Virus record (IMG/VR): IMGVR_UViG_3300010938_000074
Coordinates: 1-41,844 of that record
Reading direction: 5' to 3' (one strand)
Length of the DNA stretch: 41,844 nucleotides
Origin: a virus
Shown here: in pieces, positions 1 through 41,844 of the stretch
Layout: the number at the start of each line of letters is the position of its first letter
Numbering within the stretch: position 1 is the stretch's first letter
Made by a program: the position numbers and the translations under genes
The notes under the pieces: model-generated
What the model saw: the letters and a program-made list of their open reading frames with translations, nothing else
Database searches by the model: none
Told to the model about the DNA's origin: nothing

Positions 1-228
1 CGGCCCGCGGTCCCACCGCGCGCGCGTCTCACAGAGCGTGACCGACCCGTCGGGAGCCGACCACACGATCCGCGTGATCGACGCCTCCCAGCTCTTCCCC
101 GCGCGCGTCACGACGCGTACGGTCTGTCCGACTTCCGCGGGTCCCGCGACCCGCACGCCCCAGCTCCCGTTTCGGAGCTTGGCGGGGGTTCCACTGATCG
201 TCATCATCGTCGTCTTACGCATGGCCAT
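1..228 (-). CDS. Partial small protein running off the left edge
   Basis: The minus-strand reading frame is open from position 228 to base 1 (76 codons) with no stop, so the 3' end lies outside the window. The protein begins MAMRKTTMMTISGTP and has beta-strand-like segments (GQTVRVVTRAGKSWEASITRI). I do not recognise its function. A second in-frame ATG lies at 222. No Shine-Dalgarno sequence precedes either ATG. A TAATAT hexamer sits at 229-234, so a leaderless start at 222 is possible. The start region resembles that of the tiny gene at 41433-41540 (MVMRKMMKN), and both lie downstream of the same promoter-like module. Confidence 0.6.
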   Translation of the reverse strand, partial: MAMRKTTMMTISGTPAKLRNGSWGVRVAGPAEVGQTVRVVTRAGKSWEASITRIVWSAPDGSVTLCETRARWDRGP

Positions 229-449
229 ATATTAGCGCGATATCGCGACAGAAAAAGAAAAATCCGTCTTACCCAGCGAATATATTTCTGTGCCAAACAC
301 GCGCGCCGGCGCGCGAATTCCCGAATCTAATGGCGTGCCAAACGAGCCCCCGAAGGTTCGGCCGGTAACTTTATTTCCGGCCGGCGCGGCGAGATCGCCC
401 GGGCCCGTAGGGCGCGCCCTGGTAGCCCAGGTGGCCCTGGTGGCGCCGT
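219..449 (-). promoter_or_regulatory. Left copy of AT-rich promoter/palindrome module
   Basis: This stretch lies directly upstream of the minus-strand gene ending at base 1 and recurs at 41531-41760. It holds an AT-rich segment (about 229-300) in otherwise GC-rich DNA. A TAATAT hexamer (minus strand, 229-234) is followed upstream by the perfect palindrome CGCGATATCGCG, which looks like an operator inside a promoter spacer. A second palindrome, GCGCGCCGGCGCGC, lies near 302-315. A 7-bp stem (359-365 with 377-383, 11-nt loop) lies next to the minisatellite. No convincing -35 box pairs with TAATAT; TTGGCA further upstream on the minus strand is an alternative. The promoter role is inferred from position, composition and duplication. 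Confidence 0.5.
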
Positions 450-690
450 AGGGGCGCCCAGGTGGCCCCGGGGGCGCCGTAGGGGCGCCCAGGAGGCCCC
501 GGTAGCCCCGGGGGCGCCGTAGGGGCGCCCAGGAGGCCCCGGTAGCCCCGGGGGCGCCGTAGGGGCGCCCAGGAGGCCCCGGTAGCCCCGGGGGCGCCGT
601 AGGGGCGCCCAGGAGGCCCCGGTAGCCCCGGGGGCGCCGTAGGGGCGCCCAGGAGGCCCCGGTAGCCCCGGGGGCGCCGTAGGGGCGCCC
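450..690. repeat. GC-rich 40-bp minisatellite
   Basis: Five perfect 40-bp units start at 481, 521, 561, 601 and 641. A 10-base partial unit follows at 681, and a shorter 31-bp variant lies at 450-480. Degenerate related sequence continues down to about 409. The unit reads AGGGGCGCCCAGGAGGCCCC and then GGTAGCCCCGGGGGCGCCGT. On the minus strand, patches translate as collagen-like Gly-X-Y (for example GAPGATGAS, GLPGPPG). The 40-bp period breaks the reading frame at every unit, so a true collagen domain is unlikely. The array lies between the stop of the gene at 705 and the promoter-like module, and a truncated copy ends the window on the right. Confidence 0.9.
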
Positions 691-704
691 AGGCCGGCCA
701 TGGG

Positions 705-977
705 TTACGCCACGCGCCAGTGGGCGCGTGGCGGCGTCTCCGCCCAATCCTGCGCGCAGGTCGGGCAGTAGACTTCGGCGCCGCCGGCGGCGAGAACCCA
801 GCGGCGGGCTCGCGCCTCGTACACGGCCTCTTCCGCCGACGCGAATTCCTCGGGCGGCTGAAGTCTGCCCACTATTCCGCCGAGCCATGCCTCCGACCCT
901 GGCGGCCCCATGTGCGAGTCGCAGCAATCGCACAACACGATCCAGCGCGGCGGCCCGGGGCGCCGCTCAATCCCCAT
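705..977 (-). CDS. Small zinc-ribbon-like protein, paralogue A
   Basis: This 90-residue protein starts MGIERRPGPP. It contains CDCCDSH near residue 16 and CPTC near residue 75, a likely split pair of metal-binding cysteine knuckles. It is a clear paralogue of the product of 967-1209: both start MGIE, both have a central glutamate-rich helix, and both carry RRWVL followed by GGAE(A/V)YCPTCAQ. The start codon lies inside the end of the upstream gene (11-bp overlap), which suggests translational coupling. Function is unknown; the fold could bind zinc and act in protein or nucleic-acid contacts. The minisatellite begins 14 bases beyond its stop. Confidence 0.65.
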   Translation of the reverse strand: MGIERRPGPPRWIVLCDCCDSHMGPPGSEAWLGGIVGRLQPPEEFASAEEAVYEARARRWVLAAGGAEVYCPTCAQDWAETPPRAHWRVA

Positions 978-1209
978 CGTTTTCCTCCGCCGCCGTTCTC
1001 TGTGCGCAGGTCGGGCAGTAGGCTTCGGCGCCGCCATCATCGAGAACCCAGCGGCGATTGCTCGCCGAGCGTTCCGCCTCTTCCTTCGACAAAAAAATCT
1101 CGCTGGGTCCGCCCTCGTATCCCGGCGGCTTGAGATTCACGCCGCACCTATCACACGACACGACATAGAGGAATTCGTCCGCATAGACACGCCTAGCTTC
1201 AATCCCCAT
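967..1209 (-). CDS. Small zinc-ribbon-like protein, paralogue B
   Basis: This 80-residue protein begins MGIEARRVYADEFLY. It carries two CxxC knuckles (CDRC near residue 19, CPTC near residue 65) separated by an acidic helix, consistent with a small zinc ribbon. The ATG at 1207-1209 overlaps the 3' end of the upstream gene by 11 bp. The same 11-bp overlap (ATGGGGATTGA) recurs at its own 3' junction with paralogue A. The tandem pair therefore arose by duplication that kept the junction sequence. No specific function can be assigned. Confidence 0.65.
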   Translation of the reverse strand: MGIEARRVYADEFLYVVSCDRCGVNLKPPGYEGGPSEIFLSKEEAERSASNRRWVLDDGGAEAYCPTCAQRTAAEENDGD

Positions 1210-1603
1210 CGGTTTTCTCCGCTCGCACAACGTTCGCGAGATCGACGCGCCCCAAATAGTAGATCGCCAGCTCGCGCATCGCCCAATCCAGGACGCTGCC
1301 CGCGAGCTTGATGTACTCGCTCCCACGTACGGTCCCGGAATGCCCGAATCGGAAACCCATGAACAGCCGGACGAACCGCTCCAGCGGAACACCCGCCTGA
1401 AGGCCGACACTCACTGCGATCGCAAAAGCGTTGAGCAGCGCGCGCAGCGTCTCGTCGGAGTTCAGGTCGACGTTGATGAAGATTTCACCCAAGCGCCCGT
1501 CCGGGTACTCCCCTGCGGTCAGGTAGACCGTGAGTCCTCCGATCGTGGCCTTCTGCGTCCACGAGTTGCGACAGGTGGGAAGGGGATCGCGCGTGTAGGT
1601 CAT
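1199..1603 (-). CDS. Stand-alone NrdJ C-terminal-like (TSCPD-type) protein
   Basis: This 134-residue protein contains KATIGGLTVYLTAGEY, then GRLGEIFI, then LLNAFAIAVSVGLQAGVPLE, then a helix ending in RELAIYYLGR. The pattern matches the C-terminal domain of adenosylcobalamin-dependent ribonucleotide reductases and the related stand-alone TSCPD proteins. The catalytic ten-stranded barrel with its active-site cysteines is absent, and no full reductase gene is visible in the window. It may modulate a host reductase or may have been recruited for another role. Its ATG overlaps the upstream stop (ATGA) and its 3' end overlaps the zinc-ribbon gene by 11 bp. Confidence 0.7.
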   Translation of the reverse strand: MTYTRDPLPTCRNSWTQKATIGGLTVYLTAGEYPDGRLGEIFINVDLNSDETLRALLNAFAIAVSVGLQAGVPLERFVRLFMGFRFGHSGTVRGSEYIKLAGSVLDWAMRELAIYYLGRVDLANVVRAEKTDGD

Positions 1604-1842
1604 GTTATTCCTGGGGACATCACCGGCCGATCTTCCCCGAGGGAGACGAGAAAACTCAAGATGGCGGCCAGATAGTCGCTCGAGAACTCGGTCATCTCCT
1701 CCGGGCGGAACACGTATCGTTGCCATCGATCGCACCACGCTACGCTTCCGAGAATCGATCCACCGCGCTTCAGGTGGATGTACCAGCAACCGTCCGACTC
1801 CTTGTACGCCTCCAGGTACTGGCCTAGCACACGCTTCTTCAT
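1600..1842 (-). CDS. Small hypothetical protein
   Basis: This 80-residue protein starts MKKRVLGQYLEAYKESDG and has an aromatic-rich middle (SVAWCDRWQRYVF) and a hydrophobic C-terminal helix (DYLAAILSFLVSLG). I do not recognise the family. Both ends are joined to their neighbours by 4-bp ATGA overlaps, which strongly supports the frame and the start. It sits in the leftward operon of small accessory genes, immediately upstream of the TSCPD-type gene. Confidence 0.6.
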   Translation of the reverse strand: MKKRVLGQYLEAYKESDGCWYIHLKRGGSILGSVAWCDRWQRYVFRPEEMTEFSSDYLAAILSFLVSLGEDRPVMSPGIT

Positions 1843-2051
1843 TGAGCCTCCTCACGCGACTTGTTTGCCGCCTTGCGTGCATACTCCACGGCCCAGAACA
1901 CATCGCCGGACAGCAGATCAACGATGCGCCCACACGGGAGGATCATGTCTGCGTCGTATTGGCCATTACCGTAGAGCGAAACGCGCACCTCTGCGTGGAA
2001 GATCACCGTGCAGTCCTCGCCGCGGCGCTCTACACGCAGCTCAGTGAGCAT
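1839..2051 (-). CDS. Small hypothetical protein
   Basis: This 70-residue protein begins MLTELRVERRGEDCTV. A short beta-rich half (VIFHAEVRVSLYG) is followed by an alpha-helical tail (VFWAVEYARKAANKSREEAQ). No family is recognised. The start at 2051 overlaps the end of the upstream gene (stop at 2041) and its stop forms ATGA with the next gene, so translation is probably coupled along the whole cluster. Confidence 0.55.
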   Translation of the reverse strand: MLTELRVERRGEDCTVIFHAEVRVSLYGNGQYDADMILPCGRIVDLLSGDVFWAVEYARKAANKSREEAQ

Positions 2052-2355
2052 ACGGCAGCTCCGCCCACTGGGGGAAGATGACCCTCGCCAGCTCTTCCGG
2101 GAGCTTCGTGCCGTACCGCAGCACGTGCTCCGCCTCCTGCGCGTGGTCGTGCCCGGGCACCGCATCGATGTAGGCACACCACGCGCACTCGATGCGCGTC
2201 GTGGCCACTGCCAGCACGCGCGTCGCCAGCGCCGTGATGGCCGTGTACCGCTGCCACACAGCCGCCTCCGCCGCGCACGTGGCGAATCTGTGCCTCCACC
2301 GCGACGACAGACCGCGGGCCCGCTCGAATGCGGGATGATCGTCTGCGGTGATCAT
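2041..2355 (-). CDS. Hypothetical helical protein
   Basis: This 104-residue protein begins MITADDHPAFERARGLSS. The start at 2355 is chosen because GGGGAGG precedes it at good spacing; longer in-frame starts lack this site. The protein is mostly alpha-helical (AEAAVWQRYTAITALATRVL), with CAWC near the middle and several histidines. I cannot assign a function. The 3' end overlaps the next gene by 11 bp. Confidence 0.55.
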   Translation of the reverse strand: MITADDHPAFERARGLSSRWRHRFATCAAEAAVWQRYTAITALATRVLAVATTRIECAWCAYIDAVPGHDHAQEAEHVLRYGTKLPEELARVIFPQWAELPYAH

Positions 2356-2498
2356 GCGCACCTCCCCAGAAGAGACCAGCAGAGGGCGATCGCGAGCGCG
2401 ATCGCCGCCAGTACGAGACACGCCACGGCGATCATCGCGGAGCGCATAACCTCGCGCGCCGCGCGCCCTTGGCCGCCCCTCATGAGCGGATTCCTCAT
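2352..2498 (-). CDS. Small single-pass membrane protein, first gene of leftward operon
   Basis: This 48-residue protein has a basic N-terminus (MRNPLMRGGQGRAAREVMRS) and one long hydrophobic segment (MIAVACLVLAAIALAIAL). It is therefore a likely single-pass inner-membrane peptide. A good Shine-Dalgarno (AAAGGAG) lies about 10 bases before the ATG at 2498. It is the promoter-proximal gene of the leftward cluster and overlaps the next gene by 4 bp (ATGA). The role is unknown; small membrane proteins near a phage control region could act in lysis inhibition, superinfection exclusion or host takeover. Confidence 0.6.
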   Translation of the reverse strand: MRNPLMRGGQGRAAREVMRSAMIAVACLVLAAIALAIALCWSLLGRCA

Positions 2499-2595
2499 GT
2501 TCGTGCTACTCCTTTCGTCGAGCCGAGACGTAACACGCCGAAAAAAAATTCTCAAGAAAAATTCTGCGGCGCGCGATATTCTCCTGTACATCAAA

Positions 2596-2662
2596 TTCCG
2601 TGCCGTGATTCCTACGCAGCAACTTCCGTGCCGCGATCTACCTGCCGTCGTGCCGCGAGAAG
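2596..2662. promoter_or_regulatory. Three direct copies of a CGTGCCG motif in the divergent control region
   Basis: TTCCGTGCCGTGATTCCTAC (2596), TTCCGTGCCGCGATCTACCT (2624) and GTCGTGCCGCGAGAAG (2647) repeat the core CGTGCCGYGA. The cores start near 2599, 2627 and 2649. They lie between the leftward operon (start 2498) and the rightward promoter (2697-2725), where operators for the adjacent HTH protein would be expected. Binding is inferred only. Confidence 0.45.
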
Positions 2663-2696
2663 CTGATGCGCGCGCATAATTTTTTCGGAATTTTTC

Positions 2697-2725
2697 TTGC
2701 ATCCGGCGCTCTCTTCCGCTATACC
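2697..2725 (+). promoter_or_regulatory. Sigma70-like promoter for the rightward arm
   Basis: TTGCAT (2697-2702), a 17-bp spacer and TATACC (2720-2725) form a good match to a housekeeping promoter inside AT-rich DNA. The ATG of the HTH gene begins at 2734, only 8 bases beyond the -10 box. The transcript should therefore start at or next to the start codon, and the first gene would be leaderless. Confidence 0.6.
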
Positions 2726-2733
2726 GCCACGCC

Positions 2734-2949
2734 ATGGTGAACCTCACGCTCCGCGAAATCCGGGGGCGACTCCCAGGCGCCCCGACGCAGAAGACGATCG
2801 CCCGGCGCGCGCGCTGCTCGCCATCGATCGTCTCCCGCGCCGAGGCCGGGGCGCCTCTAGGGCCCGAAACGGAAGCGAAGCTCGCGCGCGCCTACGGCAT
2901 CAGTCTGCGACGTCTGCGCCGCGCGCGCCGCCCTCGGAAGATCGCATGA
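2734..2949 (+). CDS. Small HTH (XRE-like) transcriptional regulator
   Basis: This 71-residue protein contains a helix-turn-helix pattern: LREIRGRLPG, then TQKTIARRARCSPSIVSRAE, then PETEAKLARAYGISLRRL. It resembles small Cro/CI-type DNA-binding proteins. The very basic tail (RRARRPRKIA) would favour DNA contact. It is the first rightward gene, sits beside three repeated motifs at 2596-2662, and is probably leaderless. This arrangement suggests an autoregulator of the divergent switch. Its stop overlaps the helicase start (ATGA). Confidence 0.7.
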   Translation: MVNLTLREIRGRLPGAPTQKTIARRARCSPSIVSRAEAGAPLGPETEAKLARAYGISLRRLRRARRPRKIA

Positions 2950-4355
2950 ATCCGCTCCGCGATCTGCAACGGCGCGGCCTCGAGCGCATCGAGCGCCAAA
3001 CAGCGACGATGCTTCCGTTTCCCATGGGGAGCGGGAAGACGCGGGTCATCGTCGAATTCATGCGCAAGCACGACCTACGACGGACGCTCATCGTCTGCCC
3101 GCTCTCGGTCATCCCGGTATGGCCCGCCGAAATCGCGAAGTACGCTCCCGACATGTCTCGTCATGTCTGGACGAGCCACGGCCGCGGATCCGTGGCGCGC
3201 AAGAAAGAACAACTCGAGAAAGTTGCATGCGCATGGAAGCGATTCGTCGCCGTCCTCCATTACGATATCTGCTGGCGTGAACCGCTCGCGTCCTGGATTC
3301 TCGCGCAGTCGTGGGATCTCGTGGTCGCCGATGAGTCGCACCGCCTCAAGGCGCCCGGCGGCAAGGCCTCGAGGTTCTTCGCGCGGCTCCGCGAGCGCGC
3401 TCAGAAGCGGGTGTGCCTCACGGGCACACCCATGCCCCATGACCCGCTCGACGCCTACGGCCAATACCGGTTTCTCGACCCGACGATCTACGGCTCCTCT
3501 TTCGCCGCGATGCGCGCGAAGTACTGCATCCTCGGCGGCCATCATGTCAACGGCCGTCCCGTGCAGATCGTCGGCTGGCGCGCCCTCGACGAACACGGCG
3601 AGCGGTTCTACCGATTGGCCGAACGCGTTCTCGAGTCCGACATCATTCAGCTTCCGGAGAGTCAGCACATCGAGCTGCCCGTCTGGCTGTCGCCCGAGGC
3701 GCAACGCATCTACACCGCGCTCGAGGAAGAGCTGATCGCAGATGTCGGGCGCGGCGTCGTCACCGCCGCGAACGCGCTCGTTCGCGTTCTGCGTCTCCAG
3801 CAACTGACGTCCGGGCACATCGCCCTGACGACCGAAGAAGAGGAGACCGAGCGGACGACCATCGAGCGCGTCGACGAAACGAAAGCTCGCGCGCTCGCGG
3901 ACTTTCTCGATGGGATCGACCCGAGTGAGCCGTGCGTCGTCTTCTGCCGATTCCGCTTTTCCCTCGACGACGCGCGGCGCGTCGCGGAAGCCGCAGGGCG
4001 GCGCGTGTATGAAATCTCCGGCGACCGCAAAGACATCGACGCGCGGTGGGCGCCCGAACCCGGAGGGGTCTGCGTTGCGCAGTACCAGAGTGGCAGTCTG
4101 GGGATCGACCTCACCGCGGCGCGGTATTGCGTCCTCTACGATCAAACGCATGCGATGGGCGATTACGACCAGGCCGTCGCCCGTGTCCATCGCCCGGGAC
4201 AACATCGGCATGTCCTCTACTACCATCTACTGGCGAAGGGCACGATCGACTACGCCATCCGCCGCGCGCTCGAAAAGAAGCGCGATGTCATCACCGAAAT
4301 TCTCGATCACCTGAAAGGAAGTCAGCATGACCGACGACACGCGGAAACTGCCTGA
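2946..4355 (+). CDS. SNF2-family DNA helicase/translocase
   Basis: This 469-residue superfamily 2 ATPase has Walker A MGSGKT (Lys31), a DESH motif II (Asp129-His132) and motif III LTGTPM. In the C-terminal half it has QSGSLGIDLTAA and the motif VI-like QAVARVHRPGQ, as in SNF2-type proteins. Many phages carry such a helicase in the replication/recombination module. The start at 2946 is chosen because of the ATGA overlap with the HTH gene and because Walker A then lies about 30 residues in, as usual for this family. The 3' end overlaps the next gene by 29 bp. Confidence 0.92.
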   Translation: MNPLRDLQRRGLERIERQTATMLPFPMGSGKTRVIVEFMRKHDLRRTLIVCPLSVIPVWPAEIAKYAPDMSRHVWTSHGRGSVARKKEQLEKVACAWKRFVAVLHYDICWREPLASWILAQSWDLVVADESHRLKAPGGKASRFFARLRERAQKRVCLTGTPMPHDPLDAYGQYRFLDPTIYGSSFAAMRAKYCILGGHHVNGRPVQIVGWRALDEHGERFYRLAERVLESDIIQLPESQHIELPVWLSPEAQRIYTALEEELIADVGRGVVTAANALVRVLRLQQLTSGHIALTTEEEETERTTIERVDETKARALADFLDGIDPSEPCVVFCRFRFSLDDARRVAEAAGRRVYEISGDRKDIDARWAPEPGGVCVAQYQSGSLGIDLTAARYCVLYDQTHAMGDYDQAVARVHRPGQHRHVLYYHLLAKGTIDYAIRRALEKKRDVITEILDHLKGSQHDRRHAETA

Positions 4356-4761
4356 CGCCGATCTCGATCGCTTCATCGCGCTCACGGAGCGCAAGCGCGC
4401 TCTCCAGCGCCAGCTCGAGGAGACGAGCGAGGAGCTGGAAGCGATAGGAACCGCGATCCGAGACGACTGGATCGCGCGCGGCACGAGCAAAGAGACGCGC
4501 CACGGATGGACTGTCTACCTGGCGCGCGATTTGACCTGCAAAGTGATCGATCGCGCGGCGCTCGTTGCCGCGGCGCCCGCGCTCGGGATGCAGGACTTCC
4601 TCAGCATCAACGTCGTACAGCTCAAGTCCCGCCTGCGCGAACTTCTCTACCGCGAGGATCTAGGCGATTGGGAACTCGACGCCTCGAGACTTCCTCCCGA
4701 ACTCGCCACGTGCGTGATGCTCGAGCAGTTCCACCGCATCGCCGCGAGAAAAACTTCATGA
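4327..4761 (+). CDS. Coiled-coil hypothetical protein
   Basis: This 144-residue protein has an N-terminal heptad-like helix (LDRFIALTERKRALQRQLEE), a central beta-like segment (HGWTVYLARDLTCKVIDR) and a helical C-terminus. A Shine-Dalgarno (AAGGAAG) inside the helicase gene precedes the ATG. The position between helicase and the next replication-type gene resembles that of small phage recombination accessory proteins such as Gp157-like proteins. I do not see sequence motifs that prove this. Confidence 0.6.
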   Translation: MTDDTRKLPDADLDRFIALTERKRALQRQLEETSEELEAIGTAIRDDWIARGTSKETRHGWTVYLARDLTCKVIDRAALVAAAPALGMQDFLSINVVQLKSRLRELLYREDLGDWELDASRLPPELATCVMLEQFHRIAARKTS

Positions 4762-4798
4762 AACCCACGTGGGCAAGAGCCCGCAGAAAGGAATCGAT

Positions 4799-5581
4799 AT
4801 GAAGCCGACGAACGCGCCCTCTGTGGCGCATCCCTTGCCGTCGTATCTCTCGACGGCGCCGAAGCCGGACCTCAGGACTGTTCAGCAGTACCAGCTCGTG
4901 CCCCGCTTGAAGATCGTGCAGGGCATGAGCGACGCGGACCTGCGCAAGGCGTTCCCGCCCGGGAGCGCGATCATCCGGCCCGATGACATCCTGGTCGCCG
5001 GGTTCGGCCAGGAGTTCCGCGCGGTCCTGCTCTTCTTCTGGCCCTCCTGGGAGAAGTGGCGGGATATCAACGATCGGGAAGGGCCCCCGCTGGTCGCCTC
5101 CACGCTCGATCTGATCGACTCGAGCGGTATCCCGGCGCGCGCGCGGAGCCAGGAGGCGCGTCTCGAGGAGTACCCTGGCGACGCGGAAATGGTCGCCGAG
5201 AAGAAGCTCAAGCAGGTGCGCTACTACCGGTACACCGAGAGCTTGAACTTCGCGCTCTGGATCGAGGAGGGCCCCGCCGTCGGAAGCATGTGCGTCACGA
5301 GCTTCGCGCGCGGCGGCCACAACATCGGCGCCAAGCTCTGCACCTACATCATGCGCCGCGAGGTTCCGTGGGGCGCCGCCCGCGCCGTGTTCTCGGTCGG
5401 CGAACGGACCAACGCCAAGCGGCAGACCTGGTACCAGCTCTTCTTCCGCCCGCCGGAGGAGCCCTTCGCCTCGGCCGACCTGTTCGCCAAGCTCCGGCCC
5501 ATCGCCGAAGGCCTCGAGCGCGCGCACGCGCAGAAGATCATCGGCGTCGCGCCCGACGTCGGAATCGAGACGGATTCCTAG
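4799..5581 (+). CDS. Putative ssDNA-binding-type replication/recombination protein
   Basis: This is a 260-residue protein. It contains YQLVPRLKIVQGMSDADL, an FRAVLLFFWPSWEKW segment, and a late SFARGGHNIGAKL segment. The order of features recalls uncharacterised phage proteins next to helicases that are often suspected to bind single-stranded DNA, but the match is from memory and weak. The start at 4799 is preferred over the ATG at 4769 because AAAGGA precedes it. A strong rho-independent terminator follows 9 bases after the stop, so the gene closes the first rightward operon. Confidence 0.5.
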   Translation: MKPTNAPSVAHPLPSYLSTAPKPDLRTVQQYQLVPRLKIVQGMSDADLRKAFPPGSAIIRPDDILVAGFGQEFRAVLLFFWPSWEKWRDINDREGPPLVASTLDLIDSSGIPARARSQEARLEEYPGDAEMVAEKKLKQVRYYRYTESLNFALWIEEGPAVGSMCVTSFARGGHNIGAKLCTYIMRREVPWGAARAVFSVGERTNAKRQTWYQLFFRPPEEPFASADLFAKLRPIAEGLERAHAQKIIGVAPDVGIETDS

Positions 5582-5589
5582 AGACCCAT

Positions 5590-5628
5590 GGGCCGCCGCG
5601 GCGGACATGCTTGCGGCGGCCCCTTTCT
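5590..5628 (+). terminator. Rho-independent terminator
   Basis: A perfect 10-bp stem (GGGCCGCCGC with GCGGCGGCCC, 5590-5599 and 5613-5622) with a 13-nt loop is followed by CTTTCTTC. It lies 9 bases after the stop of the upstream gene and would end the first rightward transcript. The ATG at 5588 falls at the foot of the stem, which argues against using it as a start. Confidence 0.75.
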
Positions 5629-5641
5629 TCCGCACAAGCGA

Positions 5642-5809
5642 ATGGGTAAGGTGATCCGGATGCCGTTCCTCATCGACTCCATCGCCTACCTGGCCGCGTT
5701 ATCGCGGCAGGCAGGCTCGACCCCGCGCCGGAGGTGCGCCGCCTACGAGGACGGCATACCTACGGGTGCGCATCATCCCGGCGCGGATTCGAGCCTGGGT
5801 GTCTCGTGA
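5642..5809 (+). CDS. Short hypothetical protein coupled to primase
   Basis: This 55-residue frame starts MGKVIRMPFLIDSIAYLAAL. Its stop overlaps the GTG start of the primase gene (GTGA), the junction used repeatedly in this genome; that is the main support. The N-terminal half is hydrophobic and could be a helix or a weak membrane segment. The second half is low in recognisable structure. It may simply be a leader for translational coupling. No family is recognised. Confidence 0.35.
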   Translation: MGKVIRMPFLIDSIAYLAALSRQAGSTPRRRCAAYEDGIPTGAHHPGADSSLGVS

Positions 5810-7266
5810 GCGCGTTTTCGGACTTCGTCCTCGAGATCGCGCCTAGGCTCGACGCCTACGGCGTTTACCAATCTCACGGCCGCGCGGTATGGTGCAAAGA
5901 ACCGATCACCGCAGAAGTGATCGCGGCGCATGAGAACGGAACACGCACGATCGGAATTCCGTGCGCGAGCGCCGCGCGCGGATGCACCTTCGCGGTGCTC
6001 GACTACGACAACCACGACGGCGACCCGAGCCGCGCCCAAGCGAACCACGCGACCGCCCTCGATGCATGGAATCTACTCCGCGAGATGGGCGCGGAGCCCA
6101 TTCTCGAGGACTCCGACGGACAAGGTGGCTTCCACGTCTGGGTGTTTTTCGCCGAACCCGCTCAGCTCATGCGCGCTCACGCCTTCATCGCGTGGGCGGC
6201 GGGTGGGAAAGCCGAGGCCTTCCCGAAGCAGGCCGTTCTACGCGACGGCGACTTCGGAAACTGGGTGCGCCTTCCAGGGAAACACCCCCGGCGAAACCAC
6301 TGGTCGCGCGTCTGGGACGGATTCCGCTGGCTCGATCCCGAAGACACGTGGACGTTTTTCGCCGAGCATGCCCGCTGTCCGCTGCACGTGCTCGACATGG
6401 CGCAGGTTGCCCATCCACACAACCACGCGCCGAAGTCGAGCGTCGCGGATTTCGCGGACGTGCTGCGTCCTGGAGAACGGAACAATCGCCTTTTCGCCCT
6501 CGCGTGCGCCATGCGGGGACAGGGATTCGGCGAGCAAGCCATTCTCGCGGCGATGCTCGAGGAGAACCGCGAGCGCTGCGAGCCGCCGTTGCCTGAGGAC
6601 GAGGTGCGCGCGCTCGCGCGCTCCGCGACACGATACCCAGCGGGCGATCCTGGAGGGGTCACACCACCCGCTGGCGAGCGACGCGAGGACATCCTCCAGG
6701 CCCTCAACGCCGCGCTCTCCGCCGGGAATCGACCCGTGTGCATCGAGAAGATCGTGCGCCGCGACCGCAGCTATGAGGTGTCCTTCGCCGGATGCCCTTC
6801 CGCCGTGCCGCTTTCCGACATATCGAAGCTCCGGAAGTTCGACTTTTTCGCCGACGCCGTCCTCGAGGGCGTCGGCGTCGAACTCGACCGAAAGCTCCGG
6901 CGCTCGTGGCCTACGATCGCCCAAATGCTGCGCGACGTGGTCGAGGAAGGAGACGCTGAAAGCGAGACCGAGGAAACGACCGCGTGGCTGGAGGCCGCGC
7001 GGGCGGCGAATGCCGTGCTCGACGCAGACGATGAGGAGGGCGCGGCGAAGGTAGGCCCGGGCCTCAAGCTCCCGTTCTTCTCCAGGGGTGGGAAAACTTA
7101 CGCGCTACTTTCCCCACTGCGGAGCTGGCTCGACCGTACCGGCCTCGTGCGCTGCGGTAGGCGTGAGCTGGCACGTCGGCTCGCCCGCTGCGGCTGGCGG
7201 AAGTCGAGACTCGGGTTCGGACCGCAGGGGAACCAGCGGCGGGTGACCGCGTGGGTGGAGCCGTGA
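5806..7266 (+). CDS. Primase-like protein (archaeo-eukaryotic primase fold, TOTE/primpol type)
   Basis: This 486-residue protein has the metal-binding DYD of primase motif I (Asp66, Asp68 in VLDYDNHDGD) and a QGGFHVWVFF segment (His110) matching the conserved His motif. It is followed by NWVRLPGKHPRRNHWSRV. A helical PriCT-1-like region follows (about 221-277, RNNRLFALACAMRGQGF). The C-terminal third is basic and may bind DNA. The GTG at 5806 is chosen because it overlaps the stop of the upstream frame, and the longer N-terminal extension has no family character. The gene presumably primes replication with the nearby helicases. No polymerase is visible. Confidence 0.75.
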   Translation: MSAFSDFVLEIAPRLDAYGVYQSHGRAVWCKEPITAEVIAAHENGTRTIGIPCASAARGCTFAVLDYDNHDGDPSRAQANHATALDAWNLLREMGAEPILEDSDGQGGFHVWVFFAEPAQLMRAHAFIAWAAGGKAEAFPKQAVLRDGDFGNWVRLPGKHPRRNHWSRVWDGFRWLDPEDTWTFFAEHARCPLHVLDMAQVAHPHNHAPKSSVADFADVLRPGERNNRLFALACAMRGQGFGEQAILAAMLEENRERCEPPLPEDEVRALARSATRYPAGDPGGVTPPAGERREDILQALNAALSAGNRPVCIEKIVRRDRSYEVSFAGCPSAVPLSDISKLRKFDFFADAVLEGVGVELDRKLRRSWPTIAQMLRDVVEEGDAESETEETTAWLEAARAANAVLDADDEEGAAKVGPGLKLPFFSRGGKTYALLSPLRSWLDRTGLVRCGRRELARRLARCGWRKSRLGFGPQGNQRRVTAWVEP

Positions 7267-7510
7267 GCGCCAAAAGCGCCTACCGTATAAGGGCTTATAA
7301 TTTTGTCCATTTTTTATTTTCATGGATATCGGTACTACTGCGTGTAACCTCTTGCATGGTAAGGACTTATGGCGGTTTCTACTTTCTGGGAACGTAGACT
7401 ACTCGGTGACTACCTGTACTACCGCGCGCTAGTTTTCCCCTCGCGCGCGCGGCTTTGGTGGACTACCAAGCCTTGAATTTTTTAGGAGTCCAACAACAGA
7501 AAGGCGAAAA
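7267..7510. promoter_or_regulatory. AT-rich intergenic region with palindrome
   Basis: This 244-bp gap is the most AT-rich stretch of the rightward arm. It contains the palindrome TATAAG-GG-CTTATA (7286-7299) overlapping a TATAAT hexamer (7296-7301). Several ACTACY repeats lie between about 7330 and 7470. A CG-rich inverted repeat (CCGCGCG with CGCGCGG, about 7419-7450) is also present. It can hold the promoter for the helicase operon and could be a replication origin, because it lies between primase and helicase. Neither role is proven. Confidence 0.4.
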
Positions 7511-9202
7511 ATGCCGTACGGCTACGAGGGCAAATACATCGTCCACGGACCCCCGGGCACGGGGAAAACCACCTCCATCGCCCGATGGGTCGCCAAGATC
7601 ATCCAGCTCGCTCCTCGAGAAGCGTTTGACGATGAACGCTCACCGGTCATCATCGTCTCGCTCACGCGCGCCGCAGCGCGAGAAGCCGCTGGACGCGACA
7701 TGCCTATCCCCCTCTCCGCCATCGGCACCCTTCACTCTTTCGGCTTCCGCTCTCTCACAACCACCGGGACTGTCGTCCAGTGGTCCCACGTCCAGGACGA
7801 CTGGAACCACCGACACCCCGATCTCGCGCTCCCGGAAGCTCTCTTCTCGGATGACCTGGACGGAGACCCCATCTACGCCTCCGAGGAAGACCAACCCACC
7901 GCCATCTACCAGGAGTATCATCGCCTGCGCCACCGATGTGCCTCACGCGCAGAGTGGTCCCCAGAAATCCAGAACTTCGCCCTCCGCTGGGAAGCGTGGA
8001 AGGCTGAACATGGATTCATCGACTTCACCGACATGATCGAGTTCGGAGGACCACCGAAAGAACAACCCGGCATCGTTCTCGTCGACGAGGCTCAGGATCT
8101 CTCCAAACTCGAGTGGAACTACGTTACCCGTATCTGCCACGCCACGAAAGCAGCCTTGATCGCCGTCGGCGACGCCTATCAAGCCCTCTACGACTGGCGC
8201 GGTGCCGACGTCGATGGTCTCGTTCGTCACGGTCTACCGCCAGAGCGCGTCGCAGTCCTGCGTCAGTCCTATCGCGTACCCGCCGCCGTACACGCGCAAG
8301 CCACTTCCTGGATTCGACGCCTCTCTTATTACGTCCCGATTGAATACCTCCCGCGGCCACTCCACCCAGAGAATCCGCACTCCGCTCCATCGCCAGGCAG
8401 GCTTTCTCATCTCCAATCTCACCGCGATGATCTCGAGGCCGTCCTTGATTCGGTCGAGGCGGCCCTCGAACGCGGCGAAAGCTCCATGCTCCTGGCCACC
8501 TGGAATAAGGCCGTCTGGCCTTACGTCTACGCGCTGCGCGAACGCGCCATACCCTTCGCCAACCCGTGGCGTATGCGCAACGGCCTCTGGAATCCTCTCG
8601 CACCGCGCCGCGGTGCGAGCAAAGTCGCACGACTGCTCGCCTTCTTGAAGCCAGTCGATCACGAGCCGAATTCCATCTACGGAGACCGATGGACGATCCG
8701 CGACGTGCACCTCTTCATCGAGCACATCCCCCAGCGAAACAACTTCCCGCGTGGCGCGAAATCTGAAATTCGCGCTCTCGCAGACGACAAAACCACCGCG
8801 CAACGTCTCGTCACCGAAGAACAGCTCGTTTCATGGTTCGGACGCACCTTCATCGATGAAATGACTTCTGCGCTTCTCTCTTCTCCAGCGCGCGCCGCGG
8901 CGTGGTGGCTCTCTAAGCTCTCCGCCGACGAACAAAAAGGCGCAAGCTACCCCGTCACCGTTTACTGCCGTCGTGGACGGAAAGGACTCCTCTCCGAGCC
9001 CCGCGTTTTTGTCGGGACGTGCCATAGCGTGAAGGGTGGTGAAGCCGACCACGTCTACCTCTCCCCAGATATCCCCTTTCCGGCCGCCACGGGAAACCCA
9101 GATTCGGTCGTGCGGACCATGTACGTCGGCATGACCCGCGCGCGTGAATCTCTCTCTCTTCTCTCGCCCACGCCTCGGCATCAATGGTCCGTGACATGGT
9201 GA
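7511..9202 (+). CDS. UvrD/PcrA-like superfamily 1 DNA helicase
   Basis: This 563-residue protein has Walker A GPPGTGKTT (Lys19), motif II VDEAQD (Asp192-Asp196) and a following VGDAYQALYDWRGAD. It also has an LRQSYRVP segment (motif IV-like), GTCHSVKGGEADHVYL (motif V) and MYVGMTRARESL (motif VI). All canonical UvrD-type motifs are present, so it should be an active 3'-5' helicase in replication or recombination. AAAGGCG precedes the ATG. It overlaps the nuclease gene that follows by up to 19 bp. The protein is shorter than full UvrD, as is usual in phages. Confidence 0.9.
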   Translation: MPYGYEGKYIVHGPPGTGKTTSIARWVAKIIQLAPREAFDDERSPVIIVSLTRAAAREAAGRDMPIPLSAIGTLHSFGFRSLTTTGTVVQWSHVQDDWNHRHPDLALPEALFSDDLDGDPIYASEEDQPTAIYQEYHRLRHRCASRAEWSPEIQNFALRWEAWKAEHGFIDFTDMIEFGGPPKEQPGIVLVDEAQDLSKLEWNYVTRICHATKAALIAVGDAYQALYDWRGADVDGLVRHGLPPERVAVLRQSYRVPAAVHAQATSWIRRLSYYVPIEYLPRPLHPENPHSAPSPGRLSHLQSHRDDLEAVLDSVEAALERGESSMLLATWNKAVWPYVYALRERAIPFANPWRMRNGLWNPLAPRRGASKVARLLAFLKPVDHEPNSIYGDRWTIRDVHLFIEHIPQRNNFPRGAKSEIRALADDKTTAQRLVTEEQLVSWFGRTFIDEMTSALLSSPARAAAWWLSKLSADEQKGASYPVTVYCRRGRKGLLSEPRVFVGTCHSVKGGEADHVYLSPDIPFPAATGNPDSVVRTMYVGMTRARESLSLLSPTPRHQWSVTW

Positions 9203-9537
9203 CGCCTCGAGAAGCCGCCCTACTGCGCCAGATACTTGCCGCACTCCGACAGATCCCGGGCTCGTGGTGGTTCAAAACGCATGGCTCCGCATTCGGTCGC
9301 GCGGGCATCCCCGATATCCTTGGCTGCGTCCACGGGCGTCTCGTGGCCCTCGAGGTCAAGCGTCAAGGTCAGAAACCGACGCGGCTCCAGGAGTACGAGA
9401 TAGCTCGCCTATCACGGGCCGGCGCGCTCGTGGCCGTCGTCCACTCCGTCGCCGAGGCCCTTCGGGTTTCTCGCTTCGCCGTCGACGAGCCGCGTGATAC
9501 CTTAGAAAATGGATGGAAACCGAGACGAAGCCGCTAA
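9184..9537 (+). CDS. VRR-NUC nuclease
   Basis: This 117-residue protein contains FKTHGSAFGRAGIPDILG, then GRLVALEVKRQGQKPTRLQ. This is the compact VRR-NUC arrangement (conserved Asp in GIPD, Glu-x-Lys in ALEVKR, then a Gln). Such nucleases act on branched or single-stranded DNA and often sit beside a helicase in phages. The 5' end overlaps the helicase. Another in-frame ATG at 9196 is equally possible because no clear ribosome site distinguishes them. The 3' end overlaps the putative small terminase by 25 bp. Confidence 0.88.
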   Translation: MVRDMVTPREAALLRQILAALRQIPGSWWFKTHGSAFGRAGIPDILGCVHGRLVALEVKRQGQKPTRLQEYEIARLSRAGALVAVVHSVAEALRVSRFAVDEPRDTLENGWKPRRSR

Positions 9538-9917
9538 CGCGCGACCCGAAGACCGGGTTCTTCTTGCCCGGACATCCTGGGGGCCCGGGCCGCAAGGCGG
9601 ATCCGTACATCCGTGCGATCCGCGACGCGATCGGGCCCGAGCGCGTCGTGGCGATCTTGCTGAAGTTTTTGCGGATGGCTCTCGAGGACGGAGACGTCCG
9701 CGCGGGCGAGGTCGTGCTTGATCGTGTCCTCGGTCGCGCGAGGCAGCCCATCGTGCTTGCCGGGAGCACCGACATGCTCGAGGCGGTGCGCGAGGCGTGC
9801 GAGCGGATCATCGCGCAGAGAGCGAAGCCTACCGTCGTGGTCGATGCGACCTCGACCGAGGGCCCTACGGGTACGGCGCCGGTCGCGGACCAGGGCGCAA
9901 GCTCCATGCGTCCGTAG
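9513..9917 (+). CDS. Putative terminase small subunit
   Basis: This 134-residue protein starts METETKPLTRDPKTGFFLPG and has the GHPGGPGRKADPYIRAIRDA segment, similar to DUF5681-like proteins found upstream of large terminases. A helical centre (VAILLKFLRMALEDGD) could form an oligomeric ring. The TerS assignment rests mainly on size and on its place directly upstream of TerL. A shifted ATG at 9509 is out of frame. Confidence 0.6.
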   Translation: METETKPLTRDPKTGFFLPGHPGGPGRKADPYIRAIRDAIGPERVVAILLKFLRMALEDGDVRAGEVVLDRVLGRARQPIVLAGSTDMLEAVREACERIIAQRAKPTVVVDATSTEGPTGTAPVADQGASSMRP

Positions 9918-9978
9918 GCCGCCGGCGCAGGCTCCCTGGCGCCCGTGTGCGCGCCCGGTCGGGGCGGCGTCCGCATGG

Positions 9979-10010
9979 GCCGCCCCCGCCTTGTTTTCGG
10001 GGGGGGCGGC
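9979..10010. other. GC-rich stem-loop between terminase genes
   Basis: A perfect 9-bp stem (GCCGCCCCC 9979-9987 with GGGGGCGGC 10002-10010) lies in the 112-bp gap before the large terminase. No T-run follows, so it is not a classic terminator. It could attenuate transcription or affect translation. A packaging-site role is conceivable from position but unsupported. Confidence 0.4.
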
Positions 10011-10029
10011 GCGTGCTAGGATTGCACCA

Positions 10030-11553
10030 ATGGCTGGTGAGCCCGCGGACGGCGACTGGGCTGCCTGGGTGCATGCGCATACTCAGGCGCGCCTCGAGGG
10101 GCCGCGTGCGATCGCCTCATGGTGCGACCCGTCCTTCCTTTCGCCGCCGCACATCACCTACGCGAGTGATCAAATCCGCGACGCCGTGCTAAGCGGGAAC
10201 GGGCGCATCATGGTGCTCATGCCGCCGCGGCACGGCAAGTCCACGCTTTGCTCTATCTGGACGCCGCTCTGGCTCCTGTCTCTGCGACCATGGGCGCGCG
10301 TTATTTTGGCGAGCTACGCGGCGGAGATTGCGTCGCGTTTCGGTCGTCTCGCGCGTTCGCTTGTTCTCGAGCATCCCGACAAGCTCGGGATCAAGTTAGC
10401 CGAAGACAGCGCTGCCGCGCATCGCTGGAACACGACCGAAGGCGGAGGCATGTTGAGCGTGGGCATCGGCGGTCCGCTCACTGGGTTCGGCGCGAATCTT
10501 GTCATCATCGATGACCCGGTGCAGAACGACGAGGAGGCGCGGAGTAAGGTCTACCGCGAGCGCGCGTGGGAGTGGTACCAGGCCACGCTGTCGACGCGGC
10601 TCGAGCCGCGCGCCTCGATTTTGTTCGTGATGACGCGCTGGCACGAAGATGATCTCGCGGGCCGCATTCTTGCCCGTGAGAAAGATCGATGGCTGGTGAT
10701 TCGATTCCCCGCGATCGCGGAGACTGCGGATGCGATTGGGCGTGCTCCTGGCGACGTACTGTGGCCGGAGCGTTACGGCCATGACGAGATTCAGCAGACG
10801 AAGGCTTATCTATCGGCCTACTGGTGGAGCGCGCTTTATCAGCAGCGTCCGACGCCGGACGGCGGCGGCATGTTCCGGCGCGAGCATTTTCGGTATTTCC
10901 ATCGCATGAGCGATGGCGGTTACGTGATCAACGACGAGTGTGGGCGTCGCGTGTACTACGATACGGGGCTCGCGTGGTTCCAGGTCTGCGATACGGCGAT
11001 GAAGGTGAAGACGACGAACGACTGGACGGTCGTATCGACGATCGCCACGACGCCGGAGCGCGAGATGCTACTGGTCGACGTGCAGCGTGTGCGGCTCGAG
11101 GTGCCGGATCAGTTGCCGTTTTTGCGAGCGCAGGCGCGCAAGTGGCGGCTCGTGCGGCGCCAGTACGTCGAGGATCGCGCGAGCGGGACTGGGCTCTTGC
11201 AGACGGCGGCGCGCGAGGGTGTTCCGCTTGTGCCGGTCGAGGCCGAGACTGACAAGGTCAACCGTGCGAGTTCGCTCTCGAACTGGTATCGAGCTGGGCG
11301 CGTGTATCACCTTGCCGGGGCCCCGTGGCTCGCGGACTACGAGGAAGAGCTGCTGCGGTTTCCGTTGGGCGAGCACGACGATCAGGTGGATACCGCGGCC
11401 TACGCGACGCGGCTCCTCGAGATGTCTGGAGAATGGCTTTATCCGGTGGTGGCGTTCGAGGAGCGGGATGCGAGGCATCCCGAAGATTACGAGGAACGGG
11501 GCTGGCGTGGGATCATGGATCGCTATGTAGGGGTATTGCGCCCCAGGCCCTAG
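10030..11553 (+). CDS. terL: Terminase large subunit
   Basis: This 507-residue protein has Walker A PPRHGKS (Lys70) and Walker B VIIDDP (Asp161-Asp162). It has the RNase H-like nuclease acidic residues in VCDTAMK (Asp321), EDRASG (Asp382) and GEHDDQVDT (Asp450-Asp454). It packages DNA into the prohead using ATP and cuts the concatemer. The ATG at 10030 is chosen because the Walker A motif then lies at the usual distance; the frame is open further upstream but overlaps the putative small subunit. Confidence 0.95.
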   Translation: MAGEPADGDWAAWVHAHTQARLEGPRAIASWCDPSFLSPPHITYASDQIRDAVLSGNGRIMVLMPPRHGKSTLCSIWTPLWLLSLRPWARVILASYAAEIASRFGRLARSLVLEHPDKLGIKLAEDSAAAHRWNTTEGGGMLSVGIGGPLTGFGANLVIIDDPVQNDEEARSKVYRERAWEWYQATLSTRLEPRASILFVMTRWHEDDLAGRILAREKDRWLVIRFPAIAETADAIGRAPGDVLWPERYGHDEIQQTKAYLSAYWWSALYQQRPTPDGGGMFRREHFRYFHRMSDGGYVINDECGRRVYYDTGLAWFQVCDTAMKVKTTNDWTVVSTIATTPEREMLLVDVQRVRLEVPDQLPFLRAQARKWRLVRRQYVEDRASGTGLLQTAAREGVPLVPVEAETDKVNRASSLSNWYRAGRVYHLAGAPWLADYEEELLRFPLGEHDDQVDTAAYATRLLEMSGEWLYPVVAFEERDARHPEDYEERGWRGIMDRYVGVLRPRP

Positions 11554-11566
11554 GAGCTAGATTACC

Positions 11567-12865
11567 GTGATGGTGCGTGACCGTATCAAGGAATTTCGGC
11601 GTGTTCCTGCCCGGGATCTGCGTCCGAACCCACTGAATTGGAGGAAGCACCCGCAAACCCAGCGTGATGCGCTCCGTGGGATCCTTAGTGAGGTGGGTTA
11701 CGCCGATGCCCTGATCGCCCGCCAGACCGAGGACGGCGCACTGGAACTCATCGACGGCCACCTCCGTGCGGAGACGACGCCCGACATGGAGGTCCCGGTT
11801 CTCGTACTCGACGTGACGAAGGAGGAGGCTGACAAGCTCCTGGCGAGTCTCGACCCTATAGCGACCATGGCCGAGAAGGACGAAGACGCCATTCGCGCCA
11901 TCTTGGCCGGTGTCAAGACCGACAATGAGGCGCTAGCATCGCTCTTCGAAGGTCTTGTGGAGCCGGATCTGGACGAGGGGCTTACAGACCCAGATGCGGT
12001 TCCGGAACCGCCAGTTGCGGCGGTAACGAAGCCGGGGGATCTCTATCATCTTGGCGAACATCGTCTCTTGTGTGGGGATTCATCAAAGGCAGAGGATGTC
12101 GACCGACTTCTCGACGGCGCGCCTATCCACCTTGTGAATACCGACCCGCCCTACAACGTGAAGGTCGAGCCGAGGTCGAACAACGCACGAGCCCATGCGG
12201 TGCGCGAAAAGAAGGTACTCGGCAAGAACTCCAAATCTGATCTTGCGCGGCATAGGAAGCGGATCCCCACGGGGCCGATGCGCCCGCGTGACCGCGCGCT
12301 TGTGGGCGACTGGATTCCCGACGAGGAGTTCAACGCGCTTCTACGGAAATGGTTCGGGAACATCGCGCGCGTTCTCCTCCCTGGCCGCAGCTACTACATT
12401 TGGGCGGGGGACAGAAACGTTTTTAATTACCCCAGTGCGATCCTCGACTCGGGGCTCTACTTCAGCCAGATCATTATCTGGGTGAAGAACCACCCAGTGC
12501 TTACGCGACGCGATTTCATGGGGGGCCATGAGTACTGCTACTACGGGTGGAAGCCCGGGCAGGCCCACTACTTCAACCAGGCGATCCACAATGCCACGGA
12601 TGTATGGTCAGTGAAGAACGTGAACCCGCCGAGCATGATCCACCTCACCGAGAAGCCAGTGGATCTGGCACTGCGCGCGATGGAGTACTCCTCCCGCAGG
12701 AGCGAGAACGTCCTCGATCTTTTCGGCGGCTCGGGCAGCACGCTCATCGCCGCGCAGCAGGCCGGCCGACGGGCGTTCATGATGGAGATCGACCCGCTGT
12801 ACTGCGACGTGATCGTCGCGCGGTGGGAGACGTTCACTGGGCAAAAGGCAAAACGGATGACATGA
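11567..12865 (+). CDS. ParB-like domain fused to DNA methyltransferase
   Basis: This is a 432-residue protein. Residues 1-100 form a ParB/Srx-like domain (VPARDLRPNPLNWRKHP, then LELIDGHLRAET). Residues 160-430 form an amino-methyltransferase with DPPY (193-196) before the SAM-binding FGGSGS (386-391), an order typical of beta-type N6-adenine or N4-cytosine enzymes. Between them lies a region with IWVKNHPVLTRRDF that resembles other phage methylases. It may protect phage DNA from host restriction or mark packaging sites. The GTG at 11567 or the ATG at 11570 can start; GGAG lies upstream. A large inverted repeat follows. Confidence 0.92.
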   Translation: MMVRDRIKEFRRVPARDLRPNPLNWRKHPQTQRDALRGILSEVGYADALIARQTEDGALELIDGHLRAETTPDMEVPVLVLDVTKEEADKLLASLDPIATMAEKDEDAIRAILAGVKTDNEALASLFEGLVEPDLDEGLTDPDAVPEPPVAAVTKPGDLYHLGEHRLLCGDSSKAEDVDRLLDGAPIHLVNTDPPYNVKVEPRSNNARAHAVREKKVLGKNSKSDLARHRKRIPTGPMRPRDRALVGDWIPDEEFNALLRKWFGNIARVLLPGRSYYIWAGDRNVFNYPSAILDSGLYFSQIIIWVKNHPVLTRRDFMGGHEYCYYGWKPGQAHYFNQAIHNATDVWSVKNVNPPSMIHLTEKPVDLALRAMEYSSRRSENVLDLFGGSGSTLIAAQQAGRRAFMMEIDPLYCDVIVARWETFTGQKAKRMT

Positions 12866-12873
12866 TCGAATGC

Positions 12874-12955
12874 CATGGGCGCGATGTTCTTTGTTCTCCT
12901 TTCTGCATGGGATCCTCTGACGTCTATCTTTTCGCGGCATTCCATCGCGCCCATG
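12874..12955. repeat. 13-bp perfect inverted repeat after the methyltransferase gene
   Basis: CATGGGCGCGATG (12874-12886) is the exact reverse complement of CATCGCGCCCATG (12943-12955), with 56 bases between. GAATGC lies before the left arm and GCATTC before the right arm, a second, non-nested complementary pair. The right arm is followed by ATTTT. It could be a weak terminator with a long loop or a binding site. Confidence 0.6.
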
Positions 12956-12957
12956 AT

Positions 12958-13067
12958 TTTCCGCCGCCAACAAGCGGCGGCCCCATTGAAGCACTCAGAC
13001 CCTTTTCCCTCGGCGGCTCTGCTTCTTCCTCCTTTCCGCCGCCAACAAGCGGCGGCCCCATTGAAGC
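12958..13067. repeat. Two 35-bp direct repeats each forming a hairpin
   Basis: The same 35 bases occur at 12958-12992 and 13033-13067, 75 bases apart. Each contains CCGCCG, an 8-nt spacer CCAACAAG and CGGCGG, then CCCCATTGAAGC. T-rich bases precede rather than follow the hairpin on the + strand, so neither copy is a canonical terminator. The second copy ends 3 bases before the start of the small membrane gene at 13071. Around them, 12866-13070 has no convincing gene. Confidence 0.7.
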
Positions 13068-13070
13068 GGA

Positions 13071-13211
13071 ATGCCTGTGATCCAGAAGACGCGCTCCGTT
13101 CTGTTGTGGCTGTTCCTCGTCTTGATTGCGTTGCTCCTTGCGACGTTCACGCGCGTTTTGTGGATAGAAAAACGCCTGCGTATGTTGGAGCATTCGCTAT
13201 ATGGAAGATGA
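13071..13211 (+). CDS. Small single-pass membrane protein
   Basis: This 46-residue protein starts MPVIQKTRSV, continues with a strongly hydrophobic segment (LLWLFLVLIALLLATF) and ends in a basic amphipathic tail (IEKRLRMLEHSLYGR). One transmembrane helix with a positively charged N-terminus is expected. The gene overlaps the next one by 11 bp, so it belongs to the cluster with the next membrane protein and the lipoprotein. A holin-like or lysis-accessory role is possible from size and context, but nothing proves it. Confidence 0.55.
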   Translation: MPVIQKTRSVLLWLFLVLIALLLATFTRVLWIEKRLRMLEHSLYGR

Positions 13212-13458
13212 AGCGATGAACGCGACGAGGGTAACGCCGGATCTGATGACCAAGGTGGTCATTGGAGTGATCTCCGCTCTGATCCTCGGTTTGAGCGGTA
13301 TGACCAACGTTCAGGTTTCGAATGCAGGTGAACGTATCGCGGCGATGGAGACGATGGTGCAGATGATGCGCCAGGAGCTGAGCAAGAACACAAACGACAT
13401 CCAGGACATCCGCTCGCGGATGATGCGAGTGGAAACGAAAGTGGAGGCACTGAGGTGA
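13201..13458 (+). CDS. Membrane-anchored coiled-coil protein (possible inner-membrane spanin)
   Basis: This 85-residue protein has an N-terminal transmembrane helix (MTKVVIGVISALILGLSG) and then a heptad-rich helix (ERIAAMETMVQMMRQELS). That is the layout of an inner-membrane spanin or a small holin-associated protein. A second possible start is at 13216. The stop overlaps a GTG at 13455 just before a lipoprotein gene, so the two may form an i-spanin/o-spanin pair. No lytic enzyme is seen beside them, so this remains an inference. Confidence 0.55.
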   Translation: MEDEAMNATRVTPDLMTKVVIGVISALILGLSGMTNVQVSNAGERIAAMETMVQMMRQELSKNTNDIQDIRSRMMRVETKVEALR

Positions 13459-13460
13459 TC

Positions 13461-13826
13461 ATGAAACTCGTGGCGGTACTTCTTCTCGGTCTTATGGGCG
13501 GCTGCGCGGCGCTCGGCACGGCCATGATCGCACCTGCAACGGAAGCTGCCGTCGCGGGCGTGAAGGCGCTCGGTGATCTGGCCGAGAGCAAGATCAACCA
13601 GGTGGCGCAGAATGCCGAGACCAAGGTGCGGGATGCGGTGCGCGATGCCGGGGAAAAGCTCGTCCTCCATGGTGAGGAGAAGGGCGGTTCGTGGGGGGAA
13701 CTCCTCAAAACGCTAGGCATTCTTCTCGGTGGCGCGGCTGGAGCGCAGGTCATTTCGTCGCGGGCGTTGCGCGCGGGCGTTCAGCTTGAGCCCGCGGAGC
13801 TGCCCAATCCCCCGCCGAAGATTTAG
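13461..13826 (+). CDS. Putative lipoprotein
   Basis: The protein begins MKLVAVLLLGLMGGCAALG, a lipoprotein signal with the lipobox LMGGC (Cys near residue 15). The mature part is helical and charged (LGDLAESKINQVAQNAET), contains a second hydrophobic stretch (LGILLGGAAGAQVI) and ends proline-rich (LPNPPPKI). It could be an outer-membrane spanin partner of the preceding gene, although o-spanins rarely have a second hydrophobic segment. A superinfection-exclusion lipoprotein is an alternative. The ATG at 13461 is preferred to the GTG at 13455 because GAGG lies 5 bases before it. Confidence 0.6.
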   Translation: MKLVAVLLLGLMGGCAALGTAMIAPATEAAVAGVKALGDLAESKINQVAQNAETKVRDAVRDAGEKLVLHGEEKGGSWGELLKTLGILLGGAAGAQVISSRALRAGVQLEPAELPNPPPKI

Positions 13827-13829
13827 ATC

Positions 13830-14012
13830 ATGGACGAGAAGAAGCTGTTCGTGATCACTCCTCCCCCGGCAACGTTGAGCTTGTCGGCGTTGGCGGGCAC
13901 GCCGTGGACACTGAAGCAGCTGGTGGACAAGCTTCGGGCCCTGGGCATCAGGGTCGAGCTGACGCCTGAGCTCCAGGCGAAGTATGATCAGGAGGTGATG
14001 GGCAATGGCTAG
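13830..14012 (+). CDS. Small hypothetical protein
   Basis: This 60-residue protein (MDEKKLFVITPPPATLSLSA...) has a helical second half (TLKQLVDKLRALGIRVELT). It starts 4 bases after the lipoprotein stop and overlaps the next gene by 8 bp, which supports it. No family is recognised. It may be an adaptor for the small virion-type proteins that follow. Confidence 0.5.
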   Translation: MDEKKLFVITPPPATLSLSALAGTPWTLKQLVDKLRALGIRVELTPELQAKYDQEVMGNG

Positions 14013-14469
14013 CGGGGTCTACAACGTCGGCGCTCGGGAAATCCTGGGCCTCGCCTTCCGCGCCGCTTCGCTCGCGGGCAGTGGGTTCAAGCTGTATCTG
14101 TTCAACAACGGCGGGCCCAACGCCGTCGCAAACCAGGACCACAACACCTACAGCGACCTCATCACAAACGGTGCGGCGGAGGCCAGCGGCGGCGGGTATG
14201 CCGCCCTGTCGGTGAACCGAGACTCGACCGACTTCGACACTCTGACCGAAGACGACACGGGGAACTTCGGAAGAGTTCTGCTCAAGGACTTCTCTTGGAC
14301 TGCGTCGGGTTCCTCGATCACGGGAATCTACTACGCGGTTCTGACGGACGCGAACGCCACGCAGAACTCGCGGCTGTTGTTCGTGTTCTGGGATCTCGCG
14401 GGACCGCACACGATCCCGGACGGATCGACGATCCTGCTCCGGGACTTGGAAATCCGAATCACGACGTAA
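14005..14469 (+). CDS. Phage structural-type protein
   Basis: This 154-residue beta-rich protein begins MASGVYNVGAREILGLAF. Its layout is familiar from many phage proteins of unknown virion role: an N-terminal VYNVGA-type helix, a Y-SDLI segment, GGGYAALSV and a late beta-sheet half. A GAGGTGATGGGCA sequence precedes the ATG. It is the first of six beta-rich genes lying between the terminase block and the portal. Decoration, fibre or baseplate roles are all possible. Confidence 0.5.
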   Translation: MASGVYNVGAREILGLAFRAASLAGSGFKLYLFNNGGPNAVANQDHNTYSDLITNGAAEASGGGYAALSVNRDSTDFDTLTEDDTGNFGRVLLKDFSWTASGSSITGIYYAVLTDANATQNSRLLFVFWDLAGPHTIPDGSTILLRDLEIRITT

Positions 14470-14478
14470 GGAGGGCCA

Positions 14479-14790
14479 GTGCCCGTGGCGTACTACATCG
14501 TCTACGATCCGACGAGTGGACGCGACTACGCTTGGACCGCCACTCCGCCTACGAAACTGTCGGCGGGGCTGGCTGTCTTGGAGCTGGCCGACAAGCCAGC
14601 GGACGCGCGGATTTGGGATCGCAGCACGCGCACCCTGGTGACGGCCGTGGCTCCGGCTCCGCGAGACCGGATCGCGGAGTTCAAGGCGGACATTCAGACG
14701 ATCTACTCCTCGCGGCTGACCGCCGCGCAGCGGGCTCAGGTAGACGCGGCCCTCCAGGCGCGGTTCGGGGATCTCAAGCAGGTGCCCTGA
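14479..14790 (+). CDS. Small hypothetical, possibly tail-fibre-associated protein
   Basis: This 103-residue protein starts with GTG (AAGGAGG lies 5 bases upstream). The N-terminal half has a beta-strand YYIVYDPTSGRDYAWTA, then LELADKPADARIWDRST. The C-terminal half is a helical IAEFKADIQTIYSSRLTAAQ. The beta-then-helix arrangement recalls chaperones or caps of phage fibres, but I do not recognise it. It overlaps the next start by one base (TGATG). Confidence 0.45.
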   Translation: MPVAYYIVYDPTSGRDYAWTATPPTKLSAGLAVLELADKPADARIWDRSTRTLVTAVAPAPRDRIAEFKADIQTIYSSRLTAAQRAQVDAALQARFGDLKQVP

Positions 14791-15617
14791 TGTTCCGCCC
14801 TGGTCACTTGGCGCCTGGCATCATCGAGACGCTGGGCGCGGACACATCGAACTCGCGCGGCACTGCGGTCCCCGTCGGCAACGCGGCGTTCGGCTCGTGG
14901 ACCTCTCTCGGCACGTGCAACCGCGGAGCGTCCGCGATCTACCTGACTGTCCACTGGTTTCCCGGGGATCACTACACGTTTGGCCGTATGCGGTTGCGCG
15001 GAGGGACCGGTCGGATCTTCCTGGACTCGGTTTTCTTTTGGGCCGAGCAGATAACTAGCCAACATCTTCCGCTGGCCTGGTGGCTTCCTCTCTGCATCAA
15101 GCCCGGCGAGGAGGTTTTTGCGAGTGCGTTGTCGGAGCGCGGCGCCGGGGGAAACGCGTATACGATGATTCACACCATCGCCCCGTTGCCCGGGTTCGGC
15201 TACCAGCGGGCCGAGGCCGTGGGCATCGCTGGAACTACGGGGGCCAATCAGGCCAAGCTTACGTTGCTTGCGGATCCTGGAGGCACTGCACACACGAAAG
15301 GCGCGTGGACGGAGGTCTCGTCCTCGCTGCCTTTCCACGCGAAGGCGTTCATGGTCATGACCCAGGCCGACGCTGGAATCTCGGCTCGGCGCGGACTCCT
15401 CGATGTCGGGATTGGCGATGATGGTTCGGGCGGCGCTGGATTGGTCCTCATCTCCAACTTGGAGTATGTCCACGAGGACCGAAACATGGGCGGACTCGAA
15501 GCGCGGTTGTTTCCGAGAGACTTGCCGAGCGGCACGCGAATCGTGATGCGGCATCAGTCCTCCAGCACGACGACCGGCATTCGCCGGTGTCGCGCGGGCC
15601 TTCTGATCTTCAGGTAG
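14790..15617 (+). CDS. Hypothetical beta-rich protein, likely virion component
   Basis: This 275-residue protein starts MFRPGHLAPGIIETLGADTS. It is rich in glycine and beta-strands (AIYLTVHWFPGDHYTFGRMR) and has the tryptophans and loops typical of virion surface or fibre proteins. The ATG at 14790 shares a base with the previous stop. The frame is open further upstream, but that part is a shadow of other genes. Function unknown. Confidence 0.5.
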   Translation: MFRPGHLAPGIIETLGADTSNSRGTAVPVGNAAFGSWTSLGTCNRGASAIYLTVHWFPGDHYTFGRMRLRGGTGRIFLDSVFFWAEQITSQHLPLAWWLPLCIKPGEEVFASALSERGAGGNAYTMIHTIAPLPGFGYQRAEAVGIAGTTGANQAKLTLLADPGGTAHTKGAWTEVSSSLPFHAKAFMVMTQADAGISARRGLLDVGIGDDGSGGAGLVLISNLEYVHEDRNMGGLEARLFPRDLPSGTRIVMRHQSSSTTTGIRRCRAGLLIFR

Positions 15618-15621
15618 CGCC

Positions 15622-15963
15622 ATGGCGATCACTGAAACCACCTTCAGCGGCACGGTCGGGACTTCGGTCTCGACGCTCTTCACGATTTCGACGGAGGGGG
15701 TCTACGACATCCTTCTTGGCCTCGAGAACTTGGCCGACGGTGACGTTTTCGAGTTCTGGATCGAGGATCCGGTGCTCAGCGGCGGCACGGCGGAGCGCAT
15801 CTTCCCCAAGGTGCACTTCGCGGACGCACAATCCGAGAAGTCGCCGGTGCTGCCCGGCTGTCCGATCACCGTCAAACACGCGGTGACGGTGAAGGCGCAG
15901 AAGATCGCGGGCACGGATCGGACGATCCGGGCCAGCTTGCGGAGGGTGTCGAGTGGATCGTAG
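15622..15963 (+). CDS. Small beta-rich virion-type protein
   Basis: This 113-residue protein (MAITETTFSGTVGTSVSTLF...) is a plausible beta-sandwich. It alternates short hydrophobic strands (GVYDILLGLENLADGDVFEF) with loops, and the C-terminal half is basic. It lies 4 bases after the preceding gene and overlaps the next by 11 bp. No specific family is recognised. Confidence 0.5.
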   Translation: MAITETTFSGTVGTSVSTLFTISTEGVYDILLGLENLADGDVFEFWIEDPVLSGGTAERIFPKVHFADAQSEKSPVLPGCPITVKHAVTVKAQKIAGTDRTIRASLRRVSSGS

Positions 15964-16534
15964 GCGGTCCCTGCTCGTTGCGGCTGGGGCCGCGGCTGGC
16001 GGTGGCGACGTCACCATCGACAATCCCATCGCGCAGGCGGGGTCGTCGGCGTCGGGGAGTTTGACGATCACCCTGAACGCGACCGGTTCCGCGGGCGCGC
16101 AGGCCAGCGCGGGGTCGTTCTCGCTCACCTTGGCCGGGCTGACTGCGACCGGGTCTAGTTCCGCCCGGCAGTTGTTCTCTTTGCTCCTCGGCCCTCTTCA
16201 AGCCTCTGCGGCGCTCAAGGCCCTGGTGGGGCAGGTTTCCACGGTCAAGCTGGTCGGTCCTCTCATCGCTTCTGCGTCTGCGACTGCGCGTCAAACGTTG
16301 GAGCTCTCGTTGACGTTGATCAGTTCGGCGGGGGGCTCGTCTCATCAAACGATCATTCTCTCGTTGTCGGCTATCAGCTCGGCCAGTATTTCCGCGTTGA
16401 CGGCGGTGTTTGAAGCGTTCAAGGGGATTCCGATTCCTGCGATTCTCGTGCGTTCTTCCATGCGATCTTCTGTGCGTCTCGAGTTGTTTCCGGTGACTGT
16501 GCGGAACGTGGTTCCACCGACGAGGGCTATCTGA
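15953..16534 (+). CDS. Repetitive beta-rich Ser/Ala protein
   Basis: This 193-residue protein starts with GTG (MDRRRSLLVAAG). Its body is an imperfect beta-repeat of about 18-20 residues: GSLTITLNATGSAGAQAS, SFSLTLAGLTATGSSSAR, QTLELSLTLISSAGGSS, QTIILSLSAISSAS. Hydrophobic strands alternate with Ser/Ala/Gly loops, as in fibrous adhesins or shaft segments. There is no clear secretion signal. It overlaps the gene before (11 bp) and shares a base with the gene after. A virion fibre or surface protein is likely. Confidence 0.5.
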   Translation: MDRRRSLLVAAGAAAGGGDVTIDNPIAQAGSSASGSLTITLNATGSAGAQASAGSFSLTLAGLTATGSSSARQLFSLLLGPLQASAALKALVGQVSTVKLVGPLIASASATARQTLELSLTLISSAGGSSHQTIILSLSAISSASISALTAVFEAFKGIPIPAILVRSSMRSSVRLELFPVTVRNVVPPTRAI

Positions 16535-16908
16535 TGGCCATGGTTCGTGTCGTCTTCGCTCGCACGCCGGATGGCGACGTGCAGCTTGTCACGGGTCGCG
16601 ATGCCTACTTCGTCGTGGCGTTTCTTGACGAGAATGGGTCGCTACTGGACTTGACGTCAGACACGATCGCCTGCAACGTGATTTACTCGGACGGAACAAA
16701 GGACACGTGGCCTATCACGAAGCGCGCCGATCAGTCGGGCGCAGGGAAAGGGCTTGCGGATCTTCAGGCTCCTGCGGCGAAGAACACGACGACCCGCGCG
16801 GCGGGCTCGGTTCTGGGCGAGGTTGGATTGTGCGGCGTGGACATCCTGTGGAATAATAGCGTTGTGCGCGCCGGGAAGATTTTCCTGCGTGTGAACGAAA
16901 CGGTGTGA
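16534..16908 (+). CDS. Hypothetical Ig-like domain protein
   Basis: This 124-residue protein starts MAMVRVVFARTPDGDVQLVT. The pattern LTSDTIACNVIYSDGTKDTW, followed by a final LWNNSVVRAGKIFLRVNE, fits a small beta-sandwich, as in N-terminal domains of baseplate upper proteins or phage Ig-like modules. It lies one base before the portal gene. Role unknown. Confidence 0.45.
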   Translation: MAMVRVVFARTPDGDVQLVTGRDAYFVVAFLDENGSLLDLTSDTIACNVIYSDGTKDTWPITKRADQSGAGKGLADLQAPAAKNTTTRAAGSVLGEVGLCGVDILWNNSVVRAGKIFLRVNETV

Positions 16909-16909
16909 C

Positions 16910-19354
16910 ATGACAGTCCCGATCCTCTATTCCCCGAATGTCAACAGCGACCTCTACAACTACGCGCTTCAGACCGCGTTTGACGTTCACTGGCGGCTCT
17001 ACGATCCGGACTTCGCGTTGGCCCAGGACCCCGAGGCGGTCGAGAAGATCAAGCGCGACGCGACGATCATGCACGCGGTGCAGATGCGTCTTCGTATGGT
17101 CGCTGCGAAGAATTGGAGGATGGTACCGTGTTCCGATCGCGCCGAGGATCGCGCCGCGGCCGAGATCATCGAGGAGCTGTTCAAGGAGATTCGTTCTTTT
17201 CGAGCCGCACGGTACGCGCTCGCCTATGCCTTTCTGGTAGGGCGCACCTACGCGCAGATCTATGGAATTCGGCGTGCTCTTCCGCTCTACGACGGGTTCA
17301 TGCGCACGTGGTGGGTGCCGACCGGACTCAAGGACATTGACCGGCGTCGGGTAAGGCGTGCGCCGCGCCGGGATCCGAAGACGGGTGAACTGCGCACGGT
17401 GGATGAGTACTACAGCGTGATGGCGCGCAACTGGGTCGAGGCTGATCTTTCCTCTGTTGTATCGGTCGTATTCGACAACGAGGAAGGGCGTCTCGGCTAT
17501 GGACGCGGGCTTGTGGAGTGCATCTATTTTTACTACTACTGCATGTCCACGTTGCTCAAGGAAGGGTTGCAGGGCGCGGAGCGGTGGTCCCAGGGATTTC
17601 TCATCGGTAAGATCGACTCCTCGGCACCTGGCACGACGACGCAGACGGCACAGCAGATGCGCGACGCTTTCATCGCCGCGTTCGAGAAGACGAAGGCGCG
17701 GCACATCGCGGTGATCGATAAGAACGACGATGCGCAGCTGCTCTCGCCGAGTGACGTGGGGAATCGGATCGTGATGGACTTGCGGAATGCGCTGAAGGAA
17801 GAGATCACGCAGGTGATTCTCGGGTCTGTTCTTCCGACAGGCGGCGGCGGCGAGAGAGGATCGCTTGCGCGCGCGGAGGTCGAGCAGGACAGCATGGCGA
17901 GCATTGTGGACTTCGATCGCGGTGTGCTGGACGAGGCGATCACGCGCGATCTGGTGGGGCTTGTGTGGCGGATGAACCAGCCCGTCTTTCGACAGATGGG
18001 GCTCGGTTCGGCGCGATCCCCGCGCTTCGAGACGATCTCGCAGATGGTGCATGATCCGCAGGTACAGGCGAGCGTCATCGAAATGTTGACCCGAGTGGGC
18101 GTTCCGCTGCGACGCGATGAGGTGTACGAGCGCACCGGGTTCACGCCTCCGAGCCCGCAGGACGATGTGTTCGAGCCGTCGACCGGCGCCACCGCGAGCC
18201 CGGGCGAAACGCCCCCCGAGGACATGGTATCCGGCTGGCTCGAGAACGGTTCTGAGGCGTTTTCTTTCGCCGCTGCGCCGCCGCGGCGGGATCCACGGAC
18301 GATCAAGAGACTCCCGAGCGGTGAGTTTGCGCCGAAAGGGCAGGGCGAGGTACGCGAACGGAAGGAAGCCGGTCCTTCCTCAGATGGTCCCGTATCCTCG
18401 GACGATTCTTCTTCTTCGGAGGGTACAGGGCAGACCACTGCAGTTGTAGGTGCAAGTCGACCGCCGAGACAGGGTGCGCCGGGGTCTCAGCTACCGGAAG
18501 CGCAACGCGCGGCCTTGGCGCGGTTCGGCGTGACGAAGTGGCCTCCGCTCGACGCGAAGAATCTCGTCGTGCACGATCTCGAGGCGCCCGATGTAGATCG
18601 GCGTGCGGTGATGACTTGGACGGATCGCAGTGGGAAGCTGCAGCATGCCTACACGGCGGCATTCCATCGAGAGAATGCGGTGCGGAAGTGGTTGCGCGTG
18701 CAGAGATGGGCCCCGCAGGTCGAGGAGTTCTTGGACGGTTTTCGCACTGATCTCGCGACTCATCCCGCGGGTTCCCCGCGTCACATGGCGGCTACGATTG
18801 CCGCAGTGATCGCGCACACGGGCTTGCGTCCTGGAAAAACTGGAGAAAGTGAAGCGCGCGGGCATTACGGCGTGACGACGCTTCGCGCGAAACACGTTTC
18901 TATTGCCGACGGTGTGGCGTCCTTCGACTTCGTGGGCAAGTCTGGGAAGCGGAACGTTGCGTCGGTAGACGACCCCGCCGTGGTCGCCGCGCTGGCATCG
19001 TACAAGGCCCTCGCTCCGTCTGACGACGCGCCTCTGTTCCCGGGTGCGACGCCGGAATCGGCGCGCTCGACGCTTCCTGTGGGCATGAAGCTCAAGGACT
19101 TCCGAACGATTCTCGCAACGAAGGCTGCGGAGAACATCGCGCGCGCGTGGATCGGTCCGCCGCCGCCGCTGCACCCCGATCCGAACAAAGCGAAGCGGCA
19201 AGTGTTGAAGGCCGTTCGTGAGATGAGCGCGAAAGTCGCGAAACGGCTCAACAACACTCCGGCGGTAGCGCGTGCCAGCTATATCCACCCGCGCATTTTC
19301 GAGGAGTGGGCCCGTCGTATCGGTGTGCCCGAGGAGGTAGTACGTGTCGCGTGA
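16910..19354 (+). CDS. Portal protein fused to type IB topoisomerase domain
   Basis: This 814-residue protein has two parts. Residues 1-440 match a DUF935/Mu gp29-like portal: MRLRMVAAKNWRMVP, YALAYAFLVGRTYAQIYG, GYGRGLVECIYFYYY and GERGSLARAEVEQDS. A low-complexity linker (about 440-530, with SSDDSSSSEG) follows. Residues 535-814 are a topoisomerase IB catalytic domain: TGLRPG (Arg640), YGVTTLRAKHV, GKSGK (Lys677/Lys680), LKDFRT (Arg732), LNNTPAVARASYIHP (Asn782, Tyr791). The Arg-Lys-Arg-Asn/His-Tyr set looks complete, with Asn nine residues before Tyr as in some bacterial enzymes. The fusion would place a DNA-relaxing enzyme at the portal vertex. The reading frame runs without a break through the linker. 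Confidence 0.92.
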   Translation: MTVPILYSPNVNSDLYNYALQTAFDVHWRLYDPDFALAQDPEAVEKIKRDATIMHAVQMRLRMVAAKNWRMVPCSDRAEDRAAAEIIEELFKEIRSFRAARYALAYAFLVGRTYAQIYGIRRALPLYDGFMRTWWVPTGLKDIDRRRVRRAPRRDPKTGELRTVDEYYSVMARNWVEADLSSVVSVVFDNEEGRLGYGRGLVECIYFYYYCMSTLLKEGLQGAERWSQGFLIGKIDSSAPGTTTQTAQQMRDAFIAAFEKTKARHIAVIDKNDDAQLLSPSDVGNRIVMDLRNALKEEITQVILGSVLPTGGGGERGSLARAEVEQDSMASIVDFDRGVLDEAITRDLVGLVWRMNQPVFRQMGLGSARSPRFETISQMVHDPQVQASVIEMLTRVGVPLRRDEVYERTGFTPPSPQDDVFEPSTGATASPGETPPEDMVSGWLENGSEAFSFAAAPPRRDPRTIKRLPSGEFAPKGQGEVRERKEAGPSSDGPVSSDDSSSSEGTGQTTAVVGASRPPRQGAPGSQLPEAQRAALARFGVTKWPPLDAKNLVVHDLEAPDVDRRAVMTWTDRSGKLQHAYTAAFHRENAVRKWLRVQRWAPQVEEFLDGFRTDLATHPAGSPRHMAATIAAVIAHTGLRPGKTGESEARGHYGVTTLRAKHVSIADGVASFDFVGKSGKRNVASVDDPAVVAALASYKALAPSDDAPLFPGATPESARSTLPVGMKLKDFRTILATKAAENIARAWIGPPPPLHPDPNKAKRQVLKAVREMSAKVAKRLNNTPAVARASYIHPRIFEEWARRIGVPEEVVRVA

Positions 19355-19520
19355 TCAAGTGACGGATGATGAGGATCTGGACGACGAGGGCGGTATCGAC
19401 GTCGAGTGGTACCCGTTGCCTTCGTGGCTCCTTGAAGTTGCGGATTCGGAACCCGAAACGGAATCGGAACCGAATTCGGAATCGGAATCGGAATCGGAAC
19501 CGGAGACGGACACGAAGTGA
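19344..19520 (+). CDS. Small acidic protein with Ser-Glu repeats
   Basis: A GTG start at 19344 has the strong ribosome site GAGGAGGT just upstream, inside the 3' end of the portal gene. The 58-residue product begins MSRDQVTDDEDLDDEGG, has WYPLPSWLLEV in the middle and ends in a tail of alternating Ser/Pro and Glu coded by hexanucleotide repeats (GAATCG/GAACCG, about 19447-19505). The net charge is very negative. Its stop overlaps the GTG of the MuF gene (GTGA). It may be a head-assembly adaptor or DNA mimic; this is speculation. Confidence 0.55.
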   Translation: MSRDQVTDDEDLDDEGGIDVEWYPLPSWLLEVADSEPETESEPNSESESESEPETDTK

Positions 19521-20449
19521 CTCGAGTGCGGTCGCCGCTCGATGAGGTGGCGGAACTCTTCGCACGGAATGCATCTTCGTTTGAAGATGCTGTACTGGAG
19601 TTGACCCGCCAAGCCGCGCGGCGCCATTTCGAGGACTGGCCTGGGGCCGAAGAAGAGCGGCGTGCTCAGAATCGCATAGCGACGGTCGGGTGGCAGACGA
19701 TGGCGCTCTCCGATCTACTGGGGCGGCGGCGTCTTGTACTCGAGGCTGCCGCTGCGCGGAAGGGCGTTCCGGATTCCTTGATTGGAATCGTTGTGTTCGC
19801 GGAAACTCCGGTCGTGCCCCACGTTCCCTTCGAGGAAGCGGTGCGTGATCTAGTTTCTCGAACTCCGGCATTGGCGCGGAGTGCGGCGCAGGTAGAGCGT
19901 GTCTACCGCGCGCACGGGTTCGCCATGGCCCGTTCGGCGAGTCTCCAGGTGACGAAGCACGTCCAGGGGATTTTGGCCGAGCTCATGCGCGAGGGCGTCA
20001 CGCTGGCGAAAGCCGAAGACCTTGTGGCCCGGGCGGGAAACTTCGCACGCGCCTACGCGGAAACGGTGTATCGAACGAACATGAACACGGCGTATAGCGC
20101 CGGGCGGTTCATGCAGGCGAGGGACCCTGACGTCGCGGCCGTGATCGGCGGCTTGGAGCGAGTGTCCGTGCTCGATTCGGATGTGCGTCCGAACCACGCC
20201 GCCGGGCACGGACTCGTAGCTTCGGTGAACGACCCGGTATGGGGCGTCGCTGCGCCGCCGAGCGGATACAACTGCCGGTGTAGCGCGATCTTCACGTCTA
20301 AGGGCGAGCTCCGCCGCCGCGGGCTCCTGGATGTGAAGACGGGACGCGTGCGGCGTTACGAGCCACCTGGATTTCGGCGGTTTCATCCGGACCCTGGATT
20401 TCGGGCCTCGCGACCAGATACGGCGATCTACGGAGGGCAGGGATTGTGA
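19517..20449 (+). CDS. Mu F-like head morphogenesis (minor head) protein
   Basis: This is a 310-residue protein. The MuF hallmark is in the second half: VYRTNMNTAYSAGR, then RVSVLDSDVRPNHAAGHG and PPSGYNCRCSA. Such proteins sit inside the head next to the portal and are needed for assembly or DNA ejection. The GTG start overlaps the preceding stop. No extra toxin or enzyme domain is seen at its C-terminus, unlike many MuF proteins. The topoisomerase domain is on the portal instead. Confidence 0.85.
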   Translation: MTRVRSPLDEVAELFARNASSFEDAVLELTRQAARRHFEDWPGAEEERRAQNRIATVGWQTMALSDLLGRRRLVLEAAAARKGVPDSLIGIVVFAETPVVPHVPFEEAVRDLVSRTPALARSAAQVERVYRAHGFAMARSASLQVTKHVQGILAELMREGVTLAKAEDLVARAGNFARAYAETVYRTNMNTAYSAGRFMQARDPDVAAVIGGLERVSVLDSDVRPNHAAGHGLVASVNDPVWGVAAPPSGYNCRCSAIFTSKGELRRRGLLDVKTGRVRRYEPPGFRRFHPDPGFRASRPDTAIYGGQGL

Positions 20450-20712
20450 CGGACGGATTGCAGCCGAACGGAGCGCAGCCCGATGAAGTGGAGCTGCGCC
20501 CTAGCGATGTACACGAGCTGATGCTCGTTCAGCAGGAATTGCTCGTGGCTTCGCGGGAATATCAGCGCGCGCAACGCGCCTGCGCGGCGCGCATGGCCGA
20601 GGTCTTGCGGCGCCGCGGATGCGCGGATCCATCGGGCGACTGGGGGCTTTTCCCGGTCGAGGCGACTGGCGGGATGGTACTTCGGAGACTCATGGATGGT
20701 CGGAAGTCCTGA
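20446..20712 (+). CDS. Small hypothetical helical protein
   Basis: This 88-residue protein starts with GTG overlapping the MuF stop (GTGA). It is helical, with a possible coiled coil (VHELMLVQQELLVASREYQR). No family is recognised. Its position among head genes suggests an assembly factor. It overlaps the HTH gene that follows by 17 bp. Confidence 0.5.
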   Translation: MTDGLQPNGAQPDEVELRPSDVHELMLVQQELLVASREYQRAQRACAARMAEVLRRRGCADPSGDWGLFPVEATGGMVLRRLMDGRKS

Positions 20713-20932
20713 TGAGCGGAAGGTTCTCGAGTACGATCGAGCGCTGGCGGCTGCGGGCCATCCGGCGCTCATGGATCAGCGGCGGGTAGCTCAGTTGTTC
20801 GGATGTACGGAGCGGACGATCCGTCAGTATGAGGCGGCCGGGAAGCTGCGTGCTGTGCGGGATGTGGGAGTGCGAGTCATCTATCCCAGGCTCGAGGTAG
20901 CACGGTTTCTCGTGGAGCGGATGCGCGGTTGA
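20696..20932 (+). CDS. Excisionase/MerR-like HTH protein
   Basis: This is a 78-residue protein. Residues 30-60 carry a winged-helix DNA-binding pattern: RRVAQLFGCTERTIRQYEAA, then VRVIYPRLEVARFLVE, as in MerR-type or excisionase-like proteins. It is unusual inside a head-gene operon. A TTGACA hexamer and a run of 10-bp repeats begin immediately after its stop, so it may regulate the downstream protease-capsid genes. Confidence 0.65.
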   Translation: MVGSPDERKVLEYDRALAAAGHPALMDQRRVAQLFGCTERTIRQYEAAGKLRAVRDVGVRVIYPRLEVARFLVERMRG

Positions 20933-20944
20933 CAGGAAAAGATA

Positions 20945-20980
20945 GGAAGCATGGGGAAGCATGGGGAAGTACGGGGAATG
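20945..20980. repeat. 10-bp tandem repeat upstream of protease gene
   Basis: Four tandem copies of a 10-base unit (GGAAGCATGG, GGAAGCATGG, GGAAGTACGG, GGAATGCTTT-like) lie in the 98-bp gap between the HTH gene and the protease gene. TTGACA (20929-20934) precedes them, but no matching -10 box is seen. They may be operator sites for the HTH protein encoded immediately upstream. Confidence 0.6.
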
Positions 20981-21030
20981 CTTTGCCAACATCTATTGCG
21001 CAGCGGTTTTTAGCGTGAGAAAAAAGCGCC

Positions 21031-22284
21031 GTGGTGTACGAGGCGACTCGTAACGACAACGGCACGTGGACCATCCATGACGTGCCGATTTTCGGCGCCA
21101 TCCCCAAGGGCGAGCGCGGAAATCAGGTCGAGATCGGCGTCGAGTGGATGCAGCAAGCGATCGCCACGGCCGCGATGCGAGAGAAGGACGGCTATCTGCC
21201 TCCGCTCCACGTCAATCATCACGGGTTCCTGGATCAGACGCGCCTCGCTGGGCATTTTCGTCTCACCCGTGTGGGTGTTATCCGTTACGAAGGGAAGCCA
21301 CTCGATGTTCTTTTCGCGGACCTGATCGTCATCGATGAGGTCTTCCGCGAGATCGCGGACGACAAGTTGCCTTATCGTAGCGCCGAGATTCACGACTGGT
21401 CGAAGCCGGAGATCAACTCGCTCGCGCTGCTCGACGATGAGGTGCCGTTCTTCCGGTTCCCGATGCTCCGGGTCCGTGAGGAAGATGCCGCCGCCGCGAA
21501 GATGGAGCGATTGGACGGTGCTGGAGCGCGTCGCGGTCTTCTCGTCGCGGGTACTGGAGGCGCGGCGCTGTTCTGCTTCCGGGATTCCGGGAAACGCCGC
21601 ATCAGATCGAAGTTCGTGGATTCTGTTCCCACTGGCACGCCGGACCAAAAGCTCGATCGCATCCTCGCGCTCTTGGAGCGCATCAGCAGCAAGATCGAGG
21701 CGAGCAAGCCCGACGAGGAAACGCCAGAGTCCACAGAAGAGAAAGTCGAGTCACCCGTTCCGGCCGAACCTGGGGTGAAAGAGATGACGAACAAGAGCGA
21801 AAATCAGCCGGTGTTCAGCGAAGACGCATCCGAGATCGCGCGTCTGACGGCTCGTCTCGATGCCGTCGAGAGCAAGCAGGCGGAACGAGATCGGCAGGAT
21901 GCCATCGCGAAGCTCGCGGCCAGCGCGCGCGCGAAGCTGATCGCCGACGGCTGGCACGTCGACGAGAAAATGGAGGAACGTCTCCACACCTTCGCTGCGC
22001 AGGGCGAGCCGGTCCTCTCCGCCTACATCGAAGAGGTCCGTGCTCGCGTGCCCAAGGAACCGCCGCGGGAAGGATATCTGCTGGACTCGCTTCCGGCCGA
22101 TCCTCCCGAGGTGGCGAAATACGCGGCCTTGGGGCCGCGGGAAGCGGAGCTGGCCCGCAAGTTCGCCGCGGACTACGACCGCGGCGCGAAGAAGGGCTGG
22201 TTCGCAAAGTCCATGACGCGCGAGCGCTACATCGAGATTCAGATGGCGGTGGCTGCGCGCTCCGCCGAGAAGGAGGCGGTCTGA
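21031..22284 (+). CDS. Mu I-like head protease with C-terminal scaffold region
   Basis: This 417-residue protein starts with GTG (MVYEATRNDNGTW). The N-terminal half has LPPLHVNHHGF, YRSAEIHDW and EINSLALLDDEVPFFRFPML, the layout of Mu gpI-type prohead proteases (candidate catalytic His and Ser lie in these motifs). From about residue 252 it becomes helical and charged (SEIARLTARLDAVESKQAER), typical of scaffolds. An internal in-frame ATG at 21784 follows GGTGAAAGAG, so a separate scaffold could be translated from within, as in lambda. The gene is followed by decoration and capsid genes. Confidence 0.75.
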   Translation: MVYEATRNDNGTWTIHDVPIFGAIPKGERGNQVEIGVEWMQQAIATAAMREKDGYLPPLHVNHHGFLDQTRLAGHFRLTRVGVIRYEGKPLDVLFADLIVIDEVFREIADDKLPYRSAEIHDWSKPEINSLALLDDEVPFFRFPMLRVREEDAAAAKMERLDGAGARRGLLVAGTGGAALFCFRDSGKRRIRSKFVDSVPTGTPDQKLDRILALLERISSKIEASKPDEETPESTEEKVESPVPAEPGVKEMTNKSENQPVFSEDASEIARLTARLDAVESKQAERDRQDAIAKLAASARAKLIADGWHVDEKMEERLHTFAAQGEPVLSAYIEEVRARVPKEPPREGYLLDSLPADPPEVAKYAALGPREAELARKFAADYDRGAKKGWFAKSMTRERYIEIQMAVAARSAEKEAV

Positions 22285-22285
22285 C

Positions 22286-22771
22286 ATGGCGATTTCTGCC
22301 AATACGCTTCGCCCCGGGTTCGACAATCAGGGGCGTGAGTCCTTCGTGGTCGCCTCTGGCATCACGATTTTCGCGGGGTCCTATGTGGCGCTCGCCGGAC
22401 CCGGCCACGCCTCGGCCGGGTATCTGGTCAAGTACCTGCCCGATACCGCCAACTTGATCCCACTGGGCTTTTCGCTACAAAATGTCGTCGGCGATGGCGT
22501 GAAGACCTGCTCCGTCAACATGGCCGGTGGAGTCCTCAAGGGCATCACGGTTGGCGGCGTGACTGGCGACATCACGGATGTCGGTAAAGTGGTCTACCTC
22601 AGCGATGATGGGACCTTCACCGTGACCGCCCCCACAACCGGCCAGCGACGTGCCCGCCTCGGATTCATCGTGCGGTTCGTCACCTCGACGACGTTTGACG
22701 TCATGTGTTTCTCCGCCGCTCAGCTCGGCGTGCTCTACGCGGCTACCGGCGGTGCGATCCCGGCGGCATAG
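22286..22771 (+). CDS. Head decoration/cement protein
   Basis: This 161-residue protein is beta-rich with many small residues: FVVASGITIFAGSYVALA, VVYLSDDGTFTVT and MCFSAAQLGVLYAA. It resembles DUF2190-like decoration or capsid-cement proteins, which lie between protease/scaffold and major capsid genes in Mu-like heads, as here. The assignment depends on composition and on gene order. Confidence 0.6.
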   Translation: MAISANTLRPGFDNQGRESFVVASGITIFAGSYVALAGPGHASAGYLVKYLPDTANLIPLGFSLQNVVGDGVKTCSVNMAGGVLKGITVGGVTGDITDVGKVVYLSDDGTFTVTAPTTGQRRARLGFIVRFVTSTTFDVMCFSAAQLGVLYAATGGAIPAA

Positions 22772-22780
22772 GAGTAAATC

Positions 22781-23779
22781 ATGCCCACCCCTCTTGTCGA
22801 GAGCGCAAGCACCCTGACGGCAGGAATCCGCGCGAATTTCGCGGAAACCTACAAGGCCGCCTACGAGGGAATCGAGCGCAAGCTCGCTCCGATGGTCGAC
22901 TTCGTTCCGTCCGACAAGCTGACGGAAATCTACGCCTACTACGAGTCGGCTCCGCATCCGCGGCGCTGGCCTCGTGGCGAGCCCGCAACACACGAAGCGT
23001 TCGCCAGCAAGCAGTTCAGCATCACGAACAAGGACTGGGTCGGCGGCGTGGGCTGGAACCGGAACGATCTCGACGACGATCTCACGCGCTCGCTCATGGC
23101 CCGAGCTCGCGATACCGGTCTCCACTTCGCTCTGCTCCACGAGCGTGTCATCTTCCAGCAACTGCTCGGCACGACCGACGCCACCCTACTCGACGTATTG
23201 CCGAACGCGCCCGATGGTACGGCGCTCTTTTCCGGTTCGGCTCGCTTCGGCGCACCGTCCGGAAATATCGTCTCGGGAAGCGGAGTCGCGACGAGCGCGG
23301 CTGTGACCGCCGATCTGTTCTCTGCGGTCGCGCGCGTGATGTCCTTCCAGGACACGAAGGGGCAGCCGCTCTGGAATCCCACCATCGCGGATCAGACTGT
23401 GCATGTCATCTTCGGCGCTGCAAATCTCGCCGTCTTCACGGGAGCGTTCGCGGGCGAGCGCACGCTTCAGAAGATCACGGGCACGAGTACGTCGGACACG
23501 TCGGTCGCGGCGGCGATCAGCAACCTGATCCTCGCGCGTGGGTTCTCGTTCAATCTGGTGGCAACCCCGCGAATCACGGACAACGACTGGTTCGTGTATT
23601 TGGAGGGCGGCAACGTGAAGCCGTTCATCATCCAGACGCGGCAGGGCCTTCGCGAGTACGTCGCGACGATGGAGAACAACCCGCAGAGCGCGCAGACCAA
23701 GGAGGAATTCGTTCAGTGGGACGCGCGCTTCGGCTACGGCCTCAATTTGCCCTATACCCTGATCAAGATCGACAACTAA
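22781..23779 (+). CDS. Major capsid protein, Mu T-like
   Basis: This is a 332-residue protein. Motifs such as TAGIRANFAETYKAAYEG, AFASKQFSITNKDWVGGV and FIIQTRQGLREYVATMENN, together with size and place after protease and decoration genes, fit the Mu gpT family of HK97-fold capsid proteins. Many copies form the icosahedral shell. A good GGAG site precedes the ATG. Confidence 0.85.
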   Translation: MPTPLVESASTLTAGIRANFAETYKAAYEGIERKLAPMVDFVPSDKLTEIYAYYESAPHPRRWPRGEPATHEAFASKQFSITNKDWVGGVGWNRNDLDDDLTRSLMARARDTGLHFALLHERVIFQQLLGTTDATLLDVLPNAPDGTALFSGSARFGAPSGNIVSGSGVATSAAVTADLFSAVARVMSFQDTKGQPLWNPTIADQTVHVIFGAANLAVFTGAFAGERTLQKITGTSTSDTSVAAAISNLILARGFSFNLVATPRITDNDWFVYLEGGNVKPFIIQTRQGLREYVATMENNPQSAQTKEEFVQWDARFGYGLNLPYTLIKIDN

Positions 23780-23790
23780 CGAGGTAAATC

Positions 23791-24282
23791 ATGTCTACTT
23801 CCGCCGCCGAGGCTACCAAGAGCGGTCCTCGGCTCAACGCGAAGTCCATGCGAATCGAGCCGTTGCGGCCCACACCCGGGCCGATGAAGCCGAGGGCTCC
23901 GTACTGGTGTGGTACGCTTCCCGACTGTCCTCTGACGTCGCCGTCGTGTAACGGTGTCTCCTTTGAGACCGTTCGATACAAGACGGACGCCTCGGGAGTC
24001 ACCACATCGGAACGCGGTGTTGTCCACTGGCTTGACGAGGACACCGTGCGCGCCACGCTGGAGCGTCTGGCCGCCAAGGTCGTGCGCATCGTTCGCGACG
24101 AGAAAACAGGTGCCGTCGGCTCCTGCTGGAATCTGGACGTCCGCAATCACGGATACGTTCGCGAGGATCGTGATGTGCCGCTTGGCTGCTATCTCTACAT
24201 GGTGCAACTCGATCCGCAGGCGCTACACGTGCGACCGGAGAACCCCGAACCGATTGTTGCCAGGGAGGGCTACCGCGTCTGA
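23791..24282 (+). CDS. Hypothetical head-associated protein
   Basis: This 163-residue protein has two cysteine-containing stretches (WCGTLPDCPLTSPSCN) and a basic N-terminus, followed by beta-strand segments and a helix (ATLERLAAKVVRIVRD). It has a GAGG site and follows the capsid gene by 11 bp. A head-tail adaptor or head decoration role would fit position, but no family is recognised. Confidence 0.5.
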   Translation: MSTSAAEATKSGPRLNAKSMRIEPLRPTPGPMKPRAPYWCGTLPDCPLTSPSCNGVSFETVRYKTDASGVTTSERGVVHWLDEDTVRATLERLAAKVVRIVRDEKTGAVGSCWNLDVRNHGYVREDRDVPLGCYLYMVQLDPQALHVRPENPEPIVAREGYRV

Positions 24283-24298
24283 GCGGTAGTGTGCGCGC

Positions 24299-25570
24299 GT
24301 GGCTGCTCCGACGGAAGCCGAATGCCAGGATCAGATCCGTCGTATCATCGAGATTCTTGAGGATACGGACAACTTCGCCAATGCGAACGCGGCGAACTTT
24401 CTCGCTGATTACGACGCACTTGTTCCGCTTCTGAAATCGGACTATGCAGCGGACATTCTGACCCCGCTGGATGAGTACCGCTCGAGGATCGCCGGGCTCT
24501 TGCGATCCGGTGCGGCGCTGCTGCAAGGCGGACTCCGAACGTATGCGAAGCAACTCGGAGTCCCGGAGCGTGATGCGGGCAGCATTCTGACGCGTATCTA
24601 TGATCGGTTTCATGCCGCGAATCTGCGCGTGAAATCGCGCGGGTTTTCATTCGGGACGCCGTCCGCCGGTGGCGGGAACAGCGGCAATGGGGTGCTCTAT
24701 CGCCTCAACGTCGACGAGAACAATTACGCTATCGAGTCGCAGACGGCGGATGCGAAGACGGTGAAGTGTATCCAGGACCGGCACAGCGGCGCGCCGGTGC
24801 ATCGTGAGATCTTCGAGATTCGCGGCGCGCAGCGGTCGCGCGATGCCTTGAAACTGGAGGGTTCTGGTCTCGTCGGATTTCTTCGTGCGTTGTCGGCCAG
24901 GGATTCCGAAGCGTTCCTCACGAATCCATCGTTCGACAGCTTCGGTGGCACGACGACGGCGCCGACATCGATTCCGGGATGGACGCCCACAACGTCGATC
25001 TCGAACTTCGCCCTGGACACGACGAACTACTATCGTGCGGATCAAGGGGTCACGGCTCCGGCGGCTCTCAAGATCACCGCCAACGATGGATTGACGCAGC
25101 TCTTCAGCACGCAGAATGCGGTGTTCGATTTTCTCACGCCGTACTACTGCCAGGTGGCGTGGAATCGGCAGGTGGGCGCGGGTGATGGCACGCTCACACT
25201 GACGCTCGGCAACGTTACGGCAAGCGTGGCGCTGGTGGCACAAACTGGGTGGAACGTTCTGAAGATCCCGCTCGGTCCCGGCAACTGGTTCAAGAACTTC
25301 AACAAGCAGTCCATGGCCCTGAAAATCGAGCTTGCATCGAGGACCACGGGATACGTTCTCGTGGACGAAGTTGTGCTCGCTCCGATGCAATCGTTTGACG
25401 GGGGCTGGTATGCGCTCGTGGGCGGGTCGACGCCGTTTCTTCGAGATGACGTTTTTACGTTCTCCGACACGGAGACCGGTGCGATCATTCAAAAGTGGCT
25501 GTGGCGAACGTATCAACGCTACTTGCCTTCAGCCACGGGGGGCGCGGTCACGTGGACTGACCCGACGTAG
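24299..25570 (+). CDS. Virion protein with C-terminal carbohydrate-binding-like module
   Basis: This 423-residue protein starts with GTG. The N-terminal third is helical (CQDQIRRIIEILEDTDN). The last two-thirds is beta-rich and contains NPSFDSFGG, IPGWTP and a final LVDEVVLAP pattern, which are common in jelly-roll carbohydrate-binding modules of tail and head proteins. It lies between capsid and neck genes where surface decorations or neck fibres are encoded. Ligand binding is inferred from fold likeness only. Confidence 0.5.
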   Translation: MAAPTEAECQDQIRRIIEILEDTDNFANANAANFLADYDALVPLLKSDYAADILTPLDEYRSRIAGLLRSGAALLQGGLRTYAKQLGVPERDAGSILTRIYDRFHAANLRVKSRGFSFGTPSAGGGNSGNGVLYRLNVDENNYAIESQTADAKTVKCIQDRHSGAPVHREIFEIRGAQRSRDALKLEGSGLVGFLRALSARDSEAFLTNPSFDSFGGTTTAPTSIPGWTPTTSISNFALDTTNYYRADQGVTAPAALKITANDGLTQLFSTQNAVFDFLTPYYCQVAWNRQVGAGDGTLTLTLGNVTASVALVAQTGWNVLKIPLGPGNWFKNFNKQSMALKIELASRTTGYVLVDEVVLAPMQSFDGGWYALVGGSTPFLRDDVFTFSDTETGAIIQKWLWRTYQRYLPSATGGAVTWTDPT

Positions 25571-25575
25571 CGGAC

Positions 25576-26046
25576 ATGACGCTCGCAGATGAGGTCCAGG
25601 CCCGCTACTCCTCGGAATTCCTGATCGCACTCACGAATAAGGATTCGCGCACGGCCACTGCGATCGACACGACGGTACTCGGCTATGCTTGTATCGATGT
25701 GCAGAATGATTTCCAGATCCACGCGCAGCTCGTGTATGACGGCACGGATGGAAGACACGTTGCCGTCGCCGTCGAGGGTGTCGTCGCACGCCTCGAGGAG
25801 CGTCTAGGCGCGGCATCCGAGGGAACGCGCCAGAAAATCGAACGTTACTACAAGAACCTCATCGCGCTGGGAAAGGTGACCTCGCGGGCGCGCATCACGC
25901 CTGCGACGTCGTCTCTGCTGACGCCGAGCGAGGAGGTCCCGACAGGGACGACGCGACCGCCCAATTTCGACGAGCGGCATTTCGACCGAATCCTACCGTT
26001 GCCGCCGCGTGGCGGTCAGCCTCCGGTCGTGCGGGAGGACGGCTAG
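25576..26046 (+). CDS. Putative head-tail connector protein
   Basis: This 156-residue protein begins MTLADEVQARYSSEFLIALTN, a helical start like DUF1320/gp6-like neck proteins. It has a helix VEGVVARLEERLGAASEGTR and an extended basic/proline C-terminus. The position between capsid genes and a virion-morphogenesis gene supports a connector. The next gene starts at its last base (CTAGTG). Confidence 0.6.
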   Translation: MTLADEVQARYSSEFLIALTNKDSRTATAIDTTVLGYACIDVQNDFQIHAQLVYDGTDGRHVAVAVEGVVARLEERLGAASEGTRQKIERYYKNLIALGKVTSRARITPATSSLLTPSEEVPTGTTRPPNFDERHFDRILPLPPRGGQPPVVREDG

Positions 26047-26633
26047 TGCGCGTGATCATCGTTCGCGATGATCCCTCGTTGATCCGACTCCAGGGACGCG
26101 TCGCGCATCCCGAAAAGTTGCTGCGGCGTTTTGGCGCCCTCGGTGTCGCTGCGTCCTCTCGCGCGTTCCGGGATCAGCGGCTCGGAGATAAGGTTTGGCC
26201 GGAGCGATATCCGAAACAAGGCCCCCCGAAGGTCAACGTTGCGGGGGTGGTGTCCGACTTGGCGCGCGGCGCGGAAGTGAAACAGCGGCGATTCGATGCG
26301 CGTCCTGCGGTCTTCGATACGGGCGCACTCTTGCGATCGCTGTCCTTTCGGACCAACGGGAAGGATACGACGGAAATCGGTAGTGTACTTCCGTATGCCT
26401 CGATACAGAACTTCGGTGGCCTTTCGAGGCAGGCGATCACGCCGACCGTGAGGACCGGCCTTGCGAAGTTCCTTCGGTCACAGCGCGGCAAAGGATACCG
26501 CGAACGGCTCGGTTGGCTGTTCTCGACAAACATCCTCGAGACGAAGGTTCATCCTCGACCCTTCCTCGGATTCACGGACGAACTCGCCAAGGACCTGGTG
26601 GAGGCAACGGAGGCCTACGTCGCGGGAGGCTAG
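26046..26633 (+). CDS. Virion morphogenesis (Mu G-like) tail-completion protein
   Basis: This 195-residue protein starts with GTG. The pattern KLLRRFGALGVAASSRAFRDQ, then VFDTGALLRSLSFR, SVLPYASIQNFGG and HPRPFLGFTDELAK, is typical of the phage virion morphogenesis family (Mu gpG). Members join head and tail. The DTGALLRSLS and RPFLGF boxes are the strongest support. Confidence 0.8.
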   Translation: MRVIIVRDDPSLIRLQGRVAHPEKLLRRFGALGVAASSRAFRDQRLGDKVWPERYPKQGPPKVNVAGVVSDLARGAEVKQRRFDARPAVFDTGALLRSLSFRTNGKDTTEIGSVLPYASIQNFGGLSRQAITPTVRTGLAKFLRSQRGKGYRERLGWLFSTNILETKVHPRPFLGFTDELAKDLVEATEAYVAGG

Positions 26634-26636
26634 TAC

Positions 26637-27197
26637 GTGGCGACGCCCTCCGCATCCGGCATCCTCAAGATCCCCGGGCGGATTTGTGTCAACCCGACGA
26701 ATCTCGCGGGGACCTATCCGTTCGGCGGGACCGCGCTCGGGACTGTGCGCGACGTGGAGTTCATTCCGAACGTCAAGACACGCCCGGTGGTAGCGGAAGA
26801 GTGGGGCGGCGTACCCTGCGAGGTGGTCTACGCAGGTGAGGCGGCCGTTCTTTCTATCGTTTTCCGCACGTGGGACGTCGATGCCATCGCGGCGCTCTTC
26901 CTCGATACGTTTTCCGGCGCGACCACGGCGCGCCGCGTGGCGCGTGGTCGCGCGACCACGGATGGTGTTCGCGCGGGCGCGCTGCTTTCCTCGAAGGCTG
27001 CCGTCGTCTACTATGCTCCCGAGGCCGATCAGCATCCCGGCGTGCTACTCTATCGCGCGGCTCCGATGCTCGAACCGTCGCAACGCGTGTCGTTCGCACT
27101 GACGAAGGAAACCGGAATTGTCGCCGTGTGGGCCGCGTTACCGGACGCCTCGGGGCGCACGTTCGCCATGGGGTTGCGAAAGGACCTCAATCTATGA
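26637..27197 (+). CDS. Putative tail tube (major tail) protein
   Basis: This 186-residue protein starts with GTG (MATPSASGILKIPGRICVNP). It is beta-rich with AALGTVRDVEFIPNVKTRP-like strands and LSIVFRTWDVDAIAALF, and its size and place before the chaperone-like gene fit a tail tube protein. Its stop overlaps an unusual mini-ORF that links it to the next gene. Confidence 0.7.
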   Translation: MATPSASGILKIPGRICVNPTNLAGTYPFGGTALGTVRDVEFIPNVKTRPVVAEEWGGVPCEVVYAGEAAVLSIVFRTWDVDAIAALFLDTFSGATTARRVARGRATTDGVRAGALLSSKAAVVYYAPEADQHPGVLLYRAAPMLEPSQRVSFALTKETGIVAVWAALPDASGRTFAMGLRKDLNL

Positions 27198-27217
27198 GAG
27201 TGGACCTCGCGCCATGA
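27194..27217 (+). CDS. Seven-codon mini-ORF at a duplicated start region
   Basis: ATGAGAGTGGAC starts a seven-codon frame (MRVDLAP) that ends in TGA. Its ATG overlaps the tail tube stop and its TGA overlaps the ATG of the next gene, which also begins ATGAGAGTGGA (MRVDRF). The region looks like a short tandem duplication that left a reinitiation leader between two genes. Whether it is translated is unknown. Confidence 0.3.
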   Translation: MRVDLAP

Positions 27218-27564
27218 GAGTGGATCGCTTTCTCGCCGATCTTGGTGTCGCGGAGACGGATACCGACGTCTCGGCGCGCCTCGAGGCCGAGGCGACGGCA
27301 TTTCTTCGCGCGGGCGGAGTTCTCGCGTGGAGCGACTGGATCGCCATGGCGCCGGAGACGCGGGCAGCGTTTGCCGAGGCCGGGAGGCGCATTCGCATGG
27401 AGACGGCGATCATGGAGGGGATGATCCATGCGCATCCCGAGCGTGCCGCGGAAATCGCGGCGGCGTTCCATGGTGGCGGGGATGGAACTGAGTCCGCCGC
27501 ACGGCTCGCGGCAACCACGGCCGCGCGGCTCGCCGTGGCGGCGCTCGAGGGTGGGCGGCCATGA
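27214..27564 (+). CDS. Putative tail assembly chaperone
   Basis: This 116-residue, largely alpha-helical, acidic protein (MRVDRFLADLGVAETDTD...) follows the tail tube gene, where tail assembly chaperones are usual. No slippery site for a frameshift product is evident. Helices such as AAFAEAGRRIRMETAIMEG support a chaperone. The assignment rests mainly on gene order. Confidence 0.5.
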   Translation: MRVDRFLADLGVAETDTDVSARLEAEATAFLRAGGVLAWSDWIAMAPETRAAFAEAGRRIRMETAIMEGMIHAHPERAAEIAAAFHGGGDGTESAARLAATTAARLAVAALEGGRP

Positions 27565-28364
27565 CTGACTGGCAGCTCCTCCTCCGTCTCCAGGGGATCT
27601 TGCGCTCGCGACGGTGGCTCGATACTGGGCAGATCGTCTTCGCCAGGCAATCCGTGATCGTGACCACGGGCTTCGACCCCGACCTTCTGGCACGGCTGAA
27701 GTTCCCGGTCGCGATTCTGTCGCCGGAGGAAGCCGAAGTCGATCCGGATGCCGGTGGGCAGGACTCGTCCTTGTTCAGGCAGGCCGTGGGGATTGTGATC
27801 GGCGTATCGAACCCGTCCGACCCCTTCGGCGAAACTCCGATCGTGGGATCGAATCGTCAAGCTGCGTCCCAGAGCGACGGCCGCGGACTCCTCGAGGTGC
27901 AGGAGGAGTTGTTCGCGGCCATCCGGCAGTTGTCGCAGCTCGCGCAGATAAACATCGTCTACCGTGCGGCGGGGGCGGCGCGCGCGGAGCGGCACGCGGA
28001 GCACGGCTACATCGCGACGCGTGCCTACCGTTTCGAGGCCTTCTGTACAACGTTCCGCACATATCACGAGCCCAATCTCTTTTCCGCGACGGTCTCGGGT
28101 TCGAATGTGAATCTCTCGTGGTCCGCGCCGGACGATTCGACGTATCTCGTTTCTTACGTGCTCCGGCGCGCCTCTGGCGCCATCCCTCCATCGTTGCCGA
28201 CGGATGGTACGTCGATCCCCATCGTGCCGCCGCTTGCCACGTCGAAAGTCGATACGCCTGGGGCAGGAATGTGGTCCTACTCTCTGTTCGCGGGGTACGA
28301 TGAACTTGGCGGCGCGTCCCCGGTCTCGCATTCCATCCCGAGGACGCTGCGGGTCACGGTATGA
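27561..28364 (+). CDS. Tail protein with C-terminal fibronectin-III-like domain
   Basis: This 267-residue protein starts in an ATGA overlap. The first 170 residues are mixed. The C-terminal part has SATVSGSNVNLSWSAPDDST, then SYVLRRASG and MWSYSLFAGYDELGGASPVS, a good fibronectin type III pattern. Such domains occur in tail-tip and tube proteins and may touch host sugars. The N-terminal part could be a tail terminator or distal tail piece. Confidence 0.6.
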   Translation: MTDWQLLLRLQGILRSRRWLDTGQIVFARQSVIVTTGFDPDLLARLKFPVAILSPEEAEVDPDAGGQDSSLFRQAVGIVIGVSNPSDPFGETPIVGSNRQAASQSDGRGLLEVQEELFAAIRQLSQLAQINIVYRAAGAARAERHAEHGYIATRAYRFEAFCTTFRTYHEPNLFSATVSGSNVNLSWSAPDDSTYLVSYVLRRASGAIPPSLPTDGTSIPIVPPLATSKVDTPGAGMWSYSLFAGYDELGGASPVSHSIPRTLRVTV

Positions 28365-28990
28365 CGACGCAACTTCAAGACGCGAAGATCAAGGTCATCC
28401 TCGACTTTGAACGAGCTCGCGTCTCGCCCGACGTCGATGCAGAACGGAAACGCAAGGAGCGGGACGAGCGGGAGCGCGAGGAGGACCGCGAGCGACGCCG
28501 CAAGGACGAGGAGCGCGGCAAGCGTCCGTCTCTACCTGCGATCGGGGCAGGGGCGGCGCTGTCGTTCGTCGCCCGCACGGCCGCGCAGATGACCGCACTT
28601 TTCACGCTGGAGAAGTTCATCGAGATCGGCGGTGCGACGGCCGCGGCCGGGATTCGCGAGGGAGAGGGTATTTCCGGAGACATCTTTCCCCCGTTCTTGC
28701 GCGGCCCAGTAGCGGATGCGATCGAGAAGGTCTCGAACGCGCTCCCATGGATCAAGTCGAAGGTCCTTCCCTTCATTGAAACCTACGCCCAAGCTAGGGA
28801 CTTCGCCATCGCGCAGCAAGCGGTCGGCACGCCGATTCCCGGCGCGCTTCCGAAGTTCGCGGAGGACATGGCCAAGGTCAACCGCGCCCACGCGGAGATG
28901 GAATTCCAGAAGGAAATGCGCAAGCGGGAGTTCACGGGCCGAGCGATCATCGACGTTGCCTATGCCGCGCTGGGAATGCAGCACGGGTAA
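28361..28990 (+). CDS. Candidate short tape-measure or tail-core protein
   Basis: This 209-residue protein has an N-terminal charged helix (ERKRKERDEREREEDRERRR). It then has a hydrophobic region (LPAIGAGAALSFVARTAAQM, then LFTLEKFIEIGGATAAAG) and a helical C-terminus. Those features fit a tape-measure protein, and no longer one is present. If so, it would imply a very short tail. It could instead be an unrelated membrane-interacting tail protein. Confidence 0.45.
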   Translation: MTTQLQDAKIKVILDFERARVSPDVDAERKRKERDEREREEDRERRRKDEERGKRPSLPAIGAGAALSFVARTAAQMTALFTLEKFIEIGGATAAAGIREGEGISGDIFPPFLRGPVADAIEKVSNALPWIKSKVLPFIETYAQARDFAIAQQAVGTPIPGALPKFAEDMAKVNRAHAEMEFQKEMRKREFTGRAIIDVAYAALGMQHG

Positions 28991-28993
28991 CCC

Positions 28994-30463
28994 ATGGCTG
29001 GACCCACGCGCGAACTTCAGATCACCTACGGGACCTTCACGATCGGCCCCCCGGGGCGCTATCTACTCGATGGGGCCGTGCGCATCGAGAAGTCGCGCGA
29101 TCGCGCGCGCGTCTCTTTCGCATTCGTCATCGCCGAGGCGAACGAAGCGGCGTTCGCTTATGCCGTCGCGGAAGCGGAAGACGCATTTCGCCGACCCTAT
29201 CAAGACCTTGTGGTGCGTCAGGGGGCCCAGGTCATCCTATCCGCGCGCCCATCCTCGAACGAAGGATTCGATACGTTGCCCACGATCCGCAAGTCCGAGG
29301 ACCCGGCGAACACGGGGCGGTCGCGACGTTACGAGGTGGAAATCGAGGCCGGACTTCCCGCGGATAACGTGACCCCGTCCGGCCTCCGCGACTCGTCGGT
29401 AACCGTCGCCTATTCTCCGTCACGGCGCCGCACCGTGACGATTCGCGGCACGTACACCGCTGTCGGCTCTTCCGCGGCGCGCGCGACCTACGACGCCGGG
29501 ATCGCCGCCTTCTGTTCCTCGGTTCTCGAGGCGCTTTCCGTCTCGTTCTCCGAACTCGCCGAAGAACCGATAACACGCCATGACCGCAACAACAAGACAC
29601 TGGAGTTCGAGCGGGTCTATGAGGAGTTGATCTTCCCCCAAGCTGGAGCGAGCACCTATGACGACCCCGACATCGTGCGTCAGGTCTTGCGACTTCGTGC
29701 GCGCGACGTGAACCCTGGCGATTCGCGAGATGTTCCGCAGGAGACGAGCGATCCGCTCGAAGGTACGCCCGAAGAATCCAGGCGCCCATCGGTCCGACGC
29801 CTTCGCGGGATCGAGCTGAACTACGAGGCATGGATCAACAAGAGCGTGACGACGAACCTCACCGGCAAGCTCGACGCGATCCGCCCGTGGCTCCTCGATC
29901 AGATACGTACAAAGTTTGCCGGAACCGCGTTCGCGCTCGTCGAGGAAGAGAAGGGAATCGATCCGGACGATAACCGCATCACGGCGCGCATGGTGGCGTG
30001 GGCTCCCTCCGCAGGCCAGAAGGTCTTCGAGCGTAGGGTCACGACGGAAGATCACGACGTCCGCGGGAAGGTGATCGTCCCCGTCTGGAATGGCGACGAG
30101 TTCGGCGCCTACGTCTACCAGGGCCCGCGTATCCGCCGTCGCACGTTGACGATCATCGTGAAGTCGTTGTCCTCTCTTCCGGTCCTCGATGATGAACCCG
30201 AAATTCGGGATTCGAGTAGCGCCGGCGCGATTGGCGGCGGAGGTGGATGGATCACGATCGAGAAGCGAGACTCGACGACTCCTATCACGATCGGCGTGGA
30301 TGGAAATCAGCTCGAGGCGGTAGAGGGGACAACGGTTCTCGTGCGCCAGCGCGTCCACGAAGTCAGTGGTGGTTCGTCCTCCAGCGGCGCGCCCGCGCTC
30401 GGCGGGGATGGTGCTGGCGGCAACGTAGGGTTCGTCGGGCCTGCGTCTGCGGTGGGTAGATGA
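28994..30463 (+). CDS. Large tail/baseplate protein
   Basis: This is a 489-residue protein. It is beta-rich with many Thr/Val strands (RRYEVEIEAGLPADNVTPS, VAYSPSRRRTVTIRGTY) and ends in a Gly/Ser-rich tail (GGSSSSGAPALGGDGAGG). By position, after the tape-measure-like gene, it is likely a distal tail or baseplate component. The stop overlaps the tiny membrane gene that follows (ATGA). No specific family is recognised. Confidence 0.55.
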   Translation: MAGPTRELQITYGTFTIGPPGRYLLDGAVRIEKSRDRARVSFAFVIAEANEAAFAYAVAEAEDAFRRPYQDLVVRQGAQVILSARPSSNEGFDTLPTIRKSEDPANTGRSRRYEVEIEAGLPADNVTPSGLRDSSVTVAYSPSRRRTVTIRGTYTAVGSSAARATYDAGIAAFCSSVLEALSVSFSELAEEPITRHDRNNKTLEFERVYEELIFPQAGASTYDDPDIVRQVLRLRARDVNPGDSRDVPQETSDPLEGTPEESRRPSVRRLRGIELNYEAWINKSVTTNLTGKLDAIRPWLLDQIRTKFAGTAFALVEEEKGIDPDDNRITARMVAWAPSAGQKVFERRVTTEDHDVRGKVIVPVWNGDEFGAYVYQGPRIRRRTLTIIVKSLSSLPVLDDEPEIRDSSSAGAIGGGGGWITIEKRDSTTPITIGVDGNQLEAVEGTTVLVRQRVHEVSGGSSSSGAPALGGDGAGGNVGFVGPASAVGR

Positions 30464-30561
30464 TCCTCTGGCGTGCGCTCTGGTTCATCGTGAAGGTCGC
30501 GATCCTTTTGGGCCTCCTCTATCTCGCGGCTTGCGCGTGGGTGCTTCTGGGGATGCCGTGA
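30460..30561 (+). CDS. Hidden 33-residue membrane peptide between tail genes
   Basis: Two 4-base overlaps frame this gene: ATGA at 30460 with the upstream tail stop and GTGA at 30558 with the downstream tail start. The product, MILWRALWFIVKVAIL then LGLLYLAACAWVLLGMP, is almost wholly hydrophobic: one transmembrane helix. The tight double coupling makes a real gene likely. A tail-tip membrane role or a lysis-type function are both possible; function is unknown. Confidence 0.55.
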   Translation: MILWRALWFIVKVAILLGLLYLAACAWVLLGMP

Positions 30562-32720
30562 ACGCGGTTCGGGTTGAGCTGGACGGGAAAAAGGCGCTCG
30601 GGTCCGCGACGCTCTCGTGGTCTTTCACCGAAGGTGTGCGTCCGCATTTCGCCGAGGTCGATCTTCTTCCGTCGGATGCGGACGCTCTCGTCTCGGGTGC
30701 TTTGCGGCCGATCACGCTTCGCATTTCGACGGGTGGCAGCGCTGTTGAAATCCGAAACCTCTACGTTATCTCGCGCGTTCCGTCGGACACGCCGCAGATC
30801 GCGCGCGTGCAGATCGCGGATCGTCGCTGGTTCTGGGGGAAGGTTCATGTTTTGCGACGATTCAACATGCGCCGCAACGTCGGCTACAAGCGGCTGGCGC
30901 CGGGAAGCCTCGATGTACTCTCTCCCGTGAAGGCGGACGTGTGGTACGCGCCGTTCTCTTTGCCGGGCGAGAGCTCGAGTTCGGAACCGTGGAGCGGGTC
31001 GAAAATTCTCGATTCGGTGTTGCGCTTCGTCCTGAAGCGAGAATCCGAGTCCGGTGGCGCGTCGGCCGGATTCATCATCGAGAATACGATCTCTAGCGGG
31101 CTCGCGAACTACCCGATCGAAAACCTAGAACTGGACGATCCCGGGGACGCAGCGATCGAGCGCGTGCTGTCGTACCTTCCGCAGGCGGGTGTGTGCGTGG
31201 ACGCGGACGGCACCGTGCGCGTGTTCGACCGCACTTCGGAACGTGACCGGAAGATCGTGGAGGATCTGGGCCCAGAGAAGGTCGGACGTGGGCACGTCGA
31301 AATCATCGATCTAGCTCGCGTGCGCCCTTCGGAGGTTCGCGTTCACTTCACGCGTGAGTGTGAGGTGCGATTCGATTTCGACGAACCGTCCGCGACTGGC
31401 GGGACCGTGGCGCGTGGATCCGAGGATCTATTCGTCGAGAACGTTCTACCTGTGCCGGACTTTACGTTGAAACTCACATCGGGCGAATCCGTGTCCCAGG
31501 GGACGTGGATTACCATCGGGCAGGCGCTTTCCGCATGGGGAGCACCGCCGGGACTTGGGCGGCTTGACTACGACATCCTACGTAAGGCATTTGTCCCGTA
31601 CCTTGACCTCTGGGCACCCCTGCGTCTCGCTGGCCAACGCGATCCCGATGCGGATTGGGGCTCGCGTCTCGAGGCGTTACAGCACCACTGGCGCAAGACC
31701 TACCGCATCAACCGGAGGTTCATGGATCGGATTCTCCAGTTGCACGCCTACCGCGTCGCGGTCATCGATCAGGAGACCGGGACACGTGCGCCCGCGATGG
31801 CCTACGGCGATTACTGCACGCTTGGCTCGCAACGATCCATGCTTGCAGAGGCATTCGGTGGGAAGGCGGACTTGACATACTGCCAGAATTACGACGCCTA
31901 TCCATTCGGCGGCGCGCTGGGTGGCACAGAAAAGCCAGCGCCCGCGACCGTGACGATTCTCGATCATGACCAGGGGATCGTGCACCTCGATTATCTGATG
32001 GACCGCGCGCGGCTGTTCGAAATGGTCATGCCTGGCCAGCTTGACGAAACAACGGCTCCGAATGGGAGTCTCAAAGGTCGCAACAACCCGATCACGTTCA
32101 ATGCCATTGGGCGATCGCATCAGGTCCCACGGTTCAAGTCGGGCTACAAGCTGATCTTACTTCTGTCCGCGATCCCAGGGGCGCCGAACGATGAACGGCA
32201 GCTCCAAACGCTCGTACGCAGACCACAGGACGTCGTCTCGTTTTTCCCGTCCGGCGCGCGTACCGCGCTCCTCGCTTCGCGCGGCCCGGTCGTGGATGTG
32301 CGAATCGGTGCCGCCGTCGAGACGGCACGCGTCGCGTGGGCTGATTCCAAGGGGAAGGAGATCAAGAAAGCCTTCGGCATCGAGTCTGGAAAGCCTGATC
32401 TAAAATCCCTGACGATCAATCTCGGCAATCAGGAGGGTATCGGCATCCGCGGCGCCTCTCTCGATGCCATCGCAGACGCGGCCGCGGCTCGCGTCTATGC
32501 CGGTGCGCTCGATCGCCCGATGGGCCAGAAAGCTGTGACCCTGAATACGGCCGCGCAGCTCGCCGGATGGCTCTCGGAGGTGCGATGGATCGTCGCAACG
32601 ACCGGCGAGGTGTCCACAGAGGTACGAACCGCGCCGAGCGTGGTTCCGCTCAACCTGTTCGCACTTCTACCGGCAAACGTGCGGCGCGTCGTGCTCAAGA
32701 CCGCGCAGTCCGGAAGGTAG
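30558..32720 (+). CDS. Large tail-tip or baseplate hub protein
   Basis: This 720-residue protein starts with GTG overlapping the small membrane gene. It is mixed alpha/beta with no repeats. Segments such as VLSYLPQAGVCVDADGTVRV resemble hub or baseplate proteins that assemble around the tail tip. The order (tail core, two large tail proteins, fibre) supports a hub. There is no recognisable lytic domain. Confidence 0.55.
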   Translation: MNAVRVELDGKKALGSATLSWSFTEGVRPHFAEVDLLPSDADALVSGALRPITLRISTGGSAVEIRNLYVISRVPSDTPQIARVQIADRRWFWGKVHVLRRFNMRRNVGYKRLAPGSLDVLSPVKADVWYAPFSLPGESSSSEPWSGSKILDSVLRFVLKRESESGGASAGFIIENTISSGLANYPIENLELDDPGDAAIERVLSYLPQAGVCVDADGTVRVFDRTSERDRKIVEDLGPEKVGRGHVEIIDLARVRPSEVRVHFTRECEVRFDFDEPSATGGTVARGSEDLFVENVLPVPDFTLKLTSGESVSQGTWITIGQALSAWGAPPGLGRLDYDILRKAFVPYLDLWAPLRLAGQRDPDADWGSRLEALQHHWRKTYRINRRFMDRILQLHAYRVAVIDQETGTRAPAMAYGDYCTLGSQRSMLAEAFGGKADLTYCQNYDAYPFGGALGGTEKPAPATVTILDHDQGIVHLDYLMDRARLFEMVMPGQLDETTAPNGSLKGRNNPITFNAIGRSHQVPRFKSGYKLILLLSAIPGAPNDERQLQTLVRRPQDVVSFFPSGARTALLASRGPVVDVRIGAAVETARVAWADSKGKEIKKAFGIESGKPDLKSLTINLGNQEGIGIRGASLDAIADAAAARVYAGALDRPMGQKAVTLNTAAQLAGWLSEVRWIVATTGEVSTEVRTAPSVVPLNLFALLPANVRRVVLKTAQSGR

Positions 32721-32729
32721 AATAACGCC

Positions 32730-35357
32730 ATGTTTCTCGCCGACTCCCGTTCACCGCGTGCGGCTGGAGTCCTCCCGCTCCAAGACCACGGGTACATCAG
32801 CATGGGCGTGGATGTCTCGGATCGCGCTTGCTTACTTGCGTGTCGCATTGTAGGACGCGACACGCGCGGAGAAGGCCTGGGACACTGGCGCTACGAGGAC
32901 GACGACGACGCAAGACCCGGCGATATTGTCGGCGCGTTCGCCTGGCCCCCCGAGGATCGTCCCATGCCAGGCTGGTCGTGGATTTTCCCCGTGCGCGTGG
33001 TCCCGGCAAAGCGACCCACGACGACACCTTCCGAGCAGACGACACCGCCGGAGACAAAGCCTCCTCCGGCGGCAGCGATCACGGCCGCGGGAAGCGGACC
33101 CAACTACAAGGATGACATCCCGCTACAGCCGCCAGGGACGTTCGCGCCCATGGCGATCGACTCCACGGCTGTTGTACGCCCGAACAACGCCGATGCTCGT
33201 GCAGCTCCTATTTCTCCCCCTGGGGCGGCGATCGAGGGGGATGGAGTCGGCGGCGATGTGGCAGGACCTTCGACGGGGAAGGGTGCGATCAAACACACGG
33301 GCGGCCCGGCTCGAAGAGCATTTCCACCGGTCGTGCGGCCACTCGCGGGCCGCGCGCTGGAAGATGCTACGGAATACCGCACGACAGTACCGGATGTGCC
33401 GGCCGATTGGCCCCGGTTCCCGGGCAACTTCCACGGCATCGTCGTTGCGGGCACGGATGTCGATCAGCAGACCACATATTTTTTCCCAACCGATCCCAGA
33501 ATCGTGTGTCCCAACGCAAATGGACCTGGGGATACCGGCTCCATGGTCGTGGACTTGTCCTCGAAATCGATGGAACTCGACACGACCCGCATTGCGCGCG
33601 TGCAGTCCTTCTGGCGTGTCCTCCGCGGTGCGTCACGGCTCGGGAACTCGCTCGCGTGGCAACTTGGGCTCTCTGGCCTCAGAGACGCACGCGGCGGTTA
33701 CGTCATCGATGCCGTCTCGAAGGGGAAAGGACTGGGCACGGCAACAACGCAGCGCCCGAACCGGAACGCGGGCCGTCTACCACCGGACGAAGGGGGTAGG
33801 CTGCAGATCGGCATCCCCGTTACGGGAAGCGGCGCTGAAGGCGGGATAGGTGGGTGGGGACAGCAAGCTCAAGGCGGCTCTCGTCGTGACGGAGGAAGTG
33901 GAGCGCTCGTAGTCGCGCTCGCCAGTATCGCGGACGGTGGCCCTCTGGACGTTGGCGGCACAGATGACAAGCACAACAAGGGTCGCGATCTAGATGGACA
34001 CCCGATCAACTCGCTGCATATTTCGACCGAGGCGCTTTTCCGCAACCGCGACAAACCTAGCGAGGACGGTCCGCTACACTTCGAGGATAAGTTCCGGGAC
34101 GGCCAGGACTTCCTGCTCAAAACAAAGGTACATCTCGCGTTCGATGCAAGTGGAACGCAGCACTGGCGCTGGTGGTCCTCGACTCTGGTGGGGCTCGATA
34201 CACCACCGAATCGACCGCCACCGCCCACCATTACGCCGAGCGACCCGGACCCCCCGCCGCCGCCGCCGCCGCCCATACCGCCGGACGAACGTGGCCCAAT
34301 CACACCATCGGACCCTGCAGGCCCGATAGACCCGTCCGATCGTCGCGGTCGAACGGATCGTGGCGGTCCGATACCGATGACAAGAGAACCCCATGCAGCT
34401 GGCGGATCCTTGGGCGAATCCGAGACATGGTGGAGCGCGGAAGAGTGGATGCCACGTTTTATCTCGGGTACCAAATCTCCATGGGAATTCCGCCGCGGAG
34501 CCGTCACTCCGTATGAATTGTCCGCGCCTGCGCTCGCGTTCCGGCCACAGCTCTTGCGTGTCGGCGCGCGCGACTGGCGATACCACGGGCTCGCGGACGA
34601 AGACGAGTTTGTCAAGGATCTGCGCCGAACGCCGACGGTACTTCGACTCGCGGCCTGGGGAGCACAAGGTGGTGAGAAGGCCGGACCGTATCTGACTCCA
34701 CCGACGACCGGTAGTTCGATTGGCGCGGCGCCGTGGAACTACGCGCAGCAGCCGGGCGCGTCGCGTAGCAGCGGCGGGACTGCGGCGGGCGGACTCGCTC
34801 TTCTGCCGCCCGAGGTAGACCTCGAGGACATCGACCGCGGGTTCGCGCCGGATGGAATCACACCGAGCGAGGTCGGCCTCGTTGCGACACCGCGGACGTT
34901 TCTGGGATGGGGAACCCCGGAACTTGCCGCGGGCGGCCTCAAGTCGGGATGGTCGTCGCGTGTTTCCGAGAATGGGACTCTGATCTTCGGCGAACACAAC
35001 GCGACAGGAGTGCGGTCGGATCGATTCACGCTTGGCGCTGGAGGCATCCCACAGTTCTCCGTTGAATCCGGCATCGTCGCATCGACGACCCACGTGCAAG
35101 GACAACGGCCGTTGACGATGGTCTACAACGAGATCACTACTGCGAACGCGGGTGATGTCGTGACGCTTCCGGCCGCGCAAACGGGACGAATGGTCATACT
35201 GAAAAACTCCGCGTCTGCGACCGTGAACGTATACCCGGCGTCGGGTAACAAGGTGGACGGGCTGGCGCTGGACACCCCGTTCTCGTTGCCGTCGCTCGGG
35301 ATCGTCGTTCTCTTCGCGACCAGTTCGGCGCAGTGGTACCGACTCATCGGTGCGTGA
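32730..35357 (+). CDS. Proline-rich tail fibre/receptor-binding protein
   Basis: This 875-residue protein has an N-terminal virion-attachment-type region, a low-complexity hinge near residues 490-550 (runs of proline such as PDPPPPPPPPIPP and TPSDPAG repeats), and a beta-rich C-terminus. The last 80 residues (VTLPAAQTGRMVILKNSASA, then SLGIVVLFATSSAQWYRLIG) match a small beta module commonly ending phage fibres. It likely binds the host surface. It is the last rightward gene and overlaps the convergent HTH gene by 14 bp. Confidence 0.7.
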   Translation: MFLADSRSPRAAGVLPLQDHGYISMGVDVSDRACLLACRIVGRDTRGEGLGHWRYEDDDDARPGDIVGAFAWPPEDRPMPGWSWIFPVRVVPAKRPTTTPSEQTTPPETKPPPAAAITAAGSGPNYKDDIPLQPPGTFAPMAIDSTAVVRPNNADARAAPISPPGAAIEGDGVGGDVAGPSTGKGAIKHTGGPARRAFPPVVRPLAGRALEDATEYRTTVPDVPADWPRFPGNFHGIVVAGTDVDQQTTYFFPTDPRIVCPNANGPGDTGSMVVDLSSKSMELDTTRIARVQSFWRVLRGASRLGNSLAWQLGLSGLRDARGGYVIDAVSKGKGLGTATTQRPNRNAGRLPPDEGGRLQIGIPVTGSGAEGGIGGWGQQAQGGSRRDGGSGALVVALASIADGGPLDVGGTDDKHNKGRDLDGHPINSLHISTEALFRNRDKPSEDGPLHFEDKFRDGQDFLLKTKVHLAFDASGTQHWRWWSSTLVGLDTPPNRPPPPTITPSDPDPPPPPPPPIPPDERGPITPSDPAGPIDPSDRRGRTDRGGPIPMTREPHAAGGSLGESETWWSAEEWMPRFISGTKSPWEFRRGAVTPYELSAPALAFRPQLLRVGARDWRYHGLADEDEFVKDLRRTPTVLRLAAWGAQGGEKAGPYLTPPTTGSSIGAAPWNYAQQPGASRSSGGTAAGGLALLPPEVDLEDIDRGFAPDGITPSEVGLVATPRTFLGWGTPELAAGGLKSGWSSRVSENGTLIFGEHNATGVRSDRFTLGAGGIPQFSVESGIVASTTHVQGQRPLTMVYNEITTANAGDVVTLPAAQTGRMVILKNSASATVNVYPASGNKVDGLALDTPFSLPSLGIVVLFATSSAQWYRLIGA

Positions 35358-35535
35358 TGGATTTTCTGGGGCGGCCCGGGATGCGGATGGCACACCGGAT
35401 CAGAATCGAGGGGGGCCAGAGCCAGGCTTGACCCACCTTGCGCCCGCGCACCCCGCGTGCCGCTGCGAGTCGGCGAACGCGGGAGGGATGAATACCAAGG
35501 GCTGCTGCGGTCTCAGCTGTCGTCAGATGGCGCAT
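35344..35535 (-). CDS. Small HTH DNA-binding protein (excisionase-like)
   Basis: This is a 63-residue protein. MRHLTTAETAAALGIHPSRV, then RRLAAARGVRGRKVGQAWLW, is the classic HTH_17/excisionase pattern (TAETA-LGI-R--RL---G). AAGGAGT lies just before the ATG at 35535. It ends the leftward operon and is convergent with the tail fibre. No integrase is seen, so an excisionase role is doubtful and transcription control is more likely. Confidence 0.7.
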   Translation of the reverse strand: MRHLTTAETAAALGIHPSRVRRLAAARGVRGRKVGQAWLWPPSILIRCAIRIPGRPRKSITHR

Positions 35536-35560
35536 GAAGTTACTCCTTCTCAGCTGGATT

Positions 35561-36301
35561 CTAGAGCGCCTTCACGAAACGCACCAGCGCCCGGATGGCG
35601 CGCTCGTAGCGCGGAGCGTCACGCCCCGCCACATACCGGAGCGTCAGCTTCTTGACTTTCTTCCTCCAGTCCTCCAACGGGTGCTCTTCGCACCCGTAGC
35701 GCAGCCGACAGCTCCCGTCGGCCATCTCAAAGGCCGCCCACTGATATTTCAGGAGACGGCCGGTCGCCCGGACAGCGCGGACCTCTCCCGCGCCGGTGAG
35801 CGCCCCAGCGAGGTCCGCATCGGCGAAATTCGTGCCATTGAGGCGCGCCCCCTGGAGATTCGCGCCCGTGAAACTCGCCCACTCACAATCCGCATCAGTG
35901 AGATTCGCGAACGAGAGATTCGCATCAGAGAGGCTTGCGAAAAAAAGATCCGTCTCGGTGAGGTTCGCGCCCACAAGGGTCGCGCCCACAAGGGTCGCAC
36001 CTTCGAGATTCGCTCCTTGCATGTCGGTTGCGGTCAGGTTTGCCTTCGCGAAGTTGGCGCACGCGAGGTCCGCACAGACGAGATTTGCGCCCAAGAGGTC
36101 GGCGCCGCTGAAGTTCGTCTCCTCGAGGTTCGCCATGAAGAGATTGGCGCCCGCGATGTGCACTCCCGCGAAGTTCGCCTGAGCGAGGTTCGCCCCCACG
36201 AGGCAGATGCGCTGCTCGACGGCGGCGATGAGCGCCTCGCGCAACGAGCCGCCGGGATGCTCGAAGAACACCTGTCCGTAGCAGTTAACAATCTTCTGCA
36301 T
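35561..36301 (-). CDS. Pentapeptide-repeat protein, paralogue 1
   Basis: This 246-residue protein has three parts. The N-terminus (MQKIVNCYGQVFFEHPGGSL...) is a conserved leader, residues 34-165 form pentapeptide repeats (A(D/N)LXX pattern, for example GANLAQANFAGVHIAGANLF), and a conserved C-terminal domain follows (RLRYGCEEHPLEDWRKKVKK). Pentapeptide solenoids are right-handed beta-helices that can mimic DNA or bind proteins such as gyrase, but the target is unknown. It overlaps the upstream 75-residue gene by 17 bp and has two paralogues to the right. Confidence 0.85.
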   Translation of the reverse strand: MQKIVNCYGQVFFEHPGGSLREALIAAVEQRICLVGANLAQANFAGVHIAGANLFMANLEETNFSGADLLGANLVCADLACANFAKANLTATDMQGANLEGATLVGATLVGANLTETDLFFASLSDANLSFANLTDADCEWASFTGANLQGARLNGTNFADADLAGALTGAGEVRAVRATGRLLKYQWAAFEMADGSCRLRYGCEEHPLEDWRKKVKKLTLRYVAGRDAPRYERAIRALVRFVKAL

Positions 36302-36512
36302 CGTTGTCCTCCAACGACATCAGCGGGCCTATTCCCGCCGATGAGGAGTCCACCAACTCCTCGGCGTACCGGCGAAGGTCTTCCCGGGTGGCGACCTGGC
36401 CGCGCACGACGGCGCGGTGGCAGTCCTCGGCCAGCCTCCGGACATGCGCCCAATACTGGGCGCGCAATATGGCGTGCGCGTCCGCGCGCGCCTTCTCGGC
36501 TTCGGCGGTCAT
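36285..36512 (-). CDS. 75-residue helical protein, copy 1 of duplicated pair
   Basis: MTAEAEKARADAHAILRAQY begins a 75-residue helical protein with AHVRRLAEDCHRAVVRGQV. Except for its first residues it is identical to the product of 37225-37452. A GGAG ribosome site from the upstream intercistronic element precedes the ATG. Its last 19 residues (SSAGIGPLMSLEDNDAEDC) are coded across a hairpin like the element's third hairpin (36318-36343). Function unknown; it precedes a pentapeptide-repeat gene in both copies. Confidence 0.7.
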   Translation of the reverse strand: MTAEAEKARADAHAILRAQYWAHVRRLAEDCHRAVVRGQVATREDLRRYAEELVDSSSAGIGPLMSLEDNDAEDC

Positions 36513-36518
36513 TTCATC

Positions 36519-36603
36519 TCCGACGCCATCGGCGGGCCTATTCCCACCGATCCCGCCTGCTAGGCGGGTTCGGTCCCATGGAGAGACCGCCGCACGCATG
36601 GAG
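36519..36603 (-). promoter_or_regulatory. Intercistronic three-hairpin element, copy 1
   Basis: Minus-strand order: GCATGGAG box (CTCCATGC), hairpin A (CGGTCTC/GGGACCG), hairpin B (CCCGCC/GGCGGG), hairpin C (ATCGGTGGG/CCCGCCGAT, loop AATAGG), then a GGCGTCGGAG ribosome site. All stems pair; wobbles fit the minus transcript. It precedes the 75-residue gene ending at 36285. Confidence 0.85.
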
Positions 36604-36626
36604 TCTCCCGGCCCATCGCCCGGTCC

Positions 36627-37241
36627 TCAGGAGCCTGGTCCCACTGGCTTCGAGAGCGCCTTCACGAAACTCACCAGCGCCCGGATGGCGCGCACGTAGC
36701 GCGGAACGTCAGATTCCGACACATACCGGAGCGTCAGCTTCTTGACTTTCTTCCTCCAGTCCTCCAATGGGTGCTCTTCGCACCCGTAGCGCAGCCGACA
36801 GCTCCCGTCGGCCATCTCAAAGGCCGTCCACTGATAGTTCAGGAGACAGCCGGTCGCCCGGACGGCGCGGACCTCTCCCGCGTCGATGATCGCACCCGCC
36901 AGGTTGGCATTGGCGAAATTCGTGCCTGTGAGAAGCGTCAACAGGCAATTCGCACCAGAGAGGTTTGCGAACGAAAGGTTCGCGCCCACGAGGTTCGCGC
37001 CCTCAAGGTTCGCGCCCTCAAGGTTCGCGCCCCTGAGGTTCGCGCCCGCGAGGCTCGCGCCCGCCAGGTCGGCTGCGGGCAGATCTGCATGCGGGCAGTT
37101 CGCGCCCGAGAGGTCCGCCCGGACGAGATCCGCGCCCTTGAGGCAGATGCGCTGCTCGACGGCGGCGATGAGCGCCTCGCGCAACGAGCCGCCGGGATGC
37201 TCGAAGAACACCTGTCCGTAGCAGTTAACAATCTTCTGCAT
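36627..37241 (-). CDS. Pentapeptide-repeat protein, paralogue 2
   Basis: This 204-residue protein shares the first 33 residues and the C-terminal domain almost unchanged with paralogue 1. Its repeat region (about 34-120) is shorter and differs in sequence (GADLVRADLSGANCPHADLP...). The C-terminus adds SKPVGPGS where paralogue 1 stops. The pattern, conserved ends and a variable solenoid, suggests selection on the solenoid. It overlaps the upstream 75-residue gene by 17 bp. Confidence 0.85.
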   Translation of the reverse strand: MQKIVNCYGQVFFEHPGGSLREALIAAVEQRICLKGADLVRADLSGANCPHADLPAADLAGASLAGANLRGANLEGANLEGANLVGANLSFANLSGANCLLTLLTGTNFANANLAGAIIDAGEVRAVRATGCLLNYQWTAFEMADGSCRLRYGCEEHPLEDWRKKVKKLTLRYVSESDVPRYVRAIRALVSFVKALSKPVGPGS

Positions 37242-37452
37242 CGTTGTCCTCCAACGACATCAGCGGGCCTATTCCCGCCGATGAGGAGTCCACCAACTCC
37301 TCGGCGTACCGGCGAAGGTCTTCCCGGGTGGCGACCTGGCCGCGCACGACGGCGCGGTGGCAGTCCTCGGCCAGCCTCCGGACATGCGCCCAATACTGGG
37401 CGCGCAATATGGCGTGCGCGTCCGCGCGCGCCTTCTCGGTCAGCTCGGTCAT
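37225..37452 (-). CDS. 75-residue helical protein, copy 2 of duplicated pair
   Basis: MTELTEKARADAHAILRAQY starts this copy. It is the same as the product of 36285-36512 apart from the first few residues. Nucleotide identity runs on into the pentapeptide gene start downstream (37141-37438 equals 36201-36498), so a two-gene unit was duplicated. A hairpin C-like sequence lies at 37258-37283 within its 3' end. Function unknown. Confidence 0.7.
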   Translation of the reverse strand: MTELTEKARADAHAILRAQYWAHVRRLAEDCHRAVVRGQVATREDLRRYAEELVDSSSAGIGPLMSLEDNDAEDC

Positions 37453-37459
37453 TTCATCC

Positions 37460-37546
37460 TCCGACGCCACCGGTCGCACCATCGCACCCGGTCCCGCCCG
37501 CTGGGCGGGCAGCGCCCCCAACGAGGGGGCGCCCGCACGCATGGAG
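37460..37546 (-). promoter_or_regulatory. Intercistronic three-hairpin element, copy 2
   Basis: Hairpin A is GCGCCCCC/GGGGGCGC, unlike other copies but fully paired. Hairpin B is CCCGCC/GGCGGG. Hairpin C is ACCGGGTGC/GCGACCGGT with loop GATGGT and one mismatch. A GGCGTCGGAGGA site follows. The GCATGGAG box touches the stop of the clamp-like gene. Confidence 0.85.
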
Positions 37547-38116
37547 TTACTTGGGGCTCACCACTGCCAACAGCCCGGTCGCCGTGCGGGTCTCGTCCTT
37601 CGACGAGAATCGCACCGGCAATTCGTCGTCCCACACCTCCAGCAGGACGACGGCGTCCGGGTGTTCGACGAAGTCCTGGATCGCTTGAACCAGCCCCACC
37701 AGGAGCTTGGCGTCCAAGTAGACCCGAACGGTGGGCTCCTTCTGGGGAGTCACCGCAGCCACATTCGTGTGCCAGTGGTGCGGAATGTCGGGCAGGGTGT
37801 ACCCCCAATCCGCATCCTCCGGGCCGATCTTTGCGGTATCGGCCGTCAAGCTGACCCGGAGCCGCCCGTGTTTCGGGCCAGGAAGCCCACGCAAGGCTTT
37901 CTCCCAGTCCTTCGGGTTGACCGAGATGGCTCGCCCTTCGTCACCAGGCGTAGCGACACCCGACTCCTCCAACACGAGCATCCGTCGGCCGTCCGTCGCG
38001 CTGCACCGATAGCCGGTATCGGTGGCCTCGATCCTCACGCCCAAAAGGCGGGGGTTATCCTTGCGGCCCGGTTGGATTCGGGCGGCCACGGCAGCCCGCC
38101 GGTCCATGAACGGCAT
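37547..38116 (-). CDS. Possible sliding-clamp-like protein
   Basis: This is a 189-residue protein. The first half has LLGVRIEATDTGYRCSATDG and RRMLVLEESG, and the second half has VRVYLDAKLLVGLVQAIQDF, then ELPVRFSSKDETRTATGLLAVV. These resemble DnaN domain patterns (gv.ie..-ATDGhrl; v.ldakyL..ll; Pv.f). It is far shorter than a three-domain clamp, so it would have to form multimers or act otherwise. The ATG at 38116 has AAGGAAGGA upstream. A confident alternative cannot be given. Confidence 0.5.
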   Translation of the reverse strand: MPFMDRRAAVAARIQPGRKDNPRLLGVRIEATDTGYRCSATDGRRMLVLEESGVATPGDEGRAISVNPKDWEKALRGLPGPKHGRLRVSLTADTAKIGPEDADWGYTLPDIPHHWHTNVAAVTPQKEPTVRVYLDAKLLVGLVQAIQDFVEHPDAVVLLEVWDDELPVRFSSKDETRTATGLLAVVSPK

Positions 38117-38156
38117 ACGATCCTTCCTTTCTCCCGGCTTCTTGCCGGGTCTTGTC

Positions 38157-38241
38157 TCCGACGCCATCGGCCACACCATCGTGACCGATCCCGCCCGTTT
38201 GGCGGGCGCGGTCCCACGGAGGAGCCGCCGCACGCATGGAG
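38157..38241 (-). promoter_or_regulatory. Intercistronic three-hairpin element, copy 3
   Basis: Hairpin A is CGGCTCC/GGGACCG with one mismatch, as if two copies recombined. Hairpin B is CCCGCC/GGCGGG with loop AAACG-like. Hairpin C is ATCGGTCAC/GTGGCCGAT with loop GATGGT, fully paired. An extra CCCGGC/GCCGGG hairpin lies between this copy and the gene start at 38116. Confidence 0.8.
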
Positions 38242-38243
38242 AG

Positions 38244-38909
38244 CTAGAGCCTTTCCACGAAGTCCACCAGCGTTAGGATGGCGTGGGTGTACCGCGGGAC
38301 ATCACCCTCCGACAAATGCCGGAGCGCCACCTTCTTGACCGTCTTCCGCCAGTTCTTCAACGAGCGCTCCTCACACCCGTAGCGCAGCCGCCGGCTGCCG
38401 TTGACCATCGCGAAGGCCGTCCATCGATACCCCAGGAGACAGCCGGTCGCCAAGACGACATGGATCTCTCCCGCGGTGGTTCGTGCACACGTGAGATTCG
38501 CCTTGTCAAAGTTCGTGCCTGCGAGGCACGCCCTCCTGAGACGCGCTCCCGAGAGGTCGGCGCCCGTGACGTCGGCCCCAGCGAGATATGCCCCTGTGAG
38601 GTTCGCGCCCCTGAGACGCGCACTTTCGAGACGCGCTTTCGGGAGAGTCGCGCCTTTGAGGTTCGCGGTCGTAAGGTCGGCTCCCGTGAGGTCCGCCCCC
38701 GTGAGGTCGGCTCCCGCGAGAGTCGCATTTGCGAGGTGCGCGTCCATGAGCTGTGCATTCGCAAGCTCGGCCCCCACGAGGTACGCTCTCGTGAGGTCAG
38801 CTCCCGCGAGGTTGATCTTCTGCTTGACGGCGGCGACGACCGCCGCGCGCAGCGAGCGGCCGGGGTGCTCAAAGAGCAACCTCCCTGAGTAGCGGACGAT
38901 CCGGTGCAT
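38244..38909 (-). CDS. Pentapeptide-repeat protein, paralogue 3
   Basis: This is a 221-residue protein. A leader related to paralogues 1 and 2 (MHRIVRYSGRLLFEHPGRSL) is followed by a pentapeptide solenoid (about 34-145, with perfect ADLTG repeats) and the related C-terminal domain (RLRYGCEERSLKNWRKTVKK). It is more divergent at DNA level than 1 versus 2. GGAGGA of the intercistronic element precedes the ATG at 38909. The longer in-frame start in the element is probably not used. Confidence 0.85.
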   Translation of the reverse strand: MHRIVRYSGRLLFEHPGRSLRAAVVAAVKQKINLAGADLTRAYLVGAELANAQLMDAHLANATLAGADLTGADLTGADLTTANLKGATLPKARLESARLRGANLTGAYLAGADVTGADLSGARLRRACLAGTNFDKANLTCARTTAGEIHVVLATGCLLGYRWTAFAMVNGSRRLRYGCEERSLKNWRKTVKKVALRHLSEGDVPRYTHAILTLVDFVERL

Positions 38910-38918
38910 CTCGTGTCC

Positions 38919-39006
38919 TCCGACGCCACTCGCCGGACCATTCCGACGAGTCCCGCCCGCTAGGCGGGCGCGGCTCCCCAGCAGAGGAGCCGCCGCACGC
39001 ATGGAG
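38919..39006 (-). promoter_or_regulatory. Intercistronic three-hairpin element, copy 4
   Basis: Hairpin A is CGGCTCC/GGAGCCG (loop TCTGCTGG-like), B is CCCGCC/GGCGGG, and C is ACTCGTCGG/CCGGCGAGT with loop AATGGT. A GGCGTCGGAGGA site follows. It precedes pentapeptide paralogue 3. Stems pair with one G-U in the minus transcript. Confidence 0.85.
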
Positions 39007-39007
39007 T

Positions 39008-39367
39008 CTAGGCGCGCATGGCCGACCGCCGGGAGTAGGCGAGGTCAACCGCGCGGCGGAAAGCTTCGCGGGTTTGAACGTCGCGGAACATGGCCTCTTC
39101 CGCGAACCACCGGAGCGCTTCCAGCATGCTCACGCTCCGGTCGACGGCGACGGCCACCCCCGCCACCGCCAGCGGAAACCGCGTGCACCGAATCGCGGTC
39201 ACCTGGAGGCACGCGTCGCGCGTGTAGGGCGATTCGCAAATCAATTCTTGTGCGTACTCCTCCACAGCATCGGTGGTGGTCATAATGCTGTTGAGTTGTA
39301 CAGCGCGGTAGCACTCGTCCGCGATTCGGTCTACCGCGTCCTCATACGAGGGGCGAGGGTCGTACAT
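39008..39367 (-). CDS. Small hypothetical helical protein
   Basis: This is a 119-residue protein. MYDPRPSYEDAVDRIADECY, then AVEEYAQELICES, LAVAGVAVAVDRSVSMLEAL and a basic C-terminus are mainly helical. GGAGG from the element precedes the ATG at 39367; the ATG at 39385 lies inside the element and is less likely. An ID-EC-RA-Q helix resembles the 75-residue proteins (LAEDCHRAV; YAEELVDSS), so a distant relation is possible. Confidence 0.55.
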   Translation of the reverse strand: MYDPRPSYEDAVDRIADECYRAVQLNSIMTTTDAVEEYAQELICESPYTRDACLQVTAIRCTRFPLAVAGVAVAVDRSVSMLEALRWFAEEAMFRDVQTREAFRRAVDLAYSRRSAMRA

Positions 39368-39374
39368 ACCTGCC

Positions 39375-39459
39375 TCCGACGCCATCGGGCAGCCTATTCT
39401 GCCCGATCCCGCCCGCTAGGCGGGCGCGGTCCCTGTGTGGGACCGCCGCACGCATGGAG
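39375..39459 (-). promoter_or_regulatory. Intercistronic three-hairpin element, copy 5
   Basis: Hairpin A is CGGTCCC/GGGACCG, B is CCCGCC/GGCGGG, and C is ATCGGGCAG/CTGCCCGAT, a perfect stem with loop AATAGG. A GGCGTCGGAGG site follows. Its GCATGGAG box is the point where the duplicated 386-bp block begins. Confidence 0.88.
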
Positions 39460-39461
39460 CG

Positions 39462-39803
39462 TTAGATCGTCACGGGCGGAAGCTTGCCGATGCAGTCCTC
39501 GGCCAGGTCCTCCATGCCCATCTCGCGCGCCACCCGCTGGATGGCCTGAGGGATGTCCGCCCCGGCGTCGACACACTCGCCCCCGGCGTAGCTGCGCTCA
39601 CCCTGCCACCGGGTCTCGTACTCGCCGGTGACGATGGCGCGCCCGTCCGCGTGGACGCGGACGCGCAGCCGCCGCTTGCGGTCGGCCTGGAAGGCCAGCG
39701 GGCCGCGCGGCCACTTGGCCTCCGCCACCACCGGCCAGTCCGCCTCCAGGATGCGGACGGGTCGCCGTCCGGTGAGGGGGACCGTGATGTACTCGTTCGA
39801 CAT
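39462..39803 (-). CDS. Small hypothetical protein, copy 1 of exact duplicate
   Basis: This 113-residue protein (MSNEYITVPLTGRRPVRI...) is mostly beta/alpha with a late helix DIPQAIQRVAREMGMEDLAE. It is identical in sequence to the product of 40214-40555. GGAGGAAAGA precedes the ATG. Function unknown. The exact DNA identity indicates a recent duplication. Confidence 0.65.
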   Translation of the reverse strand: MSNEYITVPLTGRRPVRILEADWPVVAEAKWPRGPLAFQADRKRRLRVRVHADGRAIVTGEYETRWQGERSYAGGECVDAGADIPQAIQRVAREMGMEDLAEDCIGKLPPVTI

Positions 39804-39810
39804 TCTTTCC

Positions 39811-39898
39811 TCCGACGCCACTCGCCGGACCATTCCGGTGGATCCCGCCCGCTAGGCGGGCGCGGCTCCCCAGCAGAGGAGCCGCCGCACGCATGGAG
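39811..39898 (-). promoter_or_regulatory. Intercistronic three-hairpin element, copy 6
   Basis: Hairpins A (CGGCTCC/GGAGCCG) and B match copy 4. Hairpin C pairs only at the inner CCGG/CCGG with loop AATGGT; the outer stem mismatches. It looks like a hybrid in which only the 3' half (toward the gene) was copied, since identity with copy 7 ends inside this hairpin. Confidence 0.8.
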
Positions 39899-39901
39899 GA
39901 G

Positions 39902-40207
39902 CTATTCGGCGGCATCTCGCTTGAGCCGCTCGACGAACCGCGCGATCAGCCGCTCCGGGACCGCCGCTTTGGTCGCCAAGTCGCGAATGGCCGCAACGAC
40001 GGTATGGAGCGTCGGCCAGGCGACGTAGCGTTCATACGTCTCGATGGGGAACGGACGCCACCTCGGCGTCCGTCGATCCCGCACTACGCGCACCCGGACG
40101 TGCGCGTAGACGCCGGCCTCGTCGTGCCGGATAGCGACCTCCAGGCAGATATCCCGCCGGTTGGTCGCGTCCTGCCCTACCGTGCTGATGTGTGTGTACG
40201 CATGCAT
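39902..40207 (-). CDS. Small hypothetical protein
   Basis: This is a 101-residue protein. MHAYTHISTVGQDATNRRDI leads into a beta stretch (VYAHVRVRVVRDRRTPRWRP) and a helical C-terminus (ATKAAVPERLIARFVERLKR). Its upstream element is lost: only the GCATGGAG box lies between it and the stop of the upstream gene, and the box supplies the ATG. Function unknown. It may have been joined to the duplicated cassette at the box. Confidence 0.5.
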   Translation of the reverse strand: MHAYTHISTVGQDATNRRDICLEVAIRHDEAGVYAHVRVRVVRDRRTPRWRPFPIETYERYVAWPTLHTVVAAIRDLATKAAVPERLIARFVERLKRDAAE

Positions 40208-40213
40208 GGAGCG

Positions 40214-40555
40214 TTAGATCGTCACGGGCGGAAGCTTGCCGATGCAGTCCTCGGCCAGGTCCTCCATGCCCATCTCGCGCGCCACCCGCTGGATGGCCTG
40301 AGGGATGTCCGCCCCGGCGTCGACACACTCGCCCCCGGCGTAGCTGCGCTCACCCTGCCACCGGGTCTCGTACTCGCCGGTGACGATGGCGCGCCCGTCC
40401 GCGTGGACGCGGACGCGCAGCCGCCGCTTGCGGTCGGCCTGGAAGGCCAGCGGGCCGCGCGGCCACTTGGCCTCCGCCACCACCGGCCAGTCCGCCTCCA
40501 GGATGCGGACGGGTCGCCGTCCGGTGAGGGGGACCGTGATGTACTCGTTCGACAT
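40214..40555 (-). CDS. Small hypothetical protein, copy 2 of exact duplicate
   Basis: This copy is identical to the gene at 39462-39803 (113 residues). The identical block extends from 39452 to 39837 and from 40204 to 40589 on the DNA. Its left boundary is the GCATGGAG box. Function unknown; one copy may be redundant. Confidence 0.65.
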   Translation of the reverse strand: MSNEYITVPLTGRRPVRILEADWPVVAEAKWPRGPLAFQADRKRRLRVRVHADGRAIVTGEYETRWQGERSYAGGECVDAGADIPQAIQRVAREMGMEDLAEDCIGKLPPVTI

Positions 40556-40562
40556 TCTTTCC

Positions 40563-40647
40563 TCCGACGCCACTCGCCGGACCATTCCGACGGGCCCCGC
40601 CCGCTAGGCGGGTGCGGTCCCATGGAGGGACCACCGCACGCATGGAG
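40563..40647 (-). promoter_or_regulatory. Intercistronic three-hairpin element, copy 7
   Basis: Hairpin A is GGTCCC/GGGACC, B is CCCGCC/GGCGGG, and C pairs over six bases (CGTCGG/CCGGCG, loop AATGGT). A GTCGGAGGAAAG site follows. The 3' part is shared exactly with copy 6. It separates the duplicated gene from the next gene. Confidence 0.85.
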
Positions 40648-40914
40648 CTAGGGCTTCGCTCGAGCAAGCTCGATCTGCGCCGCGAGTTCCCGCCCGCGCG
40701 GTGTCAGGGCCAGGCAATCGCCGCTCGACGTGGCGATCCCCCCCTCGAGCAAAAGCGATCGCAGAAGCTGGTAGTCGTCGAAGGTCACGCCGTCCTGCAT
40801 GAGGCCGGCGTAGATGTGCCCCTCCGGCGCTCCGGCGCCGTCCGCCTCGTCAAGCGCCATGATCACGGCGACCAGCAAGCCGTTCAAGCGGTCCCTCGTC
40901 ATCCTCGTCATCAT
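40648..40914 (-). CDS. Small winged-helix-like protein
   Basis: This is an 88-residue protein. MMTRMTRDRLNGLLVAVIMA, then QDGVTFDDYQLLRSLLLEGG, then CLALTPRGRELAAQI fits a small winged helix. Starts at 40914, 40911 and 40902 are all in frame; spacing from GGAGGA suits 40911. A DNA-binding role is suggested by pattern only. Confidence 0.55.
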   Translation of the reverse strand: MMTRMTRDRLNGLLVAVIMALDEADGAGAPEGHIYAGLMQDGVTFDDYQLLRSLLLEGGIATSSGDCLALTPRGRELAAQIELARAKP

Positions 40915-40919
40915 CGTCC

Positions 40920-41006
40920 TCCGACGCCATCCGCCGGACCATTCCGACGGATCCCGCCCGCTAGGCGGGCGCGGCCCCTTATGCCGGAGCCGACGCACGC
41001 ATGGAG
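40920..41006 (-). promoter_or_regulatory. Intercistronic three-hairpin element, copy 8
   Basis: Hairpin A is CGGCTCC/GGGGCCG (one G-U pair), B is CCCGCC/GGCGGG, and C is ATCCGTCGG/CCGGCGGAT with loop AATGGT. A GGCGTCGGAGGA site follows. All three stems pair in the minus transcript. Confidence 0.88.
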
Positions 41007-41007
41007 T

Positions 41008-41334
41008 CTAGTCGTCGATCGCGAGCAACTGCTCGACGCAGTGCTCCGCGGCTTCACGGGGCGCGCCCGCTTCCTCCGCGAGGACGCGCACCTCGGCCGC
41101 GATGGCCTGCTTGTCGCTCGCCCCGGAAAAAGTGCGGGTCTTCAGGGGGTAATAGACCCCGGCCTTTTCCTGCTCGACACGGAGCCTCGCGACGTCGTTG
41201 TCGATCGACGCCGCGACGATCCACAGGGTGTCCGCCTTCTCGTCCCAGCAGAGCCCCGTGACCAACAAGGCCCCGCGGGAGGCGGAGTACACACCCCGCC
41301 AGTAGATCTCGGCGAACTCATCGATCGTGAGCAT
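41008..41334 (-). CDS. Small hypothetical protein
   Basis: This is a 108-residue protein. MLTIDEFAEIYWRGVYSASR is followed by a beta segment (GLCWDEKADTLWIVAA) and helices (KQAIAAEVRVLAEEAG; AAEHCVEQLL). The last helix resembles those of the 75- and 119-residue proteins in this operon. GGAGGACACAAG precedes the ATG. No family is recognised. Confidence 0.55.
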   Translation of the reverse strand: MLTIDEFAEIYWRGVYSASRGALLVTGLCWDEKADTLWIVAASIDNDVARLRVEQEKAGVYYPLKTRTFSGASDKQAIAAEVRVLAEEAGAPREAAEHCVEQLLAIDD

Positions 41335-41343
41335 CTTGTGTCC

Positions 41344-41430
41344 TCCGACGCCACCGACCGGCCTATTCCGGTCGGCCCCGCCTGCTGGGCGGGTGCGTCT
41401 CCCAGGGCGGGAGACGCCGCACGCATGGAA
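41344..41430 (-). promoter_or_regulatory. Intercistronic three-hairpin element, copy 9
   Basis: Hairpin A is GCGTCTCCC/GGGAGACGC, B is CCGCCC/GGCGGG-like with a different loop, and C is CCGACCGG/CCGGTCGG, perfect, with loop AATAGG. A GGCGTCGGAGGA site follows. The terminal box is GCATGGAA. It is the promoter-proximal copy. Confidence 0.85.
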
Positions 41431-41432
41431 GA

Positions 41433-41540
41433 TCAGTCTTTCATCCGCGCCTCCGATAGGTCGGCGCCGGTGATGCGCGTGCCCACGAGCCTGGCGATCT
41501 CGTGTCGATCGCCGTTCTTCATCATCTTTCGCATGACCAT
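41433..41540 (-). CDS. 35-residue first gene of accessory operon
   Basis: MVMRKMMKNGDRHEIARLVG, then TRITGADLSEARMKD, lies directly after the promoter-like module; a second start is at 41534. Its end (ITGADLSEARM) looks like a piece of pentapeptide repeat. It may be the remnant of a longer pentapeptide gene or a leader peptide at the operon head. No ribosome site is seen, so translation may be leaderless. Confidence 0.45.
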   Translation of the reverse strand: MVMRKMMKNGDRHEIARLVGTRITGADLSEARMKD

Positions 41541-41844
41541 ATATTAGCGCGGTATCGCGACAGAAAAAGAAAAATCCGTCCTACCCGCAAATATATTTCT
41601 GTGCCAAACACGCACGCCGGCGCGAGAATTCTAGAATCTAATGGCGTGCCAAACGAGCCCCCGAAGGTTCGGCCGGTAACTTTATTTCCGGCCGGCGCGG
41701 CGAGATCGCCCGGGCCCGTAGGGCGCGCCCTGGTAGCCCAGGTGGCCCTGGTGGCGCCGTAGGGGCGCCCAGGTGGCCCCGGGGGCGCCGTAGGGGCGCC
41801 CAGGAGGCCCCGGTAGCCCCGGGGGCGCCGTAGGGGCGCCCAGG
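41531..41844 (-). repeat. Right copy of promoter/minisatellite module, cut by window end
   Basis: This block repeats the left module (219-532) with small differences: the operator-like palindrome reads CGCGGTATCGCG here, and there are a few substitutions and a one-base deletion. After a 31-bp minisatellite unit at 41761-41791 come one full 40-bp unit and 13 bases of the next. The non-identity shows that this is a second copy, not a terminal overlap of one locus. It would drive the leftward operon that starts at 41540. Confidence 0.8.

What the first reader, a model, noticed from the sequence alone, without database searches (positions are those of the whole stretch)
36519..41430. Nine-copy intercistronic RNA element with covarying hairpins in the leftward accessory operon
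Each copy (36519, 37460, 38157, 38919, 39375, 39811, 40563, 40920, 41344) has the order GCATGGAG box, hairpin A, hairpin B, hairpin C, ribosome site. Stems A and C differ between copies yet keep pairing: A is GGTCCC/GGGACC, GGCTCC/GGAGCC, GTCTCCC/GGGAGAC or GCGCCCCC/GGGGGCGC; C is ATCGGGCAG/CTGCCCGAT, ACTCGTCGG/CCGGCGAGT, CCGACCGG/CCGGTCGG or ATCGGTCAC/GTGGCCGAT. The C loop stays RATRGK. Non-Watson-Crick pairs are G-U only in the minus transcript, where they would be A-C on the other strand. This argues for an RNA acting in the mRNA of the operon. It could be a processing site, a translational switch beside the ribosome site, or a protein-binding hairpin. I do not recognise a published family, but I could not search for one.
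Basis: seen in the sequence. Interest (0 to 1): 0.93.

Follow-up and report, generated by a model that had tools for sequence, protein, structure and literature searches.

The report
Repeated structured RNA between phage genes
In one uncultivated phage, the same ~88-nucleotide folded RNA sits between nearly every pair of neighbouring genes of an operon, right after one gene's stop codon and ending at the next gene's ribosome-binding site; it matches no RNA family we could search and probably controls how each next gene is translated.

Summary
Nine ~88-nt copies lie between genes of the leftward operon of an IMG/VR phage, all on the minus strand. Stems A and C keep pairing through changes on both sides: 97.5% of cells paired, 13 of 31 pairs with double changes, 0/500 shuffles as good. 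In a tree-aware null, C reaches 0/3000 and A about 3e-4. Stem B never varies, so it is untested. The invariant ends can pair (CUCCAUGC/GCGU-c-GGAG) into a four-way junction that hides the SD, but this pairing is not statistically supported. Eight of nine copies start 0-3 nt after the upstream stop codon. A shortened version (hairpin C, 6-nt spacer, GGAG) precedes both starts that lie inside an upstream gene. A 386-nt one-gene cassette is duplicated with breakpoints inside the element. "G-U only" is wrong in detail (15 G-U versus 4 A-C in varying pairs). Nothing matches in Rfam, and no relative was found in IMG/VR or phage records or in sampled bacterial genomes. I think it is a translation-initiation/coupling module. 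Processing, self-cleavage or protein binding remain open. Another phage (L160) carries five hammerhead-II-like motifs in the same position.

The parts
41343..41430 (-). copy 1 of the full element (box, hairpins A, B, C, GGAG); upstream stop TGA ends 2 nt before it, gene start at 41334
40919..41006 (-). copy 2 of the full element; precedes ATG 40914/40911
40562..40647 (-). copy 3 of the full element; precedes first copy of the duplicated gene (ATG 40555); one A-C mismatch in hairpin C
40199..40211 (-). box-only remnant: CTCCATGCATGCG fused to the start of the gene 39902-40207 (its ATG is the box ATG); no hairpins and no obvious SD
39810..39898 (-). copy 4 of the full element; 3' half identical to copy 3, hairpin C has two A-C mismatches (recombinant)
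39374..39459 (-). copy 5 of the full element; precedes ATG 39367
38918..39006 (-). copy 6 of the full element; precedes pentapeptide-repeat gene (ATG 38909)
38156..38241 (-). copy 7 of the full element; here GGAG is about 40 nt from the ATG (38116), with an extra hairpin and a second SD (GGAAGGA) between
37459..37546 (-). copy 8 of the full element; precedes ATG 37452
36518..36603 (-). copy 9 of the full element; the only one whose upstream stop is far (about 24 nt); precedes ATG 36512
37249..37282 (-). minimal copy: hairpin C + 6-nt spacer (GTCGTT) + GGAG inside the end of ORF 37225-37452, before pentapeptide gene ATG 37241
36309..36342 (-). minimal copy identical to the previous one, before pentapeptide gene ATG 36301
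40204..40589 (-). one-gene cassette (hairpin C loop to box) duplicated with 100% identity at 39452-39837
39452..39837 (-). second copy of the 386-nt cassette
35561..41543 (-). leftward accessory operon: small unknown proteins, three pentapeptide-repeat proteins, a beta-clamp-like protein (37547-38116)

Best explanation
A cis-acting RNA module in a polycistronic phage mRNA that controls translation initiation of each following gene and ties it to translation of the gene before. SHOWN: a folded element with stems A and C under selection for pairing; on one strand only; starting 0-3 nt after the upstream stop codon in 8 of 9 copies; ending in GGAG just before the next start in 8 of 9 copies; hairpin C, a 6-nt spacer and GGAG form the smallest unit and are kept at the same spacing where the start codon lies inside the upstream gene. 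INFERRED: the ends pair (CUCCAUGC with GCGU-c-GGAG) and close a four-way junction that masks the SD; a ribosome that reaches the upstream stop codon covers the 5' strand, opens this stem and frees the SD, so the next gene is translated in step. The invariant loop RAUrGk of hairpin C and the invariant GUGCG are then contacts for the ribosome or for a regulator.
For: Covariation of A and C. Stop-to-element distance 0-3 nt in 8/9 copies. GGAG a few nt before ATG in 8/9 copies. In element +12 nt, P1 pairing probability is on average 0.92 and SD accessibility rises from 0.06 to 0.73 when the first nucleotides are held open as by a terminating ribosome. The minimal copies occur exactly where genes overlap, so that an upstream ribosome passes through anyway, and keep hairpin C-6 nt-GGAG without gaps. 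Unwinding of initiation-blocking structure by the upstream ribosome is one of the two main mechanisms proposed for coupling (PMC7538156).
Against: P1 is invariant, so it has no covariation. Its duplex energy is matched by 21% of shuffled boxes and 15% of random genomic 13-mers, and with 25-40 nt of downstream sequence its mean probability falls to 0.38. With 40 nt of context on both sides it is formed in only about a third of copies. Copy 38157 keeps GGAG although the gene has another SD about 40 nt further on. In copy 36519 the upstream stop is about 24 nt away. The invariance of GUGCG and stem B is not explained by coupling alone. All copies come from one genome.
Confidence: 0.42

Rival explanations
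1. An RNA processing site between cistrons: a self-cleaving ribozyme of an unrecognised class, or a site for a host nuclease (RNase P or RNase III like), that cuts the polycistronic mRNA into single-gene messages.
For: The pattern (invariant junction nucleotides, freely varying peripheral helices) is that of small ribozymes. Another phage, L160, has five hammerhead-II-like motifs in exactly this niche, between stop codon and SD of successive genes, with one covarying hairpin, and L047 has two. Clustered self-cleaving hammerheads in polycistronic RNA, and phage intergenic hammerheads, are published (PMC3088659). In copy 38157 GGAG is kept although it is not the SD.
Against: No hammerhead core (CUGANGA, GAAA) in any copy. 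Hammerhead-II and twister-sister models do not match the elements, and no Rfam ribozyme does. Helices of 6-10 bp are short for RNase III. The minimal copies lie inside coding sequence and lack the box, hairpin A and the hairpin B sequence, which is odd for a cleavage site.
Confidence: 0.22
2. A translational operator: a phage or host protein binds hairpin C (loop RAUrGk) beside the SD and switches the whole operon on or off together.
For: The loop is conserved while the stem covaries. Hairpin C with its spacing to GGAG is the one part common to full and minimal copies. The loop motif flanked by GG/CC occurs 8 times in the window, all at these starts, against 0.76 expected.
Against: No candidate RNA-binding protein was recognised in the operon. 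Does not need box, hairpin A, hairpin B or the tight distance to the upstream stop codon.
Confidence: 0.2
3. A transcription signal in RNA (pause, antitermination or polarity-relief site, put- or nut-like) repeated through the operon.
For: Repeated RNA hairpins in a phage operon on the transcribed strand.
Against: On the transcribed strand no T-run follows the stems and no terminator- or promoter-like site lies at the elements. Position is locked to start codons rather than to the promoter; no relative of known put RNAs in Rfam.
Confidence: 0.08
4. A DNA element: a recombination site or cruciform that lets one-gene cassettes be copied and exchanged, with RNA pairing a by-product.
For: A 386-nt one-gene cassette is duplicated at 100% identity with both breakpoints inside elements, which broke hairpin C pairing.
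Against: Wobbles are 15 G-U against 4 A-C on the transcribed strand. All copies share one strand and sit at fixed distances to stop and start codons. Homologous recombination between repeats needs no special site, and the ends lack attC-like boxes.
Confidence: 0.06

Closest known systems
Start-associated sequences (SAS/ESAS) of cluster K mycobacteriophages (PMC3203893)
   Same: Many copies in one phage genome, mostly in one orientation, immediately before translation starts of a subset of genes; about half have an extra inverted repeat upstream; role in translation initiation proposed but unproven.
   Different: SAS is a 13-bp sequence GGGATAGGAGCCC; the authors state that departures in the ESAS repeats do not generally support RNA pairing. 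Here two stems covary, there are three hairpins plus a box, and the element fills the whole space from stop codon to SD.
Clustered intercistronic hammerhead ribozymes of bacteria and phages (PMC3088659; hammerhead-II-like motifs also seen here in L160 and L047)
   Same: Structured RNA repeated between codirectional genes, between stop codon and SD, with covarying peripheral stems.
   Different: No hammerhead core; four helices instead of three; GGAG of the next gene is part of the element.
Translational coupling by SD-masking secondary structure (general mechanism, described in PMC7538156)
   Same: Downstream SD can be paired with sequence next to the upstream stop codon.
   Different: The cases I know are single, gene-specific structures; here one module is reused at nearly every gene junction.
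RNase III processing sites between early genes of phage T7 (from own knowledge, not tested)
   Same: Repeated intercistronic hairpins in a phage mRNA.
   Different: T7 sites are long hairpins with internal loops; here stems are 6-10 bp and arranged around a junction.

Membership tests
Hammerhead ribozyme (RF02276 and others) | CUGANGA and GAAA core around a three-way junction | tested here: not met
   No copy holds the core; Hammerhead_II model hits none of the nine elements, while it rings, below its cut-off, at all five sites in L160 and both in L047
Twister-sister ribozyme (RF02681) | Match to the covariance model | tested here: not met
   No match at E<=10 in the window
Any Rfam 15 family | Match at gathering score | tested here: not met
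   No match at gathering score, nor at E<=1 over the operon; only chance-level hits below gathering at E<=10 over two copies
tRNA or tmRNA | ARAGORN detection | tested here: not met
   0 genes in the window
SAS/ESAS of cluster K mycobacteriophages | Repeated element immediately upstream of several start codons on one orientation | tested here: met
SAS/ESAS of cluster K mycobacteriophages | 13-bp sequence GGGATAGGAGCCC | tested here: not met
   Not among the conserved segments; only the GGRATRG part of the loop region is similar
SAS/ESAS of cluster K mycobacteriophages | Inverted repeats without RNA-pairing support (as published) | tested here: not met
   Here pairing support is strong (PMC3203893)
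Translational coupling by SD masking | Upstream stop codon within ribosome reach of the masking strand | tested here: met
   0-3 nt in 8 of 9 copies
Translational coupling by SD masking | SD stably paired in the mRNA | tested here: inconclusive
   P1 0.92 in the short context, 0.38 in longer contexts; no covariation
Translational coupling by SD masking | Downstream translation depends on upstream translation | not testable with these tools
   Needs reporters or ribosome profiling
Integron attC site | Terminal boxes RYYYAAC and GTTRRRY | tested here: not met
   Ends are CTCCATGC (CTTCCATGC variant in one copy) and GCGTCGGAG in all copies

The most novel reading that the evidence does not exclude
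A previously undescribed small self-cleaving ribozyme, or another autonomous RNA with four helices and an invariant junction, used as a standard spacer between nearly all genes of a phage operon, in the same niche where another phage carries hammerhead-like motifs.
Probability: 0.12. Interest if true: 0.9.

Novelty: new variant of a known kind. Interest (0 to 1): 0.58.

Why it matters
If right, a phage has turned one folded RNA into a standard junction between genes: each gene comes with its own stop-to-start module, cassettes can be copied at the module, and expression along a long mRNA is set by RNA structure rather than by promoters. It gives ten distinct natural variants of one element with which to dissect translational coupling or processing, and it revives the open question of what the repeated start-associated elements of phages do.

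Tried and rejected
Relatives: exact and loose DNA patterns over IMG/VR and GTDB contigs gave only chance sites. The covariance model over 49 phage contigs found through the terminase gave three weak hits; the two inspected (L089, L090) are unrelated hairpins and the third (15.6 bits) was not examined further. Over 81 loci fetched with operon proteins and 296 genomes of a streptomycete's phylum it found none. Protein searches with portal, clamp-like protein, helicase and small operon proteins gave no useful relatives. Coding reading of the element from the box ATG: the frame to the next start is 0, 1 or 2, one copy has an early stop, and hairpin A loops change length by non-multiples of three, so no conserved peptide. 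Promoter or terminator reading: nothing at the elements on the transcribed strand. tRNA reading: none. Hammerhead and twister-sister: not met. P1 as a proven helix: rejected as proven, kept as a hypothesis. A whole-locus scan for other phages with repeated structured stop-to-start regions found only the window strongly; the seed scan found L160 and L110.
Full report
WHAT THE WINDOW IS. The window is a whole IMG/VR virus record of 41,844 bases, 64% GC: a tailed phage with large terminase (9718-11553), portal (16910-19354), Mu-F-like head protein, major head protein and helicases on the plus strand, and a leftward operon of small genes at 35561-41543. Its terminase is at best 48% identical to anything found in IMG/VR and 32-38% to the phage records listed, so it has no close relative in the searched collections (near-identical records may be left out by the tools).

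THE ELEMENT IS THERE. Nine copies lie on the minus strand only, between the genes of the leftward operon. They align almost without gaps. A covariance model built from them scores them at 95-104 bits on the minus strand and 11-25 bits on the plus strand; the two minimal copies score 24.7, and everything outside the operon is at 17 bits or less.

THE PAIRING IS REAL FOR STEMS A AND C. With a structure of four helices (P1, A, B, C; 31 pairs), 97.5% of cells pair, 13 pairs show changes on both sides, and none of 500 shuffles reaches the observed pairing, double changes or covariation score; slid partners pair in 40-49%. I added a tree-aware simulation: helix A paired p about 3e-4 (joint 0/3000), helix C 0/3000. 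An all-pairs test in the manner of R-scape leaves 3 of 31 pairs at E<0.05, 13 of 31 at p<0.05; nine sequences give little power. P1 and B hardly vary, so nothing can be said from covariation about them.

STRAND. Outside one invariant U-G pair there are 15 G-U, 4 A-C and 3 other mismatches on the minus transcript. Three of the four A-C lie in copies 39811 and 40563. These precede the two copies of a 386-nt cassette (hairpin C loop to box) that is duplicated at 100% identity, so recombination inside hairpin C explains the broken pairs.

(a) The two invariant ends can pair, CUCCAUGC with GCGU-c-GGAG, closing a four-way junction; GGAG is the SD of the next gene. (b) The element starts 0-3 nt after the upstream stop codon in eight of nine copies, about 24 nt in copy 36519. 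(c) Two minimal copies, hairpin C plus a 6-nt spacer plus GGAG, stand before the pentapeptide genes at 36301 and 37241, inside the end of the overlapping upstream gene; they align with the full copies without a gap, and hairpin C still covaries when one is included. The two minimal copies are identical, part of a duplicated segment, and count as one. (d) At 40209 a bare box is fused to a gene whose ATG is the box ATG. (e) In copy 38157 the GGAG is about 40 nt from the start codon, with another hairpin and another SD in between, so GGAG belongs to the element and not only to the start.

HOW IT MOST LIKELY WORKS. Position argues for translation: locked to stop codon on one side and to start codon on the other, and kept in a shortened form where the two genes overlap. 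In the element plus 12 nt, P1 forms with mean probability 0.92, and holding its 5' strand open as a terminating ribosome would raises SD accessibility from 0.06 to 0.73. With more downstream sequence the mean P1 probability is only 0.38, and the box-SD complementarity itself is matched by 21% of shuffles (with 40 nt on both sides). So coupling through P1 is a hypothesis; coupling or initiation control in general is the best-supported role. Unwinding by the upstream ribosome is one of the two main mechanisms proposed for coupling (PMC7538156).

RIVALS. Processing deserves weight because of an unexpected parallel: in L160, a phage contig found through a pentapeptide protein, five copies of what looks like a type II hammerhead lie between stop codon and SD of successive genes. 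The Rfam Hammerhead_II model rings at all five (18-23 bits, below its cut-off of 37) and at two places in L047 (36.3 and 22.6 bits) but at none of the nine elements. Clustered hammerheads and phage intergenic hammerheads are published (PMC3088659). The window element has no hammerhead core and matches no Rfam family. A protein-binding operator at hairpin C is about equally open. DNA-level and transcription-level readings are weaker.

COMPARISON. The nearest described phenomenon is the SAS/ESAS set of cluster K mycobacteriophages (PMC3203893): repeated, start-associated, oriented, function unproven; but its inverted repeats were judged not to pair in RNA, whereas here they do. I file the element as a new variant of a known kind (repeated start-associated or intercistronic phage RNA element), not as a member of any family tested.

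LIMITS.

Noticed in passing
L160:5880-8216 (IMGVR_UViG_3300022548_000077): Five hammerhead-II-like motifs (GAAA ... GUC ... CUGAUGA) repeated between stop codon and SD of successive phage genes, with a covarying stem III hairpin; below Rfam's cut-off (18-23 bits).
   Followed up: partly
L047 minus strand (G029:C1:31098-31156 and 31437-31502; IMGVR_UViG_3300044621_001939): Two type II hammerhead-like motifs (CUGACGA core), at least one of them directly before a gene start; 36.3 and 22.6 bits.
   Followed up: partly
L110:4440-6530 (IMGVR_UViG_3300032237_000267): Six intercistronic hairpins of about 10 bp with changing stems, each followed by a conserved ATGATTACAAAGTCAACCA-like segment before the next start; no Rfam match of weight. 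Possibly another repeated phage element.
   Followed up: partly
window 37547-38116: Protein resembling part of the DNA polymerase sliding clamp (PDB 5ah2 E 5e-5; PHROG processivity factor E 0.0045), 189 aa only.
   Followed up: partly
window 35561-36301, 36627-37241, 38244-38909: Three related pentapeptide-repeat proteins in one phage operon, two of them in a duplicated segment (spacing 940).
   Followed up: no
window 41722-41844: Tandem GC-rich repeats (GGCGCCGTAGGGGCGCCCAGG) at the very end of the record; may be a repeat-rich gene or an assembly end.
   Followed up: no
window 11567-12865: ParB-like and DNA methyltransferase family matches in one protein next to the terminase.
   Followed up: no
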